This document shows positions 1 through 64,000 of a DNA stretch of 64,000 bases, piece after piece. The stretch spans positions 1 to 64,000 of the forward strand of contig QWRD01000006.1 in the NCBI GenBank assembly GCA_003670575.1, in the 5' to 3' direction. The notes beneath the pieces were generated by a model, which saw only the letters and a program-made list of their open reading frames with translations, searched no databases and was not told where the DNA came from. A program made the translations under genes and the position numbers. Each line of letters starts with the position of its first letter. Positions within the stretch are counted from its first letter, which is position 1. Source of the stretch: Chloroflexota bacterium. GTDB lineage: Bacteria; Chloroflexota; Dehalococcoidia; UBA2979.

Positions 1-95
1 GCGTGCCGTTGACGTGTCGGCGAAGGCATCTCGCGAGCGGGTTGAAATCAGCGGCTCGGTGCCAATGATCGACTCATCGGACTACGCGAATTTGG

Positions 96-1229
96 TCACC
101 ATTGAACGAACATCGGCATGACGACGTGCACGTAGCGGTCGTCGCCGACGGGGCGGAGGACGCCGGGCGCGGAGGGCGAGCTGGTCTCGATGGCGACACG
201 GTCGGTGTTGAGGACGTTGAGCACTTCCATCAGGTAGCGGCTGTTGAAGGCGATCTTCGCCTCTTCGCCGGTGACGACCGCATCGATCTCGCCCTCGTTG
301 TTGCCGACTTCTTCGGCGCGCGCGGTCACGAGTAGGCGGCCTGGGCTGCCGGCGGCGCCGGGAGTCGCGATCAACCGCACGATGCCCGAGCCGTCGCGTG
401 CGAAGATCGACGCGAGCCGGGTCTCCTGCTGGAATTCCTTGACCGTCACCTCGGTGTGGGTAGCGCTGCTCGCGGGAATCAGTTGTTGGTAGTTGGGGAA
501 CGTCCCCTGGATCAGGTTCGCGATCAGCGTCGCGTGTCCCAGGTCGAACAGCACCTGCGTTTGCGCGTTGTTTACCGTCATGCGCACGGGACGCTCGGCC
601 TCGGCGAGTAATCGCGAGAGCTCGCCGAGCGCGCGCGCCGGCACAATCACCTCGCGCTCCTGGCCCGCGCCCTCGAGGTCGAGACGGAATACGGCCAGAC
701 GGAAGCCGTCCGCGGCCGCGAGGCGAATACCGCTCGGGCCGATCGCGAAGTCGACGCCAGTGAGTACTGGTCGCGAGTCATCAGTCGCCGCAGCGAAGAC
801 GACGTGCTCCAGCGCCTCGCGCAGTTTCTCCGGCGCGATCTCGACGGCGCTCGCACCCTCGACTGTCGGGATCGGGGGGAACTCGTCGGGGTCCATCCCA
901 CCGATGGAGGCCGCGTTGCGTGCGCATGAGAGGCTCACCTGTCGGGAGCGTTCCGCCAGCGCCATTTCAATCTCATCGCGTGGCAACGTAGCCACGAAGT
1001 CGGACAGCAGCCGCGACGGCATTGTGATCGAACCGGGCTGGATGACGTGCGCCGGGATGGTGTACGTGATCGCAATCGTCTCCGCATCGGTCGCGGAAAG
1101 CTTGATGGAGGTCTCTTCGGCCACCACCAGAATGTGCTGCGTAATCGGGAGCACGGAGCGGGCGGGGACGGCTCGAGACACCGCGCTCAGTGCGCGGTGG
1201 AGCTGATCCTGTTGGCAGGTGACGCGCAT
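96..1229 (-). CDS. dnaN: DNA polymerase III subunit beta (sliding clamp)
   Basis: Ring-shaped processivity clamp that tethers the replicative polymerase to DNA. The 377-residue product has the normal family length, the typical N-terminus MRVTCQQ, and the C-terminal YVHVVMPMFVQW, close to the usual clamp ending. The ATG at 1229 is preferred over an in-frame start at 1241 because it gives the family N-terminus and has GAGG just upstream. A TATACT -10-like box lies on the minus strand at 1283-1278, so the gene probably has its own promoter. Neither dnaA nor recF is visible at this edge. The 95 bases downstream of the stop hold no gene I can recognise. Confidence 0.96.
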   Translation of the reverse strand: MRVTCQQDQLHRALSAVSRAVPARSVLPITQHILVVAEETSIKLSATDAETIAITYTIPAHVIQPGSITMPSRLLSDFVATLPRDEIEMALAERSRQVSLSCARNAASIGGMDPDEFPPIPTVEGASAVEIAPEKLREALEHVVFAAATDDSRPVLTGVDFAIGPSGIRLAAADGFRLAVFRLDLEGAGQEREVIVPARALGELSRLLAEAERPVRMTVNNAQTQVLFDLGHATLIANLIQGTFPNYQQLIPASSATHTEVTVKEFQQETRLASIFARDGSGIVRLIATPGAAGSPGRLLVTARAEEVGNNEGEIDAVVTGEEAKIAFNSRYLMEVLNVLNTDRVAIETSSPSAPGVLRPVGDDRYVHVVMPMFVQW

Positions 1230-1353
1230 CGAGCCTCGCAAACGCTCAAGGGCATGAGCAATTGACTTGCTTACATGAGTATACGGTTATGCTCGATCGG
1301 CGGCAATCAGGGTCGGCCCGAATCGGGCCGCGGCGTGGGGCCCGTGCCGATGG

Positions 1354-2307
1354 CTAGCGCGGCGGCAGGCCAGCCGACTCCGCGACGGGGGTCAGCGCTG
1401 GCTGACCGCCGAGGCCCGCGAGCACGTTCTGGACTGCCAGGTCGCCCATCGCCTCGCGGGTGGCGTGGGTTGCGCTGCCGACGTGCGGAGTGAGTACCAC
1501 CTGGTCGAGCGCGAACAGTTCGCGCGGCATATCCGGCTCGCGGTCGAAGACATCGAGGGCGGCCGCGCCGAGGCTGCCATCCAGCAGGCACCGTACGAGT
1601 GCTGCCTCGTCCACCACCGAGCCGCGAGCGATGTTGATGAGCGTGCCCTGCGGCCCAAGCGCGCGCAGCACTTCATCCGTCACCGCGTGGCGGGTCTCCG
1701 CTCCACCCGGAATGGTCAGCAGCATCACGTCGCTCGCGTGCGCCAGACTGAGCGCGTCGACGTGATACGGGTACGCTACGTCCGTGCGCTGTCGGCGGTT
1801 CGAGTACTCGACGCGCATGCCGAAGGCCTCTGCGCGCGCGGCGATCGCCAGCCCGATACGGCCGAGGCCGAGGATGCCGAGGGTCAGGCCGCGCAGGTGA
1901 CGTGTGAACGGGAACGCGCCGCGCAGCCAATCGCCACGCCGCACGAATGCGTCGGCTGCCACGATCCGACGCTCCGTTGCGAGGATCAGTGCCAGCCCGA
2001 GGTCCGCCACGGAGTCCGTCAGCACGTCTGGTGTGTTGGTGACGATGATTCTGCGCGCTGTCGCGGCTGCCACGTCGATGTTGTCGTAGCCGACGGCGAC
2101 GCATGCGATCAGCCGCAGGTTCGGCAGCGCCTGGATCAGCGCGGCGTCGACGCCCGCGCTGCCGATCACGGCCTCAATGCGCGGGCCGACCTCCTGGAGG
2201 AATGCGGCGCGGTCGGTCGCCTCGTCGAGTCGATGCAGCGTGTGCTGCCCCGCGAGTCGGGCCATCGAGGTCGGGTAGAACGCGCGGGTGACCAGAACAT
2301 CAGCCAT
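1354..2307 (-). CDS. D-2-hydroxyacid dehydrogenase (glyoxylate/hydroxypyruvate reductase type)
   Basis: NAD(P)-dependent oxidoreductase of the D-isomer-specific 2-hydroxyacid dehydrogenase family, probably acting on glyoxylate, hydroxypyruvate or glycerate. The 317-residue protein has the split catalytic domain, the Rossmann motif GLGRIG at residues 147-152, and the catalytic Arg (NIARGS), Glu (DREPD) and His (TPHVGSATH) in the usual order. It is the last gene of the haem operon, starting about 30 nt after the hemL stop, but no haem role is known for the family. The substrate cannot be read from the sequence; erythronate-4-phosphate or phosphoglycerate dehydrogenase activity is less likely because no extra C-terminal domain is present. 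Confidence 0.88.
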   Translation of the reverse strand: MADVLVTRAFYPTSMARLAGQHTLHRLDEATDRAAFLQEVGPRIEAVIGSAGVDAALIQALPNLRLIACVAVGYDNIDVAAATARRIIVTNTPDVLTDSVADLGLALILATERRIVAADAFVRRGDWLRGAFPFTRHLRGLTLGILGLGRIGLAIAARAEAFGMRVEYSNRRQRTDVAYPYHVDALSLAHASDVMLLTIPGGAETRHAVTDEVLRALGPQGTLINIARGSVVDEAALVRCLLDGSLGAAALDVFDREPDMPRELFALDQVVLTPHVGSATHATREAMGDLAVQNVLAGLGGQPALTPVAESAGLPPR

Positions 2308-2336
2308 CGTGGAACTCCCTTCGCGCGCGCGTGCGA

Positions 2337-3623
2337 CTACAGCGCGCGCAGCGACTCGGTTGCCGCCTCGATCGTGCGATCGACTGCCACCTCATCGTGC
2401 GCGAGCGAGAGGAACCAGCACTCGAACTGAGAGGGCGGCAGCAGGATGCCGTGCTCGAGCATCGCGGCGTGGAAGCGCGCGAATGCGGCGGTGTCTGACC
2501 GTCGCGCCTCGGCGTAGTCCGTCGGGATCGAGGGCTGGAAGAACGGCGTGAGCGTGGATCCTGCGCGCGCGACGGAGAGCGGCACGCCGGCCGCCTTCGC
2601 GGCCTCGGTCAGCCCGCGCTCCAGCCGACCGCCCAACTCATCGAGGCGACCGTACGGGTCGGAGTGTGCCGCAATCGCGTCGAGTGTTGCGATGCCCGCA
2701 GCCATCGCCAACGGATTTCCGGAGAGCGTGCCGGCCTGGTACACGTCTCCCGCGGGCGCCATGCGCTCCATGATCGCTCGCGATGCGCCGTACGCGCCGA
2801 CGGGTAGACCGCCGCCGATCACCTTGCCGAGCGCCGTGATGTCCGGGCGAACGTCGAACAGTTGCTGTGCGCCGCCCGGCCCGGAGCGGAACCCGGTGAT
2901 TACCTCGTCGAACAGCAGCAGCGCGCCGAACTCGTCGCAGAGCGCGCGCAACCCCTGCAGGAAGCCCTCGCCCGGGCGCACCAGTCCCATGTTCCCGGCT
3001 ACCGGCTCCACGATGATGCACGCGATCTGCCCGGGGTGCGCCTCGAACGCCACGCGCGCGGCCGCAAGGTCGTTGTACGGCGTGACCAGCGTTTGCGCGG
3101 CGAATGCCGCCGGGACGCCGGGCGAGTCCGGCAGCCCGAGCGTCGCGACACCGGAGCCCGCCGAAGCGAGCAGTCCGTCTGCGTGCCCGTGGTATCCACC
3201 GTCAAACTTCAGCACTAGGTCGCGACCGGTGACTGCGCGCGCCAACCGCAGCGCGGTCATCGTCGCCTCCGTGCCGGAGTTGACGAAGCGCACCATCTCG
3301 ACCGACGGCACCGCTGCGATGACGCGTGCCGCGAGCTCGACCTCGGCCTCCGTGGGCGCACCGAACGATGTGCCGTGGCCCGCGGCCTCGCGGATCGCGT
3401 GCACGACGTGTGGGTGCGCGTGCCCGAGGATCAACGGGCCGAAGGAGCAGACGTAGTCGATGTACTCGTTACCATCGACGTCGGTGACTATCGCGCCGCT
3501 GCCCTTCGCCAGCACGACGGGTTCGCCGCCGACGGCACGATAGGCGCGGACGGGCGAGTCGACGCCGCCCGGTAGCAACGTACGTGCGCGCTGCATGATG
3601 TCGCGCGAGCGGTCTCGGTTCAT
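2337..3623 (-). CDS. hemL: Glutamate-1-semialdehyde 2,1-aminomutase
   Basis: PLP enzyme that converts glutamate-1-semialdehyde to 5-aminolevulinate, the second step of the C5 route after HemA. I start it at ATG 3623 (MNRDRSRDIM), which gives 428 residues, the usual length, rather than at an upstream in-frame ATG at 3773 that would add 50 low-quality residues and overlap the HAD gene. The PLP lysine is K267 in TALGKVIGGG, and the NSGTEA and GGYHGH phosphate/PLP motifs are present at about 115-147. It lies downstream of hemB and the HAD gene in the haem operon, so hemA and hemL are co-transcribed. Confidence 0.96.
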   Translation of the reverse strand: MNRDRSRDIMQRARTLLPGGVDSPVRAYRAVGGEPVVLAKGSGAIVTDVDGNEYIDYVCSFGPLILGHAHPHVVHAIREAAGHGTSFGAPTEAEVELAARVIAAVPSVEMVRFVNSGTEATMTALRLARAVTGRDLVLKFDGGYHGHADGLLASAGSGVATLGLPDSPGVPAAFAAQTLVTPYNDLAAARVAFEAHPGQIACIIVEPVAGNMGLVRPGEGFLQGLRALCDEFGALLLFDEVITGFRSGPGGAQQLFDVRPDITALGKVIGGGLPVGAYGASRAIMERMAPAGDVYQAGTLSGNPLAMAAGIATLDAIAAHSDPYGRLDELGGRLERGLTEAAKAAGVPLSVARAGSTLTPFFQPSIPTDYAEARRSDTAAFARFHAAMLEHGILLPPSQFECWFLSLAHDEVAVDRTIEAATESLRAL

Positions 3624-3702
3624 TCGGGCGTCCAATCCTGCAGTCCACGGGTTGTTTGTGTAGTGCGAGCGGTTACTGTCGCTGCGCTGGCGAGCGCGCC
3701 GG

Positions 3703-4542
3703 TCATGCTCCGAATGCCTCCGCGATCTCGGCGAGAGATGCAACTTCGATGTCCGGTGTTGGCGGGTCTTCACGCGGCGGGTCGCCGGGTGCGAGCGGTG
3801 CCGGTGGTGTCTGCTCCTCGGGGCGCTTGATCCACGCGGCCCGCATGCCCGCGTGCATTGAGCCGACTACGTCGGTCGCGGCGGAGTCTCCGACGTACAG
3901 CACCTCGCTCGGTACGTAACCGAGGCGATGGCAGAGCGCGAGGAATGCGGTGCGCGCTGGCTTGTACATGCGCAGCGACTCCGATGACTGGATCACGGAG
4001 AAGCGCAGCCGGTTGAACGACACGGCGCTCTGCAAGAAATCCTCGTCGGCGTTCGACATCAGGCCCAGCAGCAGACCGTGCCGTGCGAGGCGCTCAATCG
4101 TCTCGTGGGCGTCCGGGTAGGCGGGGGCGTGGCTCAACACCGTACGCAGGTGGCTGGCGCCAGCCTCGGCGTCGCCGCGCAACTCGTACTTCTCGAACGT
4201 GTATACGAACTGTCGACGCCACATCTCCCAGGTCGTGACCCACTCGCGCGCGGGAACATCGAGCATCTTCTGGCGGTCGAGTTTGCCATCCTCGACGGCA
4301 TGGTCGGGCGCCCAGATGCTGACCTTGCGAAACGCTTCCTGCTGGAAGGTCTTCGCGATCTCCTCGTGGTCGCCGGGCAACCCCTGCTGGTCGAGCACAT
4401 CTTTGATCGCGGCCTGGAAGTCCCATGAGAACAGTGTCCCGTACGCATCGAACGCCACGGCGCGGATCGCTGAGGGGTCGAACGTGGCGCATGCAGACAG
4501 CGGAGCTGCAGATGCCTCCATGCTCGAGCCTTCCGCCGTCAC
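3703..4542 (-). CDS. HAD-superfamily hydrolase (haloacid dehalogenase type II-like)
   Basis: Hydrolase with the HAD fold: nucleophile Asp in FDAYGTLF near residue 31, motif II Ser/Asn (LMSNAD), motif III Lys (MYKPAR) and motif IV acidic residues (YVGDSAATD). The closest family pattern is haloacid dehalogenase type II, but many such proteins are phosphatases of unknown substrate. The start is probably GTG 4542, which overlaps the hemB stop (GTGA); ATG 4521 is an alternative. The proline-rich tail before the last helix is unusual. Its position between hemB and hemL suggests a link to tetrapyrrole synthesis, perhaps removal of a phosphorylated or damaged intermediate, but that is inference only. 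Confidence 0.82.
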
Positions 4543-5531
4543 TCGCTCAGCCAGCGCGCTGCCTCCTTGGCGTGGTACGTGATCACGATGTCCGCGCCCG
4601 CGCGCCGGATGGAGGTCAGCGTCTCCAGCACGATCGCTCGCTCGTCCAGCCAGCCCTGCGCGGCTGCCGCCTTCACCATCGCATACTCGCCGGAGACGTT
4701 GTAGGCCGCCACCGGCAGCGTGGTCGCCTCTCGCACGGCACGAATGACATCGAGGTACGCGAGCGCCGGCTTCACCATGACGATGTCTGCCTGCTCCGCG
4801 ATGTCCGCAGCCACCTCGCGCAGCGCCTCGCGGCTGTTCGCGGGGTCCATCTGGTAGCCGCGGCGGTCGCCGAACGCCGGTGTGGAGTCCGCGGCCTCGC
4901 GGAACGGGCCGTAGAACGCGGAGGCGTACTTCGCGCTGTACGCCATGATCGGCAGCGCGAGGTGGCCCGCGTCGTCCAGCGCCTGCCGGATTGCGCCCAC
5001 GCGCCCGTCCATCATGTCCGACGGCGCGATGAGGTCCGCACCCGCGTCCGCCAGCGAGACCGCCGCGCGCGCCAACAACTCTAGCGAGGCGTCGTTTTCG
5101 ACCTCGCCGCGCGGCGTGAGCAGCCCGCAGTGGCCGTGGTCTGTGTACTCGCAGAGGCAGACGTCGCCGACGACCAGCAGCTCCGGATCGGCGTCCTTCA
5201 GCGCGCGCGTGGCCTGCTGCACGATGCCGTCCACGGCGTATCCCTCGCTCCCAACGGCGTCCTTCGCCTCCGGGATACCGAACAGCAACACCGCGCGAAT
5301 GCCGAGGCTGCGCAACTCGCGGGCCTCGGCGGCCAGCAGATCCACCGAGATCCGCGCCTGCCCCGGCATCGAGGAGATCGGCTCGCGCACCCCGCGGCCG
5401 TGTGTCACGAACAGCGGGTAGATGAACTGCGCGGGGTCGAGGCGCGTTTCCCGCACCAACGCGCGCATTGCGGCGCTCCCGCGTGTGCGGCGCGTGCGTG
5501 CGAACTCGGTGGGTATGGTGCGTGTGGTCAT
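4539..5531 (-). CDS. hemB: Porphobilinogen synthase (5-aminolevulinate dehydratase)
   Basis: Condenses two molecules of 5-aminolevulinate to porphobilinogen. The 330-residue protein has both Schiff-base lysines, K201 (MAYSAKYAS) and K254 ([10 protein letters not shown]). The metal site reads [14 protein letters not shown] with Cys125, Cys127 and Cys135, so it is the zinc-dependent form rather than the Asp-rich magnesium form. The start overlaps the cobA-hemD stop (ATGA at 5528-5531) and the stop overlaps the HAD start (GTGA at 4539-4542), which points to translational coupling within the operon. Confidence 0.97.
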
Positions 5532-7084
5532 GCTTGCTCCCGCATATTCACTGCCGCGCGCAGGGCAGCGACGAGGCCCGCGATCGTGTACTCAGCCGCC
5601 ACCACGTCGGGCACGAATCCGGCCTCGCGGGCAGCGTCGGCGGTGGAGGGGCCGATGCACGCGATCAGTGCGCCGCGCAGCGCCTCGATGTCCCGCCCGA
5701 GCACCGCGACCAGGTTGCGCACCGTGGAGGATGAGGTGAACGTCACGATATCGATCTCGCCGCGGCGGATGCGGTCGAGCGCACCTTCCGGCGGGCTCGC
5801 TGGCGGCGCCGCGAGGTAGAGTGTCAATTCGTCGACGGTCGAACCGGCCGCTCGCAGTCCATCGGGCAGCACCATGCGCGCACCCTCCGCACGCGGCAGC
5901 AGCACTTGCGTTCCGCCGGCGCCGGCGGCGAGCAGCGCCGCGAGCGCGCCCTCGCCGGTCGCTTCGGCAGGCACGAGGTCCGCGCGCAGCCCGCGGGCGA
6001 GCAGCGCGTCGGCGGTCGCGGGGCCGATCGCGCACAGGCGCGCTCCCGCGAACAGTCGTGCATCGGCGTCGCGATCGCGCAGCAGTTCGAACGTCACCTC
6101 GACAGCGTTCTCCGAGGTGAAGACGACCCAGCCGTACGCTCCCGAGCGCAGCGCCTGGACGGCTGCGTCCACGGCCGAGGGGTCGGCGCGACGCAGTATC
6201 TCGATTGCGGGGAGCAGCACCGGCAGCGCGCTCTCGCTGCGCAACGCCTCGGCGAGACTCGACGCCTGCTGGCGGGTGCGGGTGATGAGCACGCGCTTCC
6301 CGGCGAGCGTGCCCCGACCGGCCGCCGCGAGTCGTGAGCGCAGTCGTACCACCTCGCCCACCACAAAGAGGGCTGGCGCCTCCACGCCCTCGTCGCGCGC
6401 GGCCTGCGCGATGTGTTCGAGCGTCGCCGCGACCACCCGCTGTTGCGGAGTGGTCGCGGCGTGCACGAGCGCGCATGGCGTCGATCGTGCGCGGCCACCC
6501 TCGATCAGAGCGGCGGCAATCGCGTCGAGGTTGCCCACGCCCATGAGCACGACCAGCGTGTCCACGGCGGTGGCGAGGTGCTGCCAGTCGGTCGCCTGTT
6601 CGCTGCGCGTGGGCGCCTCGTGGCCCGTGACCACGGCGAACGAGGCGGCGATGCCACGATGCGTGATCGGGATGCCGGCCGCGGCAAGTCCACCAATCGC
6701 CGAGGTGATGCCAGGTATCTCCGTCACCGCGATACCGGCTTCGATCAGCGCCTCGGCTTCCTCGCCGCCGCGCCCGAAGACGAACGGGTCGCCGCCCTTG
6801 AGACGCACCACTCGCTTGCCCGCGCGTCCGTGTTCGACGAGCGCCGCGTTGATTTGGTCCTGTGTCATCGCCTGCCGACCGACGGCCTTGCCGACATCGA
6901 TGCGCACTGCTTCCGGAGGGCACTCGTCCAGCAGCTCGGGCGGCGAGAGGCGGTCGTACAGCACGACGTCTGCGCGCCGCAGCGCCGCGAGGCCTGCAAC
7001 GGTGATGTAGCCAGGATCCCCGGGGCCACCGCCCACCAGCCAGACGTGTCCGTCGCCGGCGCCTGCTTTGGCAGTGGTGCTCAC
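5528..7084 (-). CDS. cobA-hemD: Fused uroporphyrinogen-III C-methyltransferase / uroporphyrinogen-III synthase
   Basis: Two-domain enzyme at the branch point of tetrapyrrole synthesis. Residues about 10-250 form the SAM-dependent methyltransferase that makes precorrin-2 ([12 protein letters not shown] loop; [17 protein letters not shown]). Residues about 265-515 form the synthase that cyclises hydroxymethylbilane to uroporphyrinogen III. The start is GTG 7084, overlapping the hemC stop as GTGA, and gives 518 residues beginning VSTTAKAG; a longer frame upstream has no similarity. The methyltransferase half commits uroporphyrinogen III to the sirohaem branch, consistent with ahbAB and the precorrin-2 dehydrogenase in the same operon. 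The fusion is known from other bacteria. Confidence 0.96.
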
Positions 7085-8013
7085 GGCTGCGGCGCCTTGA
7101 TGCGGTCGATCAACATCGTCAGCCGTTCGGCCATGCCGGCACCGAGGGCATCCGCGCCACCGGACGCGCCGGTGCCGTCGCCGAAGATCGGGTGTCCTAC
7201 GGCCTCGTCCTGGATCATCGCGCGCAGCACGACGAGGTCGCGATCGAGGCGTGCGTAGGCGCCAACAGGCAGCGTGCATCCGGAGCCGAGGGCGCGCAGG
7301 AACGCGCGCTCTGCGGTCGCTGCGGTGCGCGTGCGCGCGTCGTCGATGGTCGCCAGCAACGCCAGCACGGCCTCGTCATCCTCGCGGCATTCGATTGCGA
7401 CGATGCCCTGCGCCGGTGCGGGGACGAACTCCTGCGCATCGAACAGTTGCGTCGCCTCGGCAAGCCGTCCGAGCCGTTCGAGGCCTGCCGCCGCGAGCAG
7501 TACGCCGTCCAATTCGCCGTCCATGACCTTGCGAATGCGTGTGTCGACGTTCCCGCGCACCTCGACCGCCTCGATGTCCGGACGCATCAGCGCCAGCATC
7601 GCCACACGGCGTTGCGATGAGGTGCCGACGCGTGCACCCGCGGGCAGATCGGCGAGCCGTCGCCCGCCGGATGCCACCAGCACGTCGCGCGCGTCGCCTC
7701 GAGGCAACACCGCGCCGATGGTGAGGCCGGGCGCGAGTTCGGTGGGTACGTCCTTCATGGAGTGCACGGCGATGTCCGCACGACCCTCCAACAGCGCATC
7801 CTCCACTCCACGCACGAAGACACCGCGGCCGCCCAGTATGCTTAACGGTGTGGAGCGGTCGACATCACCCTCGGTGGTGATTTGGACATAGTTGATCCGC
7901 AGCGCGGGATCCTGCTGCTGCAGTGCCTGTACCGCCAGCGCAGCCTGCGCAAGCGCGAGCGCAGAGCCACGGCTGGCGACGCGCAGGCTAGTAAGGGCTC
8001 GTAACGCTGTCAT
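7081..8013 (-). CDS. hemC: Hydroxymethylbilane synthase (porphobilinogen deaminase)
   Basis: Polymerises four porphobilinogen units into hydroxymethylbilane. The 310-residue protein has the catalytic Asp88 in HSMKDVP, the arginine-rich substrate segment (GTSSQRR), and Cys246 in ALGSGCTLPVG, which carries the covalent dipyrromethane cofactor. The start overlaps the hemA stop by 4 nt (8010-8013) and the stop overlaps the next start by 4 nt. Confidence 0.97.
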   Translation of the reverse strand: MTALRALTSLRVASRGSALALAQAALAVQALQQQDPALRINYVQITTEGDVDRSTPLSILGGRGVFVRGVEDALLEGRADIAVHSMKDVPTELAPGLTIGAVLPRGDARDVLVASGGRRLADLPAGARVGTSSQRRVAMLALMRPDIEAVEVRGNVDTRIRKVMDGELDGVLLAAAGLERLGRLAEATQLFDAQEFVPAPAQGIVAIECREDDEAVLALLATIDDARTRTAATAERAFLRALGSGCTLPVGAYARLDRDLVVLRAMIQDEAVGHPIFGDGTGASGGADALGAGMAERLTMLIDRIKAPQP

Positions 8014-9320
8014 GCGCCGGACGGATCATCGGCGCGGAAGTTCCCGGCCGTGGCGGCATCGAGGTTGCCGTCGTCTTCGTCCTCGATGACATCGAGCCGG
8101 AACAGCCGACGCGCTGTATCGACGAAGACCTCGCGGTTGCCGAACTCGCGCAGACTACTGATCGGGTCGTGCAGCAACTGCTTCACGATCGCCTTGGTGA
8201 GCGCGTCCAGGTGCACACGCTCCTCCGAGGTGACATCCAGGCGGCGCAGCGTGCGAGTGAGCTCCGCCTGACGTACGCGCTCCGCACGTTCCGTGAGCGC
8301 GGTGATGGTGGGGGCAACCTGGAGCTGCTCCCACCAGGTGAGGAAGCGATCGGCTTCCTGATCGACGATGGCTCGCACCGCGTCCACCTCGCCCGCACGC
8401 GCGGCGAAGTGCTCGGCGGCGATCGCCTGCAAATCGTCCAGGTCGTAGTGCGTCACGTCCGGCAGCTCGCCGATCGCTGGGTCGCAGTCGCGCGGCATAC
8501 CGATGTCGATCACGAGCAGGGGCCGCCCGGGGCGTCGCGCCATCGCGGCGTGTACGAGGGGCACGGTCACCAGCGGCTCCGGCGTATCCGCGGCGGCGAT
8601 GACCACGTCGGCCGACGCGATCGCGTCCTCCAACTGGTCGAGGCGGAGGGCACGGCCGCCGAGCTCCGCAGCCAGCGCCTGTCCACGTTCGGCGGTGCGG
8701 TTCACGACCAGCACTTGGCCGACCCCACGGTCAATCAATGCCGCAGCGGCCAATCGTCCTGCCTCGCCGGCACCAATCACCAGCACGGTGGCGTGTTCCG
8801 TCTCCGGATAGAGGGCGCGTGCCTGCTGCACGGCGATTGAGGAGACGGAGACCGCGTGGTGGCTGATCGCGGTCTCGGCTCGCGCGCGTCGGCCGACGCG
8901 GATCGCGCTGTGAAACAGCCGCGAGAGCATCGCGTCATCGGTACGAGCGGCGGTCGCCGCGGAGAAGGCGGCCCGAACCTGGCCGAGCACTTCGTGTTCG
9001 CCGAGCACCATCGAGTCGAGGCCGGCCGCGACGGTGTAGAGGTGGCGCACGGCATCCAGATGGTGCGCTGCTGCGAAATGCCGGTCCGCCAGATCTCGAT
9101 CCGCGCCGGTCGTCTGCGAGAGGAACTCGAGTACGTCCGCGCGCTCGTGTGTGCCCGGCAGGTACACCTCGATGCGGTTGCATGTGTTGACGATGGTGCC
9201 CGCGCCAAAGCGTCGGCCCAGCTCCGCAAGCACGCCCGGCAGATCATCCGCGGCGATAGCCAGCTGCTCGCGCACCTCGATCGGCGCTGTGTGATGGCTG
9301 AGGCCTACGTAGGTCAGCAT
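8010..9320 (-). CDS. hemA: Glutamyl-tRNA reductase
   Basis: Reduces glutamyl-tRNA(Glu) to glutamate-1-semialdehyde, the first committed step of the C5 route. The 436-residue protein has the catalytic Cys47 in NTCNRIEVY and the GLSHHTAP N-terminus, followed by an NADPH-binding domain (VIGAGEAG near residue 184) and the C-terminal dimerisation helix with LDALTKAIVKQLLHDP. It is translationally coupled to hemC (4-nt overlap) and begins 4 nt after the precorrin-2 dehydrogenase stop. Confidence 0.97.
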   Translation of the reverse strand: MLTYVGLSHHTAPIEVREQLAIAADDLPGVLAELGRRFGAGTIVNTCNRIEVYLPGTHERADVLEFLSQTTGADRDLADRHFAAAHHLDAVRHLYTVAAGLDSMVLGEHEVLGQVRAAFSAATAARTDDAMLSRLFHSAIRVGRRARAETAISHHAVSVSSIAVQQARALYPETEHATVLVIGAGEAGRLAAAALIDRGVGQVLVVNRTAERGQALAAELGGRALRLDQLEDAIASADVVIAAADTPEPLVTVPLVHAAMARRPGRPLLVIDIGMPRDCDPAIGELPDVTHYDLDDLQAIAAEHFAARAGEVDAVRAIVDQEADRFLTWWEQLQVAPTITALTERAERVRQAELTRTLRRLDVTSEERVHLDALTKAIVKQLLHDPISSLREFGNREVFVDTARRLFRLDVIEDEDDGNLDAATAGNFRADDPSGA

Positions 9321-9324
9321 TGCG

Positions 9325-10050
9325 CTAGCCGTCTCGTCCGGGCGAGGCGATCAACGGCGCGTCGAGTCCGAGCGCGGTGCTCATCCGGGCCTTCGCGTCT
9401 GTGATGCGTCCGGCGCGCAGCAGCGCCAGCAACTCATCATCGATGGCCGTCTGCCAACGGTCGGCGGGGATGCGGTTTGGGCAACTCGTGCACAGTAGCG
9501 GCGGGGGCGTGCGTACCAAACTGCAGCCGGCGGCGCACTGGCGATCTCGCTGTCGGACGAGCACGCGCAGCTCTTTCAGAAGGTCGCCGAGCGCGACCAC
9601 GTCGTCGCTCAGGAACTCTTCCATTCGCTCGCGCAGCCAGCGTGCCAGCGCTGGACTGGCGCCGCCCGTGGAGGTCGCGATCGCAATCGTGCCGCGCTGT
9701 GCGAGCGAAGGCAGGATGAAGTCGCAGTTCGCAGCGTCGTCGGCGGCGTTGACCCAGATGTCCTGCGCGCGCGCATCGGCGGCAACGCGGGCGTTCACCT
9801 CGCCGTCGTCGGTGGCGACCATCACGACGTCCATGCCATCCACATCGCCGTCCTCGTAGACGCGCTGCTGCAGCGTGGCACGGCCGTCATCGATGTATGC
9901 CTGTACCGCCGGAATCAGCTCCGGCGCAACCACGGTGACGCGGGCACCGGCGTCCACCAACTTGCCGATCTTCTCGAGTGCGACGTGTCCGCCGCCGACG
10001 AGCAGTACCGGTCGGTCACGCATCTCCACGAAGATTGGGTAGTACCCCAT
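9325..10050 (-). CDS. Precorrin-2 dehydrogenase / sirohydrochlorin ferrochelatase-type protein with a Cys-rich insertion
   Basis: Met8p/CysG N-terminal family: oxidises precorrin-2 to sirohydrochlorin with NAD and, in some members, inserts iron. Residues 1-145 carry the NAD motif VGGGHVALEK (18-27), the conserved NAADDAANCDF segment (101-111) containing the expected catalytic Asp, and TSTGGASPALAR. After residue 150 it departs from the family: four cysteines, C172, C176, C187 and C190, make a CX3C-X10-CX2C arrangement around a Pro-rich loop, followed by a short helical tail. This could bind a metal or Fe-S centre. The GGGAG-type ribosome site upstream supports ATG 10050. No separate sirohaem chelatase gene is seen in the window. 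Confidence 0.88.
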   Translation of the reverse strand: MGYYPIFVEMRDRPVLLVGGGHVALEKIGKLVDAGARVTVVAPELIPAVQAYIDDGRATLQQRVYEDGDVDGMDVVMVATDDGEVNARVAADARAQDIWVNAADDAANCDFILPSLAQRGTIAIATSTGGASPALARWLRERMEEFLSDDVVALGDLLKELRVLVRQRDRQCAAGCSLVRTPPPLLCTSCPNRIPADRWQTAIDDELLALLRAGRITDAKARMSTALGLDAPLIASPGRDG

Positions 10051-10102
10051 TGGCTCCCTGTCCCTGTCGTCCAGACTTCCGTGCTGTCTCGAACTATCCG
10101 AC

Positions 10103-10807
10103 TTACTCGACGTCGTACGCGGCGGTCACGCCCAGCAGCACGCGGTCGGCGAGCCCGCCGATCTCCGCGCGCGCTCGGGCCGCTTCCTCGGCGGACATGC
10201 TGGTGCGCTCGGCGAGTTGCTTCGCTGTCTCGTCCAACGAGCGACGGAAGAACGTGAAGGCCTCCACCGCGCGCAACAACGGCGTGCCGCGCTGGTGGAG
10301 GATCTGGCCGTAGCGCTGGCCGATCTCGTCGACCTCGGCTTCCACCAGCGCGCGCCGACCACCGCGCCGCGAGATGTACTCGCCGACGAGCTCCACTAGG
10401 CGCCGGCCGAGGGGACGCAACGCGTCGCGCTCGTCCTCCTCCATGCTGGGGTACCACGAGGCCGCGCCTTTGCCGCCGGACTGCAACTGCCGGCGGATGC
10501 GAGAGACCGCTGCCGTTTCCAGCGCCGTCTCCGATCGAGGCCCGCCTGGCCCGCCTTCGGTCATCGCCACCAGGTCGCCCTCGGCGAACCGCCGGTGCCC
10601 GCCCGGCGTGCGAAAGCAGCGGATCTCGCCGGAGTCTGCCCAGCGCCGAACTGTCGATTCGTTGACGCCGAGGATCTCGCAGGCGCGGCCGAGGTTCACC
10701 CAACGGGTGACGGCAGGAGTCTGCGAGGCGTTGGTCTGGCGTGCTGGCAAAATCTCACCAAAGTTCTGATCAGATTCGAGCGATCTGCAGTTTACATCCT
10801 CGGCCAT
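10103..10807 (-). CDS. MerR/excisionase-type HTH regulator with a C-terminal helical sensor-like domain
   Basis: Probable transcription regulator of 234 residues. Residues about 28-75 form a winged helix of the MerR/excisionase kind (NLGRACEILGVNESTVRRWADSG, then FRTPGGHRRF). After a Gly-rich linker, residues about 105-230 are an all-helical domain rich in Arg and Glu (LVELVGEYISRRGG; VEAFTFFRRSLDET) that resembles RsbRD-type or globin-like helical sensor domains; this resemblance is by eye only. The start is ATG 10807; a longer frame to 11014 would overlap hemQ. Its place inside the haem operon suggests control by haem, oxygen or a tetrapyrrole intermediate, which is inference. Confidence 0.75.
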   Translation of the reverse strand: MAEDVNCRSLESDQNFGEILPARQTNASQTPAVTRWVNLGRACEILGVNESTVRRWADSGEIRCFRTPGGHRRFAEGDLVAMTEGGPGGPRSETALETAAVSRIRRQLQSGGKGAASWYPSMEEDERDALRPLGRRLVELVGEYISRRGGRRALVEAEVDEIGQRYGQILHQRGTPLLRAVEAFTFFRRSLDETAKQLAERTSMSAEEAARARAEIGGLADRVLLGVTAAYDVE

Positions 10808-10844
10808 GGAAGTGGCGACGCCGCTCCGTGGAGGCCTCGTCGAC

Positions 10845-11633
10845 TCAGTCCCGTGGCAGCAGCCCGCAATAGGCTGCCAGTGCCTGCGGTGCCATCCGAC
10901 GGCAGGTGAACATCGGCGTGTCCCGCTCGGTGTACGACGACGACGCGGAGTCGCGCAGGTCACGCACCAGCGCCAGGAACTCGCCGGGCGAGTCTCCCTC
11001 GAACGCGACGACAAACTCCTGGTCGTCGAGACCGTAGGAGTACGTCGTGTTGATTCGGATGCGGTGGTACGCGTGCCCGATCGCGATGTGCTCGTTCATG
11101 ATCTCCTGCCGGCGATCCTGCGGGAGCTTGTACCACTCGCGAGTCTTCACCATCGGGTACACGAAGAGATACGCCGCGCCGCTGTCATCGGAGCGCAGCC
11201 GCTCCCGACCGGGGTCGCCGGGTGCTGAGGTGTGCAGCGGGTTGGCGTACATGGACCGCATGGTCATCGACAAGAAGGAGTGCGGCTGCTCCAGCGCTGA
11301 CGCCAGCGGGGAGGCGAGCAGTGCGGACTGCCAGTCCATGATCTCCTGCAGATCGTCGGCGACCTGCCAGACCATGAAATCGGTATCGCGCCGCGTGCCC
11401 ACCGTGGTGTAGGTGCGCGTCAACATGCGTTGGGAGGAGCGTTCCAGCAGCTCTGCGAGGCAGCGCGCGGCTTCGGCACGTGCCGCAGCGTCACCGGCAC
11501 GCACCGCGTCGCGCACGCGAAAGAACGTGAACTTCACGAACTGTTTGCCGTGCGGAGACGTCGGCTCCGGCAGGTTCGCCGGGCGGGCGTATGGCGAATG
11601 CGGTGTGCTGGCGCTTCCGGCGTCGGATGTCAC
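10845..11633 (-). CDS. hemQ: Coprohaem decarboxylase (HemQ, chlorite dismutase family)
   Basis: Converts Fe-coproporphyrin III to haem b with peroxide. From GTG 11633 the product has 262 residues. It carries the HemQ signature YPMVKTREWYKLP with the catalytic Tyr, the proximal His in the segment EHIAIGHAYHRI, then NTTYSYGLDDQEFVVAFE and the ending YTERDTPMFTC. There is no distal Arg pattern of true chlorite dismutase that I can recognise, so decarboxylation is the likely role. The start overlaps the ahbAB stop as GTGA (11630-11633). HemQ normally ends the coproporphyrin-dependent pathway; here it sits beside sirohaem-branch genes. Confidence 0.93.
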   Translation of the reverse strand: MTSDAGSASTPHSPYARPANLPEPTSPHGKQFVKFTFFRVRDAVRAGDAAARAEAARCLAELLERSSQRMLTRTYTTVGTRRDTDFMVWQVADDLQEIMDWQSALLASPLASALEQPHSFLSMTMRSMYANPLHTSAPGDPGRERLRSDDSGAAYLFVYPMVKTREWYKLPQDRRQEIMNEHIAIGHAYHRIRINTTYSYGLDDQEFVVAFEGDSPGEFLALVRDLRDSASSSYTERDTPMFTCRRMAPQALAAYCGLLPRD

Positions 11634-12712
11634 CCGCGCACCTCGTCGCCCCGGGCGGCCGCCGCGCAGCGAGTTTCCCACTCGTCGTACTCGGGCGTGT
11701 AGTACGGCAGCCGAATCTTCTTAAATTCGGTGCTGGAGTACAGCATGCGGTGGTCGGTGACCCCCGTCTCCGCAGCGATCGCGTCCGCCACTGCCTCGAC
11801 GCCTTCCGCGCGCGGCGCGTGGATCATCGAGAAGACGTTGTACGGCCAGTCCTCGTACGTCGGGCGCTGGTAGCAGTGCGAGACGTTGCGATAGCCCGCG
11901 ACGAACGTGCCGAACTCAAGAATGCGATCCTGCGGCACATTCCACACGGCCATGCCGTTGGCGCGGAATCCCGCGGCCCGGTGGTTAAGGATCGTCGCAA
12001 AGCGGCGCAGGTGGCCGTGATCGACCATCTGGCGCCCGTGCGCGAGCACCTGCTCCACCGTCATGCCGAGCTTCTTCGCTACAGCCTCGAATGGGGTGGC
12101 GACGTCTGGGAGGTCACCCTGCGTGGCGCGGATGTAGGCGATGTCCGCTTCCGTGATGGGATGCAGGGCTGCCTCTTCGCGACGCTCCTCGGAGTACTCC
12201 GGGGCACCGCGCGCAGCGAGGTCACGCTCGCCGGACATATCGAGAGTGACGCCGATCTTGAAGAGCCGCAGCGTCGGCATCGGGCGTGTAGATGTCGCGC
12301 CGGAGAGTTCGTGGATGCGCTGAATCACGTGGTCAAGGTCGTTGCCGGGCGGCATCGCGACGGTGAACCACACGTTGAAATCATGGTTGCGCTGGTAGTT
12401 GTGGGAGACGCCGGGATGCGCGTTCACCACTGCGACCGCGCGGGCCAACAACTCCGGCTCCACGTGCATCGCGACCAGCGCGGAGGAGTAGCCCAGTGCC
12501 TTGGTGTCGTAGATGGCGCAGACCTGGCGGATTACGCCGGCCGTTCGTGCCTCCTTGAGCCGGCGCAGCGTCTCCTCTTCCGAAATGCCGAGGCGAGCGC
12601 CGACCTCGGCGTAGGGGCGCTCCACCAACGGGTAGCGATCCTGCAGTTCGTTCAGGAGGAGCGAGGTCATTTCATCCAGTGTCATGTTTGGTCGAGGCGC
12701 CGTGGTTGTCAT
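11630..12712 (-). CDS. ahbAB: Sirohaem decarboxylase, fused AhbA-AhbB
   Basis: Lrp/AsnC-like protein of 360 residues formed by two tandem homologous halves. Each half has a winged-helix part and a RAM-like part. The first half (about 1-175) contains VSHNYQRNHDFNVWFT, the second (about 190-345) VSHCYQRPTYEDWPYNVF, the hallmark pair of the AhbA and AhbB subunits that decarboxylate sirohaem to 12,18-didecarboxysirohaem. In most organisms the two are separate genes. ATG 12712 overlaps the aldo/keto reductase stop (ATGA). A pure regulator role is the alternative, but these paired motifs and the haem operon context favour the enzyme. Confidence 0.88.
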   Translation of the reverse strand: MTTTAPRPNMTLDEMTSLLLNELQDRYPLVERPYAEVGARLGISEEETLRRLKEARTAGVIRQVCAIYDTKALGYSSALVAMHVEPELLARAVAVVNAHPGVSHNYQRNHDFNVWFTVAMPPGNDLDHVIQRIHELSGATSTRPMPTLRLFKIGVTLDMSGERDLAARGAPEYSEERREEAALHPITEADIAYIRATQGDLPDVATPFEAVAKKLGMTVEQVLAHGRQMVDHGHLRRFATILNHRAAGFRANGMAVWNVPQDRILEFGTFVAGYRNVSHCYQRPTYEDWPYNVFSMIHAPRAEGVEAVADAIAAETGVTDHRMLYSSTEFKKIRLPYYTPEYDEWETRCAAAARGDEVRG

Positions 12713-13722
12713 GGCCGTGCTACCGCCTGTTCTACTTCGCGGGGGAGCCCGTAGTTTGTCTCGAACAGCGCCTGGATGCGCGCCGCCTCGTCGGTGGTGA
12801 TGTCCGCGACGTCCGAGGCGCCGCAGAACTCGTCCACCTGATCGAGGTTGTAGATGTTGGGGAGCGCGCTGACGACGGTGGGATCGTGCAGCACGTAGCG
12901 TAGCGCCGCCTGGCCGAGCGTGCGTCCGGTGCCGTTGGTCAGGAAGTCGAGCTGTTGGATCTTCTGCAGCCCGTTCGTGAGCCACGCTTTCGGGCGGTGG
13001 CTGCGGTGGTCGTTCGCGTCGAACGTGGTATTCGCGTCGTACTTGCCTTCGAGCATGCCCGAGGAGTGCGGCACCCGCACCAGCAACGACCGACCGGTCT
13101 CCCGCGCGGCGGCGATGAGTTCGCGGCCGGGATCGAGTTCCAGCGCATTGTAGATCATCTGCACGGTGTCGACCGGTCGGTCGCGCAGCGAGTACAGCCC
13201 CTCGTCCAGCCAGCCGATCGCCGGGCCCAGCGCGACGCCGATGGAGCGTACCTTGCCGGAGGCGCGCACCTTGTCCAGGAACATCCAGAGCGCGTCCTCG
13301 CGAAGGTGGTCGCCACGCACATTGTGCAGTTGCCAGACGTCGATGTAGTCCGTGCCCAGGCGCTCCAGCGAGTCATCCAGTGCCTGCTCCAGAAAGGGGA
13401 TGTCCAGGCGGTGTGGCGCCTCGCGATGGCCCTCGCGCCGCTCGCCCATCGCCGCCTTCCAGTCGTAGCCGAACTTGGTACCGATCACGATCTTCTGGCG
13501 GTCGGCGCCGGGGAAGGCCAGCGCCAAGGCGGTCTCGCCGCGCCCGTTGCCGTACGTGTCAGCCGTGTCGAAGAAGGTGATGCCGCGGTCGAAGGACTGC
13601 CGCAGCAGCGTGGTCGACTGCTCATCGGTGTATTGGCCCCACCAGCCGGTGGCCATCGTCCAGACTCCGAAGCCGACCTCGGAGACCTGTACGTCGCTGC
13701 CCGCGATAGTCCGGTATCGCAT
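12709..13722 (-). CDS. Aldo/keto reductase
   Basis: NADPH-dependent TIM-barrel oxidoreductase of 337 residues. The catalytic tetrad is visible: Asp and Tyr in FDTADTYGNG, Lys in IGTKFGYDW and His in VWQLHNVRGD. ATG 13722 has an AAAGGG ribosome site upstream; the stop overlaps the ahbAB start by 4 nt. It is the first gene of the haem operon, so the operon promoter should lie in 13723-13922. A role in tetrapyrrole synthesis is not known for the family; it may detoxify aldehydes such as methylglyoxal. Confidence 0.88.
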   Translation of the reverse strand: MRYRTIAGSDVQVSEVGFGVWTMATGWWGQYTDEQSTTLLRQSFDRGITFFDTADTYGNGRGETALALAFPGADRQKIVIGTKFGYDWKAAMGERREGHREAPHRLDIPFLEQALDDSLERLGTDYIDVWQLHNVRGDHLREDALWMFLDKVRASGKVRSIGVALGPAIGWLDEGLYSLRDRPVDTVQMIYNALELDPGRELIAAARETGRSLLVRVPHSSGMLEGKYDANTTFDANDHRSHRPKAWLTNGLQKIQQLDFLTNGTGRTLGQAALRYVLHDPTVVSALPNIYNLDQVDEFCGASDVADITTDEAARIQALFETNYGLPREVEQAVARP

Positions 13723-13922
13723 GTCGTCCGCCCTTTCGTTTCGCGTCCAGAGCGTCGGTGCAAAACCTCCCAGCGACAACGGGGGGAGATGGCAGGTTCA
13801 TGCAGATTTGGTGAGATTCTTGCCCGAGAGTCCCGGAAGTCCGTGGCCGATGGTCAACGCGACATTGCCGGTCGTGTTGGCGGTGCCCGAGATGTGGCCC
13901 GCGCGGTGATGTTCTGCGCGGC

Positions 13923-15170
13923 CTAGCCTCGATCAGGGCGCCGTTCGCCACGCCCGGACGAGTTCGGCCCGCGCCGCACCGCGCCCGGACCGAAGCGATC
14001 CCGGATCGCGTCCACCACGTGATCCAGTCGCTCCTCGCGTGGTTGCGGCTCGCCGAGGCCCATCTGCGGGTCGTCCAGTCGCAGTTGCACCTCGTCGCCG
14101 ACGAGGTTGGTAGCGCCCACGCCGATGAGGCGCACCGGCCGCCGTCCGGCCTCCCCTAGCACGGCATCCAGCAGGGCGTTGCCCGCGGCGGCCAACTGCG
14201 CGTTGGACTGTGCGGGCCGGTCGAGGGTGTGCGATCGAGTGACCGTCGTGAAATCGCTCCACCGCAGTTTCAGCGTGACTGTGCGCGCTCGGCGGCCGGC
14301 CCGCCGCAGATCCGCGCCCACTTGCTCCGCCTGCGATCGCAGCACCCGGCGCAGCGCGTCGCGATCCGTCACGTCCGTCTCGAATGTCACCTCGCGCGAG
14401 ACCGAGACTGGCGCGCGCGGCAGTGCCCGCACCAGTGTGGCGTCGATTCCTCGCGCACGTTCGCTCAACTGCAGGCCTGCGCTGCCGAAGCGCGCGTTGA
14501 GCCACGCCGGGTCGAGTGCCGCTGCCTGACCGATCGTGCGCACCCCTGCGGCGCGCAGCTGCTCCGCGAGGCGAGGCCCCACCATCGGCAGCTCGCGCAG
14601 CGGCAGCGGGGCGAGGAACGCAGCATCGCCGCCGGGTGGTAGCTCCAGCAGCCCGTCCGGCTTCGCGCGATCGGATGCCACCTTCGCCGTGGTGCGGCCG
14701 TCCGCGATCCCGACCGAGACCGCGAGGCCCACCTCGGCGCGCACGCGCTCGCGGATCGAGGTGGCGACGCGGTGTGCCGCGCCTACGCCCTCGCCGATCC
14801 CCGTGAGGTCGACGTATGCCTCGTCGAGGCCGGCGGACTCTACGAGCGGGGAGCAGTCCTGTAGCACGGCGTGGAACTGTGCCGACGCCGCTCGATAGCG
14901 CCCGAAGTCCGGCGCGACAACGATTGCCTGCGGGCACAGTCGCAGCGCTTGCGACATCGGCTGTGCCGAGTGGCAGCCGAACACTCGTGCCTCGTACGAG
15001 GCAGTTGCGACCACCGAGCGTGGCCCCGTGCCGCCGACGAGCACCGGCTGTCCGATGAGTGCAGGAGCGCGCAACCGTTCGACCGCGACGAAGAACGTGT
15101 CCAGATCGCAGTGTGAGATACGGCGGACGATGCGTGTGTCGACGCCGTCAGGGTGTCTGCTGCTGGTCAT
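13923..15170 (-). CDS. dinB: DNA polymerase IV (Y family)
   Basis: Low-fidelity polymerase that copies past damaged bases. The 415-residue protein has the metal-binding Asp22 and Asp24 in SHCDLDTFFVAVE and the second acidic pair D116/E117 in SAGLDEAYVDLTG, then a helix-hairpin-helix segment (PMVGPRLAEQLRAAGV) and the little-finger domain. The catalytic triad SIDE of many homologues is GLDE here. There is no obvious beta-clamp motif at the very end, where the tail is Arg/Gly-rich. GAGGA precedes ATG 15170. Confidence 0.94.
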   Translation of the reverse strand: MTSSRHPDGVDTRIVRRISHCDLDTFFVAVERLRAPALIGQPVLVGGTGPRSVVATASYEARVFGCHSAQPMSQALRLCPQAIVVAPDFGRYRAASAQFHAVLQDCSPLVESAGLDEAYVDLTGIGEGVGAAHRVATSIRERVRAEVGLAVSVGIADGRTTAKVASDRAKPDGLLELPPGGDAAFLAPLPLRELPMVGPRLAEQLRAAGVRTIGQAAALDPAWLNARFGSAGLQLSERARGIDATLVRALPRAPVSVSREVTFETDVTDRDALRRVLRSQAEQVGADLRRAGRRARTVTLKLRWSDFTTVTRSHTLDRPAQSNAQLAAAGNALLDAVLGEAGRRPVRLIGVGATNLVGDEVQLRLDDPQMGLGEPQPREERLDHVVDAIRDRFGPGAVRRGPNSSGRGERRPDRG

Positions 15171-15236
15171 GGACAGCGTCCTCGTCGCGCGATCGGGATC
15201 CGGCGCGGGACATCAGGGCAGGTCGATCCGTCGTGC

Positions 15237-15722
15237 CTAGTGGTGGCCGACTTCCGTCCGCCCAGTGCCGTTCCCGTTGCTCGGGACGGTCGTGAGGTTG
15301 GGGCGAGTCGTGGTGCCATCGGCGGCGGGGGCCGGCGCTGCGGGCTCTGCGGTGTCGACAGCCTCGCCTTCGCGGAGCGTGGAGTCCGCCGGAGTCGTCG
15401 TGGCGTCCTCGGCCTGAGCGTCCGGATCGGCCTCCGCGTCCTCGTCCGGCTCGACGACGACCATGCGCTGGCCCTGCATCTCGCCCTCGGTGACCGAGGC
15501 AAGCGCCTCGTCCGAGGTTTGGCCGAGGCGCATACGCCTCGCGATTGCCACGCCCGCCAGTACGATCAGCGATGTAGAGACCGCCGCCCCGCCGGCGATG
15601 AACTTGTGCCGACGTACCAACTCAGGGAAGCGCTCCAGCGCCTGGTACGCCAGCTGCACGGCGTCGCGCGCCGCGCGGTCAATCGGTTCGCCGCCGCTCG
15701 GGTTTCCGGTCTTCTCGGTCAT
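15237..15722 (-). CDS. Small single-pass membrane protein of unknown function
   Basis: A 161-residue protein I do not recognise. Residues 1-38 are polar and helical (AYQALERFPELVRRHKF), residues about 40-62 form one hydrophobic span (AAVSTSLIVLAGVAIA) followed by ARRMR, and the remaining 95 residues are a low-complexity acidic tail rich in Asp, Glu, Ala, Pro and Thr. The ribosome site GGGAG precedes ATG 15722, and codon use matches its neighbours. It sits between dinB and ribH on the same strand. Confidence 0.7.
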   Translation of the reverse strand: MTEKTGNPSGGEPIDRAARDAVQLAYQALERFPELVRRHKFIAGGAAVSTSLIVLAGVAIARRMRLGQTSDEALASVTEGEMQGQRMVVVEPDEDAEADPDAQAEDATTTPADSTLREGEAVDTAEPAAPAPAADGTTTRPNLTTVPSNGNGTGRTEVGHH

Positions 15723-15765
15723 CTCGGACTCCCTGGTGTGATGCGAACGCGTGATGAGGTGCGAG

Positions 15766-16254
15766 TCATCCCGATGCCCCCTCGTCCGGGGGATCGACCA
15801 GTGCGCGGAGCGTGGCCATCTCGATGGCCGCCAGCATCGCCTCGCGGCCCTTGTTGCCGACGGTGCCGCCGGCGCGCGCCTGCGCCTGCTCCAGATTGTC
15901 CGAGGTGATCACGCCGAAGGTCACCGGGACGTCGTAATCACGGGCCGTTTCCGCTACACCCCGAGCAGCCTCGCCGGCCACAAAGTCGAAGTGGGGGGTC
16001 TGGCCGCGGATCACCGCACCAACACATGCAATCGCGTCGTAGTTGCCGCTGTCCGCCAGCCAGCGTGCGGCCGTCGCCAGCTCGAATGCGCCGGGCACCC
16101 AGACCACGTCGATCGCCTCGTCGGCGACGCCGCACTCGCGCGCGGTGTCCACCGCGCCGCTCAGCAGCTTCTCGGTGATCAGTTCGTTGAAGCGCGATAC
16201 CACGATGCCGATGCGCAATTCGCTGCCGTCCAGTGAGCCCTCGAACGTACGCAT
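15766..16254 (-). CDS. ribH: 6,7-dimethyl-8-ribityllumazine synthase
   Basis: Penultimate step of riboflavin synthesis: joins the ribitylamino-pyrimidine with 3,4-dihydroxy-2-butanone 4-phosphate. The 162-residue protein has the family start (IGIVVSRFNELIT), the substrate-binding WVPGAFELA and the segment TPHFDFVAGEAARG that holds the catalytic His. The start overlaps the ribBA stop by one base (TAATG at 16252-16256). Last gene of the rib operon. Confidence 0.96.
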   Translation of the reverse strand: MRTFEGSLDGSELRIGIVVSRFNELITEKLLSGAVDTARECGVADEAIDVVWVPGAFELATAARWLADSGNYDAIACVGAVIRGQTPHFDFVAGEAARGVAETARDYDVPVTFGVITSDNLEQAQARAGGTVGNKGREAMLAAIEMATLRALVDPPDEGASG

Positions 16255-17603
16255 TAGGCGAGTCCTCCGGTCTGCGTCACATCACCGGCATCGGCGGAGG
16301 GATCGTCCAGGCCCTGCGCGCCCAGGAGGTGGCCCATCTTTTCGCGCTTGGTCTGGAGGTAGCGCAGGTTGTGCGGGTTCGGCTCCACCTCGATCGGGAT
16401 GCGCTCCACGATCTCGAGTCCGAAGCCCTCGAGGCCCGAGCGCTTCGCCGGGTTGTTCGTCATGAGTCGCAACTTGCGCACACCAAGATCCAGCAGGATC
16501 TGCATGCCAATGCCGTACTCGCGCCCATCCGCGGGCAGGCCGAGTGCCTCGTTCGCCTCCACCGTGTCCATCCCGCCGTCCTGCAGGTGGTAGGCGCGGA
16601 TCTTGTTGTGCAGGCCGATGCCTCGGCCCTCCTGATCCATGTAGAGGATCACCCCGCGCCCCGCGTCCGCGACGCGTTGCATCGCGACCTCTAGCTGCTC
16701 GCCGCAGTCGCAACGCAGCGAGCCGAAGACATCGCCGGTGATGCACTGGTCGTGCACGCGTGCCAGCACTGGCTCGCCCGTCGTGATCTCGCCCATCACC
16801 AGCGCCAGGTGCTCCTTGGCATCGATGCGCGTGCGATAGGCGATCGCCGTGAACTCGCCGAAGGGAGTCGGCAGGTTGGACTCCGCGACGCGCTCAACGA
16901 GGCGCTCCGTGCGCACCCGGTACGCGATGAGGTCGTCGACGGCGATGATCTTGAGGCCATGCGTCGCCGCGAAGACCCGTAGGTCTGGCATGCGCGCCAT
17001 GGTCCCGTCGTCGCGCATGATCTCGCAGATGACGGCGGCCGGCGCCAGTCCCGCGAGCGTTGCGAGGTCGACCGATGCCTCTGTCTGGCCCGCTCGCACC
17101 AGCACACCACCCGCGCGAGCGCGCAGCGGGAACATGTGGCCGGGGTGCGTGAGATCCTCGGGGCCGGCTGCCGGGTCGACGAGCACCTGAACGGTGCGCG
17201 CGCGGTCCGCAGCGGAGATGCCGGTGGTGACACCCTCGCGGGCTTCCACGCTGACGGTGAAGGCGGTGCCGAGGGGCGCCGTGTTCTCGCGGGCCATCAT
17301 CGGCAACTTGAGGTAATCCAGGCGCTCACCGGTCATCGCGACACAGATCAGGCCGCGGGCGTGCATCGCCATGAAATTGATGAGCTCGGCGGTGCATGCC
17401 TGCGCCGGGACGCAGACATCGCCTTCGTTCTCGCGATCCTTGTTGTCGACGATGATCACCGGCCGACCGGCGCGGAACTCGGCGATGCCTTCTTCGATGC
17501 TCGCGAGGCCGGAGTCCAACTCGTCAGGTGCGCCATCTGCCGCGGCGCCGGACGGGATGCCGGTGGGAACACCTGACGGGGTACCGGTGGGGGTGTTGGT
17601 CAT
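16254..17603 (-). CDS. ribBA: Bifunctional 3,4-dihydroxy-2-butanone-4-phosphate synthase / GTP cyclohydrolase II
   Basis: Starts both arms of riboflavin synthesis. Residues about 30-235 are the DHBP synthase domain (IVDNKDRENEGDV; HPGHMFPLRARAGGV); residues about 240-430 are GTP cyclohydrolase II with the zinc Cys motif in VFGSLRCDCGEQLE and the DQEGRGIGL segment. In the DHBP domain the motif usually read as GHTEA is GQTEA, replacing a histidine that binds metal in characterised enzymes; other active-site motifs are intact and some homologues may share this. The N-terminus has a Thr/Pro/Gly repeat-like tract and the C-terminus a short tail. Confidence 0.95.
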   Translation of the reverse strand: MTNTPTGTPSGVPTGIPSGAAADGAPDELDSGLASIEEGIAEFRAGRPVIIVDNKDRENEGDVCVPAQACTAELINFMAMHARGLICVAMTGERLDYLKLPMMARENTAPLGTAFTVSVEAREGVTTGISAADRARTVQVLVDPAAGPEDLTHPGHMFPLRARAGGVLVRAGQTEASVDLATLAGLAPAAVICEIMRDDGTMARMPDLRVFAATHGLKIIAVDDLIAYRVRTERLVERVAESNLPTPFGEFTAIAYRTRIDAKEHLALVMGEITTGEPVLARVHDQCITGDVFGSLRCDCGEQLEVAMQRVADAGRGVILYMDQEGRGIGLHNKIRAYHLQDGGMDTVEANEALGLPADGREYGIGMQILLDLGVRKLRLMTNNPAKRSGLEGFGLEIVERIPIEVEPNPHNLRYLQTKREKMGHLLGAQGLDDPSADAGDVTQTGGLA

Positions 17604-17641
17604 CCGCGTCTCCTGAGCTGCTGCCTCGCTGCGGTGGACGC

Positions 17642-18232
17642 CTATGAGGTCGCCAGCCGCTCCGCAAGCATCTGTTCGACGTACCGGGCGATGATATCGG
17701 TCTCCAAGTTGATGCTAGCACCGGGCTGGCGTGCCGTCAGGTTCGTGTGCTCCTGCGTGTACTGCACCAGCGAGACCGCGAACGTGCCGTCGACCTTATC
17801 GATCACCGTCAGCGAAGCACCGTCTAGGCAGACCGGCCCCTTCACCGCGATGTAGCGCAGGTACTCCGCCGGTGGGCGCACGCGGAAGATCAGCGCGTCA
17901 CCTTCAGGAGTCATGCTGTCCAGCACGCAGGTGGTCTCTATCACCCCGCGCACGATGTGGCCGGAGAGGCGGTCGCTCGGCCGCACGGAGCGCTCCAGGT
18001 TCACCCGGTCGCCGGCCTTCGCCTCTACGAGGTTGGATCGGCGAAACGTCTCCGGCATGACATCGAAGGTCATGCTGGTTGTGTCCATCTCTCGGACGGT
18101 GAGGTCCACGCCGTTGACGGCGATCGAGTCGCCGAGCTTTGTATCGTCGATCACGGTGGAGCACGCGATGACCAGCACCCCGCCCTGCACGTGCCGGACG
18201 GTTCCGACCTCCTCGATGATTCCTGTGAACAC
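17642..18232 (-). CDS. ribE: Riboflavin synthase, alpha chain
   Basis: Dismutates two lumazine molecules into riboflavin. The GTG at 18232 gives the family N-terminus (V)FTGIIEEVG and has AAGGAG five nt upstream; another GTG at 18238 lies inside that ribosome site and is rejected. The 196-residue product contains two tandem lumazine-binding barrels, the second with the matching segment (HIVRGVIETT; KGPVCLDGASLTV). It lies about 30 nt after ribD. Confidence 0.95.
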   Translation of the reverse strand: MFTGIIEEVGTVRHVQGGVLVIACSTVIDDTKLGDSIAVNGVDLTVREMDTTSMTFDVMPETFRRSNLVEAKAGDRVNLERSVRPSDRLSGHIVRGVIETTCVLDSMTPEGDALIFRVRPPAEYLRYIAVKGPVCLDGASLTVIDKVDGTFAVSLVQYTQEHTNLTARQPGASINLETDIIARYVEQMLAERLATS

Positions 18233-18263
18233 GGTCACTCCTTCGGGGCCACTTGCCCCTCCG

Positions 18264-19379
18264 CTACCCGACGGTCGTCGGAGGCCAGTCGACCAAGCCC
18301 GACACGAGGATATCCGCCCCAAGGCGTTCCACGGTGACCTCGCGCAGTCGAGGGGCATCCACCATGCGATACGCACCACTTCCGGCCACCGCCGACGGCG
18401 CCTCGGCCGCGCCGATGATCATCGGCGCAATCACTACCTGCACGCGATCTACCAGCCGGTCGTCGAACAGCGAGCCCAGCAGCACGCCGCCACCCTCCAC
18501 CAGCACCGTGAGCGCGCCGCGCCCCCCGAGGATGCCGAGCAACGCCTCCAGGTCGACGTGCCCGTGGCGCTCCGGGAGCTCCAGCACCTCGGCACCCACG
18601 GCGCGAAGCCGCTCGCGCCATTCGGGCGCGGACCGCGTCGTGGTGGCGACCAACGCGGGGGAAGGGCCGTGCATTACGGCGGCCTGCTCTGAGATGCGTC
18701 CCGTGGAGTCCACCACCACGCGCAGCGGCTGGTGCGCGCCTTCGATCGTGCCGCCGGGGCGCGCCGTGAGTTGCGGATTGTCGATAAGCACCGTTCCGGA
18801 GCCGACCACGATCGCGTCCAGCGTGGGGCGGATGTGGTGTGCCCAGAGCAGTGTCTCCGGACCGGACACCCACCGCGAGTCGCCGGAGGCGGCCGCGATT
18901 CGTCCGTCCAGCGAGGCAGCGTACTTCGCGATCACGAACGGCAGGCCGGTTCGGCGGTGCTTCAGGTACCCCTCAAGCAGTCGCGTGGCCTCCTCGGCGC
19001 CGTCGCCGACGGTGACGGCAAGGCCAGCCTCCAGCAGTTGGCGGTGCCCGTCACCGCTCACCTGTGGGTCGGGATCCTCGATGGCGTAGTGCACGGCGGT
19101 GACCCCGGCATCGACGAGCGCGCGAGTGCACGGTGGCGTCCGCCCGAAGTGCCCACACGGCTCCAGCGTGACGTACGCCGTCGCGCCGCGTGCACGCTCG
19201 CCGGCGTCGCGCAGCGCCATCACCTCGGCATGCGCCTCGCCGGGGGGCTGGGTGTGCCCACGCCCGACGATCTCATCGTCGCGCACGAGGATCGCGCCCA
19301 CGGCGGGGTTCGGCGATGACCAGCCGAGCGCCTGCTCAGCCTCCGCCAGCGCCTCGCGCATGAACTCGGATGCCGCCAC
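18264..19379 (-). CDS. ribD: Bifunctional diaminohydroxyphosphoribosylaminopyrimidine deaminase / reductase
   Basis: Second and third steps of riboflavin synthesis. Residues about 1-145 are the zinc deaminase with HAEVMALRDAG and EPCGHFGRTPPC (His and two Cys zinc ligands, catalytic Glu). Residues about 150-370 are the NADPH reductase (KYAASLDGRIA; SRWVSGPE; VEGGGVLLGSL). First gene of ribD-ribE-ribBA-ribH. I see no FMN riboswitch in the short gap to dcd. Confidence 0.96.
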   Translation of the reverse strand: MAASEFMREALAEAEQALGWSSPNPAVGAILVRDDEIVGRGHTQPPGEAHAEVMALRDAGERARGATAYVTLEPCGHFGRTPPCTRALVDAGVTAVHYAIEDPDPQVSGDGHRQLLEAGLAVTVGDGAEEATRLLEGYLKHRRTGLPFVIAKYAASLDGRIAAASGDSRWVSGPETLLWAHHIRPTLDAIVVGSGTVLIDNPQLTARPGGTIEGAHQPLRVVVDSTGRISEQAAVMHGPSPALVATTTRSAPEWRERLRAVGAEVLELPERHGHVDLEALLGILGGRGALTVLVEGGGVLLGSLFDDRLVDRVQVVIAPMIIGAAEAPSAVAGSGAYRMVDAPRLREVTVERLGADILVSGLVDWPPTTVG

Positions 19380-19396
19380 GGCGCCCCTCGCGTTCG

Positions 19397-19966
19397 CTAG
19401 TGCTTGTCGTAGTCCTGCCAGCCGCGACTGGCGGTCGGCCCGGTCTGGCCCTGGTACTTGGAGTGCAGCGCCGGTGAGCCGTACGGGTGGTCGGCGGGGG
19501 TGGTGAGATTCGCGAAGGAGAGCTGACCGATCTTCATGCCGTAGTAGAGGCGGATGGGAAGGGTGGAGACGTTGGAGAGCTCCATGGTCAGGTGGCCGTC
19601 CCAGCCGGGATCGACGTAGCCCGCCGTTGCGTGCACGAGTAGACCGAGTCGCCCGAGCGACGACTTCCCCTCCACCCGCGCGACGATGTCGTCGCCGAGC
19701 TGCACCCGCTCCAGCGTGGAGCCCAGCACAAACTCACCGGGGTGCAGCACGAACGCCTCGTCGTCGGCGATCGTCTCCACCTCGGTCAGGTCCTCAACGG
19801 ACTCGCGCACGTCGATGTACGCGCGGCGATGGTGCCGGAAGACGCGGAAGTCGCGGTCGAGACGGATGTCCAGCGAGGCTGGCTGCACCGCGTCCTCGGC
19901 CAGTGGCTCCACAAGCAGGCGGCCGGAGGCCAACGCCTCGCGGATGGAATGGTCACTCAGGATCAA
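19397..19966 (-). CDS. dcd: dCTP deaminase
   Basis: Trimeric deaminase that turns dCTP into dUTP, or dUMP in bifunctional members, supplying dTMP synthesis. The 189-residue protein begins MILSDHSIREAL, as is typical, and has the nucleotide motif GKSSLGRLGL and the catalytic segment ATAGYVDPGWDGHLTMEL. The start codon is TTG, with GAGGTG five nt upstream (minus strand). It lies 17 nt before ribD on the same strand, so it may be co-transcribed with the rib genes. Confidence 0.95.
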   Translation of the reverse strand: MILSDHSIREALASGRLLVEPLAEDAVQPASLDIRLDRDFRVFRHHRRAYIDVRESVEDLTEVETIADDEAFVLHPGEFVLGSTLERVQLGDDIVARVEGKSSLGRLGLLVHATAGYVDPGWDGHLTMELSNVSTLPIRLYYGMKIGQLSFANLTTPADHPYGSPALHSKYQGQTGPTASRGWQDYDKH

Positions 19967-20197
19967 CGGGGCACCTCGATCTATGGGGAGACCAAGCGCA
20001 GCCCGCGCATCCTACCGCGCATCCGGCGTCTGGTGCAGCCAGCGCGGCTGAAAGGGACGCCTCCCCAACCGGTCAGCGCGCGCCAATCGATGCCGAACAC
20101 TACGCCCGCAATCAGGCTGACCATCCCTCGCCGCCCGGTGTGCGAGACGCTAGCATGCGGCGCGTGACCCGCGCGTTACGAAGGGATCGGCCGACCT
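19967..20197. other. Divergent intergenic region between dcd and the aldolase gene
   Basis: About 230 bases between divergently transcribed genes, expected to hold both promoters. A TAGCAT -10-like box at 20153-20158 and a GAAGGGA ribosome site before 20198 fit the plus-strand gene. I see no coding region here that fits the local codon pattern. Confidence 0.4.
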
Positions 20198-21028
20198 ATG
20201 CCTCTCGCCACCGGCCGTGAACTGTTGGCGGCCGCCGAGGCTGGCGGATACGCCGTCCCCGGCTTCAACGTCTCGAACATCGAACTCGCCCTCGGTGTGC
20301 TCGATGCCGCCGAGGAGCGTCGGTCGCCGATCATGCTCCAGTTCAACCGCTCCAATTACGAGCACTTCGGCGGTCTGGCCATCGCCGCCGCTACGGCGCG
20401 CGCGCTGGCGGAGCAGGCTCACGTGCCCGTAGCTGTGCACCTCGACCACGGCGACAGCGTTGCCACCGTGCGCGCGGCCGTGCAGGCCGGGTTCACCTCG
20501 CTCATGTTCGATGGCTCCACGACACCCCTGGAGCGGAACTTGCGCGACACGCGGGAGGCGTACGCGATCGCGCTGGAGGCCGGACTGGCCCTGGAGGCGG
20601 AACTCGGGCACGTCGGCGGTCGCGAGCCGGGTGTCGCCACCTCCGAGTCCGTCCTCACCGAGCCCGCGACGGCGCGTCGATTCGTCGAGGAGACGCTCGT
20701 CGACTCGCTGGCCGTGTCGGTGGGCACGGCGCACGGGCTGGCGGGCTCCGTGCGGCTGGACCTCATCACCGAGTTGCGGCTGGCGACACGCCAGTTGCCG
20801 CTGGTGCTGCACGGCGGCTCCGGCGTGACACCGGCGGACCTGACGGCGGCGGTGCGTGTGGGCATCCGCAAGGTGAACATCAGCACTGAGATTCACGCTG
20901 CGTTTGTGCGCGGCCTCGGCGAGGTGCGCGGCAACGACCCACGGCCGGCGCTGCGTGCGGCGCGTGCTGCCGTCGCGGAGGCCGCGGCGCAGCGCATGGA
21001 CCTGCTGGGCTCCTCCCGCCGCGCCTGA
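20198..21028 (+). CDS. Class II fructose-bisphosphate aldolase family protein
   Basis: Zinc-dependent TIM-barrel aldolase of 276 residues. The catalytic Asp and zinc His are in HLDH (81-84), with further zinc ligands expected in EAELGHVGG and LHGGSG; the phosphate-binding loop NISTEI is present. The short length and sequence resemble the fructose-/tagatose-bisphosphate aldolase (FbaA/GatY/KbaY) group, so fructose 1,6-bisphosphate is likely but tagatose bisphosphate cannot be excluded. It is the first gene of a plus-strand group with lepB and pyrE. Confidence 0.88.
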   Translation: MPLATGRELLAAAEAGGYAVPGFNVSNIELALGVLDAAEERRSPIMLQFNRSNYEHFGGLAIAAATARALAEQAHVPVAVHLDHGDSVATVRAAVQAGFTSLMFDGSTTPLERNLRDTREAYAIALEAGLALEAELGHVGGREPGVATSESVLTEPATARRFVEETLVDSLAVSVGTAHGLAGSVRLDLITELRLATRQLPLVLHGGSGVTPADLTAAVRVGIRKVNISTEIHAAFVRGLGEVRGNDPRPALRAARAAVAEAAAQRMDLLGSSRRA

Positions 21029-21087
21029 TCGTTGTGACGTTCGTAGTGCCACCGAGACGCGCGCGAGGGACGCCCGGGGCCCGCTGG

Positions 21088-21093
21088 TATACT
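21088..21093 (+). promoter_or_regulatory. -10-like box TATACT close to the lepB start
   Basis: TATACT ends 7 nt before the lepB ATG at 21101, so the transcript would begin at or next to the start codon. No clear -35 box and no ribosome site are seen. This fits a leaderless mRNA. Confidence 0.55.
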
Positions 21094-21100
21094 CGGACGC

Positions 21101-22018
21101 ATGGTGGAACCAATCGAGCCGTCCTCTGGCGCCCGCCCGGATGTCCCGGGCATCTGGCCGCCCTCGGTGCCTGCACCCCGCGCCGATCGGTCTCCCGAGG
21201 CACTCGATGCACTCGAGGCGACTGAGTCCCCTGACGCGGTCGAGTCGGCGCCTGCCGAGCAGTCCACGCCGGAGTGGTGGTACCCGCGGAGCGAGTACGA
21301 CGACGACTTGGAGTACGACCCGACGGCGGATCTCGCTAACTGGGGCCCACCGCTCCCGCCCATCCCGGAGCGCCCCAGCCTGGGATCCATCCTCTGGCCG
21401 TGGGGCATGCGCGGCCTGGTGGAGACCGTGGAGGTGTTGGCGCTCGCGCTCGTGATGTTCATGTTCGTGCGCTCGATCGGCCAGAACTTCGTCGTCGATG
21501 GCGGCTCCATGGAGCCGACGTTCCACAACGGCGAGATGGTGATCGTGAACAAGATTTCCTATCGCTCGTTCGATATCGCGTGGCTGCCGTGGTCCGACAA
21601 CCACGACTGGCGTCCGTTCGGGCAGCCGAGGCTCGGCGACGTGGTGGTGTTCAAGTTCCCGCAGAACACATCGCGTGACTTCATCAAGCGAATCATCGGG
21701 CTGCCCGGCCAGACGGTGGAGGTGCATCAAGGCAAGCTCTACCTGGACGGACAGCCGCGCGACGAGCCATTCCTGTCGCAGCCGCCGCTGTACGAGTACG
21801 GCCCGCTGGTCGTGCCGGACGGGCAGTACTTCGTGCTCGGCGACAACCGCAACAGCTCGTATGATTCGCACTCGTGGGGGATGCTCGGGCAGTCGTTCCT
21901 CATCGGTCGCGCCGAGTTGCGCTACTGGCCGTTCGACCGTGCCGGCCGAGTCGGCGGCGACGCATCATCGCTCAGTGCCCCGCACGTTGGAGTACCGCCA
22001 TCAGCATCGACCCCGTAG
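21101..22018 (+). CDS. lepB: Signal peptidase I
   Basis: Membrane serine protease that removes signal peptides from exported proteins. The 305-residue protein has the catalytic Ser136 in GGSMEPT and Lys196 in DFIKRIIGLPG, plus the GDNRNSSYDSHSWG box. One hydrophobic span at about 110-125 anchors it. The first 100 residues form an unusually long cytoplasmic region rich in Pro, Glu and Asp, with no known motif. The end of the gene overlaps the region from which pyrE must initiate. Confidence 0.95.
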   Translation: MVEPIEPSSGARPDVPGIWPPSVPAPRADRSPEALDALEATESPDAVESAPAEQSTPEWWYPRSEYDDDLEYDPTADLANWGPPLPPIPERPSLGSILWPWGMRGLVETVEVLALALVMFMFVRSIGQNFVVDGGSMEPTFHNGEMVIVNKISYRSFDIAWLPWSDNHDWRPFGQPRLGDVVVFKFPQNTSRDFIKRIIGLPGQTVEVHQGKLYLDGQPRDEPFLSQPPLYEYGPLVVPDGQYFVLGDNRNSSYDSHSWGMLGQSFLIGRAELRYWPFDRAGRVGGDASSLSAPHVGVPPSASTP

Positions 22019-22566
22019 TCATCGCCGCCCTGCAGCAGACCGGTGCGTTCCTGGACGGACACTTCCAGCTGAACTCCGGTCGCCATTCGGATCGTTACCT
22101 GGAGAAGTTCAACCTCCTACAGTGGCCGGAGCACACCACCACCGTCTGCGCCAAGATGGCCGAGGCGATGCGCGCCATCAACCCCGAAACGATCGCTGGC
22201 CCCACGACCGGCGGCATCCTCCTGGCCTACGAGGTGGGACGGCAGCTCGGGCGGCGCGGCATCTTCGCGGAGCGCGCGCCGGAAGGCGGGCGTGCGTTCC
22301 AGCGCGACTTCCACCTCACGTCGGGGGAGCGCGTGCTGGTCGTCGATGACGTGCTGACCTCGGGTGCCTCCGTGCGCGACACCATCGATGCCGTGCAAGC
22401 GGCGGGCGGTGTAGTGGTTGGCGTAGCGGTGATGGTCGATCGGTCCAGCGGCGCGGTGCGCTTCGGCGACATCCCGTTCTTCGCCGCCACCGAGGTGGAT
22501 ATGCAGACCTTCGCGGCGGACGCGTGCCCGCTCTGCGCTCGCGGCGTCCCGCTCACCATTACGTAG
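22000..22566 (+). CDS. pyrE: Orotate phosphoribosyltransferase, with non-standard start
   Basis: Transfers phosphoribose to orotate in pyrimidine synthesis. The signature VLVVDDVLTSGAS and the substrate loop are present and the length from 22000 (188 residues) suits the family. No in-frame ATG, GTG or TTG lies near the expected N-terminus; the nearest is GTG at 21874, deep in lepB, which adds about 42 residues of no similarity. A TTGGAG ribosome site at 21987-21992 stands 7 nt before ATC at 22000, so initiation at ATC, coupled to lepB termination, is my best estimate. The start is uncertain; the gene identity is not. Confidence 0.9.
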   Translation: MSIDPVVIAALQQTGAFLDGHFQLNSGRHSDRYLEKFNLLQWPEHTTTVCAKMAEAMRAINPETIAGPTTGGILLAYEVGRQLGRRGIFAERAPEGGRAFQRDFHLTSGERVLVVDDVLTSGASVRDTIDAVQAAGGVVVGVAVMVDRSSGAVRFGDIPFFAATEVDMQTFAADACPLCARGVPLTIT

Positions 22567-22635
22567 CGAGACGACCATCAGACCCCGTCGCCCACAGAGT
22601 AGGGGAGGCGGTCTGATTCGGTAGTACACCTCTTG

Positions 22636-22673
22636 CCCCCTCCCCCTGTACGGTGGCGGGTTGGGGTGGGGGG
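22636..22673. terminator. GC-rich hairpin between convergent genes
   Basis: CCCCCTCCCC at 22636-22645 can pair with GGGGTGGGGG at 22663-22672, giving nine G-C pairs and one T-T mismatch around a loop of 17 nt. It lies between the ends of pyrE (+) and the DUF6391-like gene (-). There is no T tract, so it may act as a hairpin-only terminator or a 3' stabiliser. Confidence 0.4.
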
Positions 22674-22683
22674 CTTCCCCTTC

Positions 22684-23187
22684 CTACCGCTGCGCCCCGG
22701 ACGTCTGCACCTTGCGCAACTCTCCGACGATGTCGCGCACCCCGACGACGGCGACCCCCTCGAGGTCCGCGCAGGTGGTCAGGTGCTGTTGCACGGCGCG
22801 TCCCACTGGCTGAGCGGCGATCACCGCGAACATCGAGGCGATGAACGCATTCGGTAGCCGACCGCGGCGCGATCCGGCAGTCAGCGCGATGATCGCGGTC
22901 GCTGCGGCGAGCATCCCGGCGACAGCGATGTTTGTCCCGCAAAGCGGCGAGACCGCCAGTTCCGGTTGGCCACCCTGCAGTCGCTGCAAAGCCTCGTTGG
23001 CCGCGGACAGCACCTCCTCCGGGTCGAGCGCGCCGTAGAGCAGGAAGCCGTCGGCGCTGGCGCGGCCGGCGAGGCGCATGGGGCCGTGGCGCGCGAGTAG
23101 CACCGCGACGGTGGCGTGCTCCAGCGCGTGATTGCGGCGGATCGCATCGATCCAACCTCGGAGCATGGCGAGGTCCTCTCCGTGCAT
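22684..23187 (-). CDS. DUF6391-like conserved membrane protein
   Basis: A 167-residue protein with the conserved N-terminal motif RRNHALEHATVAVLLAR, a GRASADGFLLYG segment, LSPLCGTN-type Cys/Asn motif (VSPLCGTNIAV), two hydrophobic stretches (about 90-112 and 118-135) and a polar C-terminal domain. These match what I recall of the DUF6391 family found in Chloroflexi and Cyanobacteria. The HALEHA histidines may bind metal, but the function is unknown. A start at residue 8 (ATG) is also possible. Confidence 0.7.
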   Translation of the reverse strand: MHGEDLAMLRGWIDAIRRNHALEHATVAVLLARHGPMRLAGRASADGFLLYGALDPEEVLSAANEALQRLQGGQPELAVSPLCGTNIAVAGMLAAATAIIALTAGSRRGRLPNAFIASMFAVIAAQPVGRAVQQHLTTCADLEGVAVVGVRDIVGELRKVQTSGAQR

Positions 23188-23238
23188 GGGCGCTCGGGGT
23201 TCGATCCGACCGCCCCGCGGCCGGATCGGCGGGCTACC

Positions 23239-24576
23239 TCAGTATGCGCGACTGGTGCCGCTGGCCCCCAACTCGAAGTCCGCATTCACGGTCACGGGCA
23301 CAGAGACCGGTGCTCCGGCGGCGTTCACTCCGGTAATGACCACGCGTCCGCTCGCGAAGCTGTTCGGGAGCAGCACCGGGTTCACTGTCACCGTGAGCGT
23401 GGAGGTCGGGTTGCAGGGCGCGGTGCACGCGACATCAGGGCCCAGTGATACGCCCGCCGGTGGGTCAACCACGATCCAGTTCGCGGAGGGCGTGGCTGCC
23501 CAGACTAGGATGCCGGACCCGGCATTGCGCACCTCGACGCTCGCACGCGCGGCCGCGGCCGACACGCCGGCGCGAATCTCGATGGGTGGGCTACTGACCG
23601 CGGGTACCGGCGCACCCAGCAGCCGTGCGCGCGCATCCGGCGCGATGTTCTGCGGAGGGTCGACGTGCGCGGGCTGCGGCGTCGGCATGTCCATCGCGCT
23701 GTATGGGAAGACCCAGTTCTGAACCGACAGCGGCTGGAAGTACTGCGGCAACGTCGTGTTTGGGAGCGACAGCGCCAACGGAGCCCACAGTCGCGTCCCG
23801 TTGCTGACCGGCGGTGAGTTCAGACAGCCCCACACCAATTCCTGATACGGGTACCGCGTGCGCGACTGCGTGCCGTCGCAGCGCCACCCCTCTCGAGGAT
23901 TCGCGAACACCGGGTCGAGCGGATGATTGGACTGCGTGGAACCCGGTCCGGTGAATCCGTTGTACGCCCACACCGCGAAGTACCAGTTCTCGATGATTGC
24001 GGGCGTGCCTTGCGTGTCGGTGCCAGCGATCGGCCGGAAATCCGGTGCCTGGTTCCACTTCTCCGCGAGGATCACCGCGCCCTTCGCCACGTTGTACGCG
24101 AAGTGTGTCGCGGTGTTCACCTGCGCCGGAGTCGGCTGGTTGTTTGTGCCCAGTGGCACGGTCATCCCCGTAGTGACCTGCATGATCCCGTGCCCGCAGT
24201 CGAACGAGACGAGCGCCGCGCCCGTCGATTGGAACGGCACCGAACGCGCGGCCATCGAGAGGTTGGACTCCACCCAGCCGATGGAGCGGAGCAGCGGCGC
24301 CGCGATGCGCCTCGGTCCATCCGTGCGCTGCGCGCGTGTCCCGATCTTCATCGCGGGCAGACCGAACGACGGGTCGGCGGGGAACAGCCCGTCCACCGCT
24401 GCCAGGTCCATCGCCGCTGAGTAGGTGCTTCGCGCCCGATCTGCCTCGTAGGCCTGCGGGGTGCGCAGGAACGCGCACGCCTCGGCGCTCCGAGGAGCGC
24501 TGCGGAGGAACCCGAACGTTACGAGCATCGCCAGCGCGAGCAGTGCGAGCCGCAGGCTCCTCGACGCCGCTCTCAT
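23239..24576 (-). CDS. Secreted protein with lysozyme/transglycosylase-like domain and C-terminal beta-sandwich
   Basis: Predicted exported 445-residue protein. Residues 1-33 are a signal peptide (RLALLALAMLVTFGFL), with cleavage expected near AEA-CAF. Residues about 90-230 resemble soluble lytic transglycosylases: the likely catalytic Glu103 in IGWVESNLS and the glycine-turn segment GHGIMQVT (128-135), followed by AYNVAKGAVILAEKW. Residues about 345-440 look like a BACON/Ig-type beta domain (ANWIVVDPPAG). ATG 24576 overlaps the preceding stop (ATGA), so the two proteins are made together. Substrate is probably peptidoglycan or another glycan; not proven. Confidence 0.68.
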   Translation of the reverse strand: MRAASRSLRLALLALAMLVTFGFLRSAPRSAEACAFLRTPQAYEADRARSTYSAAMDLAAVDGLFPADPSFGLPAMKIGTRAQRTDGPRRIAAPLLRSIGWVESNLSMAARSVPFQSTGAALVSFDCGHGIMQVTTGMTVPLGTNNQPTPAQVNTATHFAYNVAKGAVILAEKWNQAPDFRPIAGTDTQGTPAIIENWYFAVWAYNGFTGPGSTQSNHPLDPVFANPREGWRCDGTQSRTRYPYQELVWGCLNSPPVSNGTRLWAPLALSLPNTTLPQYFQPLSVQNWVFPYSAMDMPTPQPAHVDPPQNIAPDARARLLGAPVPAVSSPPIEIRAGVSAAAARASVEVRNAGSGILVWAATPSANWIVVDPPAGVSLGPDVACTAPCNPTSTLTVTVNPVLLPNSFASGRVVITGVNAAGAPVSVPVTVNADFELGASGTSRAY

Positions 24577-25703
24577 CCGCCGAGCCCTGCTACCCAGCCC
24601 AGCACTGTGATCTCCCCGGACCCGCTCACCACGTACCGGCCGCCGTTCAACGAGAGCACGACGATGGACTCCGTACCCGGCTCCGCAGAGGAGGCTCCGC
24701 TGAAGGTGGTCGCAGCCAGATAGCCGCCATCTGCGCTCCACGCCAGCGGAGCGTCGAAGCCGCGCTCCGGCGCCGCGAGGGCGCGCGCGGGCTTTCCGTC
24801 CAGCGCGAGCGTGATCGTCCCTGCGCGTGAGTCCAGCAATGGCTCGCGACCGACGGTGATCGCTCGGCTGTCGGGGGTCCACACGGGCGAGTACTGCTCT
24901 GCGGGCTGTGGCGGTGCGCTCTCGATCGTCGCCTGAGGCGTGCCGCTGGCGACGTCGATGACGTGTGCGCGATGCACCACTCGTTCCGCGTGAATCTCCG
25001 GCGCGAGGTAGGAGAGCAGCCGACCATCCGGGGACAGCCGCCAGTCGCGCGCGATTTGATCAGACGCGTGCCGCAGCAGCGCCGGCGGCTTCCCGTCGGC
25101 CAGTCGATAGATGTCCGTCCCACCGAGCCCGAGGCTCGCGAAGAGCACTGCGCTGTCCGCACCGATGCCGATGGGGAACACGCCGAACGTGGTGTCGACC
25201 GTGTGGACGACCCTCCTGCTCCCCGCGGACACATCGACGCGGACGATCGCCTGCGTGCCGCCGGCCGTACTGCTGCGGTAGAGGACGGACGTACCGTCGG
25301 GCGAGAGCACCGGCGCGACGCGAAGGTCGGCGTCGCTTGCCAGCAGGCGCTTCGTCTTCGCGCGGACATCGAGGATCCAGAGCTCTGCGGGCGTGTCCGC
25401 CTGTCCGCGCGCAGTGGGAGGAAGCACCTGAAAGGCCACCAGATCCCGAGCGGCTCGAGGCGCGGCGCTGATACCCCAGCCGTCCGCGTGTTCAATGGTC
25501 ATGACCTGCGTGCGACGGGCCGGGTCAGTTGCCGGGGCGGTGAAGATGTGGTCCGCGCCCGGGCCGAACTCGGCGAAGACCAGCGTCGCGATTTGAGGCT
25601 GCACGGCGCGGCGTCCGAGCAGGAAGAACGCGCCGATCGCACTCGCAATCACGAGCACGGCAACACCTGCGGCGAGTATCAAGGCACGGCGGGAGAGTGG
25701 CAT
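24573..25703 (-). CDS. Membrane-anchored TolB/WD40-like beta-propeller protein
   Basis: A 376-residue protein with an N-terminal hydrophobic anchor (residues 8-30, ALILAAGVAVLVIASAIGAFF) and an extracytoplasmic domain of repeated blades in which SPDG or TPDS-type turns recur (LSPDGTSVLYRS, LSPDGRLLSYLA, WTPDSRAITVGR, SADGGYLAATT). Such TolB-like propellers mediate protein contacts or bind ligands. Translational coupling to the downstream lysozyme-like gene suggests that the propeller guides or holds that enzyme, which is inference. Confidence 0.75.
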   Translation of the reverse strand: MPLSRRALILAAGVAVLVIASAIGAFFLLGRRAVQPQIATLVFAEFGPGADHIFTAPATDPARRTQVMTIEHADGWGISAAPRAARDLVAFQVLPPTARGQADTPAELWILDVRAKTKRLLASDADLRVAPVLSPDGTSVLYRSSTAGGTQAIVRVDVSAGSRRVVHTVDTTFGVFPIGIGADSAVLFASLGLGGTDIYRLADGKPPALLRHASDQIARDWRLSPDGRLLSYLAPEIHAERVVHRAHVIDVASGTPQATIESAPPQPAEQYSPVWTPDSRAITVGREPLLDSRAGTITLALDGKPARALAAPERGFDAPLAWSADGGYLAATTFSGASSAEPGTESIVVLSLNGGRYVVSGSGEITVLGWVAGLGG

Positions 25704-25968
25704 GGTTCACCGTGACCTGTTGAACGCGGGCGGGGTATCCCCTGCGCGCGCGTGCGCCGCTCGCCCGCCAGCCTCGACGCTCCGGCTCGCCTCGATGACT
25801 CCGCCACCTCGAGGGTGGCCGGATCGCGGCAAGCCGGGGTCGGATCACCTTAGAAACGGCCCACGCGGTGTGTCAAACCACGCGCCGATGGCCGCCCGCG
25901 CCACCTGAACCATCGAAGACACGACGCGCATCGTGCGTGCAGCGGCTCGCCCGCTCTATGCTGGCTGC
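25704..25968. other. Divergent intergenic region
   Basis: About 265 bases between the propeller gene (-) and the site-2 protease gene (+). Apart from the TATGCT box at 25957-25962 I see no feature I can name and no coding stretch with the local codon pattern. Confidence 0.4.
25957..25962 (+). promoter_or_regulatory. -10-like box TATGCT close to the protease start
   Basis: TATGCT ends 6 nt before ATG 25969, with no ribosome site in between. This matches the arrangement seen before lepB and suggests a leaderless transcript. Confidence 0.45.
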
Positions 25969-26712
25969 ATGCTATTGAGATATCTCTCGGTGATCCGCGA
26001 CGCGCCCGAGGCGTTCCTCATCCTGGTGGCGGCGTTCGCTGTGTCGATGCTCGTGGGGCTGGCGTTCCACGAGTTCTCGCATGCGTTCGTCGCGACGCGG
26101 CTCGGCGACAACACGCCTCGACGATACGGGCGGCTCACGCTGGACCCGCGCAAGCACCTCGATCTGACAGGCTCGCTGCTGATCCTGTTCGCGGGATTCG
26201 GCTGGGCGAAGCCCACACCGGTCAACCCCTTCAATACCGAGAATCCTCGACGGAGCATGGTTTTGATCGCCGGGGCGGGGCCCGTCTCCAACCTTGCCAT
26301 CGCGCTGCTGGCGGGCATGCCGATTCGCCTAGGGCTGGTGCCGTTCTACCACCCCTTCATTCACCCGGCGCTGGCGAGCTCGGCGGTGCAGGTGTGGACG
26401 GAGTCGTTCGCGTCGCTGGCCGGACTGTTCCTCGGGACCATCGTCCTGCTCAACGTCATGTTGGCGGTGTTCAACCTGCTGCCGATCGCGCCCCTCGATG
26501 GGTTCCGGGTGGTCGCGGGGCTGCTCCCGCCGGAACTCGGTGTGCCGTTCGCGCGCACGGAGGCGTGGGGACCCGGCATCCTGTTGCTGCTGTTTATGTT
26601 CCCGTTCTTCTCCGGGGGGATGTTCAGCCCACTCTCGATCGTGATGGGGCCAGTGATCCGCTTCTTCTTGATCCTCATCGCGGGCGATGCGCGCGGGCTG
26701 CTGTTTGATTAG
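25969..26712 (+). CDS. Site-2 protease family (M50) membrane metalloprotease
   Basis: Intramembrane zinc protease of 247 residues. HEFSH at residues 34-38 is the HExxH zinc site; the third ligand is the Asp in NLLPIAPLDGFR at about 180. Five or six hydrophobic spans are visible, including the first span at 15-35 and the last near the C-terminus. It has no PDZ domain, so it belongs to the short group related to SpoIVFB/Rip-like proteins. ATG 25969 is preferred to 25933 because of the promoter spacing and the hydrophobic N-terminus. Confidence 0.9.
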   Translation: MLLRYLSVIRDAPEAFLILVAAFAVSMLVGLAFHEFSHAFVATRLGDNTPRRYGRLTLDPRKHLDLTGSLLILFAGFGWAKPTPVNPFNTENPRRSMVLIAGAGPVSNLAIALLAGMPIRLGLVPFYHPFIHPALASSAVQVWTESFASLAGLFLGTIVLLNVMLAVFNLLPIAPLDGFRVVAGLLPPELGVPFARTEAWGPGILLLLFMFPFFSGGMFSPLSIVMGPVIRFFLILIAGDARGLLFD

Positions 26713-26772
26713 GCCGCGCGCGATGCTCATCGCTCCCCGATGCGCCGCCCCTGATCGAGTCGACCGCTCATC

Positions 26773-27267
26773 GTGAAGACCGCGATCTATCGCGCGCGCC
26801 AGTTCTTCCGTGGCTTTCGCACCACGCTCGCCCCGCACGAGATTGGGCTGGTGCATGCCCGCCTGAGCGAGGCGGAACGCGAGCTGTTCGACGCCATGCA
26901 GGCGGGCGATCAGCGCCACAGCGTCGACCTCGCGTTGTGGCTCGGCCCGGAGGCCAGCGACACCTTGCTCACGGCCGCGTTATTGCACGATGTCGGGAAG
27001 GGGCCGGTGCATGTCTGGGATCGCATCGTCTTCGTGCTGCTCGGCGGCCTCGGGGATCGCGCGCGTGGGTGGTTGGAGGCGGAGCGTGGCGGGCGCTTCC
27101 GTCGCGCCCTCTGGCGATTGGAGCATCACGCGGCGCTTGGCGCGGCGTTGCTGCGCGCCGCTGGCAGCTCGCCACGCGTGGTAGAGCTCGTCGAGCGCCA
27201 CACAGCCGCCCCCCCACACGACGACGAGGAGCTGTCACGCCTCATTGCCGCAGACGAAGCGACATAA
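26773..27267 (+). CDS. HD-domain protein
   Basis: A 164-residue single-domain protein with the HD metal-dependent phosphohydrolase pattern: H49 (QRHSVDLA), H72-D73 (ALLHDVGKG) and a later His pair (LEHHAALGA), with a final Asp-rich helix. Substrate unknown. It lies 60 nt after the site-2 protease gene and about 120 nt before tyrA, so it may be co-transcribed with the former. Confidence 0.82.
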   Translation: MKTAIYRARQFFRGFRTTLAPHEIGLVHARLSEAERELFDAMQAGDQRHSVDLALWLGPEASDTLLTAALLHDVGKGPVHVWDRIVFVLLGGLGDRARGWLEAERGGRFRRALWRLEHHAALGAALLRAAGSSPRVVELVERHTAAPPHDDEELSRLIAADEAT

Positions 27268-27389
27268 CGCCACGACGCTGACTGGCGCGGGCTGGCACTA
27301 GGTGCTCGCAGCGCGGCATCGGATGGGTACACTGGGTGTGTGCACCTGCGCGGGCGCCGCGCCCATGGACTGGGGTTGGGGGAGACAGC

Positions 27390-28424
27390 ATGCCTCGGGT
27401 CACCATTATTGGCACCGGCCTGATTGGCGCTTCGATCGGCCTCGGGATGAAGAAGCATGGCCCACGCGACCTGGAAGTCGTTGGGCATGAGCGCAGCCTG
27501 GACCACGCGAAGCAGGCGCTGCGCACGCACGCCGTGGACCGCATGGAGCGCGATCTCGCCGCGGCTGTCGAGGGTGCCGCACTCGTGATCATCGCGACCC
27601 CGATCCTGGCGATGCGCGAGGTACTGGAAGTCATCGCTCCCGCGCTGGAAGCCGGCGCGGTGGTCACCGACACCGGCTCCACCAAGGCAGACATCGTCAA
27701 CTGGGGGCGAACCCTGCTCCCGGACACCACCGCGTTCGTCGGGGGCCATCCGATGGCCGGGAAGACGGATTCCGGGCCGCTGGCTGCGGACGCGGCGCTC
27801 TTCCAGGACGCGCGCTGGATCGTCGTACCTGACCCACTGGTTCCGCCCGACGCTGTCGATGTGGTCGTCGGGCTAGCGCAGATGCTGGGGGCCAAGCCCG
27901 TGTTCATGGACGCGCACGAGCATGACGCATATGCCGCGGCCATCTCGCACCTGCCGCTGGTCGCCGCCACAGGGCTCTTTCGCCTCGCGCGGTCCTCGGA
28001 GGCGTGGCCGGAGCTGTCGGCGCTGGCGTCCAGCGGGTTTCGCGACACCACACGCCTCACGGCCACCGAGCCGGTGATGGCGCATGACATAGCGATCACC
28101 AATCGCGCGCAGATCGTCCACTGGATTGAGCGGTACCGCGAGGAGTTGCGCCTCCTGCAGCTGGAGATCGCGGACACGGAGCACGAGGCGGAGCTGTTCC
28201 GTACGATCAGTGAATCGAACATGCAGTACGCGGCGTACCGCGCTGGCGCCGTCGGTCGCCGCGAAGTTGATGACGACCAGTTCGACACCATCGGGGACAT
28301 CTCGATGATGGATCTACTCATGGGCGGCCAGCTCGCCGAGCGCGCCCGAGAGCTCACGCGGCGCTCCGAGGAGCGCATCGCCGAGTCTGAGCGCACCGCC
28401 CGCGCCGCCGGGCGCGATGGCTGA
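27390..28424 (+). CDS. tyrA: Prephenate dehydrogenase
   Basis: Oxidatively decarboxylates prephenate to 4-hydroxyphenylpyruvate for tyrosine synthesis. The 344-residue protein starts MPRVTIIGTGLIGASIG, a Rossmann NAD motif; later TDTGSTK and GGHPMAGK are substrate motifs of the family. ATG 27390 follows a GGGGGAGA ribosome site. There is no fused chorismate mutase or ACT domain that I can see. A TACACT box near 27327 may be its promoter. The 3' end overlaps gmk by 8 nt. Confidence 0.92.
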   Translation: MPRVTIIGTGLIGASIGLGMKKHGPRDLEVVGHERSLDHAKQALRTHAVDRMERDLAAAVEGAALVIIATPILAMREVLEVIAPALEAGAVVTDTGSTKADIVNWGRTLLPDTTAFVGGHPMAGKTDSGPLAADAALFQDARWIVVPDPLVPPDAVDVVVGLAQMLGAKPVFMDAHEHDAYAAAISHLPLVAATGLFRLARSSEAWPELSALASSGFRDTTRLTATEPVMAHDIAITNRAQIVHWIERYREELRLLQLEIADTEHEAELFRTISESNMQYAAYRAGAVGRREVDDDQFDTIGDISMMDLLMGGQLAERARELTRRSEERIAESERTARAAGRDG

Positions 28425-29076
28425 GCCGGTGTCGCCTCAACCCGCGGGCACGGGGGCCGACGGCGCGGACTCGCCGGTGATCATCCTTGTGTCGGGGCCG
28501 TCCGGCGTTGGCAAGGACTCGGTGATCGCGCGTGTCCGGAAGCGGGCGACGTTCGCCGTGCCAGTGACGATGACCACGCGCCCACCGCGACCGGGCGAGG
28601 TCGAGGGGCGCGACTACTATTTCGTCAGTCGCGAGCAGTTCCTTGCGCACCTGGAGGCGGACGAACTGCTTGAGCACGCCGAGGTCTACGGCAATCTCTA
28701 CGGCGTGCCTCGGTCGGAATGGCCACGCGTGCTGGCGACAGGGCAGGATGTCATCGTGCGAGTGGACGTGCAGGGCTGCCGCACGCTGCGGCCGCTACTC
28801 CCGGGTGCCATCACCGTATTCATGGTGCCAGCGCCGCGTGAGGCCAGCGTCGATGAGCAACTGCGAGCGCTCGAGGCCTTCCTGCGGCACCGCAACGAGC
28901 GCGACGAAGTGATCGCGCAACGGCTCGCGGCCGCACCAGCGGAGCTGGCGGCGATCGCCGAGTTCGACCACGTGGTGCTCAACGTCTTCGGCGGCCTCGA
29001 CGCCGCTGCGACGGACGTGCTGTCGATCGTCGAGGCCGAGCGCGCCCGTCGCGGCCGCGGCACATCGGCCAGCTAG
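28417..29076 (+). CDS. gmk: Guanylate kinase
   Basis: Phosphorylates GMP to GDP. P-loop GPSGVGKDS at residues 27-35, GMP-binding segments TTRPPRPGE and GRDYYFVS, and the lid and AEVYGNLYG motif are present. The residue after the P-loop Lys is Asp rather than the usual Ser/Thr (GKDS, with Ser shifted by one), a small departure. The 219-residue length includes a 20-residue Ala/Gly-rich N-terminal extension. Confidence 0.9.
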   Translation: MAEPVSPQPAGTGADGADSPVIILVSGPSGVGKDSVIARVRKRATFAVPVTMTTRPPRPGEVEGRDYYFVSREQFLAHLEADELLEHAEVYGNLYGVPRSEWPRVLATGQDVIVRVDVQGCRTLRPLLPGAITVFMVPAPREASVDEQLRALEAFLRHRNERDEVIAQRLAAAPAELAAIAEFDHVVLNVFGGLDAAATDVLSIVEAERARRGRGTSAS

Positions 29077-29082
29077 CCGCCC

Positions 29083-29301
29083 ATGGATGGCCTGACGCTC
29101 TTCGGTGCGCTCGCGGTGTCCGCGATGCTGCTCTGCTACGCGCTGGAATCGAGGGGTGCCGGGTACGTGCTGGCCTTCGCGGCCGCGTGTGCGGCGTCGT
29201 CGGTGTACGGGTTCCTGCAGGGTGCGTGGCCATTCGGGGTGGTCGAGGCGATCTGGGCGGGCGTCGCCGCGAAGCGGTGGTGGGATCGACGCGAGGTTTG
29301 A
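29083..29301 (+). CDS. Small membrane protein
   Basis: A 72-residue protein with two or three hydrophobic stretches (LFGALAVSAMLLCYAL, YVLAFAAACAASSVYGFL, GVVEAIWAGVAA) and a basic/aromatic ending KRWWDRREV. It starts 7 nt after the gmk stop. Similar short proteins occur widely as unnamed membrane proteins; function unknown. Confidence 0.65.
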   Translation: MDGLTLFGALAVSAMLLCYALESRGAGYVLAFAAACAASSVYGFLQGAWPFGVVEAIWAGVAAKRWWDRREV

Positions 29302-29349
29302 CACCTCTTGCCACCGGCGGGTAGCCTCGAAACACGTCAATTCGAATAC

Positions 29350-29720
29350 ATACAGACGTCGATCGGGAGTAGTACGCCGTGTTGCGGGGCAGGTCCGCCG
29401 GTTCACCGGTGGAAGCAGAGAGCCGGGGTAGGTGCGAGCCCGGCGCCCGACACTGGCGGTACGCGTAAGCGAGCCGTCCAGTCATCAACAGCAGCGGCTG
29501 AATGGACCCGGGAGTCTCGGCCCGAACGCCCCTCGCATCGTTGAGTGGTCAGTAGGCGTCGACGGTGTGGGCGCCGTTATCCAGGCCTAGGGCATCGCTG
29601 TCCGCGCCTCGTCAGAGCGCGCGTCGGTCGTGCCGCGACGAGCGTGTGCGCCCAACGGCGCGCGCGATAATGGGTGGCACCGCGAGGACCATCGCCCCAT
29701 TGGCGATGGTCCTTTTTTGA
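29350..29720 (+). promoter_or_regulatory. T-box leader (tRNA-Trp sensing) upstream of trpE
   Basis: Transcriptional T-box riboswitch. Stem I: 5' loop strand GGGAGTAGTA at 29365-29374 and 3' strand GAATGGA at 29500-29506; flanking pairs TCGGG/CCCGG and GCCG/CGGC enclose the specifier loop. The specifier triplet is TGG (29503-29505), the tryptophan codon. AGAGAGCC and GGTGCGAGCC at 29418-29440 match the distal stem I elements. The T-box GGGTGGCACCGCG is at 29672-29684; its TGGC can pair with a tRNA 3' end GCCA, which fits the G73 discriminator of tRNA-Trp. A terminator follows. Uncharged tRNA-Trp should favour read-through into trpE. Confidence 0.93.
29685..29718 (+). terminator. Rho-independent terminator of the T-box leader
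   Basis: GGACCATCGCC (29686-29696) pairs perfectly with GGCGATGGTCC (29702-29712) around a 5-nt loop, followed by TTTTTT (29713-29718). The 5' arm overlaps the T-box side, so antiterminator and terminator are mutually exclusive. Confidence 0.95.
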
Positions 29721-29772
29721 TCACCGCTGGGTGGTCAGTCGTTGGTGGGCAACCGAGAAGGGATTGAACGGC

Positions 29773-29910
29773 ATGAGACGCAACCGCACCGCACAGCGAT
29801 CCGCGCGCACCGTAGCGCTGGAACTGTGGCGCGTGGACTGGCGCGTGTGCGAGTGGCGCGACGCCATCCCTGGTCAGCGGTCCCATGATTCGATTGGTGG
29901 TGCGAGATGA
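29773..29910 (+). CDS. Trp-rich small ORF coupled to trpE (possible leader peptide)
   Basis: A 45-codon ORF between the T-box terminator and trpE. It starts at ATG 29773 with a GAAGGGA ribosome site 10 nt upstream and stops at TGA 29908-29910, which overlaps the trpE ATG (ATGA). Three Trp codons fall in ten residues (LWRVDWRVCEW, residues 18-28). The product is otherwise Arg-rich and matches no family I know. A leader-peptide role in sensing tryptophan during translation is plausible; a chance ORF is possible. An in-frame GTG at 29731 would add two adjacent Trp codons but lacks a clear ribosome site. Confidence 0.5.
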   Translation: MRRNRTAQRSARTVALELWRVDWRVCEWRDAIPGQRSHDSIGGAR

Positions 29911-31373
29911 CTGAACTGTTTCCAACTCTCGATGCGGTGCGTGGCATGGTGAGCCGCGGCAACATCGTCCCCATCTATCGCGAGGTCCGAGCCGACCTGG
30001 AGACGCCGGTTTCCGCGTTCCTGAAGGTCGCGCGCGGCGAGTACTCGTTCCTACTGGAGTCCGTGGAGGGCGGGGAGCGCGTCGGGCGCTACTCGTTCAT
30101 CGGCACGGAGCCCTATCGCGTGACCGCGAGCGCCCACGCCGACGGCGATCCGCTGATCGAGGTGGAGGCGGAGCTCGGCCGGATGCGCTCCGTGGACGTG
30201 CCCGGGCTGCCGAGGTTCCACGGGGGTGCCGTCGGCTACATCGGCTACGAGGTGGTGCGCCACTTTGAGCCACGCGTGCCCGCACCGGACCGCGACGTGC
30301 TTGGCGTGCCGGAGTCGTGGCTGATGTTCACCGATGCGTTGTTGGTCTTCGACCACCTGCAGCACAAGATCAAAGTCGTGGCGCACGTGAGGCTGGATGG
30401 CGACATCGACGCCGCGTATGCGCAGGCCGCCGCGAAGATCGAGCAGCTGGTGGAGCGCCTCGCACAGCCGCTGGCGGCGTTGCCATACCAGCCGTGCGAT
30501 GGTCCCATCGGTCAGCCGGTGCGCTCCAACTGGGATCGGGAGGATTTCCTGATCGCGGTGGAGCGGACGAAGGACTACATCCGCGCCGGAGACATCGTGC
30601 AGGCCGTGCTCTCGCAGCGCTTCAGCCGTGCGACCGGCGCGCACCCGTTCGAGGTGTACCGCTCACTGCGGCAGATCAACCCCTCGCCGTACATGTACTA
30701 CCTCCAGTTCGGCGATGCCTACATCGTGGGTGCGTCGCCGGAACTGCTGGTGAAGGTGGAAGAGGGCAAGGTCGAGGTGCATCCGATCGCCGGCACCCGC
30801 CCGCGTGGCGCCACGCCCGAGGAGGACGCGCGGCTCGCCGATGAGTTGGCGCACGACCCGAAGGAACTGGCGGAGCACGTCATGCTGCTGGACCTGGGCC
30901 GTAACGACGTCGGCAAAGTCTCGGAGCCCGGCAGCGTGGAGGTGACGCAGCGTTTCGACATTGAGTCGTATTCGCACGTGATTCACCTCGTGAGCCACGT
31001 GCAGGGTCGGCTGCGTGCGGGGCTCAGTCCGTATGAGGCGCTGCGATCGGCGTTCCCCGCGGGTACGGTGTCCGGCGCGCCGAAGATCCGCGCGATGGAG
31101 ATCGTGGCGGAACTGGAGCCGGACCAGCGCGGCCCGTACGCAGGCGCGGTCGGCTTCTTCGACCTCTCGGGAAACGTGGAGACGTGCATCACGATTCGCA
31201 CGCTGGTGATGCGCCACGGTCAGGCGCACGTGCAGGCCGGCGCGGGCATCGTCTACGACTCTGAGCCGGTGAAGGAATTCGAGGAGACCCAACACAAGGC
31301 GCGCGCATTGCTCGCGGCGATCGATGCTGCGGAGGCGGCGGCGACGGGCGCCGTCGGCAGCCTGGGCTACTGA
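29907..31373 (+). CDS. trpE: Anthranilate synthase component I
   Basis: Makes anthranilate from chorismate with ammonia supplied by TrpG. The 488-residue protein has the N-terminal tryptophan-feedback domain with LLESVEGGERVGRYSFIG (the LLES element) and the chorismate-binding domain with PSPYMYYL, ASPELLV, IAGTRPRG, ELxEHxMLLDLGRND and GTVSGAPKIRA. Both halves are intact, so feedback inhibition by Trp is expected. First structural gene of the trp operon. Confidence 0.97.
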   Translation: MTELFPTLDAVRGMVSRGNIVPIYREVRADLETPVSAFLKVARGEYSFLLESVEGGERVGRYSFIGTEPYRVTASAHADGDPLIEVEAELGRMRSVDVPGLPRFHGGAVGYIGYEVVRHFEPRVPAPDRDVLGVPESWLMFTDALLVFDHLQHKIKVVAHVRLDGDIDAAYAQAAAKIEQLVERLAQPLAALPYQPCDGPIGQPVRSNWDREDFLIAVERTKDYIRAGDIVQAVLSQRFSRATGAHPFEVYRSLRQINPSPYMYYLQFGDAYIVGASPELLVKVEEGKVEVHPIAGTRPRGATPEEDARLADELAHDPKELAEHVMLLDLGRNDVGKVSEPGSVEVTQRFDIESYSHVIHLVSHVQGRLRAGLSPYEALRSAFPAGTVSGAPKIRAMEIVAELEPDQRGPYAGAVGFFDLSGNVETCITIRTLVMRHGQAHVQAGAGIVYDSEPVKEFEETQHKARALLAAIDAAEAAATGAVGSLGY

Positions 31374-31388
31374 GATGGTGAGCCACCC

Positions 31389-32264
31389 GTGACCACCATT
31401 CCGCACCCCACCATCGTGGCGGCCGGTGTTCGACTCGCGCGGGAGGACGGCAGCGTGCTGTTGGTCCGCCACCGCACGGGGGTTGCGGCCGGGCGCTGGT
31501 GCGTGCCGATCATCGATGTCCCGGAGGAGGAGGTGATGGAGTCCGCCGTCACCCGGCTGCTGCGGGACGTGCTGCGCCTGGACGCGACACGCATCGAGTT
31601 CGCCGAGACGCTGCTGATCCCCGCGCCTGACGGCGATGTCGTCGTGAACGTCTTCGATGCCTTCGGCTGGACCGGCGAGCCACGCTATAGCGATCGCGAC
31701 TTCGATGACGCCGGCTGGGTGGAGCCTGCCGCGCTCTCGACGATCGATGCGCTGCCGGAGCTGGCTGCATGGCTCGGCGGCGCAGCGGAAGCGGAGAGCG
31801 ACCCGCACGACGCGCTGGTGCTCGACCTGCTGGCGGCGCGCGAGGAACTGCTCGCGGCCTTCGAGGCGATCGACGGCCGCAGCCAGGAGCGCGCGCTGGA
31901 CGGCGCATGGGCCCCCGTCGACGTGCTCCATCACGTCGCTGCCTACGAGGGCTACGCGATGGATGAGACGCTGCGCCTGATTGAGCAGCCGGGTCACCGT
32001 TGGCGTCCGTTCAACGAGGCGCAGGCGGAGGCCGACCGGCGGCTACGTGCTCGCCCGTCCGCCGCCGAGGTGCACGACCGGATGGTGCGTGGCCAGACGG
32101 AGACCATGCGCCTGCTCGGCAACTTGATGCCGGAGCAGTTCCGGGCCTTTGGTACGCACGCGGAGCGCGGGTTCATGACCGCCCGTGACTGCATCGAGGA
32201 GATCGCGCGCCATGACCGTGAACACACCGCACAACTGCGCGGGATGCGCCCCGCAGCGTTCTGA
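31389..32264 (+). CDS. Nudix-like and DinB-like fusion protein
   Basis: Residues about 8-135 resemble a Nudix fold (VRLAREDGSVLLVRHRTGVAAGRWCVP; FDDAGWVEPAAL), but the Nudix box REUXEEXGU is not conserved: the helix reads VMESAVTRLLRDVLRL, lacking the EE pair, so hydrolase activity is doubtful. Residues about 145-288 match the DinB/YfiT four-helix fold with candidate metal His residues in DVLHHVAAYEG and ARHDREHTAQL. The gene starts at GTG 31389, 15 nt after trpE, and ends 22 nt before trpG. No tryptophan-related role is known for such a fusion. Confidence 0.75.
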   Translation: MTTIPHPTIVAAGVRLAREDGSVLLVRHRTGVAAGRWCVPIIDVPEEEVMESAVTRLLRDVLRLDATRIEFAETLLIPAPDGDVVVNVFDAFGWTGEPRYSDRDFDDAGWVEPAALSTIDALPELAAWLGGAAEAESDPHDALVLDLLAAREELLAAFEAIDGRSQERALDGAWAPVDVLHHVAAYEGYAMDETLRLIEQPGHRWRPFNEAQAEADRRLRARPSAAEVHDRMVRGQTETMRLLGNLMPEQFRAFGTHAERGFMTARDCIEEIARHDREHTAQLRGMRPAAF

Positions 32265-32286
32265 ATCGGAAGAGTGAGGAGAACCG

Positions 32287-32880
32287 ATGCTGCTACTCAT
32301 CGATAATTACGACTCGTTCACATACAACCTCTACCAGTACCTCGCCGAGCTTGGCGCGGACGTGGAGGTGTTTCGCAACGACCAGGTGAGCGTGCAGGAC
32401 TGCCTGGCGATGGCACCGGAGCGTATCGTGATCTCGCCTGGTCCCTGCTCGCCGGACGAGGCGGGCATCTCGATCGAATTGATCAAGGCGGCGGCCGGGA
32501 AGGTTCCGCTGCTCGGCGTGTGCCTGGGTCACCAGTCGATCGGTCAGGCGTTCGGTGGCACCGTGACGTTCGCGGGCGAGATCATGCATGGCAAGACCTC
32601 GATGGTGACGCATGACGGCCGAGGGGTGTTCGCGGGCCTTCCGAACCCATTCGAGGCGATTCGGTATCATTCACTGGCGATTGCGCCGGACTCCGTGCCG
32701 GACGTGCTGGAAGTCTCCGCACGGTCGGAGAGCGGCGTCATCATGGGAGTTCGCCACCGCGAGTACGCCATTGAGGGCGTGCAGTTTCACCCGGAGTCGA
32801 TCATGACGCTCGTCGGCCACGACCTGCTGCGCAACTTCCTCGCCATGCCGAACCGGGCGCCCGCCGGAGCCGCACGATGA
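32287..32880 (+). CDS. trpG: Anthranilate synthase component II (glutamine amidotransferase)
   Basis: Class I glutamine amidotransferase that feeds ammonia to TrpE. The 197-residue protein has [13 protein letters not shown] at the N-terminus, the nucleophile Cys in [10 protein letters not shown] and the catalytic His/Glu in [11 protein letters not shown]. It may also serve 4-amino-4-deoxychorismate synthase. GAGGAG precedes ATG 32287; the stop overlaps the trpD start as ATGA. Confidence 0.96.
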
Positions 32881-33938
32881 CCAACGCGCCAACGCCGCCC
32901 GCGCCAATGGCTGGCACCGCGATGCGAGCAGCGCTCGTCGCGCTCGTCGATGATCACCGCGACCTCACGGAGGCGGAGGCCGCCGCCTGTATGGAAGAGA
33001 TCATGGGTGACGGCGCGACGGCCGCGCAGTTCGGCGCGCTGATGGTCGCGCTGCGACTCAAGGGCGAGACCGTCGACGAGATCACCGGCATGGCAAAGGT
33101 GATGCGCGCGCACGCGCTGCGCGTCGAGGTTCCCTCGCGGCCGCTGCTCGACACGTGCGGCACCGGCGGCGACGGGCTGCGCACGTTCAATGCCTCCACT
33201 GCCGCGGCGTTTGCCGTCGCGGCGGCGGGCGGGAAGGTCGCCAAACACGGCAACCGCGCCGCCACCTCGCAGTCCGGCTCGGCCGACGTGCTGGAGGCGC
33301 TGGGCGCGGACATCACCCTCACGCCACAGCAAGTCGTGAACTGCATCGAGCGGACCGGCGTCGGGTTCATGTTCGCGCAGGCGTTCCATCCCGCGATGAA
33401 GTTTGCGGCGCCGCTGCGACGTGAACTCGGGCTGCGCACCGTGTTCAACATCCTTGGTCCGCTGACCAACCCGGCGGATGCGAACTGCCAGGTGCTCGGC
33501 GTGCCGAATGCGGCGATCGGCGAGAAACTCGCGCACGTGCTCGCACGGCTCGGGATGCGGCACGCGCTGGTGGTGAGCGGCGACGAGGGGCTGGACGAGA
33601 TCTCGGTCTCAGGCCCGACGACCGCCTTCGAGGTGCGCGGCGAGACCGTCACGCAGCGTCGCATCACCCCGGATGAACTCGGCCTGGCCACTTATCCGCT
33701 GGCCGAGGTGGCCGGCGGCACCCCTCAGGAGAACGCTGTGACTATGCGCAAGATCTTCACCGGCGACGGCGCTCCTGCGGTGCGGGACTTCGTGGCCGCG
33801 AACGCGGGCGCCGGGTTGTACGTGCTGGGGCTTGCCTCGACGATTCGGCAAGGCGTCGAGCAGGCGCGTACGGTGATGGACAGCGGCGATGCGGCCGCGC
33901 GACTGGGGGCGTTTGTGGAGGCGAGCCGTCGTGGTTGA
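32877..33938 (+). CDS. trpD: Anthranilate phosphoribosyltransferase
   Basis: Joins anthranilate to phosphoribosyl pyrophosphate. The 353-residue protein shows the PRPP-binding DTCGTGGDG, the NAST-like segment ([25 protein letters not shown]) and [18 protein letters not shown]. Length and motifs are normal. Confidence 0.97.
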
Positions 33939-34854
33939 ACAGGCGCGGCCCGACCCAATGCCCGCGCACATCGCCATCGATGGCGCACGCGAGACCGGGA
34001 CGGTGCTCGACCGCATCGTCGCCGACCGCCGGCTGCGCCTCGCCGAGGATCGCGCGGCGACACCGGAGTCGGCATTCGCGGGGCTGGAGGCTTCACTCCC
34101 GGGCGCGCGCGTGGACTTCGTCGCGCGGTTGCGCCAAGGGCGCCTCGCCGCTCCGGCTGGCGCGCGGCTGCGGCTGATTGCGGAGATCAAGCGCGCGTCG
34201 CCGTCCAAGGGACTGTTCGATGAGCATCTGGATGCCGAGGCACAGGCGCTGCGCTATGCGGCGGCCGGAGCGTCCGCAATCTCGGTGCTCACCGAGCCAA
34301 CGTCGTTTCGGGGCTCGGTCGCCGATCTGCGCGCCGCGCGCTGCGCGTTCCGGGAAGACCCGGACCGTCCGGCGGTGCTGCGCAAGGACTTCATCTTCGA
34401 CCCGTATCAGGTGCTGGAGGCGCGTGCGAACGGCGCTGATGCGCTGCTCCTGATCGTGATGATGCTCACGCCCGACGCGTTGCGTGATCTCATCGCGCTG
34501 ACGCGCGCAGAGGGCATGGAGCCGTTGGTCGAGGTGCACGATGAGGCGGAGGTGGCGGCTGCGCTGGCCGCCGGTGCGCGGGTGATCGGCGTGAACAACC
34601 GCGACCTCCGCACGTTCGCGGAAGACCTCGGCACGACGGAGCGACTGGCGCCGCTGATCACGCCGCACGCGACGCTTGTTGCGGAATCGGCGATCAAGTT
34701 CGCGGTAGACGCCCGGCGCATGGCCGATGCTGGCGCGAGCGCGGTGCTGGTCGGCGAGGCGCTGATGTTGAGCGAGACGATCGCCGCGAAGGCGCACGAG
34801 TTGCTGCTGCTGAGAGCGGATGGAGCCCCCTCGCCGCTGGCGGGGGAAGGCTAG
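33931..34854 (+). CDS. trpC: Indole-3-glycerol phosphate synthase
   Basis: Cyclises carboxyphenylaminodeoxyribulose phosphate to indole-3-glycerol phosphate. GTG 33931, overlapping the trpD stop by 8 nt with GGAGG nine nt upstream, gives 307 residues; ATG 33958 is an alternative. Motifs: AEIKRASPSKG, LRKDFIFDPYQ, GVNNRDLRTF, VAESAIK. The catalytic Lys and Glu are present. The last residues (PSPLAGEG) are encoded by a palindromic element and probably form an added tail. Confidence 0.96.
   Translation: MVEQARPDPMPAHIAIDGARETGTVLDRIVADRRLRLAEDRAATPESAFAGLEASLPGARVDFVARLRQGRLAAPAGARLRLIAEIKRASPSKGLFDEHLDAEAQALRYAAAGASAISVLTEPTSFRGSVADLRAARCAFREDPDRPAVLRKDFIFDPYQVLEARANGADALLLIVMMLTPDALRDLIALTRAEGMEPLVEVHDEAEVAAALAAGARVIGVNNRDLRTFAEDLGTTERLAPLITPHATLVAESAIKFAVDARRMADAGASAVLVGEALMLSETIAAKAHELLLLRADGAPSPLAGEG
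34826..34846 (+). repeat. REP-like palindrome at the 3' end of trpC
   Basis: CCCCCTCGCC (34826-34835) and GGCGGGGG (34839-34846) form an 8-pair stem with one T-G wobble and a 3-nt loop. Translated, it gives PSPLAGEG, a sequence known from dispersed palindromic repeats in several GC-rich bacteria. It lies across the trpC end, just before trpF. Confidence 0.45.
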
Positions 34855-34872
34855 CGTGGGGGTGCGCCACAG

Positions 34873-35616
34873 ATGACCTTCGTGAAGATATGCGGCAACC
34901 GCACTCCCGCCGATGTACTGGCTGCCGCCGAGGCGGGCGCGGACTTCGTCGGCATGGTGTTCGCGAAATCGTCGCGCCAAGTCGATCCGGACGAGGCATA
35001 CGCGATGGTACGCGCCCTCGGCGGGCCGCTCTCGGGCCACGAGTTCCTGATGCCGCCTCCGTCCCAGCCGCACGTCCGCGAGGTGGTGAGCGAGTGGTTC
35101 CGCCACGGCTCGCGCGTGCTGGAGACGTACCTGGAGGCGAAGCGCCCGCTGACCGTCGGCATCTTCGCCGACCAGCCGATCGAGGAAGTGAACGAGATTG
35201 CGGAGGAGGTCGGACTGGACCTCGTCCAACTGTCGGGCGACGAGACGTGGGAGGACTGCTTGCTGGTGACGAAGCAGGTGATCCAGGTGATGCACGTGTC
35301 ACCGCTCGACTCGCCCTCGGACCCGATGACGCTCGTGCAGCCGGGGTTCGCGCTGGCGCTAATGATGGACACCGCGCATGGGCCGTATCGCGGCGGCACC
35401 GGCCACATCTTCGATTGGGAGGTCGCTCGCGAGGTTGCCTCGCGCGTGCCGATGCTACTTGCGGGCGGACTGAACCCGGAGAACGTCGGCGAGGCGATTC
35501 GCACCGTGCACCCGTGGGCCGTTGATGTCTCAAGCGGCACGGAAACTGATGGACGCAAAGACTACGACCGCGTGCGCGCCTTCATCCGCGCCGTGCGAGA
35601 GGCGGATGCACGATGA
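34873..35616 (+). CDS. trpF: Phosphoribosylanthranilate isomerase
   Basis: Amadori isomerase between TrpD and TrpC in the pathway. The catalytic Cys is in [11 protein letters not shown] (family KICG) and the catalytic Asp in [31 protein letters not shown] is the phosphate site. At 247 residues it is about 40 longer than usual, with an extra segment near residues 50-90 ([22 protein letters not shown]). Stop and trpB start overlap as ATGA. Confidence 0.93.
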
Positions 35617-36833
35617 CCACCACCCTCCCTCCGATGCCTGACGAGCGTGGGCACTTCGGCGAGTTCGGCGGCAAGTACGTCCCCGAGACGCTGATGCCGG
35701 CGCTGACGGAGCTGGAAGCCGCGTACGACGCGGCCATGCTCGACCCGACGTTCCGCGGGGAGCTCGACCACCTGCTGCGCACGTACGTCGGTCGGCCGAC
35801 GCCGCTGACCTACGCCGCACGACTCTCCGCACACCTCGCCGAGGCGAATGGCGCGCGGGGCGGCCCGAAGATCTACCTGAAGCGTGAGGACCTTGCGCAC
35901 ACCGGCGCGCACAAGATCAACGCCGCGCTCGCGCAGGCGCTGCTCGCCCGCCGCATGGGCAAGCAACGCATCGTCGCGGAGACCGGCGCCGGGCAACACG
36001 GTGTCGCCACCGCAACCGCGTGCGCGCTGCTGGGGCTCCAGTGCATCGTCTACATGGGCTCCGAGGATGTCCGCCGCCAGTCGCTGAACGTCTTCCGCAT
36101 GAAGCTACTCGGGGCCGAGGTGCGTCCCGTCGACGCCGGGTCACGCACGCTGAAGGACGCAATCAACGAGGCGATCCGCGACTGGGTCACCAACGTCCGC
36201 GACACCTATTACTTGCTTGGCTCCGTCGTGGGGCCGCACCCCTATCCCGCGATGGTGCGCGAGTTCCAGTCCGTGATCGGCATCGAGGCGCGCGAGCAGG
36301 TGCTTGCTGCCGAGGGGCGACTTCCCACGGTCGCGATCGCGTGTGTCGGCGGTGGCTCGAACGCGATGGGGCTGTTCTCGGCGTTCCTCGACGATCCGGT
36401 GCGGCTTGTGGGGGTCGAGGCGGCGGGCGAGGGCCTCGAGGCGCGACACGCCGCGACGCTGAGCAAGGGCCGTCCGGGCGTACTGCACGGCGCGCGCTCG
36501 TATCTGCTCCAGGACGCCGATGGCCAGCTGATCGAGGCGCACTCGATCTCGGCGGGGCTCGACTACCCGGGCGTCGGCCCAGAGCACTCGTGGTTGAAGA
36601 CCAGCGAGCGCGCCGAGTATGTCGCGATCACGGACGTGGAGGCGTTGGCGGGGTTCCAGATGCTGTGCGGCACCGAGGGCATTATCCCGGCCCTCGAGTC
36701 CTCGCATGCCGTCGCATACCTGCCGAAGCTTGTCGCGGGTCTCGGCGGCAACGACCTGGTGGTGCTGAACCTCAGTGGGCGTGGCGACAAGGACATGGGC
36801 ACCGTCGCCGCGGCGCTCGGAGTCACGCTGTAG
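35613..36833 (+). CDS. trpB: Tryptophan synthase beta chain
   Basis: PLP enzyme that joins indole with serine. The 406-residue protein has the PLP Lys101 in [29 protein letters not shown] and the phosphate cup GGGSNAMG. This is the standard TrpB1 form that partners TrpA. trpA is not adjacent here but lies about 2.2 kb downstream, beyond rmuC and a CPBP protease. Confidence 0.97.
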
Positions 36834-36886
36834 GCCGCGACGCCGGTGGTCGAGGGTGCGGTTGTGCGCCCTCGTCGTCTCGCGTG

Positions 36887-38101
36887 CTACGTGCGCTGGG
36901 TGTCCTCGTCGTCGCCGGGCAGTTCCTCGTCCCCAAGTTCGAGCAGCGCCTCGTCGGCGGCGGGCAGCACTTCGGCGGGCAGACCGGCGTCGACCCGCAG
37001 GCGTTCGACGCGTTCGATGTGTCGGTCGAGCACCCGCGTGCGCGGCCCTGAGAGCGTGTCGAAGGCCTTCTGCGTCGTCGCCAGCCCGCGCCCCACTCGC
37101 CCGACGGCGTCCTTGTATATCGTCCACTGCTGGTTGAAGCCGCCGAGCACCGTCAATATCTCGTCGGTCCGCTGGGTGAGGTGGAAGTTGTCGATGGCCT
37201 GCCGGATGACGGAGAGCACGGCGAACAGCGTGAACGGCGAGCACATCACCACCCGCTGGCGAAGTGCCCCGTCCAGCAGCTCTGGGTCGCTCTCGTGGAT
37301 GAAGCCATAGACCTGCTCGTTGGGGACAAACAGCAACACGTAGTCCAGCGTTCCGCCGGCCGGGTCGATGTACTCGCGGTTCGTCACCTCGCGGATGCGG
37401 GCCCTCGCGTCGCGCAGGAAGTCGTGCACCGCGACGGCCCGGTCCGGCTCCGACGCGGCCTCGAGGTACCGGAGGTACGCAGCGAGTGGGAACTTCACGT
37501 CCATGTGCAGGACGCGCGTCTGCGGGAGCAGGAACGTAAAGTCCGGTCGACCGCTGCCGGCATCGAGTTGCGTGTTCTTCCGGTATTGCACGCCTTCCAC
37601 GAAGCCAGCGACGCGGAGAATGTCCTCCGCCATGCGCTCCCCCCACTGGCCGCGCGCCTGGCCGGAGACCAGCACTTCCGTGAGCTTCCCGGTCGCCGCG
37701 CCCAGCGCTTCCATGGTCTTGCGGCTCTCCGCGGTGACGGCGGCCAGGCTGGCGACGCCCTCGCCTCGGGTCTTGTCCGTTGACTCCACGTAGTCGCGGA
37801 GCTTGGTGATCGCGGTGCCGACGGTCTCCAGTCCCTTCTCGATCTCGTCTGCGCGCGCCTTCAGTCGTTCCTCGCCTCGGGCGGTCTCGGTGCGTAGGCG
37901 TGTCTCGGCGAGCGCGAGGAACTGCTCGGAGTTCTGCTGCAGCGCCTGCGACTGCGCCTCCGCCACTTGGGTACGCACGATCACGCCGACGAGTTGTGCG
38001 AATTGGTCGTCGTTGAGGCGACCGGTGCGACGCCACGCGAACCACGCCGCACCCAGGGCGACGACCGCGACGGCCAGTACGAGCAATGAGGTGGTGTCCA
38101 C
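36887..38101 (-). CDS. rmuC: DNA recombination protein RmuC homologue
   Basis: The 404-residue protein has an N-terminal membrane helix (residues 4-22, SLLVLAVAVVALGAAWFAW), a coiled coil (about 30-110, rich in Gln, Glu and Ala) and the RmuC nuclease-like core (GQWGERMAEDIL; RPDFTFLLP; HMDVKFPL; YVLLFVPNEQVY). RmuC proteins limit rearrangements of inverted repeats. GTG 38101 has AGGAG seven nt upstream; longer frames upstream lack similarity. It is convergent with trpB (53-nt gap) and divergent from the CPBP gene. Confidence 0.92.
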   Translation of the reverse strand: MDTTSLLVLAVAVVALGAAWFAWRRTGRLNDDQFAQLVGVIVRTQVAEAQSQALQQNSEQFLALAETRLRTETARGEERLKARADEIEKGLETVGTAITKLRDYVESTDKTRGEGVASLAAVTAESRKTMEALGAATGKLTEVLVSGQARGQWGERMAEDILRVAGFVEGVQYRKNTQLDAGSGRPDFTFLLPQTRVLHMDVKFPLAAYLRYLEAASEPDRAVAVHDFLRDARARIREVTNREYIDPAGGTLDYVLLFVPNEQVYGFIHESDPELLDGALRQRVVMCSPFTLFAVLSVIRQAIDNFHLTQRTDEILTVLGGFNQQWTIYKDAVGRVGRGLATTQKAFDTLSGPRTRVLDRHIERVERLRVDAGLPAEVLPAADEALLELGDEELPGDDEDTQRT

Positions 38102-38216
38102 GGCAGATCTCCTGCGCAGAGAGTACACGCGGAACCATCGATGCTGATGTCGAGGTGGTGAGTAGGAGGCGCCATCGGGCGCGCCGGTGTGCGCAACGCG
38201 GCGCGGGCGCGGCTGA

Positions 38217-38222
38217 TACCCT
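38217..38222 (+). promoter_or_regulatory. -10-like box TACCCT close to the CPBP gene start
   Basis: TACCCT ends 6 nt before ATG 38229 without a ribosome site between them. It matches the pattern before trpA, lepB and the site-2 protease gene. Confidence 0.4.
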
Positions 38223-38228
38223 GCTCGC

Positions 38229-38954
38229 ATGTTCGCCGATCGCCCCGAAGTTCTTGCTCCACCGTCGGCGCCTGTGCTCGGCCGCATCTGGCCGGTGCGT
38301 GACCTCGTCGTGGGCGTGGGGGCGCTGGCGGCGATTACGCTGCTGCTGATCGCCGCCCTCGTGCTGCTCCGCGTGCGAGGTGCAGCCGTGGGCATGGGCG
38401 CCTCCGTGCTGCTGGAGTTGGCGCTGGGCGGCATCGTGCTGCTGCTTGCCGCCCGCCGAGGCGTTTCGCTGCGCGAACTCGGGTTCGTGCGCCCAACCAC
38501 GTGGCGGCTGGCGGTGCCGGCGTGGCTGGGCGCGTACGGCATCCTGGTCGGCTACGTGCTGCTGCTCCGCCTCGCTGAGCGCGCGGGCTTCGATGTCTCG
38601 ATGTTCACGCGTGGTAACCCGGTACCACTGAGCGGCGACGAGGGTGTCGCGCTGGTCGCGGTGATGGCCGTCACCGTGGTGCTGCTGGCGCCCGTCTGCG
38701 AGGAGCTGTTCTTTCGCGCGCTGTTGTATCGAGGGCTGCGCGGGTTCTGGTCGATGCCGCTCGCGCTGGCGGTGAGTGGGTCCGCGTTCGGCGCGTTCCA
38801 CCTCAACCTGAGTGTTGTCCTCCCATACAGCCTGATCGGTATGCTGTTCGCGTGGTTGATGGAGGAGTCGCGCTCGCTCTGGCCGCCGATCGTCGTGCAC
38901 GCGCTGGTGAACGGGATCTCGTTCGCGGTGAGCATCGCCGCGCTCACGAATTGA
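38229..38954 (+). CDS. CPBP-family intramembrane metalloprotease
   Basis: Polytopic membrane protein of 241 residues (about seven hydrophobic spans) with the CPBP/Abi motifs EELFFRALLYRGL (EExxxR), FGAFHLNL (FxxxH) and HALVNG. The family includes CAAX-type prenyl proteases and bacteriocin-immunity proteins; substrate unknown. It lies alone between rmuC and trpA. Confidence 0.9.
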   Translation: MFADRPEVLAPPSAPVLGRIWPVRDLVVGVGALAAITLLLIAALVLLRVRGAAVGMGASVLLELALGGIVLLLAARRGVSLRELGFVRPTTWRLAVPAWLGAYGILVGYVLLLRLAERAGFDVSMFTRGNPVPLSGDEGVALVAVMAVTVVLLAPVCEELFFRALLYRGLRGFWSMPLALAVSGSAFGAFHLNLSVVLPYSLIGMLFAWLMEESRSLWPPIVVHALVNGISFAVSIAALTN

Positions 38955-39018
38955 CCATCGAATTGATCATCGAAGCCGACGCGCGGCGCGGAAGTGGCGG
39001 TCCAGTCCGTTGCGCTGG

Positions 39019-39024
39019 TACCCT
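39019..39024 (+). promoter_or_regulatory. -10-like box TACCCT close to the trpA start
   Basis: TACCCT ends 8 nt before ATG 39033 and no Shine-Dalgarno sequence is clear. It suggests that trpA has its own promoter, outside T-box control, and a nearly leaderless mRNA. Confidence 0.4.
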
Positions 39025-39032
39025 CCGAAGCC

Positions 39033-39851
39033 ATGAGTGATCGCCTCGCCGAGATGTTTGCACGCACGCACGCGCTGGGACGCCCGGCGCTGATTCCCTT
39101 CGTGCCCGGCGGCTGGCCGGAACCCGACGCGACCCTCCAGATCGCGCTCGCCGCGGTGGCGGGTGGCGCGGACGCGCTGGAGATCGGTATGCCGTTCTCC
39201 GACCCGCTGGCGGACGGCGCGACCAACCAACTGGCCTACCAGCAGGCGCTCGCGCAGGGCGTGTCGGTGCCGAAGGTGCTGGCGGCGGTTCGGGAGATTC
39301 GAGGCGCGGGCGTTTCGATCCCGCTGCTGCTGATGGGCTACTGCAACCCGCTGCTCGCCTACGGGATGGACCGCTTTGTCCACGATGCCGCGGAGGCAGG
39401 CGTCGACGGTCTGATCATCGTCGACCTGCCGCCGGAAGAGGCGGCGGAGTTGGAAGTGCCCGCGCGGGCAGCCGGACTCCACCTCGTATACCTGCTGGCA
39501 CCCACGTCCACCCTCGACCGCATCGCGCTGGTCGCGGCTCACGCGAGCGGGTTCATCTACTGCGTTAGTGTTGCTGGCGTCACCGGATCGCGTACGGCCC
39601 TCTCGGACGAGGTGCCTGCGTTCCTGGCGCGGGTGCGTCAGGAGACGGATCTGCCACTGGCGATCGGCTTCGGCATCTCGACGCCAGAGCAGGTCGAGGT
39701 CATGGGCCGGGTCGCCGATGCGGTCGTGGTGGGGAGTGCGTTCGTGCAGGCGGTCGAGGCGGCCCCGCTCGAGCGTCGCGCGGAGACGGTGCGCGCGTTC
39801 GTCGAAGGGCTGGCTGGACGTGATGGACGCGCTGCGGCCACTGCCGACTGA
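39033..39851 (+). CDS. trpA: Tryptophan synthase alpha chain
   Basis: Cleaves indole-3-glycerol phosphate to indole, which passes to TrpB. From ATG 39033 (MSDRLAEMFA) the product is 272 residues. The catalytic Glu is in ALEIGMPFSDPLADG and the catalytic Asp in IIVDLPPEE; YCVSVAGVTGSR and GFGISTPEQV are the phosphate-binding loops. It is separated from the main trp operon by two unrelated genes and is followed by a strong hairpin. Confidence 0.96.
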   Translation: MSDRLAEMFARTHALGRPALIPFVPGGWPEPDATLQIALAAVAGGADALEIGMPFSDPLADGATNQLAYQQALAQGVSVPKVLAAVREIRGAGVSIPLLLMGYCNPLLAYGMDRFVHDAAEAGVDGLIIVDLPPEEAAELEVPARAAGLHLVYLLAPTSTLDRIALVAAHASGFIYCVSVAGVTGSRTALSDEVPAFLARVRQETDLPLAIGFGISTPEQVEVMGRVADAVVVGSAFVQAVEAAPLERRAETVRAFVEGLAGRDGRAAATAD

Positions 39852-39855
39852 GGAG

Positions 39856-39884
39856 CATGCGGCACGGCGTTCCCGTGCCGCATG
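39856..39884 (+). terminator. Perfect hairpin after trpA
   Basis: CATGCGGCACGG (39856-39867) pairs perfectly with CCGTGCCGCATG (39873-39884) around a 5-nt loop, starting 4 nt after the trpA stop and followed by a short T-containing stretch rather than a full T tract. Confidence 0.65.
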
Positions 39885-40051
39885 TTGGTATATTGCGGTG
39901 CGACGGTTGTGAGGGCGGCGGGCCGCAACCGCATCCCGTACGTGGTACGCCGCGATTCGTCCTCTGACGCATCGCCCCGCGACACCTCGGGAGTGACGTA
40001 GGCTGTTCGAGAGCACGGTACACAACGCACCCCGCATGGAGTCCCAGCATC

Positions 40052-40486
40052 ATGCTTGTACGCGGAATTCGAGGCGCCACCACTGCCGAGGCCAACACAC
40101 GCGAGGCCATCCTGGATGCCACGCGTGAGTTGTTCGCCGCGCTGATCGAGGCGAACAACATCGATCACGAGTTGGTTGCCTCAGTGATCTTCTCGACGTC
40201 GCCCGACCTGAACGCGGAGTTCCCCGCGGTGGCCGCGCGCGAGGCGGGTTGGACGGACGTCGCGCTGATGTGCGGGCACGAGATGGGTGTTCCCGGCAGC
40301 CTGCAACGATGCGTGCGCATCCTCATCTATGTGAACACGGACCTGCGGTTGAGTGAGTTGAAGCACATCTACCTGCGGGGCGCGCAGGTGCTGCGCCCCG
40401 ATCTGGTCCCCGGCGCGGCATCCACCCCACCAAGCGACGCTCCGCCGTCGACGGGCGCAGGTTCCACATCCAGCACTGCCACGTAA
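40052..40486 (+). CDS. aroH: Chorismate mutase, AroH class
   Basis: Rearranges chorismate to prephenate, the entry to Phe and Tyr. The 144-residue protein has the AroH fold motifs VRGIRGATTAE, FSTSPDLNAEFPA, CGHEMGVPGSL and CVRILIYVNT. The last 25 residues are a Ser/Thr/Pro-rich tail. GGAG precedes ATG 40052. It lies 36 nt upstream of the DAHP synthase gene, so the two are probably co-transcribed. Confidence 0.93.
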   Translation: MLVRGIRGATTAEANTREAILDATRELFAALIEANNIDHELVASVIFSTSPDLNAEFPAVAAREAGWTDVALMCGHEMGVPGSLQRCVRILIYVNTDLRLSELKHIYLRGAQVLRPDLVPGAASTPPSDAPPSTGAGSTSSTAT

Positions 40487-40521
40487 TCCTCAGCGTCGCA
40501 ATTGACCACGGAGGCAGCCCG

Positions 40522-41562
40522 ATGATTGTGATCATGAAGATGGACCGCACGGAGCAGCAGCGCGACGCGGTCTTCGCGCGCTTGAAGGAAGGCGGCCTGC
40601 GCGGGCAGGAGATCTCCGGCGAGTCGCGCACCGTGATCGCCGTCCTGGGGCAGGTGTACCCGGAGCTTCGGGACGACCTCTCCGTGATGGCCGGCGTGGA
40701 CGATGTGGTCCGCATCTCCAAGCCGTACAAGCTGTCCAGCCGCGAGGTGAAGCCGAACGACACCGTGGTGAAGCTGCCATACGGTATCCAGGTCGGTGGC
40801 GGCCGGCCGGTCGTGATGGCTGGTCCCTGCTCCATTGAGACCGAGGATCAGCTCTGGGCGGCGGCACGAGGTGTCCACGACGCGGGTGCGCACGTCCTGC
40901 GCGGCGGCGCGTTCAAGCCTCGCTCCTCGCCGTATTCCTTTCAGGGGCTGGGCGTGCCCGGCCTGAAGCTGCTGCGCCGCGCGGGCGATGAGTTCGGCAT
41001 GCCGGTGATCACGGAGCTGCTCTCGGAGCGCGATGTGGAAGCGGTCGCGGAGTACTCGGACGTGCTGCAGATTGGCGCTCGCAACACGCAGAACTTCGTG
41101 CTGCTGGAGGAGGCGGGCAAGACGCACAAGCCCGTCATGCTGAAGCGCGCGCTCGCCGGAACCATCGAGGAGTGGCTACTGGCCGCTGAGTACATCCTGA
41201 ACCAGGGCAACAGCGATCTCATCCTCTGCGAGCGCGGCATCCGCACCTACGAGACCGCGACGCGCAACACCCTGGACCTGAACGCCGTCGCGCTGGTCAA
41301 GCAACTCAGTCACCTGCCGGTGATCTCGGACCCTTCCCACGGCACCGGCAAGTGGAGCCTGGTGAAGCCGATGTCGATGGCCAGCCTCGCGGTTGGGGCG
41401 GACGGCCTGATGATCGAGGTGCATCCGAATCCGGATCACGCGCTGTCGGACGGCGCGCAGTCGCTGACCCCCGGCAACTTTGCGCACTTGATGCGTGAAT
41501 GCGCGAAGGTGGCCAACGCCATCGGACGGCCATTCGCTGACCGTCCCGTGCCGGTCGCCTGA
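40522..41562 (+). CDS. aroF: 3-deoxy-7-phosphoheptulonate synthase (DAHP synthase)
   Basis: First step of the shikimate pathway: condenses PEP with erythrose 4-phosphate. The 346-residue protein is the type I-beta form, with an N-terminal ferredoxin-like regulatory domain (residues 1-75) and a TIM barrel ([39 protein letters not shown]). The N-terminal domain is the usual place for aromatic feedback control. A GGAGG ribosome site precedes ATG 40522. Confidence 0.95.
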
Positions 41563-41567
41563 CCGCC

Positions 41568-42482
41568 GTGCCCGACATCGTCGACGCCACAGGCGATACT
41601 GGCGCCGTTCCGGTCTCGGTAGAGCCACCGGCAACCGAGGTTGCTGCGGAGCTGCCGGCGACAGTCGCGGTGGTCCCGGTGGTCGATGGCGCGGCCGACG
41701 ATCCGGCGGCCTTCGTCCTGCAGTTGACGACCTTCGAGGGGCCGCTTGCGCTGCTGCTCCACCTGCTCGACGAGCGCCGCCTCGACATCACCGAGGTGTC
41801 GCTGCTGGCCGTGACCGAGCAATACCTGAAGCATCTTCGCGGCGCCGACCGTCTGAATCTGGATGCGCTGGCGGAGTTCATCGGCGTCGGTGCGCGCCTC
41901 CTGCTGCTGAAGTCGCGGGCGCTGCTGCCGCGCGACCCGGATGCCGCCCCCATTGCCGCCGAGGATGACGCCGACCCGGAGGACTTGATTCGGGCGCTGC
42001 AGGAGTACCGGCGCTTCCGCTACGCGGCGGAACAATTGCGCGAGCTCGAGAGCGAGCACCGCATGGCCTATCGGCGCGGCGCACCACCGCCCGCACTGCC
42101 CCCGGCGCTGGGCCTGGAGGGCGTGACGCTTGCCTCGTTGGTGGGGCTGCTGCGGGAGGTGCTGGAGCGCGCCCCGGAGGAGCGCCCGGTGCGCGCCATG
42201 CCTCGGGAGCGTGTGCGGCTGGCGGACCGCGTACGGCTGCTGATGGACCGTCTGCGGCGCGATGGTCAGACCTCGTTCCGGAGCCTGCTGTCCGAGGTGC
42301 CCGCGACCCGGCTCGCGATCATCGTCGAGTTCCTGGCCGTGCTGGAGCTGATCAAGGTGCGCTTCCTCGACGCTCGCCAGTCCGAGGTGTTCGGGGACAT
42401 CGACCTCGTGCGACTCGATGGCGATGCCGCAGGCGCAGAAGATGCCGTGGATCTGGTCGCCGATGAGTTAGAGGGCTTCTAG
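41568..42482 (+). CDS. scpA: Segregation and condensation protein A
   Basis: Kleisin subunit of the SMC-ScpAB chromosome condensation complex. The 304-residue protein, starting at GTG 41568, has a 45-residue Ala/Pro/Val-rich N-terminal extension, then FEGPLALLLHLLDERRLDITEVSL, the SMC-binding N-terminal helix bundle, and a C-terminal winged helix (AIIVEFLAVLELIKVRFLDARQ). scpB is not in the window. Confidence 0.94.
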   Translation: MPDIVDATGDTGAVPVSVEPPATEVAAELPATVAVVPVVDGAADDPAAFVLQLTTFEGPLALLLHLLDERRLDITEVSLLAVTEQYLKHLRGADRLNLDALAEFIGVGARLLLLKSRALLPRDPDAAPIAAEDDADPEDLIRALQEYRRFRYAAEQLRELESEHRMAYRRGAPPPALPPALGLEGVTLASLVGLLREVLERAPEERPVRAMPRERVRLADRVRLLMDRLRRDGQTSFRSLLSEVPATRLAIIVEFLAVLELIKVRFLDARQSEVFGDIDLVRLDGDAAGAEDAVDLVADELEGF

Positions 42483-42589
42483 GCCCCACCAGCCAACGCC
42501 ACAATCCGGTACGATCCGCCTCCGCTTGAGCGCATGGGTCACGGGTCGCTCGCGCTATCGCTGATCGGTTGAGGAAGGGGACTGCGGCA

Positions 42590-43510
42590 GTGCTCTTGCT
42601 GCGGGACGAACTACGGCATGCCGCCACGCCCGGGCGCAATGCGCTGACCGTCGGCGTGTTCGATGGGGTGCATCGCGGGCACCGTGCGCTCATCGCGCAG
42701 GTCGGTGACGAGGCACGCGCGACAGGCCTCGGCAGGGGAGTCGTCACGTTCCATCCCAGCCCGGTAACGGTGCTGCACCCGGAAGTCGCGTTCTCCTACA
42801 TCACCACGCTGGAGCAGCGCGTCGAGTTGCTCCGAGAAGCCGGCGCCGACTGGGTGGCGGTCGTACAGTTCACTTCCGAGCTGGCGCTCGTCTCCGCCGA
42901 GGACTTCTGTCGGATGCTCGTAGAGGACGCCGGGATGGCGGTACTCGTGGTCGGCGAGGACTTCCACCTGGGGCGGGGGCGTGTCGGCGATATCCCGCGC
43001 CTGCGTGAGATCGGAGCGACGCTCGGGTTCCAGGTGGTGACGGTACCGCTGGTGGCCGGAAGCGGGGAAGACATCTCCTCCACCCGTATCCGGCGCGCGC
43101 TGGCGGCGGGCGAGATGGAAGAGGTCCTGAGCCTCCTCGGTCGGCCGTACTCCTTGCGTGGCCCCGTGCTCCACGGGGACGAGCGCGGCCGCACCATCGG
43201 CTTCCCCACGCTGAACGTGGGTGTCAGCGCGGACCAGGCGCTCCCCCCCAACGGGGTGTACGTGACCGAGGTGGAGGTGCTGGGCCAGCGCTGGCGCGGG
43301 CTGACGAACATCGGGACTCAGCCCACGTTCGATGGCACGCGTCGGCGTGTCGAGACGTACGTGCTCGACTTCTCCGCCGAGGTGTACGACCATGTCGTGC
43401 GCATCGAGTTGCTGCACCGCCTGCGCGCTGAGCAGCGCTTCGATGGTGCAGATGCACTCGTCCAACAGATTCACGCAGACGTCGAGGCGGCGAGGGCGTA
43501 CTTCCAGTGA
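42590..43510 (+). CDS. ribF: Bifunctional riboflavin kinase / FAD synthetase
   Basis: Makes FMN and FAD from riboflavin. GTG 42590 follows GAGGAAGGGG; TTG 42569 is a less likely start. N-terminal nucleotidyltransferase domain: GVFDGVHRGH, FHPSP, GEDFHLGRGR and STRIRRAL. C-terminal kinase domain (about 185-300): RPYSLRGPVLHGDERGRTIGFPTLN and NIGTQPTF. It uses the product of the rib operon at 15766-18232 but is not linked to it. Confidence 0.95.
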   Translation: MLLLRDELRHAATPGRNALTVGVFDGVHRGHRALIAQVGDEARATGLGRGVVTFHPSPVTVLHPEVAFSYITTLEQRVELLREAGADWVAVVQFTSELALVSAEDFCRMLVEDAGMAVLVVGEDFHLGRGRVGDIPRLREIGATLGFQVVTVPLVAGSGEDISSTRIRRALAAGEMEEVLSLLGRPYSLRGPVLHGDERGRTIGFPTLNVGVSADQALPPNGVYVTEVEVLGQRWRGLTNIGTQPTFDGTRRRVETYVLDFSAEVYDHVVRIELLHRLRAEQRFDGADALVQQIHADVEAARAYFQ

Positions 43511-43520
43511 GCACGCGGCA

Positions 43521-44750
43521 ATGACCACCGCACGACGTATGGCGCCAGTCGGCCAGCAGATGGCCGTGCTGATGCGCGGCACCGATTTCGGCGACGACAC
43601 GACGCGCCGCATCATGGAGCGCGAGCTGCGTGCGCGGCTGGAAGAGGATCGCCCGCTCCGCATCTACTGCGGATATGACCCGACCTCGGTCGACCTCCAC
43701 CTCGGACACACGCTGTCCATGCGCAAGATGCGCCAGTTCCAGGACTTCGGGCACGAGATTACGTTCCTGATCGGCAACTTCACGGGCCTCATCGGCGACC
43801 CCTCCGACCGCGACCGCCGACGTCCGATGGTGACCGCGGATACGCTTGCCGCGAACGCCGCGACCTACGAGCAGCAGGCCGGCCGCATCCTCGACAGTGC
43901 GCGCACCACCGTGCGGTACAACGCCGAGTGGCTGGGTGCGCTCTCGTTCGCCGACGTCATCAAGCTTTGCTCGTACTTCACGGTTGCTGAGTTCCTGAAG
44001 CGCGACAATTTCGCGCGGCGCATGGAGCGCGAGGAGCCGGTGTATCTGAGCGAGTTCCTGTACGGCCTGATGCAGGCGTACGACGCGGTGGCGTTGCACG
44101 CGGACGTGCAGGTCGGTGGTACGGAGCAGCTCTTCAACCTCATGGCAGGTCGCAAGCTCCAGGAGGAGTTTGGCCAGCCGCCGCAGATCGTGATCACGTT
44201 GCCCCTGCTGGTCGGCACCGATGGGCACGAGAAGATGTCGAAGTCCCTCGGCAACTACATCGGCGTCGACGAGGCGCCCAACAGCATGTTCGGCAAGGTC
44301 ATGTCCATCCCCGACAGCGCCGTGCCGAACTATTTCACGCTGCTCACCAACGTCCCGCCGGCGGACGCGCAGGCATTGCTCGCCGATGTCGCTGCGGGTG
44401 CCGTTGCGCCGATCGAGGCCAAGAAGCGCCTCGCCCTTGAGGTCACGAGCACGATGTACCCGCGCGAGGCAGCCGAGGCTGCGCAGTCGTACTTCGAGTC
44501 GACGTTCCAGCGACGCGAGACGCCAGACGAGATGCAGGAGCACATCCTGCAGGCCGAGACGGAGCGCCTCGACCACGTGCTGCTGACTGCCGGCCTCGCG
44601 AAGAGCGCGGGCGAGGTGCGTCGACTGGTCACACAGGGTGCCGTGCGTCTGAACGGCGAGCCAGTCACCGACTTCGCCGCCGAGCTGCGCGCTGGCGACG
44701 AGGTACGCGTTGGTCGCACGCGCTTCCTGCGCATCGCGTCGGGCCGCTAG
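43521..44750 (+). CDS. tyrS: Tyrosyl-tRNA synthetase
   Basis: Class I synthetase of 409 residues. The HIGH-type motif HLGHT is at 60-64 and KMSKS at 238-242; the Tyr-binding segment CGYDPTSVDL and FLYGLMQAYDAVAL are present. A C-terminal S4 RNA-binding domain spans about 345-405 (AGEVRRLVTQGAVRLNG). I see no T-box in the 10-nt gap to ribF, so it depends on upstream transcription. Confidence 0.96.
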   Translation: MTTARRMAPVGQQMAVLMRGTDFGDDTTRRIMERELRARLEEDRPLRIYCGYDPTSVDLHLGHTLSMRKMRQFQDFGHEITFLIGNFTGLIGDPSDRDRRRPMVTADTLAANAATYEQQAGRILDSARTTVRYNAEWLGALSFADVIKLCSYFTVAEFLKRDNFARRMEREEPVYLSEFLYGLMQAYDAVALHADVQVGGTEQLFNLMAGRKLQEEFGQPPQIVITLPLLVGTDGHEKMSKSLGNYIGVDEAPNSMFGKVMSIPDSAVPNYFTLLTNVPPADAQALLADVAAGAVAPIEAKKRLALEVTSTMYPREAAEAAQSYFESTFQRRETPDEMQEHILQAETERLDHVLLTAGLAKSAGEVRRLVTQGAVRLNGEPVTDFAAELRAGDEVRVGRTRFLRIASGR

Positions 44751-45212
44751 ATGATCGACGGCGGCTACGATATCGATATCGAGGCCGTGATCCAGAACAT
44801 CGACGAGGCGGAGGTCGTGACCTTCCACTTCCCGATCCTGCGCCAGACCCTCCTCATCGACACTCGCTGTACTCAGGCGGACGGCCAGCCCGCGGGCGAT
44901 GGCCCGTTGGTGCGTGTGGTGCCGATGGTCGATAACGCACAGGAGCGCTTCGCCACACTGCGCAAGCTGCGTCCCGGTTTCGGCCGCCCGCAGTCGATCA
45001 CCATGATCCCGTGGGCACGCAGCGTCAGCGCGCTGGAATGGTCCGGCGTTTGGGAGCGCGTCTTGGCACGCCTCGACCGGTGTGGCGATGGGCGAACACT
45101 CGCGGCTGCGCGACGCGCGTACCGCCAACTGCGCGCGCTGGAACTTGTCGAGCTGCGCGAGGCGATCGTGGGCCGACAGTACCGCACCGTTTGGCGTCGC
45201 ACGCGCGTGTAG
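44751..45212 (+). CDS. Conserved hypothetical protein
   Basis: A 153-residue protein directly abutting the tyrS stop. It starts MIDGGYDIDIEAVIQ, has an N-terminal beta-rich half (VVTFHFPILRQTLLIDTRC; VRVVPMVDNAQERFATLRKLRPGF) and a C-terminal helical Arg-rich half. No catalytic motif is evident and I do not recognise a family. The regular codon use and lack of gap to tyrS support a real gene. Confidence 0.7.
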   Translation: MIDGGYDIDIEAVIQNIDEAEVVTFHFPILRQTLLIDTRCTQADGQPAGDGPLVRVVPMVDNAQERFATLRKLRPGFGRPQSITMIPWARSVSALEWSGVWERVLARLDRCGDGRTLAAARRAYRQLRALELVELREAIVGRQYRTVWRRTRV

Positions 45213-45218
45213 CGTTCC

Positions 45219-45249
45219 CGCTCCCGCGCTCCCGCGCTCCCGCGCTCCC
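45219..45249. repeat. Octamer tandem repeat (CGCTCCCG, nearly four copies)
   Basis: CGCTCCCG is repeated three times and followed by CGCTCCC in the gap between a plus-strand gene and recJ. Confidence 0.9.
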
Positions 45250-45302
45250 AACGCGCTGCTCGACATCCACCCGCGTGGCGAGTACCAGCGAGCATCTGTG
45301 TC

Positions 45303-45360
45303 GCGGTGCGGTGCGGTGCGGTGCGGTGCGGTGCGGTGCGGTGCGGTGCGGTGCGGTGCG
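45303..45360. repeat. Pentanucleotide tandem repeat (GCGGT, 11.6 copies)
   Basis: Eleven perfect GCGGT units plus GCG, ending 4 nt before the recJ stop codon. It lies between convergent genes. Such repeats gain and lose units by slippage; here a change would not alter either reading frame. Confidence 0.97.
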
Positions 45361-45364
45361 CCGA

Positions 45365-47074
45365 CTACTGCGCCGGGCGCAGGTCGAGCACCTCCAGTTG
45401 GAGCGTGCCACGCAGGCTGTCGCGACGGAACGTGTAGACGACATCGGCCGCCTCGCCCGCGGGGACAGCGCGTTCCGCTGCGCCGAAGGCGATCGCGCTC
45501 CAGGTCACGCGGCCCTCGCGCAGCTTGAATTGCAGGTGCGTGCCGTTCTTGCCGACGATGCGCGTGTCGATGACCGTGACGCCGCGCGAGAGGAACGTGG
45601 GAGTCGCGTTGCCGATGCCGTGCGGCCCAAGCCGGCCGAGCCACTTCAACACCTCGGTGTTCACATCGCGCAACGGCAGCTCGGCGTCGATATCGATCGT
45701 GGGGACGATGCTCGACGCGTCGAGGTGCAGCGCGGCGTCGGCGAGCAGCACCGCACGCACCTCGTCGAGTCGCGATGCGTCGATGGTGAAGCCGGCCGCC
45801 GCGCGGTGCCCGCCGAAGCGCTTGAACAGCCCGGCGTTACGTCGCAGCAGCGCAGTGATGTCGAACTCCGGGATCGAGCGGCACGACGCCCGTGCTTCGT
45901 CACCGGCGATCTGCGCGACGATCGCCGGACGCTGGTGCTGGTCCGCGAGCCGCGATGCGACCAGCCCGACGATGCCCGATGAGATCGCCTCGGACGCGAC
46001 GAACACCAGCGCCGCCTCACCCTGCTCGTGCGTGAGCGCACTGCCCGCCAGCTCGAACGCCGCTGCGGTCTGATCGCGCCGCTGCTCATTCAGCGAGGCG
46101 AGGCGGGCGGCCAGCGGGCGCGCCTCCTCCTCGGTGGTGGCGAGCATCATGTCCAGCGCGATGCGCGCGTGCTCCATCCGCCCCGCCGCGTTGATGCGTG
46201 GGCCCAGCACCCAGCCGCACGCCTCGGCGTCGACGTCGCGCAGCTCAATGCCCGCCGAGTCCGCCAGCGCCAGCAGCCCCGGCCGCTTGGAGGTGCGCAG
46301 CGCGTCCATGCCGATGCGCACCAGGTCGCGGTTCTCCGCCAGCATCGGTGCCAGGTCGCAGACCGTGCCCAGCGCCACCAGCGCGCGATGCGGCGCGGGG
46401 TCGTACGCCACGCCCAGCCGGTCGTGCAGGTCGTGCACCACCTTGTACGCCACCCCGCAGGCGGCGGGCTCGCTGCCGTACTCGGAGCCGTTGAGCTTCG
46501 GGTTCACGATCGCCAGCGCCTCGGGCAGCTCGTCTGGCACGGTGTGGTGGTCGATCACGATCACGTCCATGCCCAGCGCATTCGCCGCCGCGACCTCGTG
46601 CACCGCCGAGGTGCCACAGTCGGCGGTGACCAGCACGGTCGCGCCACGCGCGTGCAGCGCCTCGATGGCCGCGACGTTGGGGCCGTAGCCCTCGGTGAAG
46701 CGGTCGGGGATGTACGGCAACGGCACCGCGCCGAGCGCGCTCAGCCCCTCGGTGAGGATGGTCGTCGAGGTGACGCCGTCGACATCAAAGTCGCCGAACA
46801 CCGCCACCCGCTCGCCCGCCGTGCAGGCGCGCGCCAGCCGCTCCACCGCGACCTCGAGGTTGGGCATCAGCCGCGGGTCGGTCAGCTCCCCCGGCTCGCC
46901 GAGGTATGCGTGCCCCTCGGCGGTGTCATGCACGTCGCGATGGGAGAGCAGCGTCGAGACCAGCGCAGGCCACGGCGCTCCCGCGAACGCGAGCAGGTCG
47001 GCGGCTCCGCGCACGCGCCACCGCCGCCCCCCCGAACCCTCGAGGATCGTTGCGTCGGCTGAGGTGGTGGTCAT
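45365..47074 (-). CDS. recJ: Single-stranded-DNA-specific exonuclease RecJ
   Basis: 5'-3' exonuclease of recombination and mismatch repair, DHH family. Motifs: GDFDVDGVTS (94-103), ADCGTS (151-156), the DHH triad at 175-177, and the DHHA1 region GPRINAAGRMEHA and FGGHRAAAGFT. A C-terminal OB-like domain is followed by the stop TAG. The 569-residue length is normal. The short GGAG ribosome site supports ATG 47074. Confidence 0.95.
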   Translation of the reverse strand: MTTTSADATILEGSGGRRWRVRGAADLLAFAGAPWPALVSTLLSHRDVHDTAEGHAYLGEPGELTDPRLMPNLEVAVERLARACTAGERVAVFGDFDVDGVTSTTILTEGLSALGAVPLPYIPDRFTEGYGPNVAAIEALHARGATVLVTADCGTSAVHEVAAANALGMDVIVIDHHTVPDELPEALAIVNPKLNGSEYGSEPAACGVAYKVVHDLHDRLGVAYDPAPHRALVALGTVCDLAPMLAENRDLVRIGMDALRTSKRPGLLALADSAGIELRDVDAEACGWVLGPRINAAGRMEHARIALDMMLATTEEEARPLAARLASLNEQRRDQTAAAFELAGSALTHEQGEAALVFVASEAISSGIVGLVASRLADQHQRPAIVAQIAGDEARASCRSIPEFDITALLRRNAGLFKRFGGHRAAAGFTIDASRLDEVRAVLLADAALHLDASSIVPTIDIDAELPLRDVNTEVLKWLGRLGPHGIGNATPTFLSRGVTVIDTRIVGKNGTHLQFKLREGRVTWSAIAFGAAERAVPAGEAADVVYTFRRDSLRGTLQLEVLDLRPAQ

Positions 47075-47203
47075 AGGGCGTTGGCTCCGGGGAGGGGCTG
47101 GTGGGAGTGTATCGCGCGCGGCAGTGGAGCGCGGCTATCCTCGTATCCGCGCCGTGGTTCGCGTGCCGATGCACGTACCAGCGACCAACGAAGACTTCAC
47201 CCA

Positions 47204-48361
47204 ATGCAATTCATCGATCGCTTGGGCATCTCGCGCGCCGACTTCGAGGGGGTCGGTTATCTCCTTCGCGGTGAGGAACAGATCCCTGTGTCCTTCCGGC
47301 TAGTTCAGTTGATTTCCGGCCAGGTGATCTTGGGCACCCGTGGCCACGACATCGTCATGGACGATGAGGGCTGGCAGTTCCACGGCACGCTCTCCGGAGA
47401 CCGAACGGCCACAGTTTCTGTTGAGAACATGGGACAACTTTCTTCGAATAACCGCTGGACGAGCGGCGTCGTGATGAACGAATGCATCTTCGGCTGCAAC
47501 TCGGCACGCCTGATCGCTCCCCTGTATCAGGCTCTCATCGAGCGCGGGATGCCGGCGGTCGCCGATCGCGTTGATTTCGTCCTCTGCAACTACTTTGGCC
47601 GCGCGTCTGCGATTCAAGCTGCGGGACTGCCTATTGTCGTTGCCCCGTTGGTCGGTCGGGACGAGGCCGAAAGGACTTTCGAACGCGTCGGTGGCTTCTT
47701 TGAGACGCACGATGGGAACGTATCTGGCCGAGTGGGCGAGAGGCTGCTCGCCGACTGCGTAGATTCGCTCACCACTGTCCTCTCGCTCGAGTCGGGCAAT
47801 CTCGGGAGCTTCTACCAACTAGACTTCTTTGTGGAGGGGGCGATCCTATTCACCGAGCTACGGAGTCGGCGAACAACGCGGAGAGCGCGGCATCCCCTTG
47901 CTTTTCGTTCGGTACGCTGGGATTGTCAGGAGATGCTCGATCGGTATCTAGGACTCCCGGAGCCTGAAAAAACCCGAATGCGCGGGTGGATTCATCATTA
48001 CCTCGAAGCGTGCAGTTGGGATTCGGTTATCGAGGTGTGTTCGCTGTCGGCAGCGAGCCTTATCGATGCGATCTTGCCAGCCGTCGCGCGTCGATATGTC
48101 GCGGCGGAAGCGTCGTCCGAGATTCCCCCGACGTTACGGGCTGAATTGCTCGAAGCCAGTCGCCTCGTGCTAAGCGACAGGATCGGGGACGCGAACCTAA
48201 GAAACGGAATGCTTTCGCGGATCGAGGGGCTCCTACTGCAACTGGAGCGTGTGCCGCTCCGTCGCGTGTTGTCGAACGTGATGAGCCGGGCTGCGATTGG
48301 TGGGAACGCTGCGTCCCGGCATTCCGCCGCCTACAGGGCAATTCGCGTCCGTAACGAATAG
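47204..48361 (+). CDS. Protein of unknown function with atypical base composition
   Basis: A 385-residue protein I do not recognise. The N-terminal third is beta-rich (GYLLRGEEQIPVSFRLVQL; FHGTLSGDRTATVSVENMG); the middle has CNYFGRASAIQAAGLPIVV and ESGNLGSFYQLDFFVEGAIL; the C-terminal third is helical (RMRGWIHHYLEAC; AELLEASRLVLSDRIG). The overall plan, a beta domain followed by a helical domain with Arg/His pairs, recalls ApeA/HEPN-type accessory proteins only loosely. G+C falls to about 50-60% over several 60-base lines and rare codons such as CTA, TTA and AGA appear, unlike its neighbours, so horizontal gain is likely. Earlier in-frame starts lack support. Confidence 0.65.
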   Translation: MQFIDRLGISRADFEGVGYLLRGEEQIPVSFRLVQLISGQVILGTRGHDIVMDDEGWQFHGTLSGDRTATVSVENMGQLSSNNRWTSGVVMNECIFGCNSARLIAPLYQALIERGMPAVADRVDFVLCNYFGRASAIQAAGLPIVVAPLVGRDEAERTFERVGGFFETHDGNVSGRVGERLLADCVDSLTTVLSLESGNLGSFYQLDFFVEGAILFTELRSRRTTRRARHPLAFRSVRWDCQEMLDRYLGLPEPEKTRMRGWIHHYLEACSWDSVIEVCSLSAASLIDAILPAVARRYVAAEASSEIPPTLRAELLEASRLVLSDRIGDANLRNGMLSRIEGLLLQLERVPLRRVLSNVMSRAAIGGNAASRHSAAYRAIRVRNE

Positions 48362-48500
48362 GTGCACTCGGGGCGCTTGTCGGCGGATCCGGAGACAAGG
48401 AACGCAGAATACGAAAGTCTGGCGTGGGTGGCTGCGGCACTGGTTGCCCGTGCTCTGGGAGTGCAACGTCTCTTCCGAGACGCTTTCGAGCGGAACCCCC

Positions 48501-49757
48501 CTACTCGCCCCACCGCCTGAAAATGAGACTCGAGTTGTGGCCGCCGAAGCCCAGCGAGTTGGACATCGCGTACTCGATGGCGAGGTCGCGAGGGCCCTCC
48601 GGGACGTAGTCGAGGTCGCAGTCCGGGTCGGGGACGATGAGGTTGCGCGTCGGGTGGATGCGCTGGTCGCGCAGCGATAGCACCGTCACGCCCGCCTCGA
48701 TGCCGCCGCACGCGCCGAGGCTGTGCCCGACCATCGACTTCGTCGACGACATCGGGATGCCGCGCGCCGCCTCGCCGAACACCGCCTTCACCGACATCGT
48801 CTCGAACTTGTCGTTCAGTGGCGTGCTGGTGCCGTGCGGGTTGATGTAGTTGATTGCGCTGGCGGCGATGCCCGCCTTGCGCAGGGCGATCTGCATCGCG
48901 CGCGCCGCGCCCTCGCCGTTCTCGGAGGGCTGCGTGACGTGGAACGCGTCCGCCGACTGCCCGTAGGACATGAACTCCGCGAGGATCGTCGCGCCGCGCG
49001 CCTGCGCGAACTCCAGGTCCTCCAGCACGAGGGTGGCCGCACCCTCGGCGAGTACGAAGCCGTCGCGATGCAGGTCGTACGGCCGGCTCGCGTGCTCCGG
49101 GTCGTTGTTGCGCTTCGTCGAGAGCGCGCGCGACGCGGCGAAGGAGGCGAGCCCCATGCGCGTGATCGCCGACTCCGCGCCGCCGGCCAGCATCGCCACC
49201 GCGTCGCCGCGGCGGATCACCTCGAGGGCGGTGCCCAGCGCGTCCGCGCCGGAGGCGCACGCCGAGACCGTGTTGTAGTTGGGCCCGCGCGCGCCGAACT
49301 GGATCGAGACCTGCCCGGCCGCCATGTCCGAGATGAACATCGGCACCAGAAACGGCGAGATGCGGTCCGGGCCTTTCTCGAACAGCGTGTGGAACTGCTC
49401 CTCCAGCGTGGTGAGCCCGCCGATCCCGGCGCCGATCATCACGCCCACCTGGTCGGCGTTCGCTGCCACGTCGAGGCCGGAGTGCGCCAGCGCCTCGGCG
49501 GTCGCGGCGACGGCCAGTTGCACGAAGCGGTCCATGCGCCGCGCGTCCTTGCGGTCGATGAAGTTCAGCGGGTCGAACCCCTGAACCTCACCCGCGATGC
49601 GCGAGGCGAGGCCATCCGTGTCGCATAGCGTCACCGGCACGATGCCGTTCTTGCCGGCCAGCAGCGCCGCCCACGTCTCCTCGCGCGTGTTCCCGACGGC
49701 CGTCACAAGGCCGACCCCCGTCACCACGACGCGTCGCGGCTCATAGGCAGTAGTCAT
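48501..49757 (-). CDS. fabF: Beta-ketoacyl-ACP synthase II (first of two)
   Basis: Fatty-acid chain elongation enzyme. The 418-residue protein has the complete Cys-His-His triad: C167 in NTVSACASGAD, His in NPHGTSTPLNDK and His in MVGHSLGACGG. The start overlaps the stop of the second synthase by one base (TAATG), so they are co-translated. Confidence 0.93.
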   Translation of the reverse strand: MTTAYEPRRVVVTGVGLVTAVGNTREETWAALLAGKNGIVPVTLCDTDGLASRIAGEVQGFDPLNFIDRKDARRMDRFVQLAVAATAEALAHSGLDVAANADQVGVMIGAGIGGLTTLEEQFHTLFEKGPDRISPFLVPMFISDMAAGQVSIQFGARGPNYNTVSACASGADALGTALEVIRRGDAVAMLAGGAESAITRMGLASFAASRALSTKRNNDPEHASRPYDLHRDGFVLAEGAATLVLEDLEFAQARGATILAEFMSYGQSADAFHVTQPSENGEGAARAMQIALRKAGIAASAINYINPHGTSTPLNDKFETMSVKAVFGEAARGIPMSSTKSMVGHSLGACGGIEAGVTVLSLRDQRIHPTRNLIVPDPDCDLDYVPEGPRDLAIEYAMSNSLGFGGHNSSLIFRRWGE

Positions 49758-50995
49758 TACGCACCCTCCCAGCGTCCGAAGATGATCGAGGAGTTGTGCC
49801 CGCCGAGCCCCACCGAGGTGCTCATCGCGTTTCGGATGGTCGCGTGTCGCGCCTCGTTGGGCACGTAATCAAGGTCGCAGTCCGGGTCGGGCGTGGTGTA
49901 GTTGATGGTGGGTGGCACCACCTGGTAGTGGCAGGTGAGGGCGGCCACGGCGCCCTCGACGGCTCCCGCGGCGCCCATCATGTGACCGGTCATCGACTTC
50001 GTCGACGACACCAACAGTCGTGCCGCGTGATCGCCAAACACCGAGTGCAGGGCGTGCGTCTCCACTCGGTCGTTGAGCGGGGTGCCGGTGCCGTGCGCAT
50101 TGACATAATCGATGGCGTCAGGTGCGAGGTCGGCGCGGCGGAGGGAACGCTGAATCGCGCCCGCGATGCCGCGGCCATCCTCGGCGGCGGCAACCATATC
50201 GAACGCGTCGTTGGAGGTGCCCGCGCCCTTCCACTCGGCGTAGATGCGCGCCCCGCGAGCGAGCGCGTGCTCCAATTCCTCGAGGATCAGGATGCCGGCG
50301 CCCTCGGAGATGACGAAGCCGTTGCGGTCCTTGTCGAACGGGCGGGACGCTTGTGTCGGGTCGGCGTGCTCCGCCAGGGCGCGCATGGCGTGGAAGCCCG
50401 CGTAGTAGATCGGGCGCAGTGGCGCCTCGAAGCCACCGCCAATCATCACATCGGCGTCGCCGCGCGCGATGACCTCGGCACACTCGCCGAGGGCCGCGCC
50501 GCCGGTCGCGCAGGCAGCGGTGATCGCGAAGTTCGGGCCGCGCACGCCCAGCGTGATCGCCACCAGACCGGTGGCGGTGTCGGGCAGCATGCTGGTGACC
50601 ATGAACGGGCTGACCCGGCGTGGGCCCTTCTCATCGAACAGTCGCTGATTCTCGATCAGCAGGTGTGCGCCGCCCATGCCGGTGCCGAGGACGCAGCCGA
50701 TGCTGTCCGGCGGCAGCGACGAGACATCGAGTTGCGAGTCGTCGACGGCGAGACGCGTCGCGGCCAGTGCCAGCGCCGACGAGCGGTCGATGCGGCGCAG
50801 CAGCTTTGCATCGACAAAGCGCTCCGGTTCGAACCCGCGCACCTCGCCGGCAATCGGGAACTCGTACATCGACGCGTCGAAGTTCGTGACGTAGCCGATG
50901 CCAGAGCGCCCCGCGACCAGGCCATCCCACGTCGAGGCGGTGTCGTTGCCGAGCGGCGTGATCAGCCCGATGCCGGTGACGACGACGCGACGCAT
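49757..50995 (-). CDS. fabF: Beta-ketoacyl-ACP synthase II (second of two)
   Basis: A 412-residue paralogue of the neighbouring synthase with its own intact triad: C162 in ITAACATGGAA, His in NAHGTGTPLNDR and His in MTGHMMGAAGA. The two proteins differ clearly along their length, so this is an old duplication. A heteromeric or specialised (unsaturated or cold-range) role is possible. It begins 3 nt after fabD ends. Confidence 0.93.
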   Translation of the reverse strand: MRRVVVTGIGLITPLGNDTASTWDGLVAGRSGIGYVTNFDASMYEFPIAGEVRGFEPERFVDAKLLRRIDRSSALALAATRLAVDDSQLDVSSLPPDSIGCVLGTGMGGAHLLIENQRLFDEKGPRRVSPFMVTSMLPDTATGLVAITLGVRGPNFAITAACATGGAALGECAEVIARGDADVMIGGGFEAPLRPIYYAGFHAMRALAEHADPTQASRPFDKDRNGFVISEGAGILILEELEHALARGARIYAEWKGAGTSNDAFDMVAAAEDGRGIAGAIQRSLRRADLAPDAIDYVNAHGTGTPLNDRVETHALHSVFGDHAARLLVSSTKSMTGHMMGAAGAVEGAVAALTCHYQVVPPTINYTTPDPDCDLDYVPNEARHATIRNAMSTSVGLGGHNSSIIFGRWEGA

Positions 50996-50998
50996 GGG

Positions 50999-52015
50999 CT
51001 AGCGCGCCAGTTCCGCTGGCAGGATGGAGATCGGGATCGGCTCCACCTCGGCATCGTCGAGGGAGACCGTGATCAGGCTGTCTGAGATGCGCTTCACCAT
51101 CCGCGCGAGCACGTGCCCCGGGCCGACCTCGACGAAGGTGTCCACGCCCTCGCGGCACATGCGGCGGACATTGTCCGCCCAGTACACCGGCGAGCAGAGC
51201 TGCTGCTCGAACTCCAATCGCAGCTCGGCGCCGGTGCGCAGGAGCTCCGAGCTGCGATTGGAGACGATGGGGCGTTGCGGATCCGCGATGGGAACTTCGT
51301 GGATCATCTGGGCGAACGCCTGCGCCTGATCCACATGCAGCGGCGTGTGGGAGGAGACCTTCACCTTCAACTGGATGACCTTGCCCTGCTGAGCGCGGGC
51401 TCGTTCCATCCCGCGCTCAAGCGCAGCCAGGTCGCCGCTGATCACGGTCTGGTTGTCCAGGTTGTAGTTCGCCACGTCCACACGGTCCGCCGGCGACAAG
51501 GTCGCGTCCACGCAGATCGCGCGCACCGCCTCCGCGTCGAGACCGATGATCGAGGCCATGCCGACTGGTCGCGCGCTGTTGAAGCTGCTCATCAGCTTCG
51601 AACGCTCCAGCACCATGAACAGGGCATCGCGGAAGGTGAGCGCCTCGGCGGCGACGGCGGCGCTGAACAGCCCGAGCGAGTGCCCGCCGAACAGGCGTGG
51701 CCGCACGCGCTGGCCGACCTCGTGCAACTTCTCGCGCATCGCTGCGATGATCGCGATCGAAGTGGTGACGACGGCGGGCTGTGTGTAGGTAGTCTCCGCC
51801 AGCGAGTCCGCGTCCCCCTCGAAGCAGATCGCCGCGATGTCGAGGTGGGTGTACTCGCTCGCCTCGGCGAACACCTCGCGCGCCGCGCCCGAGTGCTCGA
51901 AGACACGACGGCCCATGCCGGGAGCCTGCGAACCCTGGCCAGGGAACAGCAACGCGAGCGGATCCGTGTCCGGCTCGTCGGTGGGAGCAGTGCCGGTGGT
52001 GGGAGTGTCTGTCAC
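50999..52015 (-). CDS. fabD: Malonyl-CoA:ACP transacylase
   Basis: Loads malonyl groups onto acyl carrier protein. Motifs: LLFPGQGSQ, the nucleophile Ser in GGHSLGLFSA and the later VSSHTPLH with the catalytic His. GTG 52015 has GGAGG eight nt upstream; ATG 52030 is an alternative that would place the ribosome site inside the gene. 338 residues, with a 15-residue acidic N-terminal extension. acpP, fabG and fabH are not in the window. Confidence 0.94.
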   Translation of the reverse strand: MTDTPTTGTAPTDEPDTDPLALLFPGQGSQAPGMGRRVFEHSGAAREVFAEASEYTHLDIAAICFEGDADSLAETTYTQPAVVTTSIAIIAAMREKLHEVGQRVRPRLFGGHSLGLFSAAVAAEALTFRDALFMVLERSKLMSSFNSARPVGMASIIGLDAEAVRAICVDATLSPADRVDVANYNLDNQTVISGDLAALERGMERARAQQGKVIQLKVKVSSHTPLHVDQAQAFAQMIHEVPIADPQRPIVSNRSSELLRTGAELRLEFEQQLCSPVYWADNVRRMCREGVDTFVEVGPGHVLARMVKRISDSLITVSLDDAEVEPIPISILPAELAR

Positions 52016-52148
52016 GCCCCGAACCTCCATCGGACGGTGCGCGCGCGGGAAATCACGTCAACGGCAGGGCCAACCCACCGCCAGAACTTCAGGCGCCGCG
52101 CGAACCTGTCGCGTGAGGTGATGGTATCAGAGCAGTCGAGTACACGCG

Positions 52149-53741
52149 TTAATCTCCATCTAACGCACGGCGCACTGTCGGCAGCACGGATAGCAGGTCC
52201 TGGGCGAGCCCCGCGGCGGCGCCGCGCTCCTGCGCGACCTGTGCTCCGCACTCCGCGTGCACATACACCGCCGCCGAGGCTGCCTCGAACGGATCGAGGC
52301 CTTGGGCGATGAATCCGACGATCAGGCCAGCCAGCACATCACCGGTGCCGCCCGTCGCCAGCATCGGATTCGCGATGGGGGAGACGCGCGCCCGACCGTC
52401 CGGCGCGGCCACGATGGTGCCCGCACCCTTCAGCACGACGGTGCTTCGTGTGGCGCGCGCGTACTCCACCGCGCGATCGAGGCGGTGAGCCTGCACCTCG
52501 GCGACGGTGCAGCGCAGCAGACGAGCCATCTCGCCGGGGTGGGGGGTGAGCACGCGGGGCACGGCGGACCAGTCCGGCCACCCGCCCTGACCGCCGGTGG
52601 CGGGATGCCCAGCAAGTACGTTCAGCGCGTCCGCGTCCAGCACCACCGCGCGCAACCCATCGATGCCGTCCAGGCCGGCCAGCAGTGAGCGGACGAACTC
52701 CTCGGTCGCGACGGTGTGCTCCAACCCCGGTCCGACCAGCAGCGCGTCTGTCCCGGGCAGCGCACGCAGCAACACGCGGGCAGCCTCGGCGCCGCGCATC
52801 GCGCCAGCCGCCGAGGGCAGCGGCTCGTGAATCGCGTCGGGGAACGAGGGGGCGACCAGCGGTTGCACAACATCGGGCAACGCGAGTGCGGTCAGGCCCG
52901 CGCCGCTGCGCGCGCACGCCTCGGCGGCCAGTCGCGGGGCGCCGGGATAGCGCAGCGAACCTGCGGCGATCGTCGCGCGCCCGAAGGTTCCCTTGTGCGC
53001 TCCGAGGGGGCGCGGGGGCGCGGCGAGTCGTGTCGTGCGCGCGTCGATCTCTTCGTACGGCAGGTCAGCGGAGAGCGCGGCCGGGATGCCGATGTCGATC
53101 GGGATGATCTCGCCACACAACTCACGGGCGGGGAGTTGGTACAGCCCGACCTTCACGTGCCCGAAGCAGACCGTCATGTCTGCGCGTACCGTGTGCGGGT
53201 CGGCCGTGCCGGTATCGGCGTCGACGCCGCTCGGCAGGTCGAGCGCGATCACGGTCAGCGGCCCGCCCGGCTTCGACACGCGTTCCTGCGCCTCACGCAC
53301 GCGGTCGAGTACCGCGGCGAAATCGCCCTCGATGGCACGTCCGCCGCCGGTGCCAAGCACCGCATCCAGTACGCAACTCGCCTCGCGCAGCATCGCGTCC
53401 AGTTGTTCGAAGTCGGGGTCCCCGGCGGCCGTCGATGCGGGCACGCCCAGTTCGCGTCCCTCGCGCCAGACCGGGTCATCGTCGGCGCGTGGGCGCAGCA
53501 GGTAGAGGTGGACGGTCGCGCCCATCTCGTGCAGGTGCCGAGCGGCGACGATGCCATCGCCGCCGTTGTTGCCGGGGCCGGCGAGCACCAGCACCGGTCG
53601 CTGGTCGCTCTGATTGACCACCATCCAGGCTTCTTGCCCCGCGGACACTCCCGCGCGCTCCATCAGCGTCGCGGTCGAGATGCCGGTCGCCTCGGTGGCC
53701 GCCTCCAGCGCGCGCATCTGCGCCACCGTCACGAGCTTCAT
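52149..53741 (-). CDS. nnr: Bifunctional NAD(P)H-hydrate repair enzyme (epimerase and dehydratase)
   Basis: Repairs hydrated NADH and NADPH. Residues about 1-220 are the epimerase (NnrE: AGPGNNGGDGIVAARHL; DLPSGVDADTG). Residues about 235-525 are the ADP/ATP-dependent dehydratase (NnrD: HKGTFGRATIAAGS; LTPHPGEMARLL; MLATGGTGDVLAG). The 530-residue fused form is common in bacteria. It lies between acpS and fabD on the same strand. Confidence 0.95.
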   Translation of the reverse strand: MKLVTVAQMRALEAATEATGISTATLMERAGVSAGQEAWMVVNQSDQRPVLVLAGPGNNGGDGIVAARHLHEMGATVHLYLLRPRADDDPVWREGRELGVPASTAAGDPDFEQLDAMLREASCVLDAVLGTGGGRAIEGDFAAVLDRVREAQERVSKPGGPLTVIALDLPSGVDADTGTADPHTVRADMTVCFGHVKVGLYQLPARELCGEIIPIDIGIPAALSADLPYEEIDARTTRLAAPPRPLGAHKGTFGRATIAAGSLRYPGAPRLAAEACARSGAGLTALALPDVVQPLVAPSFPDAIHEPLPSAAGAMRGAEAARVLLRALPGTDALLVGPGLEHTVATEEFVRSLLAGLDGIDGLRAVVLDADALNVLAGHPATGGQGGWPDWSAVPRVLTPHPGEMARLLRCTVAEVQAHRLDRAVEYARATRSTVVLKGAGTIVAAPDGRARVSPIANPMLATGGTGDVLAGLIVGFIAQGLDPFEAASAAVYVHAECGAQVAQERGAAAGLAQDLLSVLPTVRRALDGD

Positions 53742-53802
53742 CGGAACCTCACGGCGCGAACACCGAGGCCGCGCCCAATAGAGGCCGCTGGCGGCCCGGC
53801 CC

Positions 53803-54246
53803 TCATGCGAGCAGCCCGCGTTCGCGCAGACGGGCGACGAGGCGCTCCCGGGCGGCGGCGGGATCCTGCTCGAGGATCTGCTGCGTGCACACCACGACCG
53901 CGATCGACATGTCCGCGAGATGGCTCAGCGAGATATCGATCGCTTCGAGGCCAATCGTGCCCGCGCGTTCCAGAGCGCCGCCGTAGAGGTAGACCAGCGG
54001 CTTGCCTCGGCGGTCCGGCAGCACCTCGATCTCACGCCAGCCGACGGAGCGCGCCCCGGTGCCGAGCGCCTTCATCACGGCCTCTTTGGCGGCGAAGCGG
54101 GCTGCGAGCTCCTGCACGCGTCCGCGGCAGAACGCGACTTCCTCCGGTGTGAAGACGCGCGAGAGGAACCGCTCCGGGTGCTTCTCCAGCACCTCGCGGA
54201 CGCGGGTGGTCTCGATCATGTCGACGCCAACGGCATGGGTACTCAC
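53803..54246 (-). CDS. acpS: Holo-[acyl-carrier-protein] synthase
   Basis: Attaches 4'-phosphopantetheine to acyl carrier protein. From GTG 54246 the product is 147 residues: [10 protein letters not shown] at the N-terminus with the metal Asp, [23 protein letters not shown] with the metal Glu, and [16 protein letters not shown]. The last 25 residues are an extra Arg-rich helix. It is divergent from folD with a 40-nt gap. Confidence 0.94.
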
Positions 54247-54254
54247 GGGCCGCG

Positions 54255-54260
54255 ATTCTA
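54255..54260 (-). promoter_or_regulatory. -10-like box TAGAAT close to the acpS start
   Basis: On the minus strand TAGAAT ends 8 nt before the GTG at 54246. With folD starting at 54287 on the other strand, the 40-nt gap leaves no room for long 5' leaders. Confidence 0.5.
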
Positions 54261-54274
54261 GCACGCGCCCGTGC

Positions 54275-54280
54275 CATACT
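54275..54280 (+). promoter_or_regulatory. -10-like box CATACT close to the folD start
   Basis: CATACT ends 6 nt before GTG 54287. No ribosome site is present, so leaderless transcription is likely. Confidence 0.45.
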
Positions 54281-54286
54281 CCCCGC

Positions 54287-55165
54287 GTGACCGCTCGAAT
54301 CATCGATGGCAAGGCGATTGCGGCCGAGGTGCGTGCCGAGGTAGCGGAGCGCGTTCGCGCGCACGTCGCTGCCGGCGGCCGACCACCCCATCTCACCGCC
54401 GTGCTCGTCGGCGACGACCCCGCCTCGCAGACCTACGTCCGCAACAAGGGCGCCGCCTGCACCGAGGTCGGCATGACCTCCGACACGCTGCGGCTGCCCG
54501 CGACTACCTCGATGGCCGAACTATTGGCCGAGGTGGCGCGCCTGAACGCTGACCCGGCGGTCTCCGGCATCCTGGTGCAGACTCCGCTTCCCGCGGGCCT
54601 CGACGAGATTGCGGTGATGACCGCGCTGGACCCCGACAAGGACGTGGACGGCCTGCACCCGATCAGCCTCGGGCGGCTGGTGCAGGGCGAGCCCGTGATG
54701 GTGCCGTGCACCCCGGCGGGCGTGCAGCAGATGCTGCTGCGCTCCGGGGTCGATCCGGCGGGCGCGCGCGTCGTCGTCGTCGGCCGGTCGATGCTGGTCG
54801 GGAAGCCGCTGGCGCTGCTGCTCGGCAACAAGGCGCCCGGCGGCAACGCGACAGTCACCATCGCGCACACCGGCACGCGCGACCTCGGTGCCGTCACCCG
54901 CGAGGCCGAGATCCTCATCGTCGCCGCCGGTCGACTGCGCACCGTCACCGCCGACATGGTCCGTCCCGGCGCCGTCGTCATCGATGTCGGCACGAACCGC
55001 GTCGAAGCCCCCGGCACGAAGTCTGGCTTCCGCCTCGCGGGAGACGTGGACTTCGATGCGGTGAAAGAAGTCGCCGGCGCGATCAGCCCGGTTCCCGGCG
55101 GCGTCGGCCCGATGACCATCGCCATGCTGCTCGCCAACACGCTGAAGGCGGCAGTCGGCGGGTAA
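54287..55165 (+). CDS. folD: Bifunctional methylenetetrahydrofolate dehydrogenase / methenyltetrahydrofolate cyclohydrolase
   Basis: Interconverts C1-tetrahydrofolates. The 292-residue protein, from GTG 54287, has the catalytic Lys in [20 protein letters not shown], the NADP-binding [13 protein letters not shown] and [14 protein letters not shown]. Length and motifs are normal. Confidence 0.96.
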
Positions 55166-55202
55166 CTCGCACCTCCCGCCCCCCGCGTGAGAACATAGGT
55201 GC

Positions 55203-56328
55203 ATGGACGAACTTAGAGCACGGATCGCCGAGTTGCAGGCCAGAGTGCGGGATGTTCAGGTGCGACTTTGACCTGCCCGCGCTCGACCGCGAGTTAGCTG
55301 ACCTCCGCTCCCAGACCGAGGACCCCGACCTCTGGTCCGAGCCGCAGCGCGCACAGGCGCTGATGAAGCGTGTTGCCCGCCTGGAGGTCACCTCCCGCAC
55401 CTGGGCCACGCTCGCACGTGCCATCGATGACGCCGAGGCCATGCTCGAGCTCGCCGCGGAGGCGGCCGGCGAGGAGCAGGCGGCGCTGCTCGCCGAGCTG
55501 GGTACCGAGGTCACGGGCCTGGAGCGCCAGTTCTCCAGCCTCGAGGTCGCGCTCACCCTCGGCGGGGAGTACGACGACCACAACGCGGTGCTGGATGTGC
55601 ACGCGGGCGCGGGCGGCACCGAGGCACAGGACTGGGCGGAGATGCTGCTGCGGCTCTACCTCCGATGGGCCGAGCGGCGCGGGATGCGCTCCGAGATCCT
55701 CTCCATCACCTCCGGCGAAGAAGCCGGCATCAAGAGCGCCAGCATCCGTATCGAGGGCGAGAACGCCTACGGGTTGCTGCGCTCCGAGCGCGGCGTGCAT
55801 CGGCTGGTACGCATCTCCCCGTTCGACTCAGCGCACGCGCGCCACACCTCGTTCGCGTTGGTGGAGGTGTTGCCCGAGATCGAGGCGACCGACCCCTCGG
55901 TGGAGATCCGCCCGGAGGACATCCGCGTGGACACCTACAAGGCGGGCGGGCACGGCGGCCAGAACGTGCAGAAGAACGACACCGCTGTCCGCATCACCCA
56001 CCTGGCAAGCGGTATCGTAGTCACCTGCCAGAATGAGCGGTCGCAGGCCCAGAACCGCGAGGTGGCCATGCAGGTGCTGAGCTCGCGGTTGGTCGCGCGC
56101 GAATTGGAGCGTCGCGAGCTGGAGCGTCTGGCGCTGAAGGGCGTACATATCGAGGCCGGTTGGGGCAATCAGATCCGATCCTACGTACTTCAACCGTACA
56201 GAATGGTGAAGGATCTGCGCACCAGCGCAGAGACCAGCGACACCGCCGCCGTCCTCGATGGCGAGATCGACGAGTTCATCACCGCCTATCTGCGTAGCCA
56301 GATGGTGCTGGCTGAGGGAGTGGAATGA
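55203..56328 (+). CDS. prfB: Peptide chain release factor 2, with programmed +1 frameshift
   Basis: Reads UGA and UAA stop codons. Translation starts at ATG 55203 and meets an in-frame TGA at 55269-55271 after 22 codons. The site is CTT TGA C (55266-55272) with an internal AGGTG three nt before CTT, the same layout as the classical prfB shift. A +1 slip continues as DLPALDREL and gives 374 residues in total. The second part carries SPF (codon recognition, RISPFDSAH) and GGQ (GGHGGQNVQK). Low RF2 levels let the shift occur, giving autoregulation. Confidence 0.96.
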
Positions 56329-57722
56329 TGCGGTTGCCCACACTGCTCGGCCGTCACGCGTTACTCCGAATCGGTCTGGTAGTGGCCTCGGTGCTGCTGG
56401 GAGTCGCCGTCCTGACGCCCGCGCGCGAAGCGAGTGCACAGAGCGTCCAACCGGGCGAGACAACGGTGACCTCCAAGGATCCAAGCAGTATTAGCTTCTC
56501 GACGCGGGTGCGTGCGCCCGGGGGAGTGAAAAGCGCGCGCCTGGAGTACAGCGTGCTGAACGCGACCAGCGGCGCCGTCGGGGGCGGCGGTGAGGCGCAA
56601 GTGACGGCCGGCGCGCAAACGGACCTGAACTTCTCGCTCGGTACGCGCGACAACCAGCGCTACATTCCGGTGGGCTCGATCTTCACGTACCGCTGGAACA
56701 TCGTGCCGAACGAGGGCCCGGCGGTCGTGACTGCGGAACAGCAGTACGTGTTCATGGACGGCCGCTACCAGTGGCAGTCCGTAGCCGACACCGGCGTGAC
56801 GGTCTACTACTACGGTCCCACTGAGACTGCCGCGCGCGCCGCACTGCTGGCCGCCCGCTCGTCCCTCGACGACACGGCGGCCCTCCTTGGCAAGAAGGTG
56901 CAGTATCCGATCCGGTTGATCATTTTCCACTCCGAAGAAGAGGGCAAGTTGGCGATGCGCCAACAAAGCGCCGCCTTCGATGCACAGGTGCGCACTGGTG
57001 GTCAGCGTGTGGCGCCGGACGTGCTGCACGTCTTCGACAACGTGAAGGACCCGGACGTGATTCGCCACGAGGTGGCGCACGTGGTGACGCACGTCGCGGG
57101 CGACGGGCCGTTCGGCGGCGTGCCGTCGTGGCTCGACGAGGGTACCGCGGTCTACATGCAGAAAGACCCGGGCTTCGGCTACCGCACCTCCGTGAACCTG
57201 GCGATCCAATCCGATCGCGCCCTGGTGCTGCGCTCGATGCAGAGCTCGCCCGGTCGCCCGGAGGAAGTCGACCTGTTCTACGGGCAGTCGTGGTCCACGG
57301 TGAAGTTCATGGTCGATGAGTTCGGGCGCGACAAGTTCGCCGCCCTGTACTCCACCGTGAAGGAGGGCGCGCGCATCGATGACGCGCTCAAGAAGGTGTA
57401 CGTGTTTGACCAGGACGGCCTGTACAACGCCTGGCGGCAAAAGAACGGCATGAAGCCGGTTGCGGTCAGCGCCCCCTCCGAGGTGGCAGCAGCGCCCTCT
57501 ACACAGGCCACTCGCGTCCCGCTGGGCGTCCCGACTGGCGGCGGCGTCGCCGCCACTGCCGAGGCTGGTTCCAGCAGTGGGGACACCACGGCGGGTGGAG
57601 CGACGGCCGCGGGCGGCCCTCGGACGGCGGTGATCGTCGTGATCGCCGTGACGGCGCTGCTCGTGGTCAGCCTTGGCGGCGGCGGTGTCTATCTGTTGCG
57701 GCAGCGCGGCTCTGGGTCGTAG
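56325..57722 (+). CDS. Secreted, membrane-anchored metallopeptidase-like protein (gluzincin, MA clan)
   Basis: A 465-residue exported protein: N-terminal signal (residues 14-38, ending ASAQS), a beta-sandwich region (about 45-145), and a zinc peptidase region with HEVAH at 248-252 and the downstream Glu272 in WLDEGTAVYM. A Ser/Thr/Gly-rich linker (about 385-430) leads to a C-terminal membrane span (VIVVIAVTALLVVSLGGGGVYLL). There is no sortase motif. The ATG at 56325 overlaps the prfB stop (ATGATG). Substrate unknown. Confidence 0.85.
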   Translation: MMRLPTLLGRHALLRIGLVVASVLLGVAVLTPAREASAQSVQPGETTVTSKDPSSISFSTRVRAPGGVKSARLEYSVLNATSGAVGGGGEAQVTAGAQTDLNFSLGTRDNQRYIPVGSIFTYRWNIVPNEGPAVVTAEQQYVFMDGRYQWQSVADTGVTVYYYGPTETAARAALLAARSSLDDTAALLGKKVQYPIRLIIFHSEEEGKLAMRQQSAAFDAQVRTGGQRVAPDVLHVFDNVKDPDVIRHEVAHVVTHVAGDGPFGGVPSWLDEGTAVYMQKDPGFGYRTSVNLAIQSDRALVLRSMQSSPGRPEEVDLFYGQSWSTVKFMVDEFGRDKFAALYSTVKEGARIDDALKKVYVFDQDGLYNAWRQKNGMKPVAVSAPSEVAAAPSTQATRVPLGVPTGGGVAATAEAGSSSGDTTAGGATAAGGPRTAVIVVIAVTALLVVSLGGGGVYLLRQRGSGS

Positions 57723-57804
57723 TCGACGTCGATTCGGTAGGTTCGCAGGGCTGGGGTGAGCGCGCACCCGTTGCGCGGATCATTCGCGGCGCTGTGGCCC
57801 CGGA

Positions 57805-58635
57805 TCAGCGGCCGGGAATGTACAACCCACCCGGCGTTGGTGGCAGTTCCGGTGGCGTGGACGATGCTGCGTCCTCCGCCATGAGGCGGTCGACGTCGGC
57901 CTGGGTGTAGTACGGCGAGGTCAGCACGGCCGGCCGCTCCACCTCGCGGTCGTCACCGGCGGCGACGCGGCGCACCCACTCGACGAGTTCCGCTTCGCCC
58001 CACGTCCCGAGGCTGGCGATGCCGCCGACCGTCACCACGGGCACCTGATCCACGTTTCGACTGGCTGCGAAGATTGGGTACTCCACCAGCTCGGTGAACG
58101 TCGCTCGCACGTGGCGTGACGCGACCGCGAGCGCGGCGATCAGGCGCAGCATGTGCGCCGAGTGGCCGTCGTACATCGCGCCGAGCACGTCGATGGTCAC
58201 GTCGCGCTCGAGCGCGGCGAGCGTGGCCGTGCTGTCGTCACTGAGCGGGCTCTCGCCGGAGCCGAGGAATGCGATTGATTCCAGCACAGACTGGAACAAC
58301 GCCCCGGTCCACGCCCCGACGAATCGCAACTCTCGGCCGTTGATGCCCCGAAACACCGTGGTGGGCGCGCGGTCGATGCCGGCCTCGACGGCGCGGCCCG
58401 CGTGGCGATCCAGGTCGTACAGCGTGAGGCGGAACGCCGGGTGCAGCGCCGACAACTGGCGGGCGAGCGCGACCACCTCGGCCGCGTGCGTCGCGGGGTC
58501 GCGATCCGTCAGCAGCAGCGGCGATTCCTTGCGCGACCAGACGTCGAGCGCCACCGGCGCGTGTAGGCGCTGGTCGAGGAACTTCAGGACGGCTTCCTGC
58601 GCCTCACTGTCGAAACCGGTATCGGAAGTTGTCAT
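57805..58635 (-). CDS. Cysteine-free thioredoxin-fold (PDO/glutaredoxin-like) protein
   Basis: A 276-residue protein whose layout matches the tandem thioredoxin-fold protein disulphide oxidoreductases: strand-helix units at about 22-115 and 128-215, with the cis-Pro region VDQVPVVTVGG. At the expected CXXC site in the second fold the sequence is AMYDGHSAHM, and the whole protein contains no cysteine, so thiol redox chemistry is excluded. A Pro-rich tail follows. The start overlaps the stop of the CDP-alcohol transferase (ATGA). A binding or scaffold role is possible. Confidence 0.7.
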   Translation of the reverse strand: MTTSDTGFDSEAQEAVLKFLDQRLHAPVALDVWSRKESPLLLTDRDPATHAAEVVALARQLSALHPAFRLTLYDLDRHAGRAVEAGIDRAPTTVFRGINGRELRFVGAWTGALFQSVLESIAFLGSGESPLSDDSTATLAALERDVTIDVLGAMYDGHSAHMLRLIAALAVASRHVRATFTELVEYPIFAASRNVDQVPVVTVGGIASLGTWGEAELVEWVRRVAAGDDREVERPAVLTSPYYTQADVDRLMAEDAASSTPPELPPTPGGLYIPGR

Positions 58636-59237
58636 CGGCGACCGTGCCGCTGCAGTAGTCGAATGCCAATGAGCAGCCGCTGGAGCGCGGTGAGAGTGGT
58701 GAGCACGGCCAGCACCCACAGTGCGATCGTGAGGTAACCGAGGATCAGTGCGCTACCCAGCAACAGCACGCGTTCCGGGCGTGTGAACAGCCCGTCAGTC
58801 ATCTCGACGCCCAGTCCCTCGGCGCGCGCGCGCACGTAGGAGACCATCAGCGACCCGACCACGGCGACGAACGCGAGCACTGCCGCAGTGTCGTTGCGGG
58901 TGCCGAGCACGTACATGAACGCCCCGAGGAGCACCACTGCTTCCGATGCGCGGTCCAGCGTGGAATCGATCAGTGCCCCTGCCGGAGATGCGGTATTGGT
59001 TGCACGGGCGAGCGCGCCGTCCAACAGATCGAGCGCGCTGGCGAGCAGCATGATCGTGCCGCCTATGAAGAGCGCACCCTGCGAGATCACGATGGCCGCC
59101 GCGGCGTTGCCGGCCAGTCCGGCCAGCGAGAGCGCCATGGGCGTCACGCCCGCGGCTGCCAGCCGACGCACGATAGGCGCCAGCACGAAGGCCGGGAGGC
59201 GCGACGGCAGAAGCCGGAAGGTGGTCACGCGCGCCAT
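58632..59237 (-). CDS. CDP-alcohol phosphatidyltransferase (probable phosphatidylinositol-phosphate synthase)
   Basis: Membrane enzyme of 201 residues with the complete family motif D70-x2-D73-G74-x2-A77-R78-x8-G87-x3-D91-x3-D95. Several hydrophobic spans follow. Next to an inositol-phosphate synthase gene, the likely reaction is CDP-diacylglycerol plus inositol 3-phosphate giving phosphatidylinositol phosphate, as for the actinobacterial enzyme; phosphatidylglycerol-phosphate synthase is the alternative. The start overlaps the end of the upstream glycosyltransferase remnant by 13 nt. Confidence 0.88.
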   Translation of the reverse strand: MARVTTFRLLPSRLPAFVLAPIVRRLAAAGVTPMALSLAGLAGNAAAAIVISQGALFIGGTIMLLASALDLLDGALARATNTASPAGALIDSTLDRASEAVVLLGAFMYVLGTRNDTAAVLAFVAVVGSLMVSYVRARAEGLGVEMTDGLFTRPERVLLLGSALILGYLTIALWVLAVLTTLTALQRLLIGIRLLQRHGRR

Positions 59238-59993
59238 TGCATCCACCTCCCCTCTGCTCTCGCATCCATGTCCGCGGTCACGGTTCCCGCTGCGGCCACG
59301 CGTCCAGTGGTCAGGGCACGCTCCGTCCGCAGCCGATCGTAGTAGGAGATGAACTGTTGCGTCACCCGGGGCCAAGAGTACTCCTCCGCGCGGAGCTGTC
59401 CGGCTCGGCCCAGGCGCTGGCGCGCACCGGGGTCACGCGCCAGTGCGGTCAGCACGTCAGCCAACGCAGATGAGTCCTTCGGCGGCACCAGCAGCCCTTC
59501 CACCCCGTGGCTCAGGACAGAAGCGTACCCCTCGATGTTCGATGCGACGACTGGCAGGGCGGCAGACATCGCCTCAAGCAGCACATATCCCTGCGATTCG
59601 TTGCCGGTGGCAGGCGAGCAGAAGATGTGCGCGCTGCGGTGGTAGCGCGGCAGGTCGACGTTCGATACGCCATCGACGAAGACGATGCTCGGTCCGGCCT
59701 CCTGCCCGATCGTGGCACGGTAGCGGCGAAGGCGCCGCGAATCCGGTCCCACGACGATGAGACGCGTGGCGGGGATGCGGGCGTGCAGCATCCTGAACGC
59801 CCGAAGCAGGTACGGCAGGCCTTTCCGCTTTTCGGCGCGTCCCACGTACAGCACGTTGATCGCGCCGTCGTCGAATTCCGGCAGTGGTGTGAGCGCGGGG
59901 CTTGCCCAGCACGTTCGCTCCGGCGATCAGCAAGCGGCCGGGCAGCAGGACGCTGGCCGCCATAAGGAACCGAAGCAGCGCGTACTGAATCAT
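59225..59993 (-). pseudogene. GT4-family glycosyltransferase, N-terminally truncated and frameshifted (PimA-like)
   Basis: The C-terminal half of a GT-B glycosyltransferase is clear from 59854 down: VLYVGRAEKRKGLPYLL, then SPATGNESQGYVLLEAMSA (sugar-nucleotide site) and EGLLVPPKD. Upstream, the same frame reads ALTPLPEFDDG but meets stops; the preceding residues (LLPGRLLIAGANVLGK) lie in another frame, and removing one base from the C run at 59897-59900 (minus strand) would join them. The roughly 170-residue N-terminal acceptor domain is missing: only about 100 bases separate this point from the upstream gene. Probably a decayed phosphatidylinositol mannosyltransferase, unless the assembly is wrong here. 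Confidence 0.7.
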
Positions 59994-60006
59994 CGACGCC
60001 GCCGTG

Positions 60007-60927
60007 TCATCGTGGCCGGACGGCGCGGTCGGCGGTCCAGAGCGAGCGGAAGATGTACCACTGCTCCGGTGCGCGCTCCACCTGGCGTTACAGTGCTCGC
60101 ATGGTCGCTTGCGTGAGCGCCTGCGCATCGAAGGTGGGATCGCCGGTGGGCGCCACGTCGATCTGCTCCCACGCCACATGAACATGTTCGCTCATCGGCT
60201 GCGTGCGCGGGAGCGTCACAGCGAATACCGCCGCGCCGGAACGCAGCGCGAGGCAGGCCGCACCGTCCGCGACACGCATCGGAGCGCCGAAGAATTCCAC
60301 TTCGATCCCTGCGTCATCGGGCGGTGGCACGTCGATCAGTATTGCGATGACATGGCGACGTCGGAGCGCGCGCAAGAGGCTCGGCCCCACGCGCTCGGCA
60401 GGCACGATCGTCATGCCGAGGTGGCGGCGCGCGCCGAGCACCAGTTCGTCCAGCCTCGAGTCGGGGAAGCGGTCGGCGACGACGGTGATCGGCGTGCCGT
60501 GCGCCGCGATAGCGGCAGCGCCGAGGTCCCAGTTCCCGTAGTGCATGGTCACGAAGACGATGCCGCGTCCGGCAGCGCGTTCCGCGTCGATGCGCTCCCA
60601 GCCATCGAAGTGCACGCGCGCGCGTACCTGCTGTGCGTTGATCGCGGTGAAGCGGAGGAAGTCGACGAGATACGCGCCGTAGTTGGCGAAGGATTGGCGA
60701 GCGAGGCTGCGGGCACGCGCGTCGGCGTCAGGGTCGTCGCGCAGCACGTGCCGCATGTTGGCGATGCTGCGTCGACGGCCACCGGCCCAGGCGTAGTACG
60801 CCAGCACACCGGCCGCACGCCCCACTCGATAGGAGAGCCAGAGCGGGGCCGCGCGCGCCAGCGCCGCTGCACCACGCACTGCCCAGTAGACCACCGTCCA
60901 CGTCGCAGACCGCCAGTACCGATGCAC
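60007..60927 (-). pseudogene. PatA/LpxL-type acyltransferase with an in-frame stop
   Basis: Membrane-associated acyltransferase of the lipid A / phosphatidylinositol mannoside family: catalytic HX4D in MHYGNWD, then VVADRFPDSRLDELV and ILIDVPPPDDAGI. The frame stops at TAA 60088-60090 after ATMRAL, but continues in the same frame for 26 codons to TGA 60007-60009 and encodes PEQWYIFRSLW, the conserved C-terminal signature of the family. A single C-to-T change (CAA to TAA) explains this. The start is GTG 60927 (GGAG upstream) or ATG 60993, which would overlap ino1. The truncated product may keep some activity. Confidence 0.75.
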
Positions 60928-60946
60928 TGGGCGCTCCGCATCCGGC

Positions 60947-62020
60947 CTAGCCCGCGATGAACGCCTCGAGGTTGTCGCGCGCCTCGTCGTCATGGACCTG
61001 CTGCGGCGGGGACTTCATGAAGTATGCGGACGGCTCCAGCAGCGGGCCGCCGATGCCACGGTCGAGCGCGAGCTTCGCGCAGCGAATCGCGTCGATGACC
61101 ACGCCCGCGGAGTTCGGGCTGTCCCACACCTCGAGCTTCGTCTCCAGCGTCAGTGGCACGTCACCGAACGTGGTGCCCTCGATGCGGATGTGGCACCACT
61201 TGCGGTCCTGCAACCACGGCACGTGGTCCGACGGCCCAACGTGCACATCGGCGGTCGGCAGCACGTAGTCGATCTGCGAGGTGACCGCGTTCGTCTTGGA
61301 TATCTTCTTCGACAGCAGTCGTTCGCGCTCGAGCATGTTGAGGAAGTCGGTGTTGCCGCCGAAATTCAGTTGGTACGTGCGGTCAATGCGCACGCCGCGA
61401 TCCTGAAAGAGCCGCGCCAGCACTCGGTGCAGGATCGTGGCGCCGACCTGCGACTTGATGTCGTCGCCGATGATCGGGAGGTTGCGCTCCTTGAAGCGGT
61501 TGCCCCAGTACTCCTCCCGCGCGATAAAGACCGGGATGCAGTTGATGAAGGCGCAGCCCGCGGCCAGCACCTGCTCCACGTACCACTTCGTCGCCTCCTC
61601 GGAGCCGACGGGGAGGTAGTTGATCACCACGTGGGTGTTGGTGCTCTTCAGGATGTTGACGATGTCCGCCGTCGGGCCGGGCGCCTTCGTGATGATCTCG
61701 GACAGGTACTTTCCGAGTCCGTCGTGCGTCATGCCGCGAGAGACGGTTACGCCGCTCTTCGGCACGTCAGCGAACTTGATGGTGTTGTTGGGCTCAGCGT
61801 AAATCGCCTCGGAGAGGTCCTTGCCGACCTTGTTGACGTCGATGTCGAACGCGGCGGTGAAGTTGATGTCCCGGATGTGGTACCCGGCGAGCACCGGGTG
61901 CATCAGGCCGGGGATCGACTCGCCGTCCTCCGCGCCCTTGTAGAACTCCACGCCCTGGATCAGCGATGAGGCGCAGTTGCCGACGCCGATGACCGCTACG
62001 TTGATCTTCTCGTCAGCCAC
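60947..62020 (-). CDS. ino1: Inositol-3-phosphate synthase
   Basis: NAD-dependent enzyme that makes inositol 3-phosphate from glucose 6-phosphate. From GTG 62020, with GGTGGAG five nt upstream, the product is 357 residues. Motifs: [16 protein letters not shown] (NAD), [26 protein letters not shown] and [12 protein letters not shown], with the catalytic lysines in the last two regions. First gene of the inositol-lipid operon; divergent from lysR. Confidence 0.96.
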
Positions 62021-62154
62021 TCGGCTCCACCCTTCTTCGCAGCCCGTGGCTGCGCGACGCGAGCGTGTGCACGCTCCAGCGGCGCGCTCATGCGCCACCA
62101 TTCAACGATATGGGTCGCGAACACATTGGACAAGTAAAACTAATGCATTGAATA

Positions 62155-62171
62155 CATAGGATATTGCTATG
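62155..62171. promoter_or_regulatory. Candidate LysR-type operator (T-N11-A inverted repeat)
   Basis: CATAG at 62155-62159 and CTATG at 62167-62171 form a perfect inverted repeat with 7 nt between, containing the T-N11-A pattern of LysR-type sites. It lies in an AT-rich stretch (62101-62179) that is unusual in this genome and should hold the divergent promoters of ino1 and lysR. A TTGGAC -35-like box is at 62126-62131, with only a weak -10. Confidence 0.5.
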
Positions 62172-62179
62172 ATTGGCGC

Positions 62180-63097
62180 ATGACATTGCCACCCATTCGC
62201 CTGAACGTCGCTCGCGCCCTTGGCGCCGTCAGCATTCGACAGCTCGCCTACCTGCGTGAGGCGGCGCGACAGCAATCGTTCACGCAGGCGGCGGTGGTGC
62301 TGGGCGTCAGTCAGCCCGCGCTCTCCCAGGCGCTCGCCGAGTTGGAGCGTCGCCTCGGCGTTGCACTCTTCGAGCCGGCGGGTCGCCAGCGTCGGCTCAC
62401 GGCCGATGGGCACGAGGTGCTGGCGTTCGCGGAGCGTGTACTCGCAGAAGCAGGCGAGCTGGGCGAGCGGCTGGATGCGCGCGCGGGGGGGGAGCGTGGC
62501 GCGTTGCGCGTCGGCATGATCGATGCTGCCAGTCTGTACGCGCTCCCCGACGTGATTCAGGCATACCGCGCGGCCTACCCGGACGTCGACCTGACGCTGC
62601 GGGTCGGCAACAGCACCGAGCTTGTGGCGCAGTTGAGAGCGTTCGAGTTCGACCTCGTGTTTGCGATCGGGCCAGCAGAGGCCGATCTCGCGGGCGTGGA
62701 GGTGCAGCGCGAGCCGCTGCACGTGTACGCCCCGCCCGGCGCCGACGACCCGCAGCATCCGCCCGCGGACGCCGAGTGGGCGCTCTACGAGCCGGGGTCG
62801 CGCACGCGCGCGTTGATCGATGCAGGACTCGCGGGCCTGGAGATTCGGCCGCGCGTCATGTTGGAGAGTGGGAACCCGGACGTGCTGCGGCAGATGGTGG
62901 TGCTGGGCCTGGGGTGGAGTGTGCTGCCCGCTGCGGTTGCCGAGGGGCATGACGCCGCCCTGCGCGGTCGACGTGGGCCGCTGGTGGCGGAGCGCGCGTT
63001 GTACGCGCTGTGGCGAGCCTCGGCACCCCCGCACGCGCGGGCGCAGGCGTTCCTGAGGCTGGTGGAGGAGCGCAGCCGCCGGGCGCGCCCAGTGTAG
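62180..63097 (+). CDS. LysR-family transcription regulator
   Basis: A 305-residue regulator with an N-terminal winged helix (residues about 19-78, LAYLREAARQQSFTQAA, SQPALSQALAELERRLG) and a periplasmic-binding-like effector domain (about 100-295). Ligand unknown. Being divergent from ino1 with a candidate operator between, it may control itself and the inositol-lipid genes. Confidence 0.92.
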   Translation: MTLPPIRLNVARALGAVSIRQLAYLREAARQQSFTQAAVVLGVSQPALSQALAELERRLGVALFEPAGRQRRLTADGHEVLAFAERVLAEAGELGERLDARAGGERGALRVGMIDAASLYALPDVIQAYRAAYPDVDLTLRVGNSTELVAQLRAFEFDLVFAIGPAEADLAGVEVQREPLHVYAPPGADDPQHPPADAEWALYEPGSRTRALIDAGLAGLEIRPRVMLESGNPDVLRQMVVLGLGWSVLPAAVAEGHDAALRGRRGPLVAERALYALWRASAPPHARAQAFLRLVEERSRRARPV

Positions 63098-63149
63098 GTG
63101 TGCACTGGCTTGATGCGCGCCCGGCAGGTGGCTCGGCCGTCGCGTCTGG

Positions 63150-63293
63150 CTAGACGGTCGCGCCGATCTTGAACATCTTGGTGCTGCAGACCGGGCAGAC
63201 GCCGGACGCAGCGGGCTTACCGTTCTTCATCGTGACCTGGGTCGGGTCCTTCATCTCGCGCTTCTCGCGGCACTTCAGGCAATACGCTTCCAT
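63150..63293 (-). CDS. Small zinc-ribbon protein (DUF5679-like)
   Basis: A 47-residue protein with two CXXC pairs (YCLKCREKREM and GVCPVCSTKMF), a zinc ribbon. It matches what I recall of DUF5679, common in Chloroflexi. AGGAGG precedes ATG 63293, which decides the start. Function unknown; it may bind nucleic acid or protein. Confidence 0.82.
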   Translation of the reverse strand: MEAYCLKCREKREMKDPTQVTMKNGKPAASGVCPVCSTKMFKIGATV

Positions 63294-63399
63294 GGATCCT
63301 CCTGGCGTGGCAGCCGTGTTCTGTGGTCTGTGTGTCCCAGTCCTGACGGGCCGCCCCGGGGAATGGGACTTCATGGGTAACCCACCGCCCGGAGCAGTG

Positions 63400-64000
63400 T
63401 CAAACCTCCGGTGGGGTTGACGCCGAGGCCTCGAGGGGTGCGAACACGCGCACGGGGTGCCAGTCCCAGTCCCCCTGGTGCTCCGCGATCGCGGCCAGTG
63501 CGCCGTCGGCGGCGTACGCGCGGGCCTTCAGGCCCACTGCTGGCGGCGTGTCCACGCCCGACAGCGGTCGCGGTTCCGGGTGCACCACACGCCCCATCTG
63601 GACGTCGGAGAGTGCGACGTCGTCGAGGATGATCACCGGCCAGCCGACGAGCACCGCGTCCGGCGCGTGCAGCAGGACATCCAGCGCAGCGGGTAGCCCC
63701 GCGCGGCTCGCTGCCAGCACTTCGGTTGCGACGTCGAGGGGGACGGCCTGTGCCGCCTCGAACGGGCCGACACGCGTGCGACGGAGCGCGCTGACGTGCC
63801 CGCCGACTCCGAGCGCCCGCCCGAGGTCGCGTGCGAGGGCGCGCACGTAGTACCCCTTGCCACATTCCACCTCGATCACCAGCACCGGGCCACGCCGCTT
63901 GATGAGGCGCAGCGCGTGCGCGACGACCGGGCGCGGCGCAAGCTCCAGTGGCTCGCCGCGGCGCGCGGCGCGGTAGGCAGGCTGGCCGGCCTGCTTGATG
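63400..64000 (-). CDS. truB: tRNA pseudouridine-55 synthase, partial
   Basis: Makes pseudouridine 55 in tRNA. The frame runs off the window edge at 64000. Visible segments are IKQAGQPAYRAARRGEPLEL (the family KxxGxxxYxxAR pattern), VECGKGYYVRALARDLG and GGHVSALRRTRVGPF, all typical of TruB. The catalytic Asp region lies outside the window. The C-terminal part is a PUA-like domain. Confidence 0.93.
   Translation of the reverse strand, partial: IKQAGQPAYRAARRGEPLELAPRPVVAHALRLIKRRGPVLVIEVECGKGYYVRALARDLGRALGVGGHVSALRRTRVGPFEAAQAVPLDVATEVLAASRAGLPAALDVLLHAPDAVLVGWPVIILDDVALSDVQMGRVVHPEPRPLSGVDTPPAVGLKARAYAADGALAAIAEHQGDWDWHPVRVFAPLEASASTPPEV

Follow-up and report, generated by a model that had tools for sequence, protein, structure and literature searches.

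A pseudo-Nudix–DinB fusion protein encoded between trpE and trpG, a candidate accessory protein of anthranilate synthase in part of the Dehalococcoidia

The window analysed here, a 64,000-nucleotide stretch of contig QWRD01000006.1 from a Chloroflexota bacterium of the class Dehalococcoidia, carries a complete gene between trpE and trpG, which encode the two subunits of anthranilate synthase. Its product, hereafter X, joins a Nudix domain that has lost its catalytic residues to a DinB/YfiT four-helix bundle, and full-length X is present in 37 of 44 sampled genomes of the window’s family (f1), spanning 15 genera. Because X sits between the two subunits of the enzyme, and the genes lie close together, we tentatively regard it as an accessory protein of the anthranilate-synthase step, composed of a pseudo-Nudix binding module and an exchangeable effector, a reading to which we give somewhat less than an even chance.

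Few gene sets have been studied as thoroughly as the trp operon, in which anthranilate synthase catalyses the regulated entry step. Our search of the open-access literature, covering titles and the starts of abstracts, listed no paper describing X. Gene insertions in trp operons are mentioned in PMC2395257, the accessible part of which describes no conserved Nudix fusion between trpE and trpG. The domains themselves are of known kinds; what is new is their arrangement and the occurrence of different partners in one slot.

The open reading frame and the Pfam assignments agree with the first-pass annotation in placing a Nudix–DinB fusion gene between trpE and trpG with short gaps (Table 1). X begins 15 nt after the trpE stop codon, without overlap in the window, and ends 22 nt before the trpG start. 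Pfam assigns residues 9–121 to NUDIX (23.2 bits against a cut-off of 21.1, E = 7.5e-5) and residues 148–283 to DinB_2 (33.6 bits against 24.8, E = 6.3e-8). We also modelled X using AlphaFold2 with a 31-sequence alignment (mean pLDDT 92.4); both domains are well predicted in the model, and a pTM of 0.58 leaves their mutual arrangement loose. In structure comparisons, model residues 4–138 match the MutT Nudix protein 3grn_B (Z = 17.5) and residues 136–291 match Bacillus subtilis YfiT, 1rxq_D (Z = 16.9).

Table 1. Features of the trp locus in the window (positions of the whole stretch).
Feature	Position	Strand	Evidence
T-box-like leader upstream of trpE	29350..29702	+	Rfam RF00230 sub-threshold; core; hairpin by eye
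trpE, anthranilate synthase component I, last residues GSLGY	29907..31373	+	TIGR00564, 546 bits (cut-off 517.7); Pfam; ORF
X, Nudix–DinB fusion protein, 291 aa	31389–32264	+	GTG start; ORF, Pfam, genome searches, AlphaFold2, structure matches
Pseudo-Nudix domain of X, residues 1–136, box residues lost	31389..31796	+	Pfam NUDIX, 3grn_B match, box residues
DinB/YfiT four-helix bundle of X, residues 137–291, H182/H275/H279 present	31797..32261	+	Pfam DinB_2, 1rxq_D match, histidines
trpG, glutamine amidotransferase subunit	32287..32880	+	TIGR00566, 258.5 bits (cut-off 121.05); Pfam GATase
trpD	32877..33938	+	Pfam
trpC (mechanical ORF; true start probably further in)	33889..34854	+	ORF, Pfam
trpF	34873..35616	+	Pfam
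trpB	35613..36833	+	PALP fold (Pfam) and trp-operon position

X was searched for in 60 genomes, that of the window included, and a 31-row X profile was run against 393 genomes of the class. The order trpE–X–trpG, whose conservation in relatives the first-pass annotation had proposed to check, is conserved in all 37 f1 carriers, which comprise the window, 31 loci mapped from DNA (among them L052, whose trpE is cut by the contig start) and five loci placed by coordinates (G317, G322, G343, G360 and G364). X is linked to trp genes in every one of them. None of the 37 yields a second X match at E ≤ 1e-15, and the check for the gene at unrelated loci in close relatives, set beforehand as the point on which the proposal could fail, found none. 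A chance reading frame or an assembly artefact is ruled out by the identical gene and place in 37 genomes. We also rejected a spread of the fusion through the phylum: 390 phylum genomes, the class included, gave 14 matches at E ≤ 1e-15, and the nine of these outside the class cover the DinB part only.

Two of the seven f1 genomes without X (G006 and G020) belong to genus g5, whose streamlined genomes measure 1.1–1.2 Mb, and have trpE directly before trpG. This genus has lost X and kept the trp operon; X is therefore not needed there, which counts against an accessory role. The other five contain no assembled trpE–trpG junction: contigs of G017 and G375 end just past or inside trpE, trpE is missing from G029, where a contig begins with trpG, and G327 and G371 show neither gene at the thresholds used, with more distant TrpE-like matches only.

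Ten pairwise comparisons gave dN/dS values for X of 0.077–0.373, all below 0.4, against 0.017–0.108 for TrpE and 0.040–0.192 for TrpG in the same pairs; L052 enters twice, dS of the window–L031 pair (about 1) approaches saturation, and the TrpE comparisons of L051, L052 and L056 cover just 219 codons. X exceeds both TrpE and TrpG in 10 of 10 pairs. It is under purifying selection and evolves faster than TrpE and the neighbouring enzymes. An intact gene at an unchanged position in 37 of 44 genomes of the family, with dN/dS in this range, makes X more than a chance occurrence.

The catalytic Nudix box follows the motif G-x5-E-x7-R-E-U-x-E-E-x-G-U, with catalytic glutamates. In the window, R56-L57-L58-R59-D60-V61 stands in place of the expected R-E-x-x-E-E, so that L57, D60 and V61 occupy the columns equivalent to E53, E56 and E57. 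The glutamate triad is complete at the aligned columns in none of 32 X sequences; the first and the last glutamate are never present and the middle one is found in 12. The two box glycines that follow the conserved proline are absent in all 32, and a free search for RExxEE matched two sequences, both outside the box columns. By comparison, we examined 11 Nudix proteins encoded elsewhere than in the slot (ten in f1 genomes, one in f2), which were found by their resemblance to the Nudix part of X, and RExxEE is kept in every one. RExxEE occurs in one of 24 other slot Nudix or Nudix-like sequences, an unfused gene of family f68.

The missing box residues reported in the first-pass annotation are thus real, and its suggestion that this part does not hydrolyse is borne out as far as box residues can judge: a working hydrolase is very unlikely, and we rejected an active Nudix enzyme on the ground that the box glutamates are never all present. 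X shares fold and sequence profile with MutT-like Nudix hydrolases (PF00293; 3grn, 4dyw and BdRppH 3ees), but differs in lacking two of three catalytic glutamates and the GG pair (32 of 32), in its fused second domain and in its fixed place in a trp operon. The box helix is under some constraint, being no less conserved than the domain around it (0.633 vs 0.560 for the whole Nudix domain), which counts against our reading. F71, N87, F89, A108 and W110 are invariant in the 31 rows of alignment A1, from which L061 was left out, and align with F65, N83, F85, A105 and W107, which are invariant in a 13-row alignment of Nudix–methyltransferase proteins. In Nudix regulators such as NrtR, the fold binds a ligand instead of hydrolysing it. 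X differs from NrtR in that Pfam found no DNA-binding domain in it, and the partner domains of X-type proteins are enzyme-like.

YfiT is the bacillithiol transferase BstA of the STL/DinB superfamily, with which X shares the four-helix bundle. According to the accessible part of PMC5815605, H67, H160 and H164 of BstA alone are fully conserved among eight active transferases, a three-histidine pattern that H182, H275 and H279 of X resemble; the equivalence is by motif, not by superposition. The triad is complete in 25 of 32 X sequences. All three histidines are missing in four (L044 and L059–L061) and two are missing in L042; within the window’s own genus, L031 lacks two and L032 one, leaving one complete triad among three members. 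E187 and Q212 are kept in all 32. The first-pass description of a DinB-like metal-binding bundle therefore has to be amended: the window protein has all three histidines, but the triad is incomplete in seven sequences that include both other members of the genus. X departs from YfiT/BstA in this respect, as well as in the fusion of its bundle behind a Nudix domain, and no thiol is known for it.

These histidines bear on a different reading, in which X acts catalytically, either in damage control or in detoxification, on a reactive by-product formed at the chorismate and anthranilate steps. The DinB part would then be a metal-dependent thiol transferase, a methyltransferase would do a similar job in other families, and the Nudix part would be a relic or a substrate-binding lid. 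Such an enzyme would explain why an H/HxxxH triad is kept in most X sequences with the spacing of BstA H160/H164 (PMC5815605, accessible part), but fits poorly with a triad that is partial in seven, wholly gone in four of them, and reduced by one or two histidines in two of the three members of the window’s genus. The L031 protein has lost the Nudix glutamates along with two histidines of the triad, and its gene is still open and kept, which favours binding over catalysis. We consider damage control unlikely, at about the same level as the passenger role discussed below.

In 21 of 31 relatives the start of X lies between −1 and +2 nt relative to the stop codon of trpE, starts having been chosen by script as the earliest from 40 nt before that stop. 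This near stop–start overlap suggests translational coupling of trpE and X; the 15-nt spacing in the window speaks against it. The gene order and the near overlap would also suit a pure adaptor that couples TrpE and TrpG, in assembly or in ammonia transfer, and is neither enzyme nor sensor; the L031 protein, devoid of Nudix glutamates and two histidines, would be compatible with such a role. In other bacteria, however, X is not required for the joint action of TrpE and TrpG, genus g5 and other families possess both genes without it, and the effector domain varies by family and often keeps its catalytic motif. We judge an adaptor highly improbable.

The gene run in the window is trpE-X-trpG-trpD-trpC-trpF-trpB. 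A trpA gene lies further on at 38994–39851 (+), separated from trpB by two ORFs, a mechanical RmuC-like ORF on the opposite strand (36887–38542) and a 241-aa membrane-protein-like ORF (38229–38954), both named by eye. Upstream of the operon, positions 25933–29076 encode an M50-like protease and an HD-domain-like protein (by eye), tyrA and gmk (Pfam); tyrA precedes trpE in 18 of 31 family stretches examined, which are unequal in reach.

The leader of trpE resembles a T-box although its match to RF00230 (29.7 bits, E = 1.3e-4) falls below the gathering score of 93, and no gathering-level Rfam match was found in the window stretch or in nine relatives. A T-box core, GGGTGGCACCGCG, lies at 29672–29684, followed by a terminator-like hairpin at about 29686–29712 (by eye) and a T run to 29718. 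TGG at 29503–29505 sits where the specifier codon is expected and would point to tRNA-Trp. Allowing one mismatch, we find the core GGGTGGNACCGCG in the 1400 nt 5′ of trpE at 24 of 31 loci with upstream sequence, the window included and L052 ignored, and upstream of trpE in neither g5 genome. For Dehalococcoides, T-boxes associated with trpE and with a trpB-like gene were already described in a 2008 survey (PMC2494555), the accessible part of which does not mention X.

The slot between trpE and trpG is also occupied in other families. Outside f1, all 15 Nudix-type matches to the X profile (E ≤ 1e-15, class sample) adjoin trpE and/or trpG, genome G223 having only trpG on its contig. Fourteen of these 15 slot proteins combine the Nudix domain with a class I SAM methyltransferase (seven in f16, six in f66 and one in f50). 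Pfam, run on five slot proteins from outside f1, found both domains in four and NUDIX alone in the fifth, from the second f50 genome (G143), where the Nudix domain is a separate gene in the slot. A profile of 13 Nudix–methyltransferase sequences recovered the 14 and a fifteenth in f20 (G274), which follows the matched end of trpE at a distance of about 93 nt and is placed by the profile and its position after trpE only. The slot of G296 holds a stand-alone methyltransferase close to the fused one. A search of PDB sequences with the methyltransferase profile returned a wide mix of methyltransferases, with a putative one first. The SAM-binding motif of the methyltransferase keeps three glycines, G223, G225 and G227 in L104 numbering, in every one of the 13 rows of alignment A2, a point in favour of damage control.

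Six DinB-only matches to the X profile were found in five genomes of f66, f23 and f68. At five of these loci, that of G134 being left out, no trp operon lies around the gene and no common neighbour was seen by eye; the DinB-only stretch at L121 includes a weak TrpG-like match with 25% identity. The DinB half is not the constant part of the slot proteins, as box-less Nudix domains of the same clade have other partners in the slots of other families.

Other slot contents were read at 20 loci picked by gap size among the matches listed, so that frequencies cannot be drawn from them. Two f25 genomes carry a box-less Nudix-like N-terminus joined to a P-loop kinase-like domain (Pfam matches the kinase part only), and three f33 genomes and L148 carry one joined to a CMD domain (Pfam, run on one, matches CMD only); the Nudix-like call in f25, f33 and L148 rests on alignment, and for L148 also on an X-profile match at E = 1.2e-6. 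In f68 the intact, unfused Nudix gene lies beside a VOC gene. Further slots hold SDR, VOC or CMD genes, an ABC transporter, HflK/C-like genes or a HicBA-like pair. Ten slot proteins were run against Pfam; the names HicBA, ABC, HflK/C, GNAT, MDR and HAD, VOC at L215 and L175, and SDR except at L211 were given by eye. In twelve class rows, partly picked for adjacency, trpE and trpG are no more than 25 nt apart. Across the class, then, slot contents vary, and among f1 carriers they are constant.

Several of these loci have features of their own. The HicB/HicA-like toxin–antitoxin pair occurs between trpE and trpG in one f59 genome (L205, 3041–3507, reverse complement; by eye). Slots of the f33 type (L208, L210, L216 and L148) combine the Nudix-like–CMD fusion with a HAD-like phosphatase (by eye) and a conserved protein of 105–109 aa, and in L208, L210 and L148 a small Nudix-like protein precedes the other slot genes; Pfam matched neither the small Nudix-like protein nor the 109-aa protein of L208. 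In other families, extra genes are found elsewhere in the operon at L106, with a 328-aa gene between trpD and trpC (9984–10970), and at L104, with a 184-aa gene, P-loop-like by eye, between trpC and trpF (10695–11249).

The variety of the slot makes a series of unrelated passenger genes a serious rival. X would then occupy a gap that tolerates insertions, and its own job would profit from T-box induction at tryptophan starvation without any direct role in tryptophan synthesis. The many kinds of gene in the trpE–trpG gap at the 20 picked loci, the loss of X from an operon that g5 kept, and a dN/dS above that of TrpE and TrpG in every pair are what a passenger would predict. The HicBA-like pair, the ABC transporter and the HflK/C-like genes have no clear link to tryptophan and count against an accessory role; the VOC, SDR and CMD genes show that slot genes of other families often encode small-molecule enzymes, which would suit damage control. 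A passenger would not be expected to keep to a single position in all 37 carriers, which span 15 genera, to belong to one Nudix clade that recurs in the same slot of other families, to approach stop–start overlap with trpE in most relatives, or to have no second full-length copy in any of 37 genomes. We judge the passenger role improbable on balance.

A tree was built from 51 Nudix domains, using 17 of the 32 X sequences and leaving out L118, for which the wrong stretch had been cut. The DinB-fused, the methyltransferase-fused and the unfused f50 domains cluster together (98/92), and Nudix proteins from outside the slot fall elsewhere, so that the clade with X takes in three other families (f16, f66 and f50). 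All slot Nudix domains together form no clade in the best tree, but the AU test does not reject their monophyly (p = 0.248). The TrpE tree comprises 70 rows; a group of 48 (93/93) takes in every one of the 30 Nudix-slot rows, mixed with Nudix-less rows. A single TrpE clade of f1 (both g5 rows included), f16, f66 and f50 is rejected (AU p = 0.032), and with it simple vertical descent. Since the TrpE tree splits the carriers, which counts against our reading, one has to invoke losses, replacements, transfers or misbinned contigs; the state ‘Nudix in slot’ must change at least four times on this tree. One genome, G250 (locus L105), labelled f66, has a slot Nudix that groups with f66 and a TrpE that groups with f16, which may reflect transfer, recombination within the operon or a misbinned contig.

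TrpE of the window ends in the C-terminal tail GSLGY (31356–31370). Tails of this type, with variants such as GSRGY counted by eye, are present in 29 of 30 Nudix-slot TrpE rows vs 16 of 40 others. The tail looks conserved as a peptide and is inseparable from shared descent. A docking peptide for X was considered and rejected: the tree offers only three to four independent pairs, the tail is kept where X is lost (GRLGY and GKLGY in the AT-rich g5 genomes), and it is absent in L051, which has X.

We return to the accessory role at the anthranilate-synthase step. A binding module with an exchangeable effector is proposed because the fold and some strand residues are kept across two fusion types, the glutamates are lost, and the place is constant where the partner differs. 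X would be made together with TrpE and TrpG from one trp message, probably under T-box control by uncharged tRNA-Trp. Its Nudix domain, no longer hydrolytic, would bind a ligand, whether a phosphoanhydride or a nucleotide (our first guess is PRPP, the substrate of TrpD), or would dock on TrpE or TrpG. The C-terminal domain would be the effector, a DinB/YfiT bundle in f1 and a SAM methyltransferase in f16, f66, f50 and f20; two more families may have a P-loop kinase-like or a CMD domain in this role. The data establish the position and conservation of X, the loss of its Nudix box, selection on the gene, and the pairing of one Nudix clade with different partners in a single slot. Co-transcription, translational coupling, T-box control, the loss of hydrolysis and the accessory role are what we infer from sequence; ligand, partner and effect are guesses.

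Put more specifically, part of the Dehalococcoidia may have a modular accessory subunit of anthranilate synthase, in which a pseudo-Nudix allosteric sensor, perhaps for PRPP, is inherited in the trpE–trpG slot and its effector is swapped from lineage to lineage, the choices being DinB, SAM methyltransferase and perhaps also P-loop kinase-like or CMD domains. This fuller version is doubtful as it stands. If true, aromatic amino-acid synthesis would be controlled or protected by X at a level that has gone unrecognised, and the slot would offer a natural case of a pseudo-enzyme module kept while its partner is swapped at one fixed operon position.

Follow-up and report, generated by a model that had tools for sequence, protein, structure and literature searches.

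A putative PIM-type inositol-lipid operon lacking ~2.2 kb and carrying a premature stop codon in an uncultured freshwater Chloroflexota bacterium

Introduction

The closest described system is the early PIM operon of mycobacteria, Rv2612c pgsA1 - Rv2611c patA - Rv2610c pimA (PMC3229680). PimA is a two-domain enzyme (PMC3229680) and, according to references given in PMC3229680 and PMC7502851, it is essential in mycobacteria. The mycobacterial phosphatase that converts PIP to PI still awaits identification (PMC6506517). A literature search pairing PIM with Chloroflexi returned no match.

A gene cluster of Chloroflexota resembles this operon in holding together a CDP-alcohol phosphotransferase, a PatA-type acyltransferase (AT1) and a PimA-type glycosyltransferase (GT4), and in relatives GT4 and AT1 match PimA and PatA best among solved structures. 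It differs from the mycobacterial operon in gene order and by including ino1, two acyltransferases (AT1 and AT2) and a PHP-family phosphoesterase. At the locus described here it is also damaged, with AT1, AT2 and GT4 broken and PHP missing. Both explanations considered, an operon broken not long ago and an artefact of the MAG, are of familiar kinds.

Genomes compared

The window, i.e. the whole stretch of DNA analysed, comprises bases 1-64000 of C33, a 71.8 kb contig belonging to a MAG of 1.34 Mb and 36 contigs that is 67.6% complete with 0.5% contamination (G000). Its host is an uncultured Chloroflexota bacterium from lake/freshwater and belongs to the same genus as RH-chloro-G1, which is listed as the nomenclatural type of 'Bathosphaera prima' (PMC12451612) and was taken to be our genome G001 (locus on contig QWQU01000036.1). 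Two congeners, G001 and G002, had data at the locus, and a search for a second genome of the window's species found none. Sister genus g8 of the same family was represented by G009, G023 and G032 (94, 84 and 84% complete), and another family of the same class by G056.

Results

Organization of the operon

In relatives the order of genes is ino1 - AT1 - AT2 - PHP phosphoesterase - GT4 (PimA-like) - CDP-alcohol phosphotransferase - thioredoxin-like gene. Eighteen relatives carry AT1 and GT4 on a single contig; their order is AT1-AT2-GT4, and nearly all have PHP ahead of GT4. In family members GT4 is full length. The window, on its minus strand, has ino1, AT1, a short interval, only the C-terminal domain of GT4, the CDP-alcohol phosphotransferase and the thioredoxin-like gene, as follows.

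60947..62101, minus strand: ino1, inositol-3-phosphate synthase, intact (TIGR03450 536.7 bits, cut-off 638; 91% identity to G002 over 354 aa)
60088..60993, minus strand: AT1, PatA/LpxL-type acyltransferase, truncated after codon 301 (PF03279; best NCBIfam match PRK07920, PIM acyltransferase, below cut-off; 45-63% identity to family members)
60007..60087, minus strand: conserved PEQWYIFRSLW end of AT1, cut off from the rest of the protein, with the gene's own stop (frame read past the TAA and aligned with relatives)
59904..59993, minus strand: AT2 stub, first ~30 codons of the second acyltransferase, MIQYALLRFLMAASVLLPGRLLIAGANVLG (AT2 directly follows AT1 in relatives; profile match)
59904..59911, minus strand: putative deletion junction, at which codon ~30 of AT2 runs out of frame into codon ~195 of GT4 (comparison with relatives; ~2.2 kb absent)
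59225..59908, minus strand: PimA-like GT4 remnant that retains only the linker and the C-terminal (donor-binding) domain (PF00534 without PF13439; 53-70% identity to GT4 C-domains of family members)
58632..59375, minus strand: CDP-alcohol phosphotransferase, phosphatidylinositol-phosphate-synthase-like, intact (PF01066; PIPSynth NF045883 120.6 bits, below the cut-off of 170; 48-64% identity to family members)
57805..58719, minus strand: thioredoxin-like protein at the operon end, intact (TIGR02187 78.9 bits, below cut-off; syntenic in relatives)

The start codon of ino1 is uncertain, the alignment of relatives beginning at about residue 30, and the true start of the phosphotransferase is probably at ~59237. 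Gene order and the flanking prfB, LysR-type, truB and infB genes are common to the window and to G001, G002 and G004. The operon is intact in these three relatives, including both congeners with data; in the window ~2.2 kb of it is missing and a stop interrupts AT1. Measured between residue 301 of AT1 and residue 198 of GT4, the spacing is 2355-2505 bp in 16 of the 18 relatives (the exceptions being G026 with 1779 bp and G030 with 3553 bp), compared with ~236 bp in the window.

Two lesions rather than three

The initial annotation described three clustered lesions, i.e. an in-frame TAA that removes the PEQWYIFRSLW end of the acyltransferase, loss of the N-terminal domain of the next glycosyltransferase and a one-base shift in a C run. 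The TAA was confirmed at 60088-60090, in a column that holds Glu in 20/20 aligned relatives (seen directly in G002). Beyond it the frame stays open for 26 codons, RQVERAPEQWYIFRSLWTADRAVRPR, until the native stop (60009-60007), and aligned relatives keep an end of the PEQWYIFRSLW type. Owing to this TAA, AT1 does not have the complete C-terminal end expected of a PatA; the H-x4-D catalytic motif, conserved in relatives, is present as HYGNWD.

The other two claims reduce to a single lesion. The N-terminal domain of GT4 is indeed missing, and the frame does change; both result from a single out-of-frame join of AT2 to GT4 at 59904-59911, so a homopolymer shift was discarded. The AT2 stub scored 15.6 bits against a profile of relatives' AT2 N-termini, the best of 300 shuffles reaching 9.7 bits. 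On the other side, the reading frame of the GT4 remnant is open from 59854 (GTG), and its linker, which extends to the junction (~59908) in a frame other than that of AT2, gave a profile score of 58 bits. The idea that the paralogues AT1 and AT2 had been collapsed into one was rejected, the end of AT1 and the start of AT2 both being there in order. Due to the fact that both flanks are syntenic and contiguous with G002 and G004, the locus is better described by a simple internal deletion than by a misjoin of distant regions. Judged by the relatives, a single deletion of ~2.2 kb would account for the loss of PHP as a whole, of AT2 beyond its first ~30 codons and of the N-terminal half of GT4, and the two sides of the junction plausibly share TGGGC, at most CTGGGCA (5-7 bp). 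The locus therefore has two lesions, this one and the TAA in AT1, and four affected genes; the breakage of AT1 and GT4 had been recognized before, and the loss of AT2 and PHP became visible in the comparison with relatives.

Surviving parts and the rest of the window

Excess changes at columns invariant in relatives were found neither in AT1 (1/44, where single relatives deviate at 0-7) nor in the GT4 remnant (2/55, single relatives at 0-4), i.e. decay has not visibly begun. Moreover, among the genes of the 64 kb window that have syntenic homologues in G001, G002 or G004, no other one was found broken. Since the surviving parts are without decay at conserved positions and the search of the window brought up no further broken gene, the lesions are either recent or artefactual. 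Nothing pointed to genome-wide error or decay; what looked like a frameshift near 18.26 kb is an antisense shadow frame, split in G004 too.

Functions of the encoded proteins

Homology supports the earlier assignment of the locus as a PIM-type inositol-lipid operon. Intact GT4 of G002 aligned with the PimA structures 4n9w/2gej over residues 1-372 (E 3e-52, 181 bits; next structure 84 bits), and intact AT1 of G002 had PatA 5oce/5f2t as best solved structure (E 2e-14), ahead of LpxL-type. In the window, similarity to PimA covers only the C-terminal domain and not the full two-domain length, and AT1 scored 128 bits with its best model, PRK07920 (cut-off 209). The best NCBIfam match of AT2 is also the PIM acyltransferase model, below its cut-off. 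The phosphotransferase carries the CDP-alcohol motif D-x2-D-G-x2-A-R-x(7-8)-G-x3-D-x3-D as DLLDGALARATNTASPAGALIDSTLDR; NF045883 is among its three best models, though its score is below the curated cut-off.

As previously proposed, ino1 and the phosphotransferase are intact, and the host would likely still make phosphatidylinositol from them. The caveat is that the phosphotransferase fits models of the PIP-synthase type while falling below their cut-offs, and that in mycobacteria the PIP from this enzyme needs a phosphatase to become PI. A PHP-family phosphoesterase lies within the PIM-type operon of many Chloroflexota (in G002, L023:5872-6663, and orthologues), where it co-occurs more with the acyltransferase pair than with the PIP-synthase-like gene. 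It is thus no clear candidate for the PIP phosphatase and was set aside in that role; genus g8 keeps the PIP-synthase-like gene without a PHP orthologue, and other PimA-bearing genomes are also without PHP.

Search for replacement genes and missing pieces

The genes for mannosylation and acylation are broken, as the initial annotation had it, and the assembled 68% of the genome yielded no further gene resembling PimA or PatA. AT1 is the only PF03279 acyltransferase in the assembly. Such absence is weak evidence because about one third of the genome is missing from the assembly. The missing parts of AT2 and of the GT4 N-domain were sought across the assembly and not found, and the search with PHP gave a weak paralogue only; no misplaced copy of these pieces was thus found on another contig of the assembly. 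The only GT4 N-domain in the assembly is on contig C31, and the sole other GT4 C-domain is in the same protein, which is MshA-like (TIGR03449 384 bits, cut-off 462) and adjoins a BshB/MshB-type deacetylase (L039:2484-4609). This pair points to a mycothiol-like pathway, which might also draw on the ino1 product.

Clean loss of the cassette in a sister genus

All three genomes of g8 (loci L051, L052 and L053) lack exactly AT1-AT2-PHP-GT4 and keep ino1, the CDP-alcohol transferase and the thioredoxin-like gene, with the same flanking genes. As in the window, ino1 and the transferase are retained while the mannosylation and acylation genes are gone; unlike the window, the loss is clean, with ~100 bp from ino1 to the transferase and no remnants detected. 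The full cluster is present in G056, and because that genome belongs to another family, absence in g8 is most simply a loss. Hence such cassette loss happens naturally, and the cassette is dispensable in the family. In seven genomes of the same class (G038, G040, G042, G044, G046, G047 and G049) we observed a PimA-like GT4 with no match to a PatA-like acyltransferase and no close PHP orthologue, so parts of the operon vary separately in other families.

Discussion

The evidence leans slightly towards a real and recent deletion at this locus. The proposed course is a single ~2.2 kb deletion, which may have arisen at the 5-7 bp microhomology, together with one nonsense change in AT1, on which the loss of the mannosyltransferase could have relaxed selection. 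The cell, or part of the population, would then make a non-mannosylated, non-acylated inositol phospholipid through the intact ino1 and CDP-alcohol transferase. The synteny of the flanks, the ~5-7 bp shared at the joint, the lack of leftover pieces and the precedent of g8 all speak for it.

The chief rival is a local assembly fault, in which the true cluster would be intact, a chimeric or low-coverage read or gap closing having joined AT2 to GT4, and the TAA would be a consensus error. We regard this as less likely, though a serious competitor. Both lesions lie within ~180 bp and none was found elsewhere in the 64 kb, which also fits one bad or chimeric read; the conserved columns are pristine, both congeners are intact and the MAG is only 68% complete, all of which counts against a real deletion. 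Intact genes in relatives, which the initial annotation had named as refuting real damage, were found, but they are not proof of an assembly fault because the relatives are other species and g8 lost the same cassette naturally. On the other hand, there is no N run, no other part of the assembly contains the absent 2.2 kb, and the flanks are syntenic and contiguous. The k-mers usual in short-read assemblers are longer than the ~5-7 bp overlap, so the joint was probably crossed by some read.

MAGs are consensuses of populations, and the deletion might be present in only part of this one, with the assembler giving the short path while other cells have the full cluster. The recent look of the lesions would fit such a young variant; however, the bin holds no second path or leftover contig with AT2, PHP or the GT4 N-domain (these could be unbinned), and we consider a strain mixture improbable. 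A further reading, with a genuine AT1 stop that is read through or does no harm and a GT4 C-domain active as a single-domain enzyme, is hardly credible: both remnants keep conserved residues, but the stop removes the conserved QWY-F-W end, GT-B enzymes require both domains (cf. two-domain PimA, PMC3229680), and the GT4 remnant has neither its N-domain nor a PF13439 partner in the operon.

If the locus were an assembly fault, it would give only a caution against inferring lipid phenotypes from one MAG. If instead the deletion is real, this is a bacterium losing PimA/PatA-type lipid modification with inositol-lipid synthesis retained, and, taken with the clean loss in g8, the cassette would be dispensable in some freshwater Chloroflexota. 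Tentatively, and at somewhat less than an even judgement, we suggest that loss of the PIM-type mannosyl/acyl cassette with inositol-phospholipid synthesis kept is recurrent in this Chloroflexota family, complete in g8 and mid-process in the window's species. In that case the lineage would serve as a natural experiment: PIM-like lipids are essential in mycobacteria, and it would show whether other organisms can do without them.
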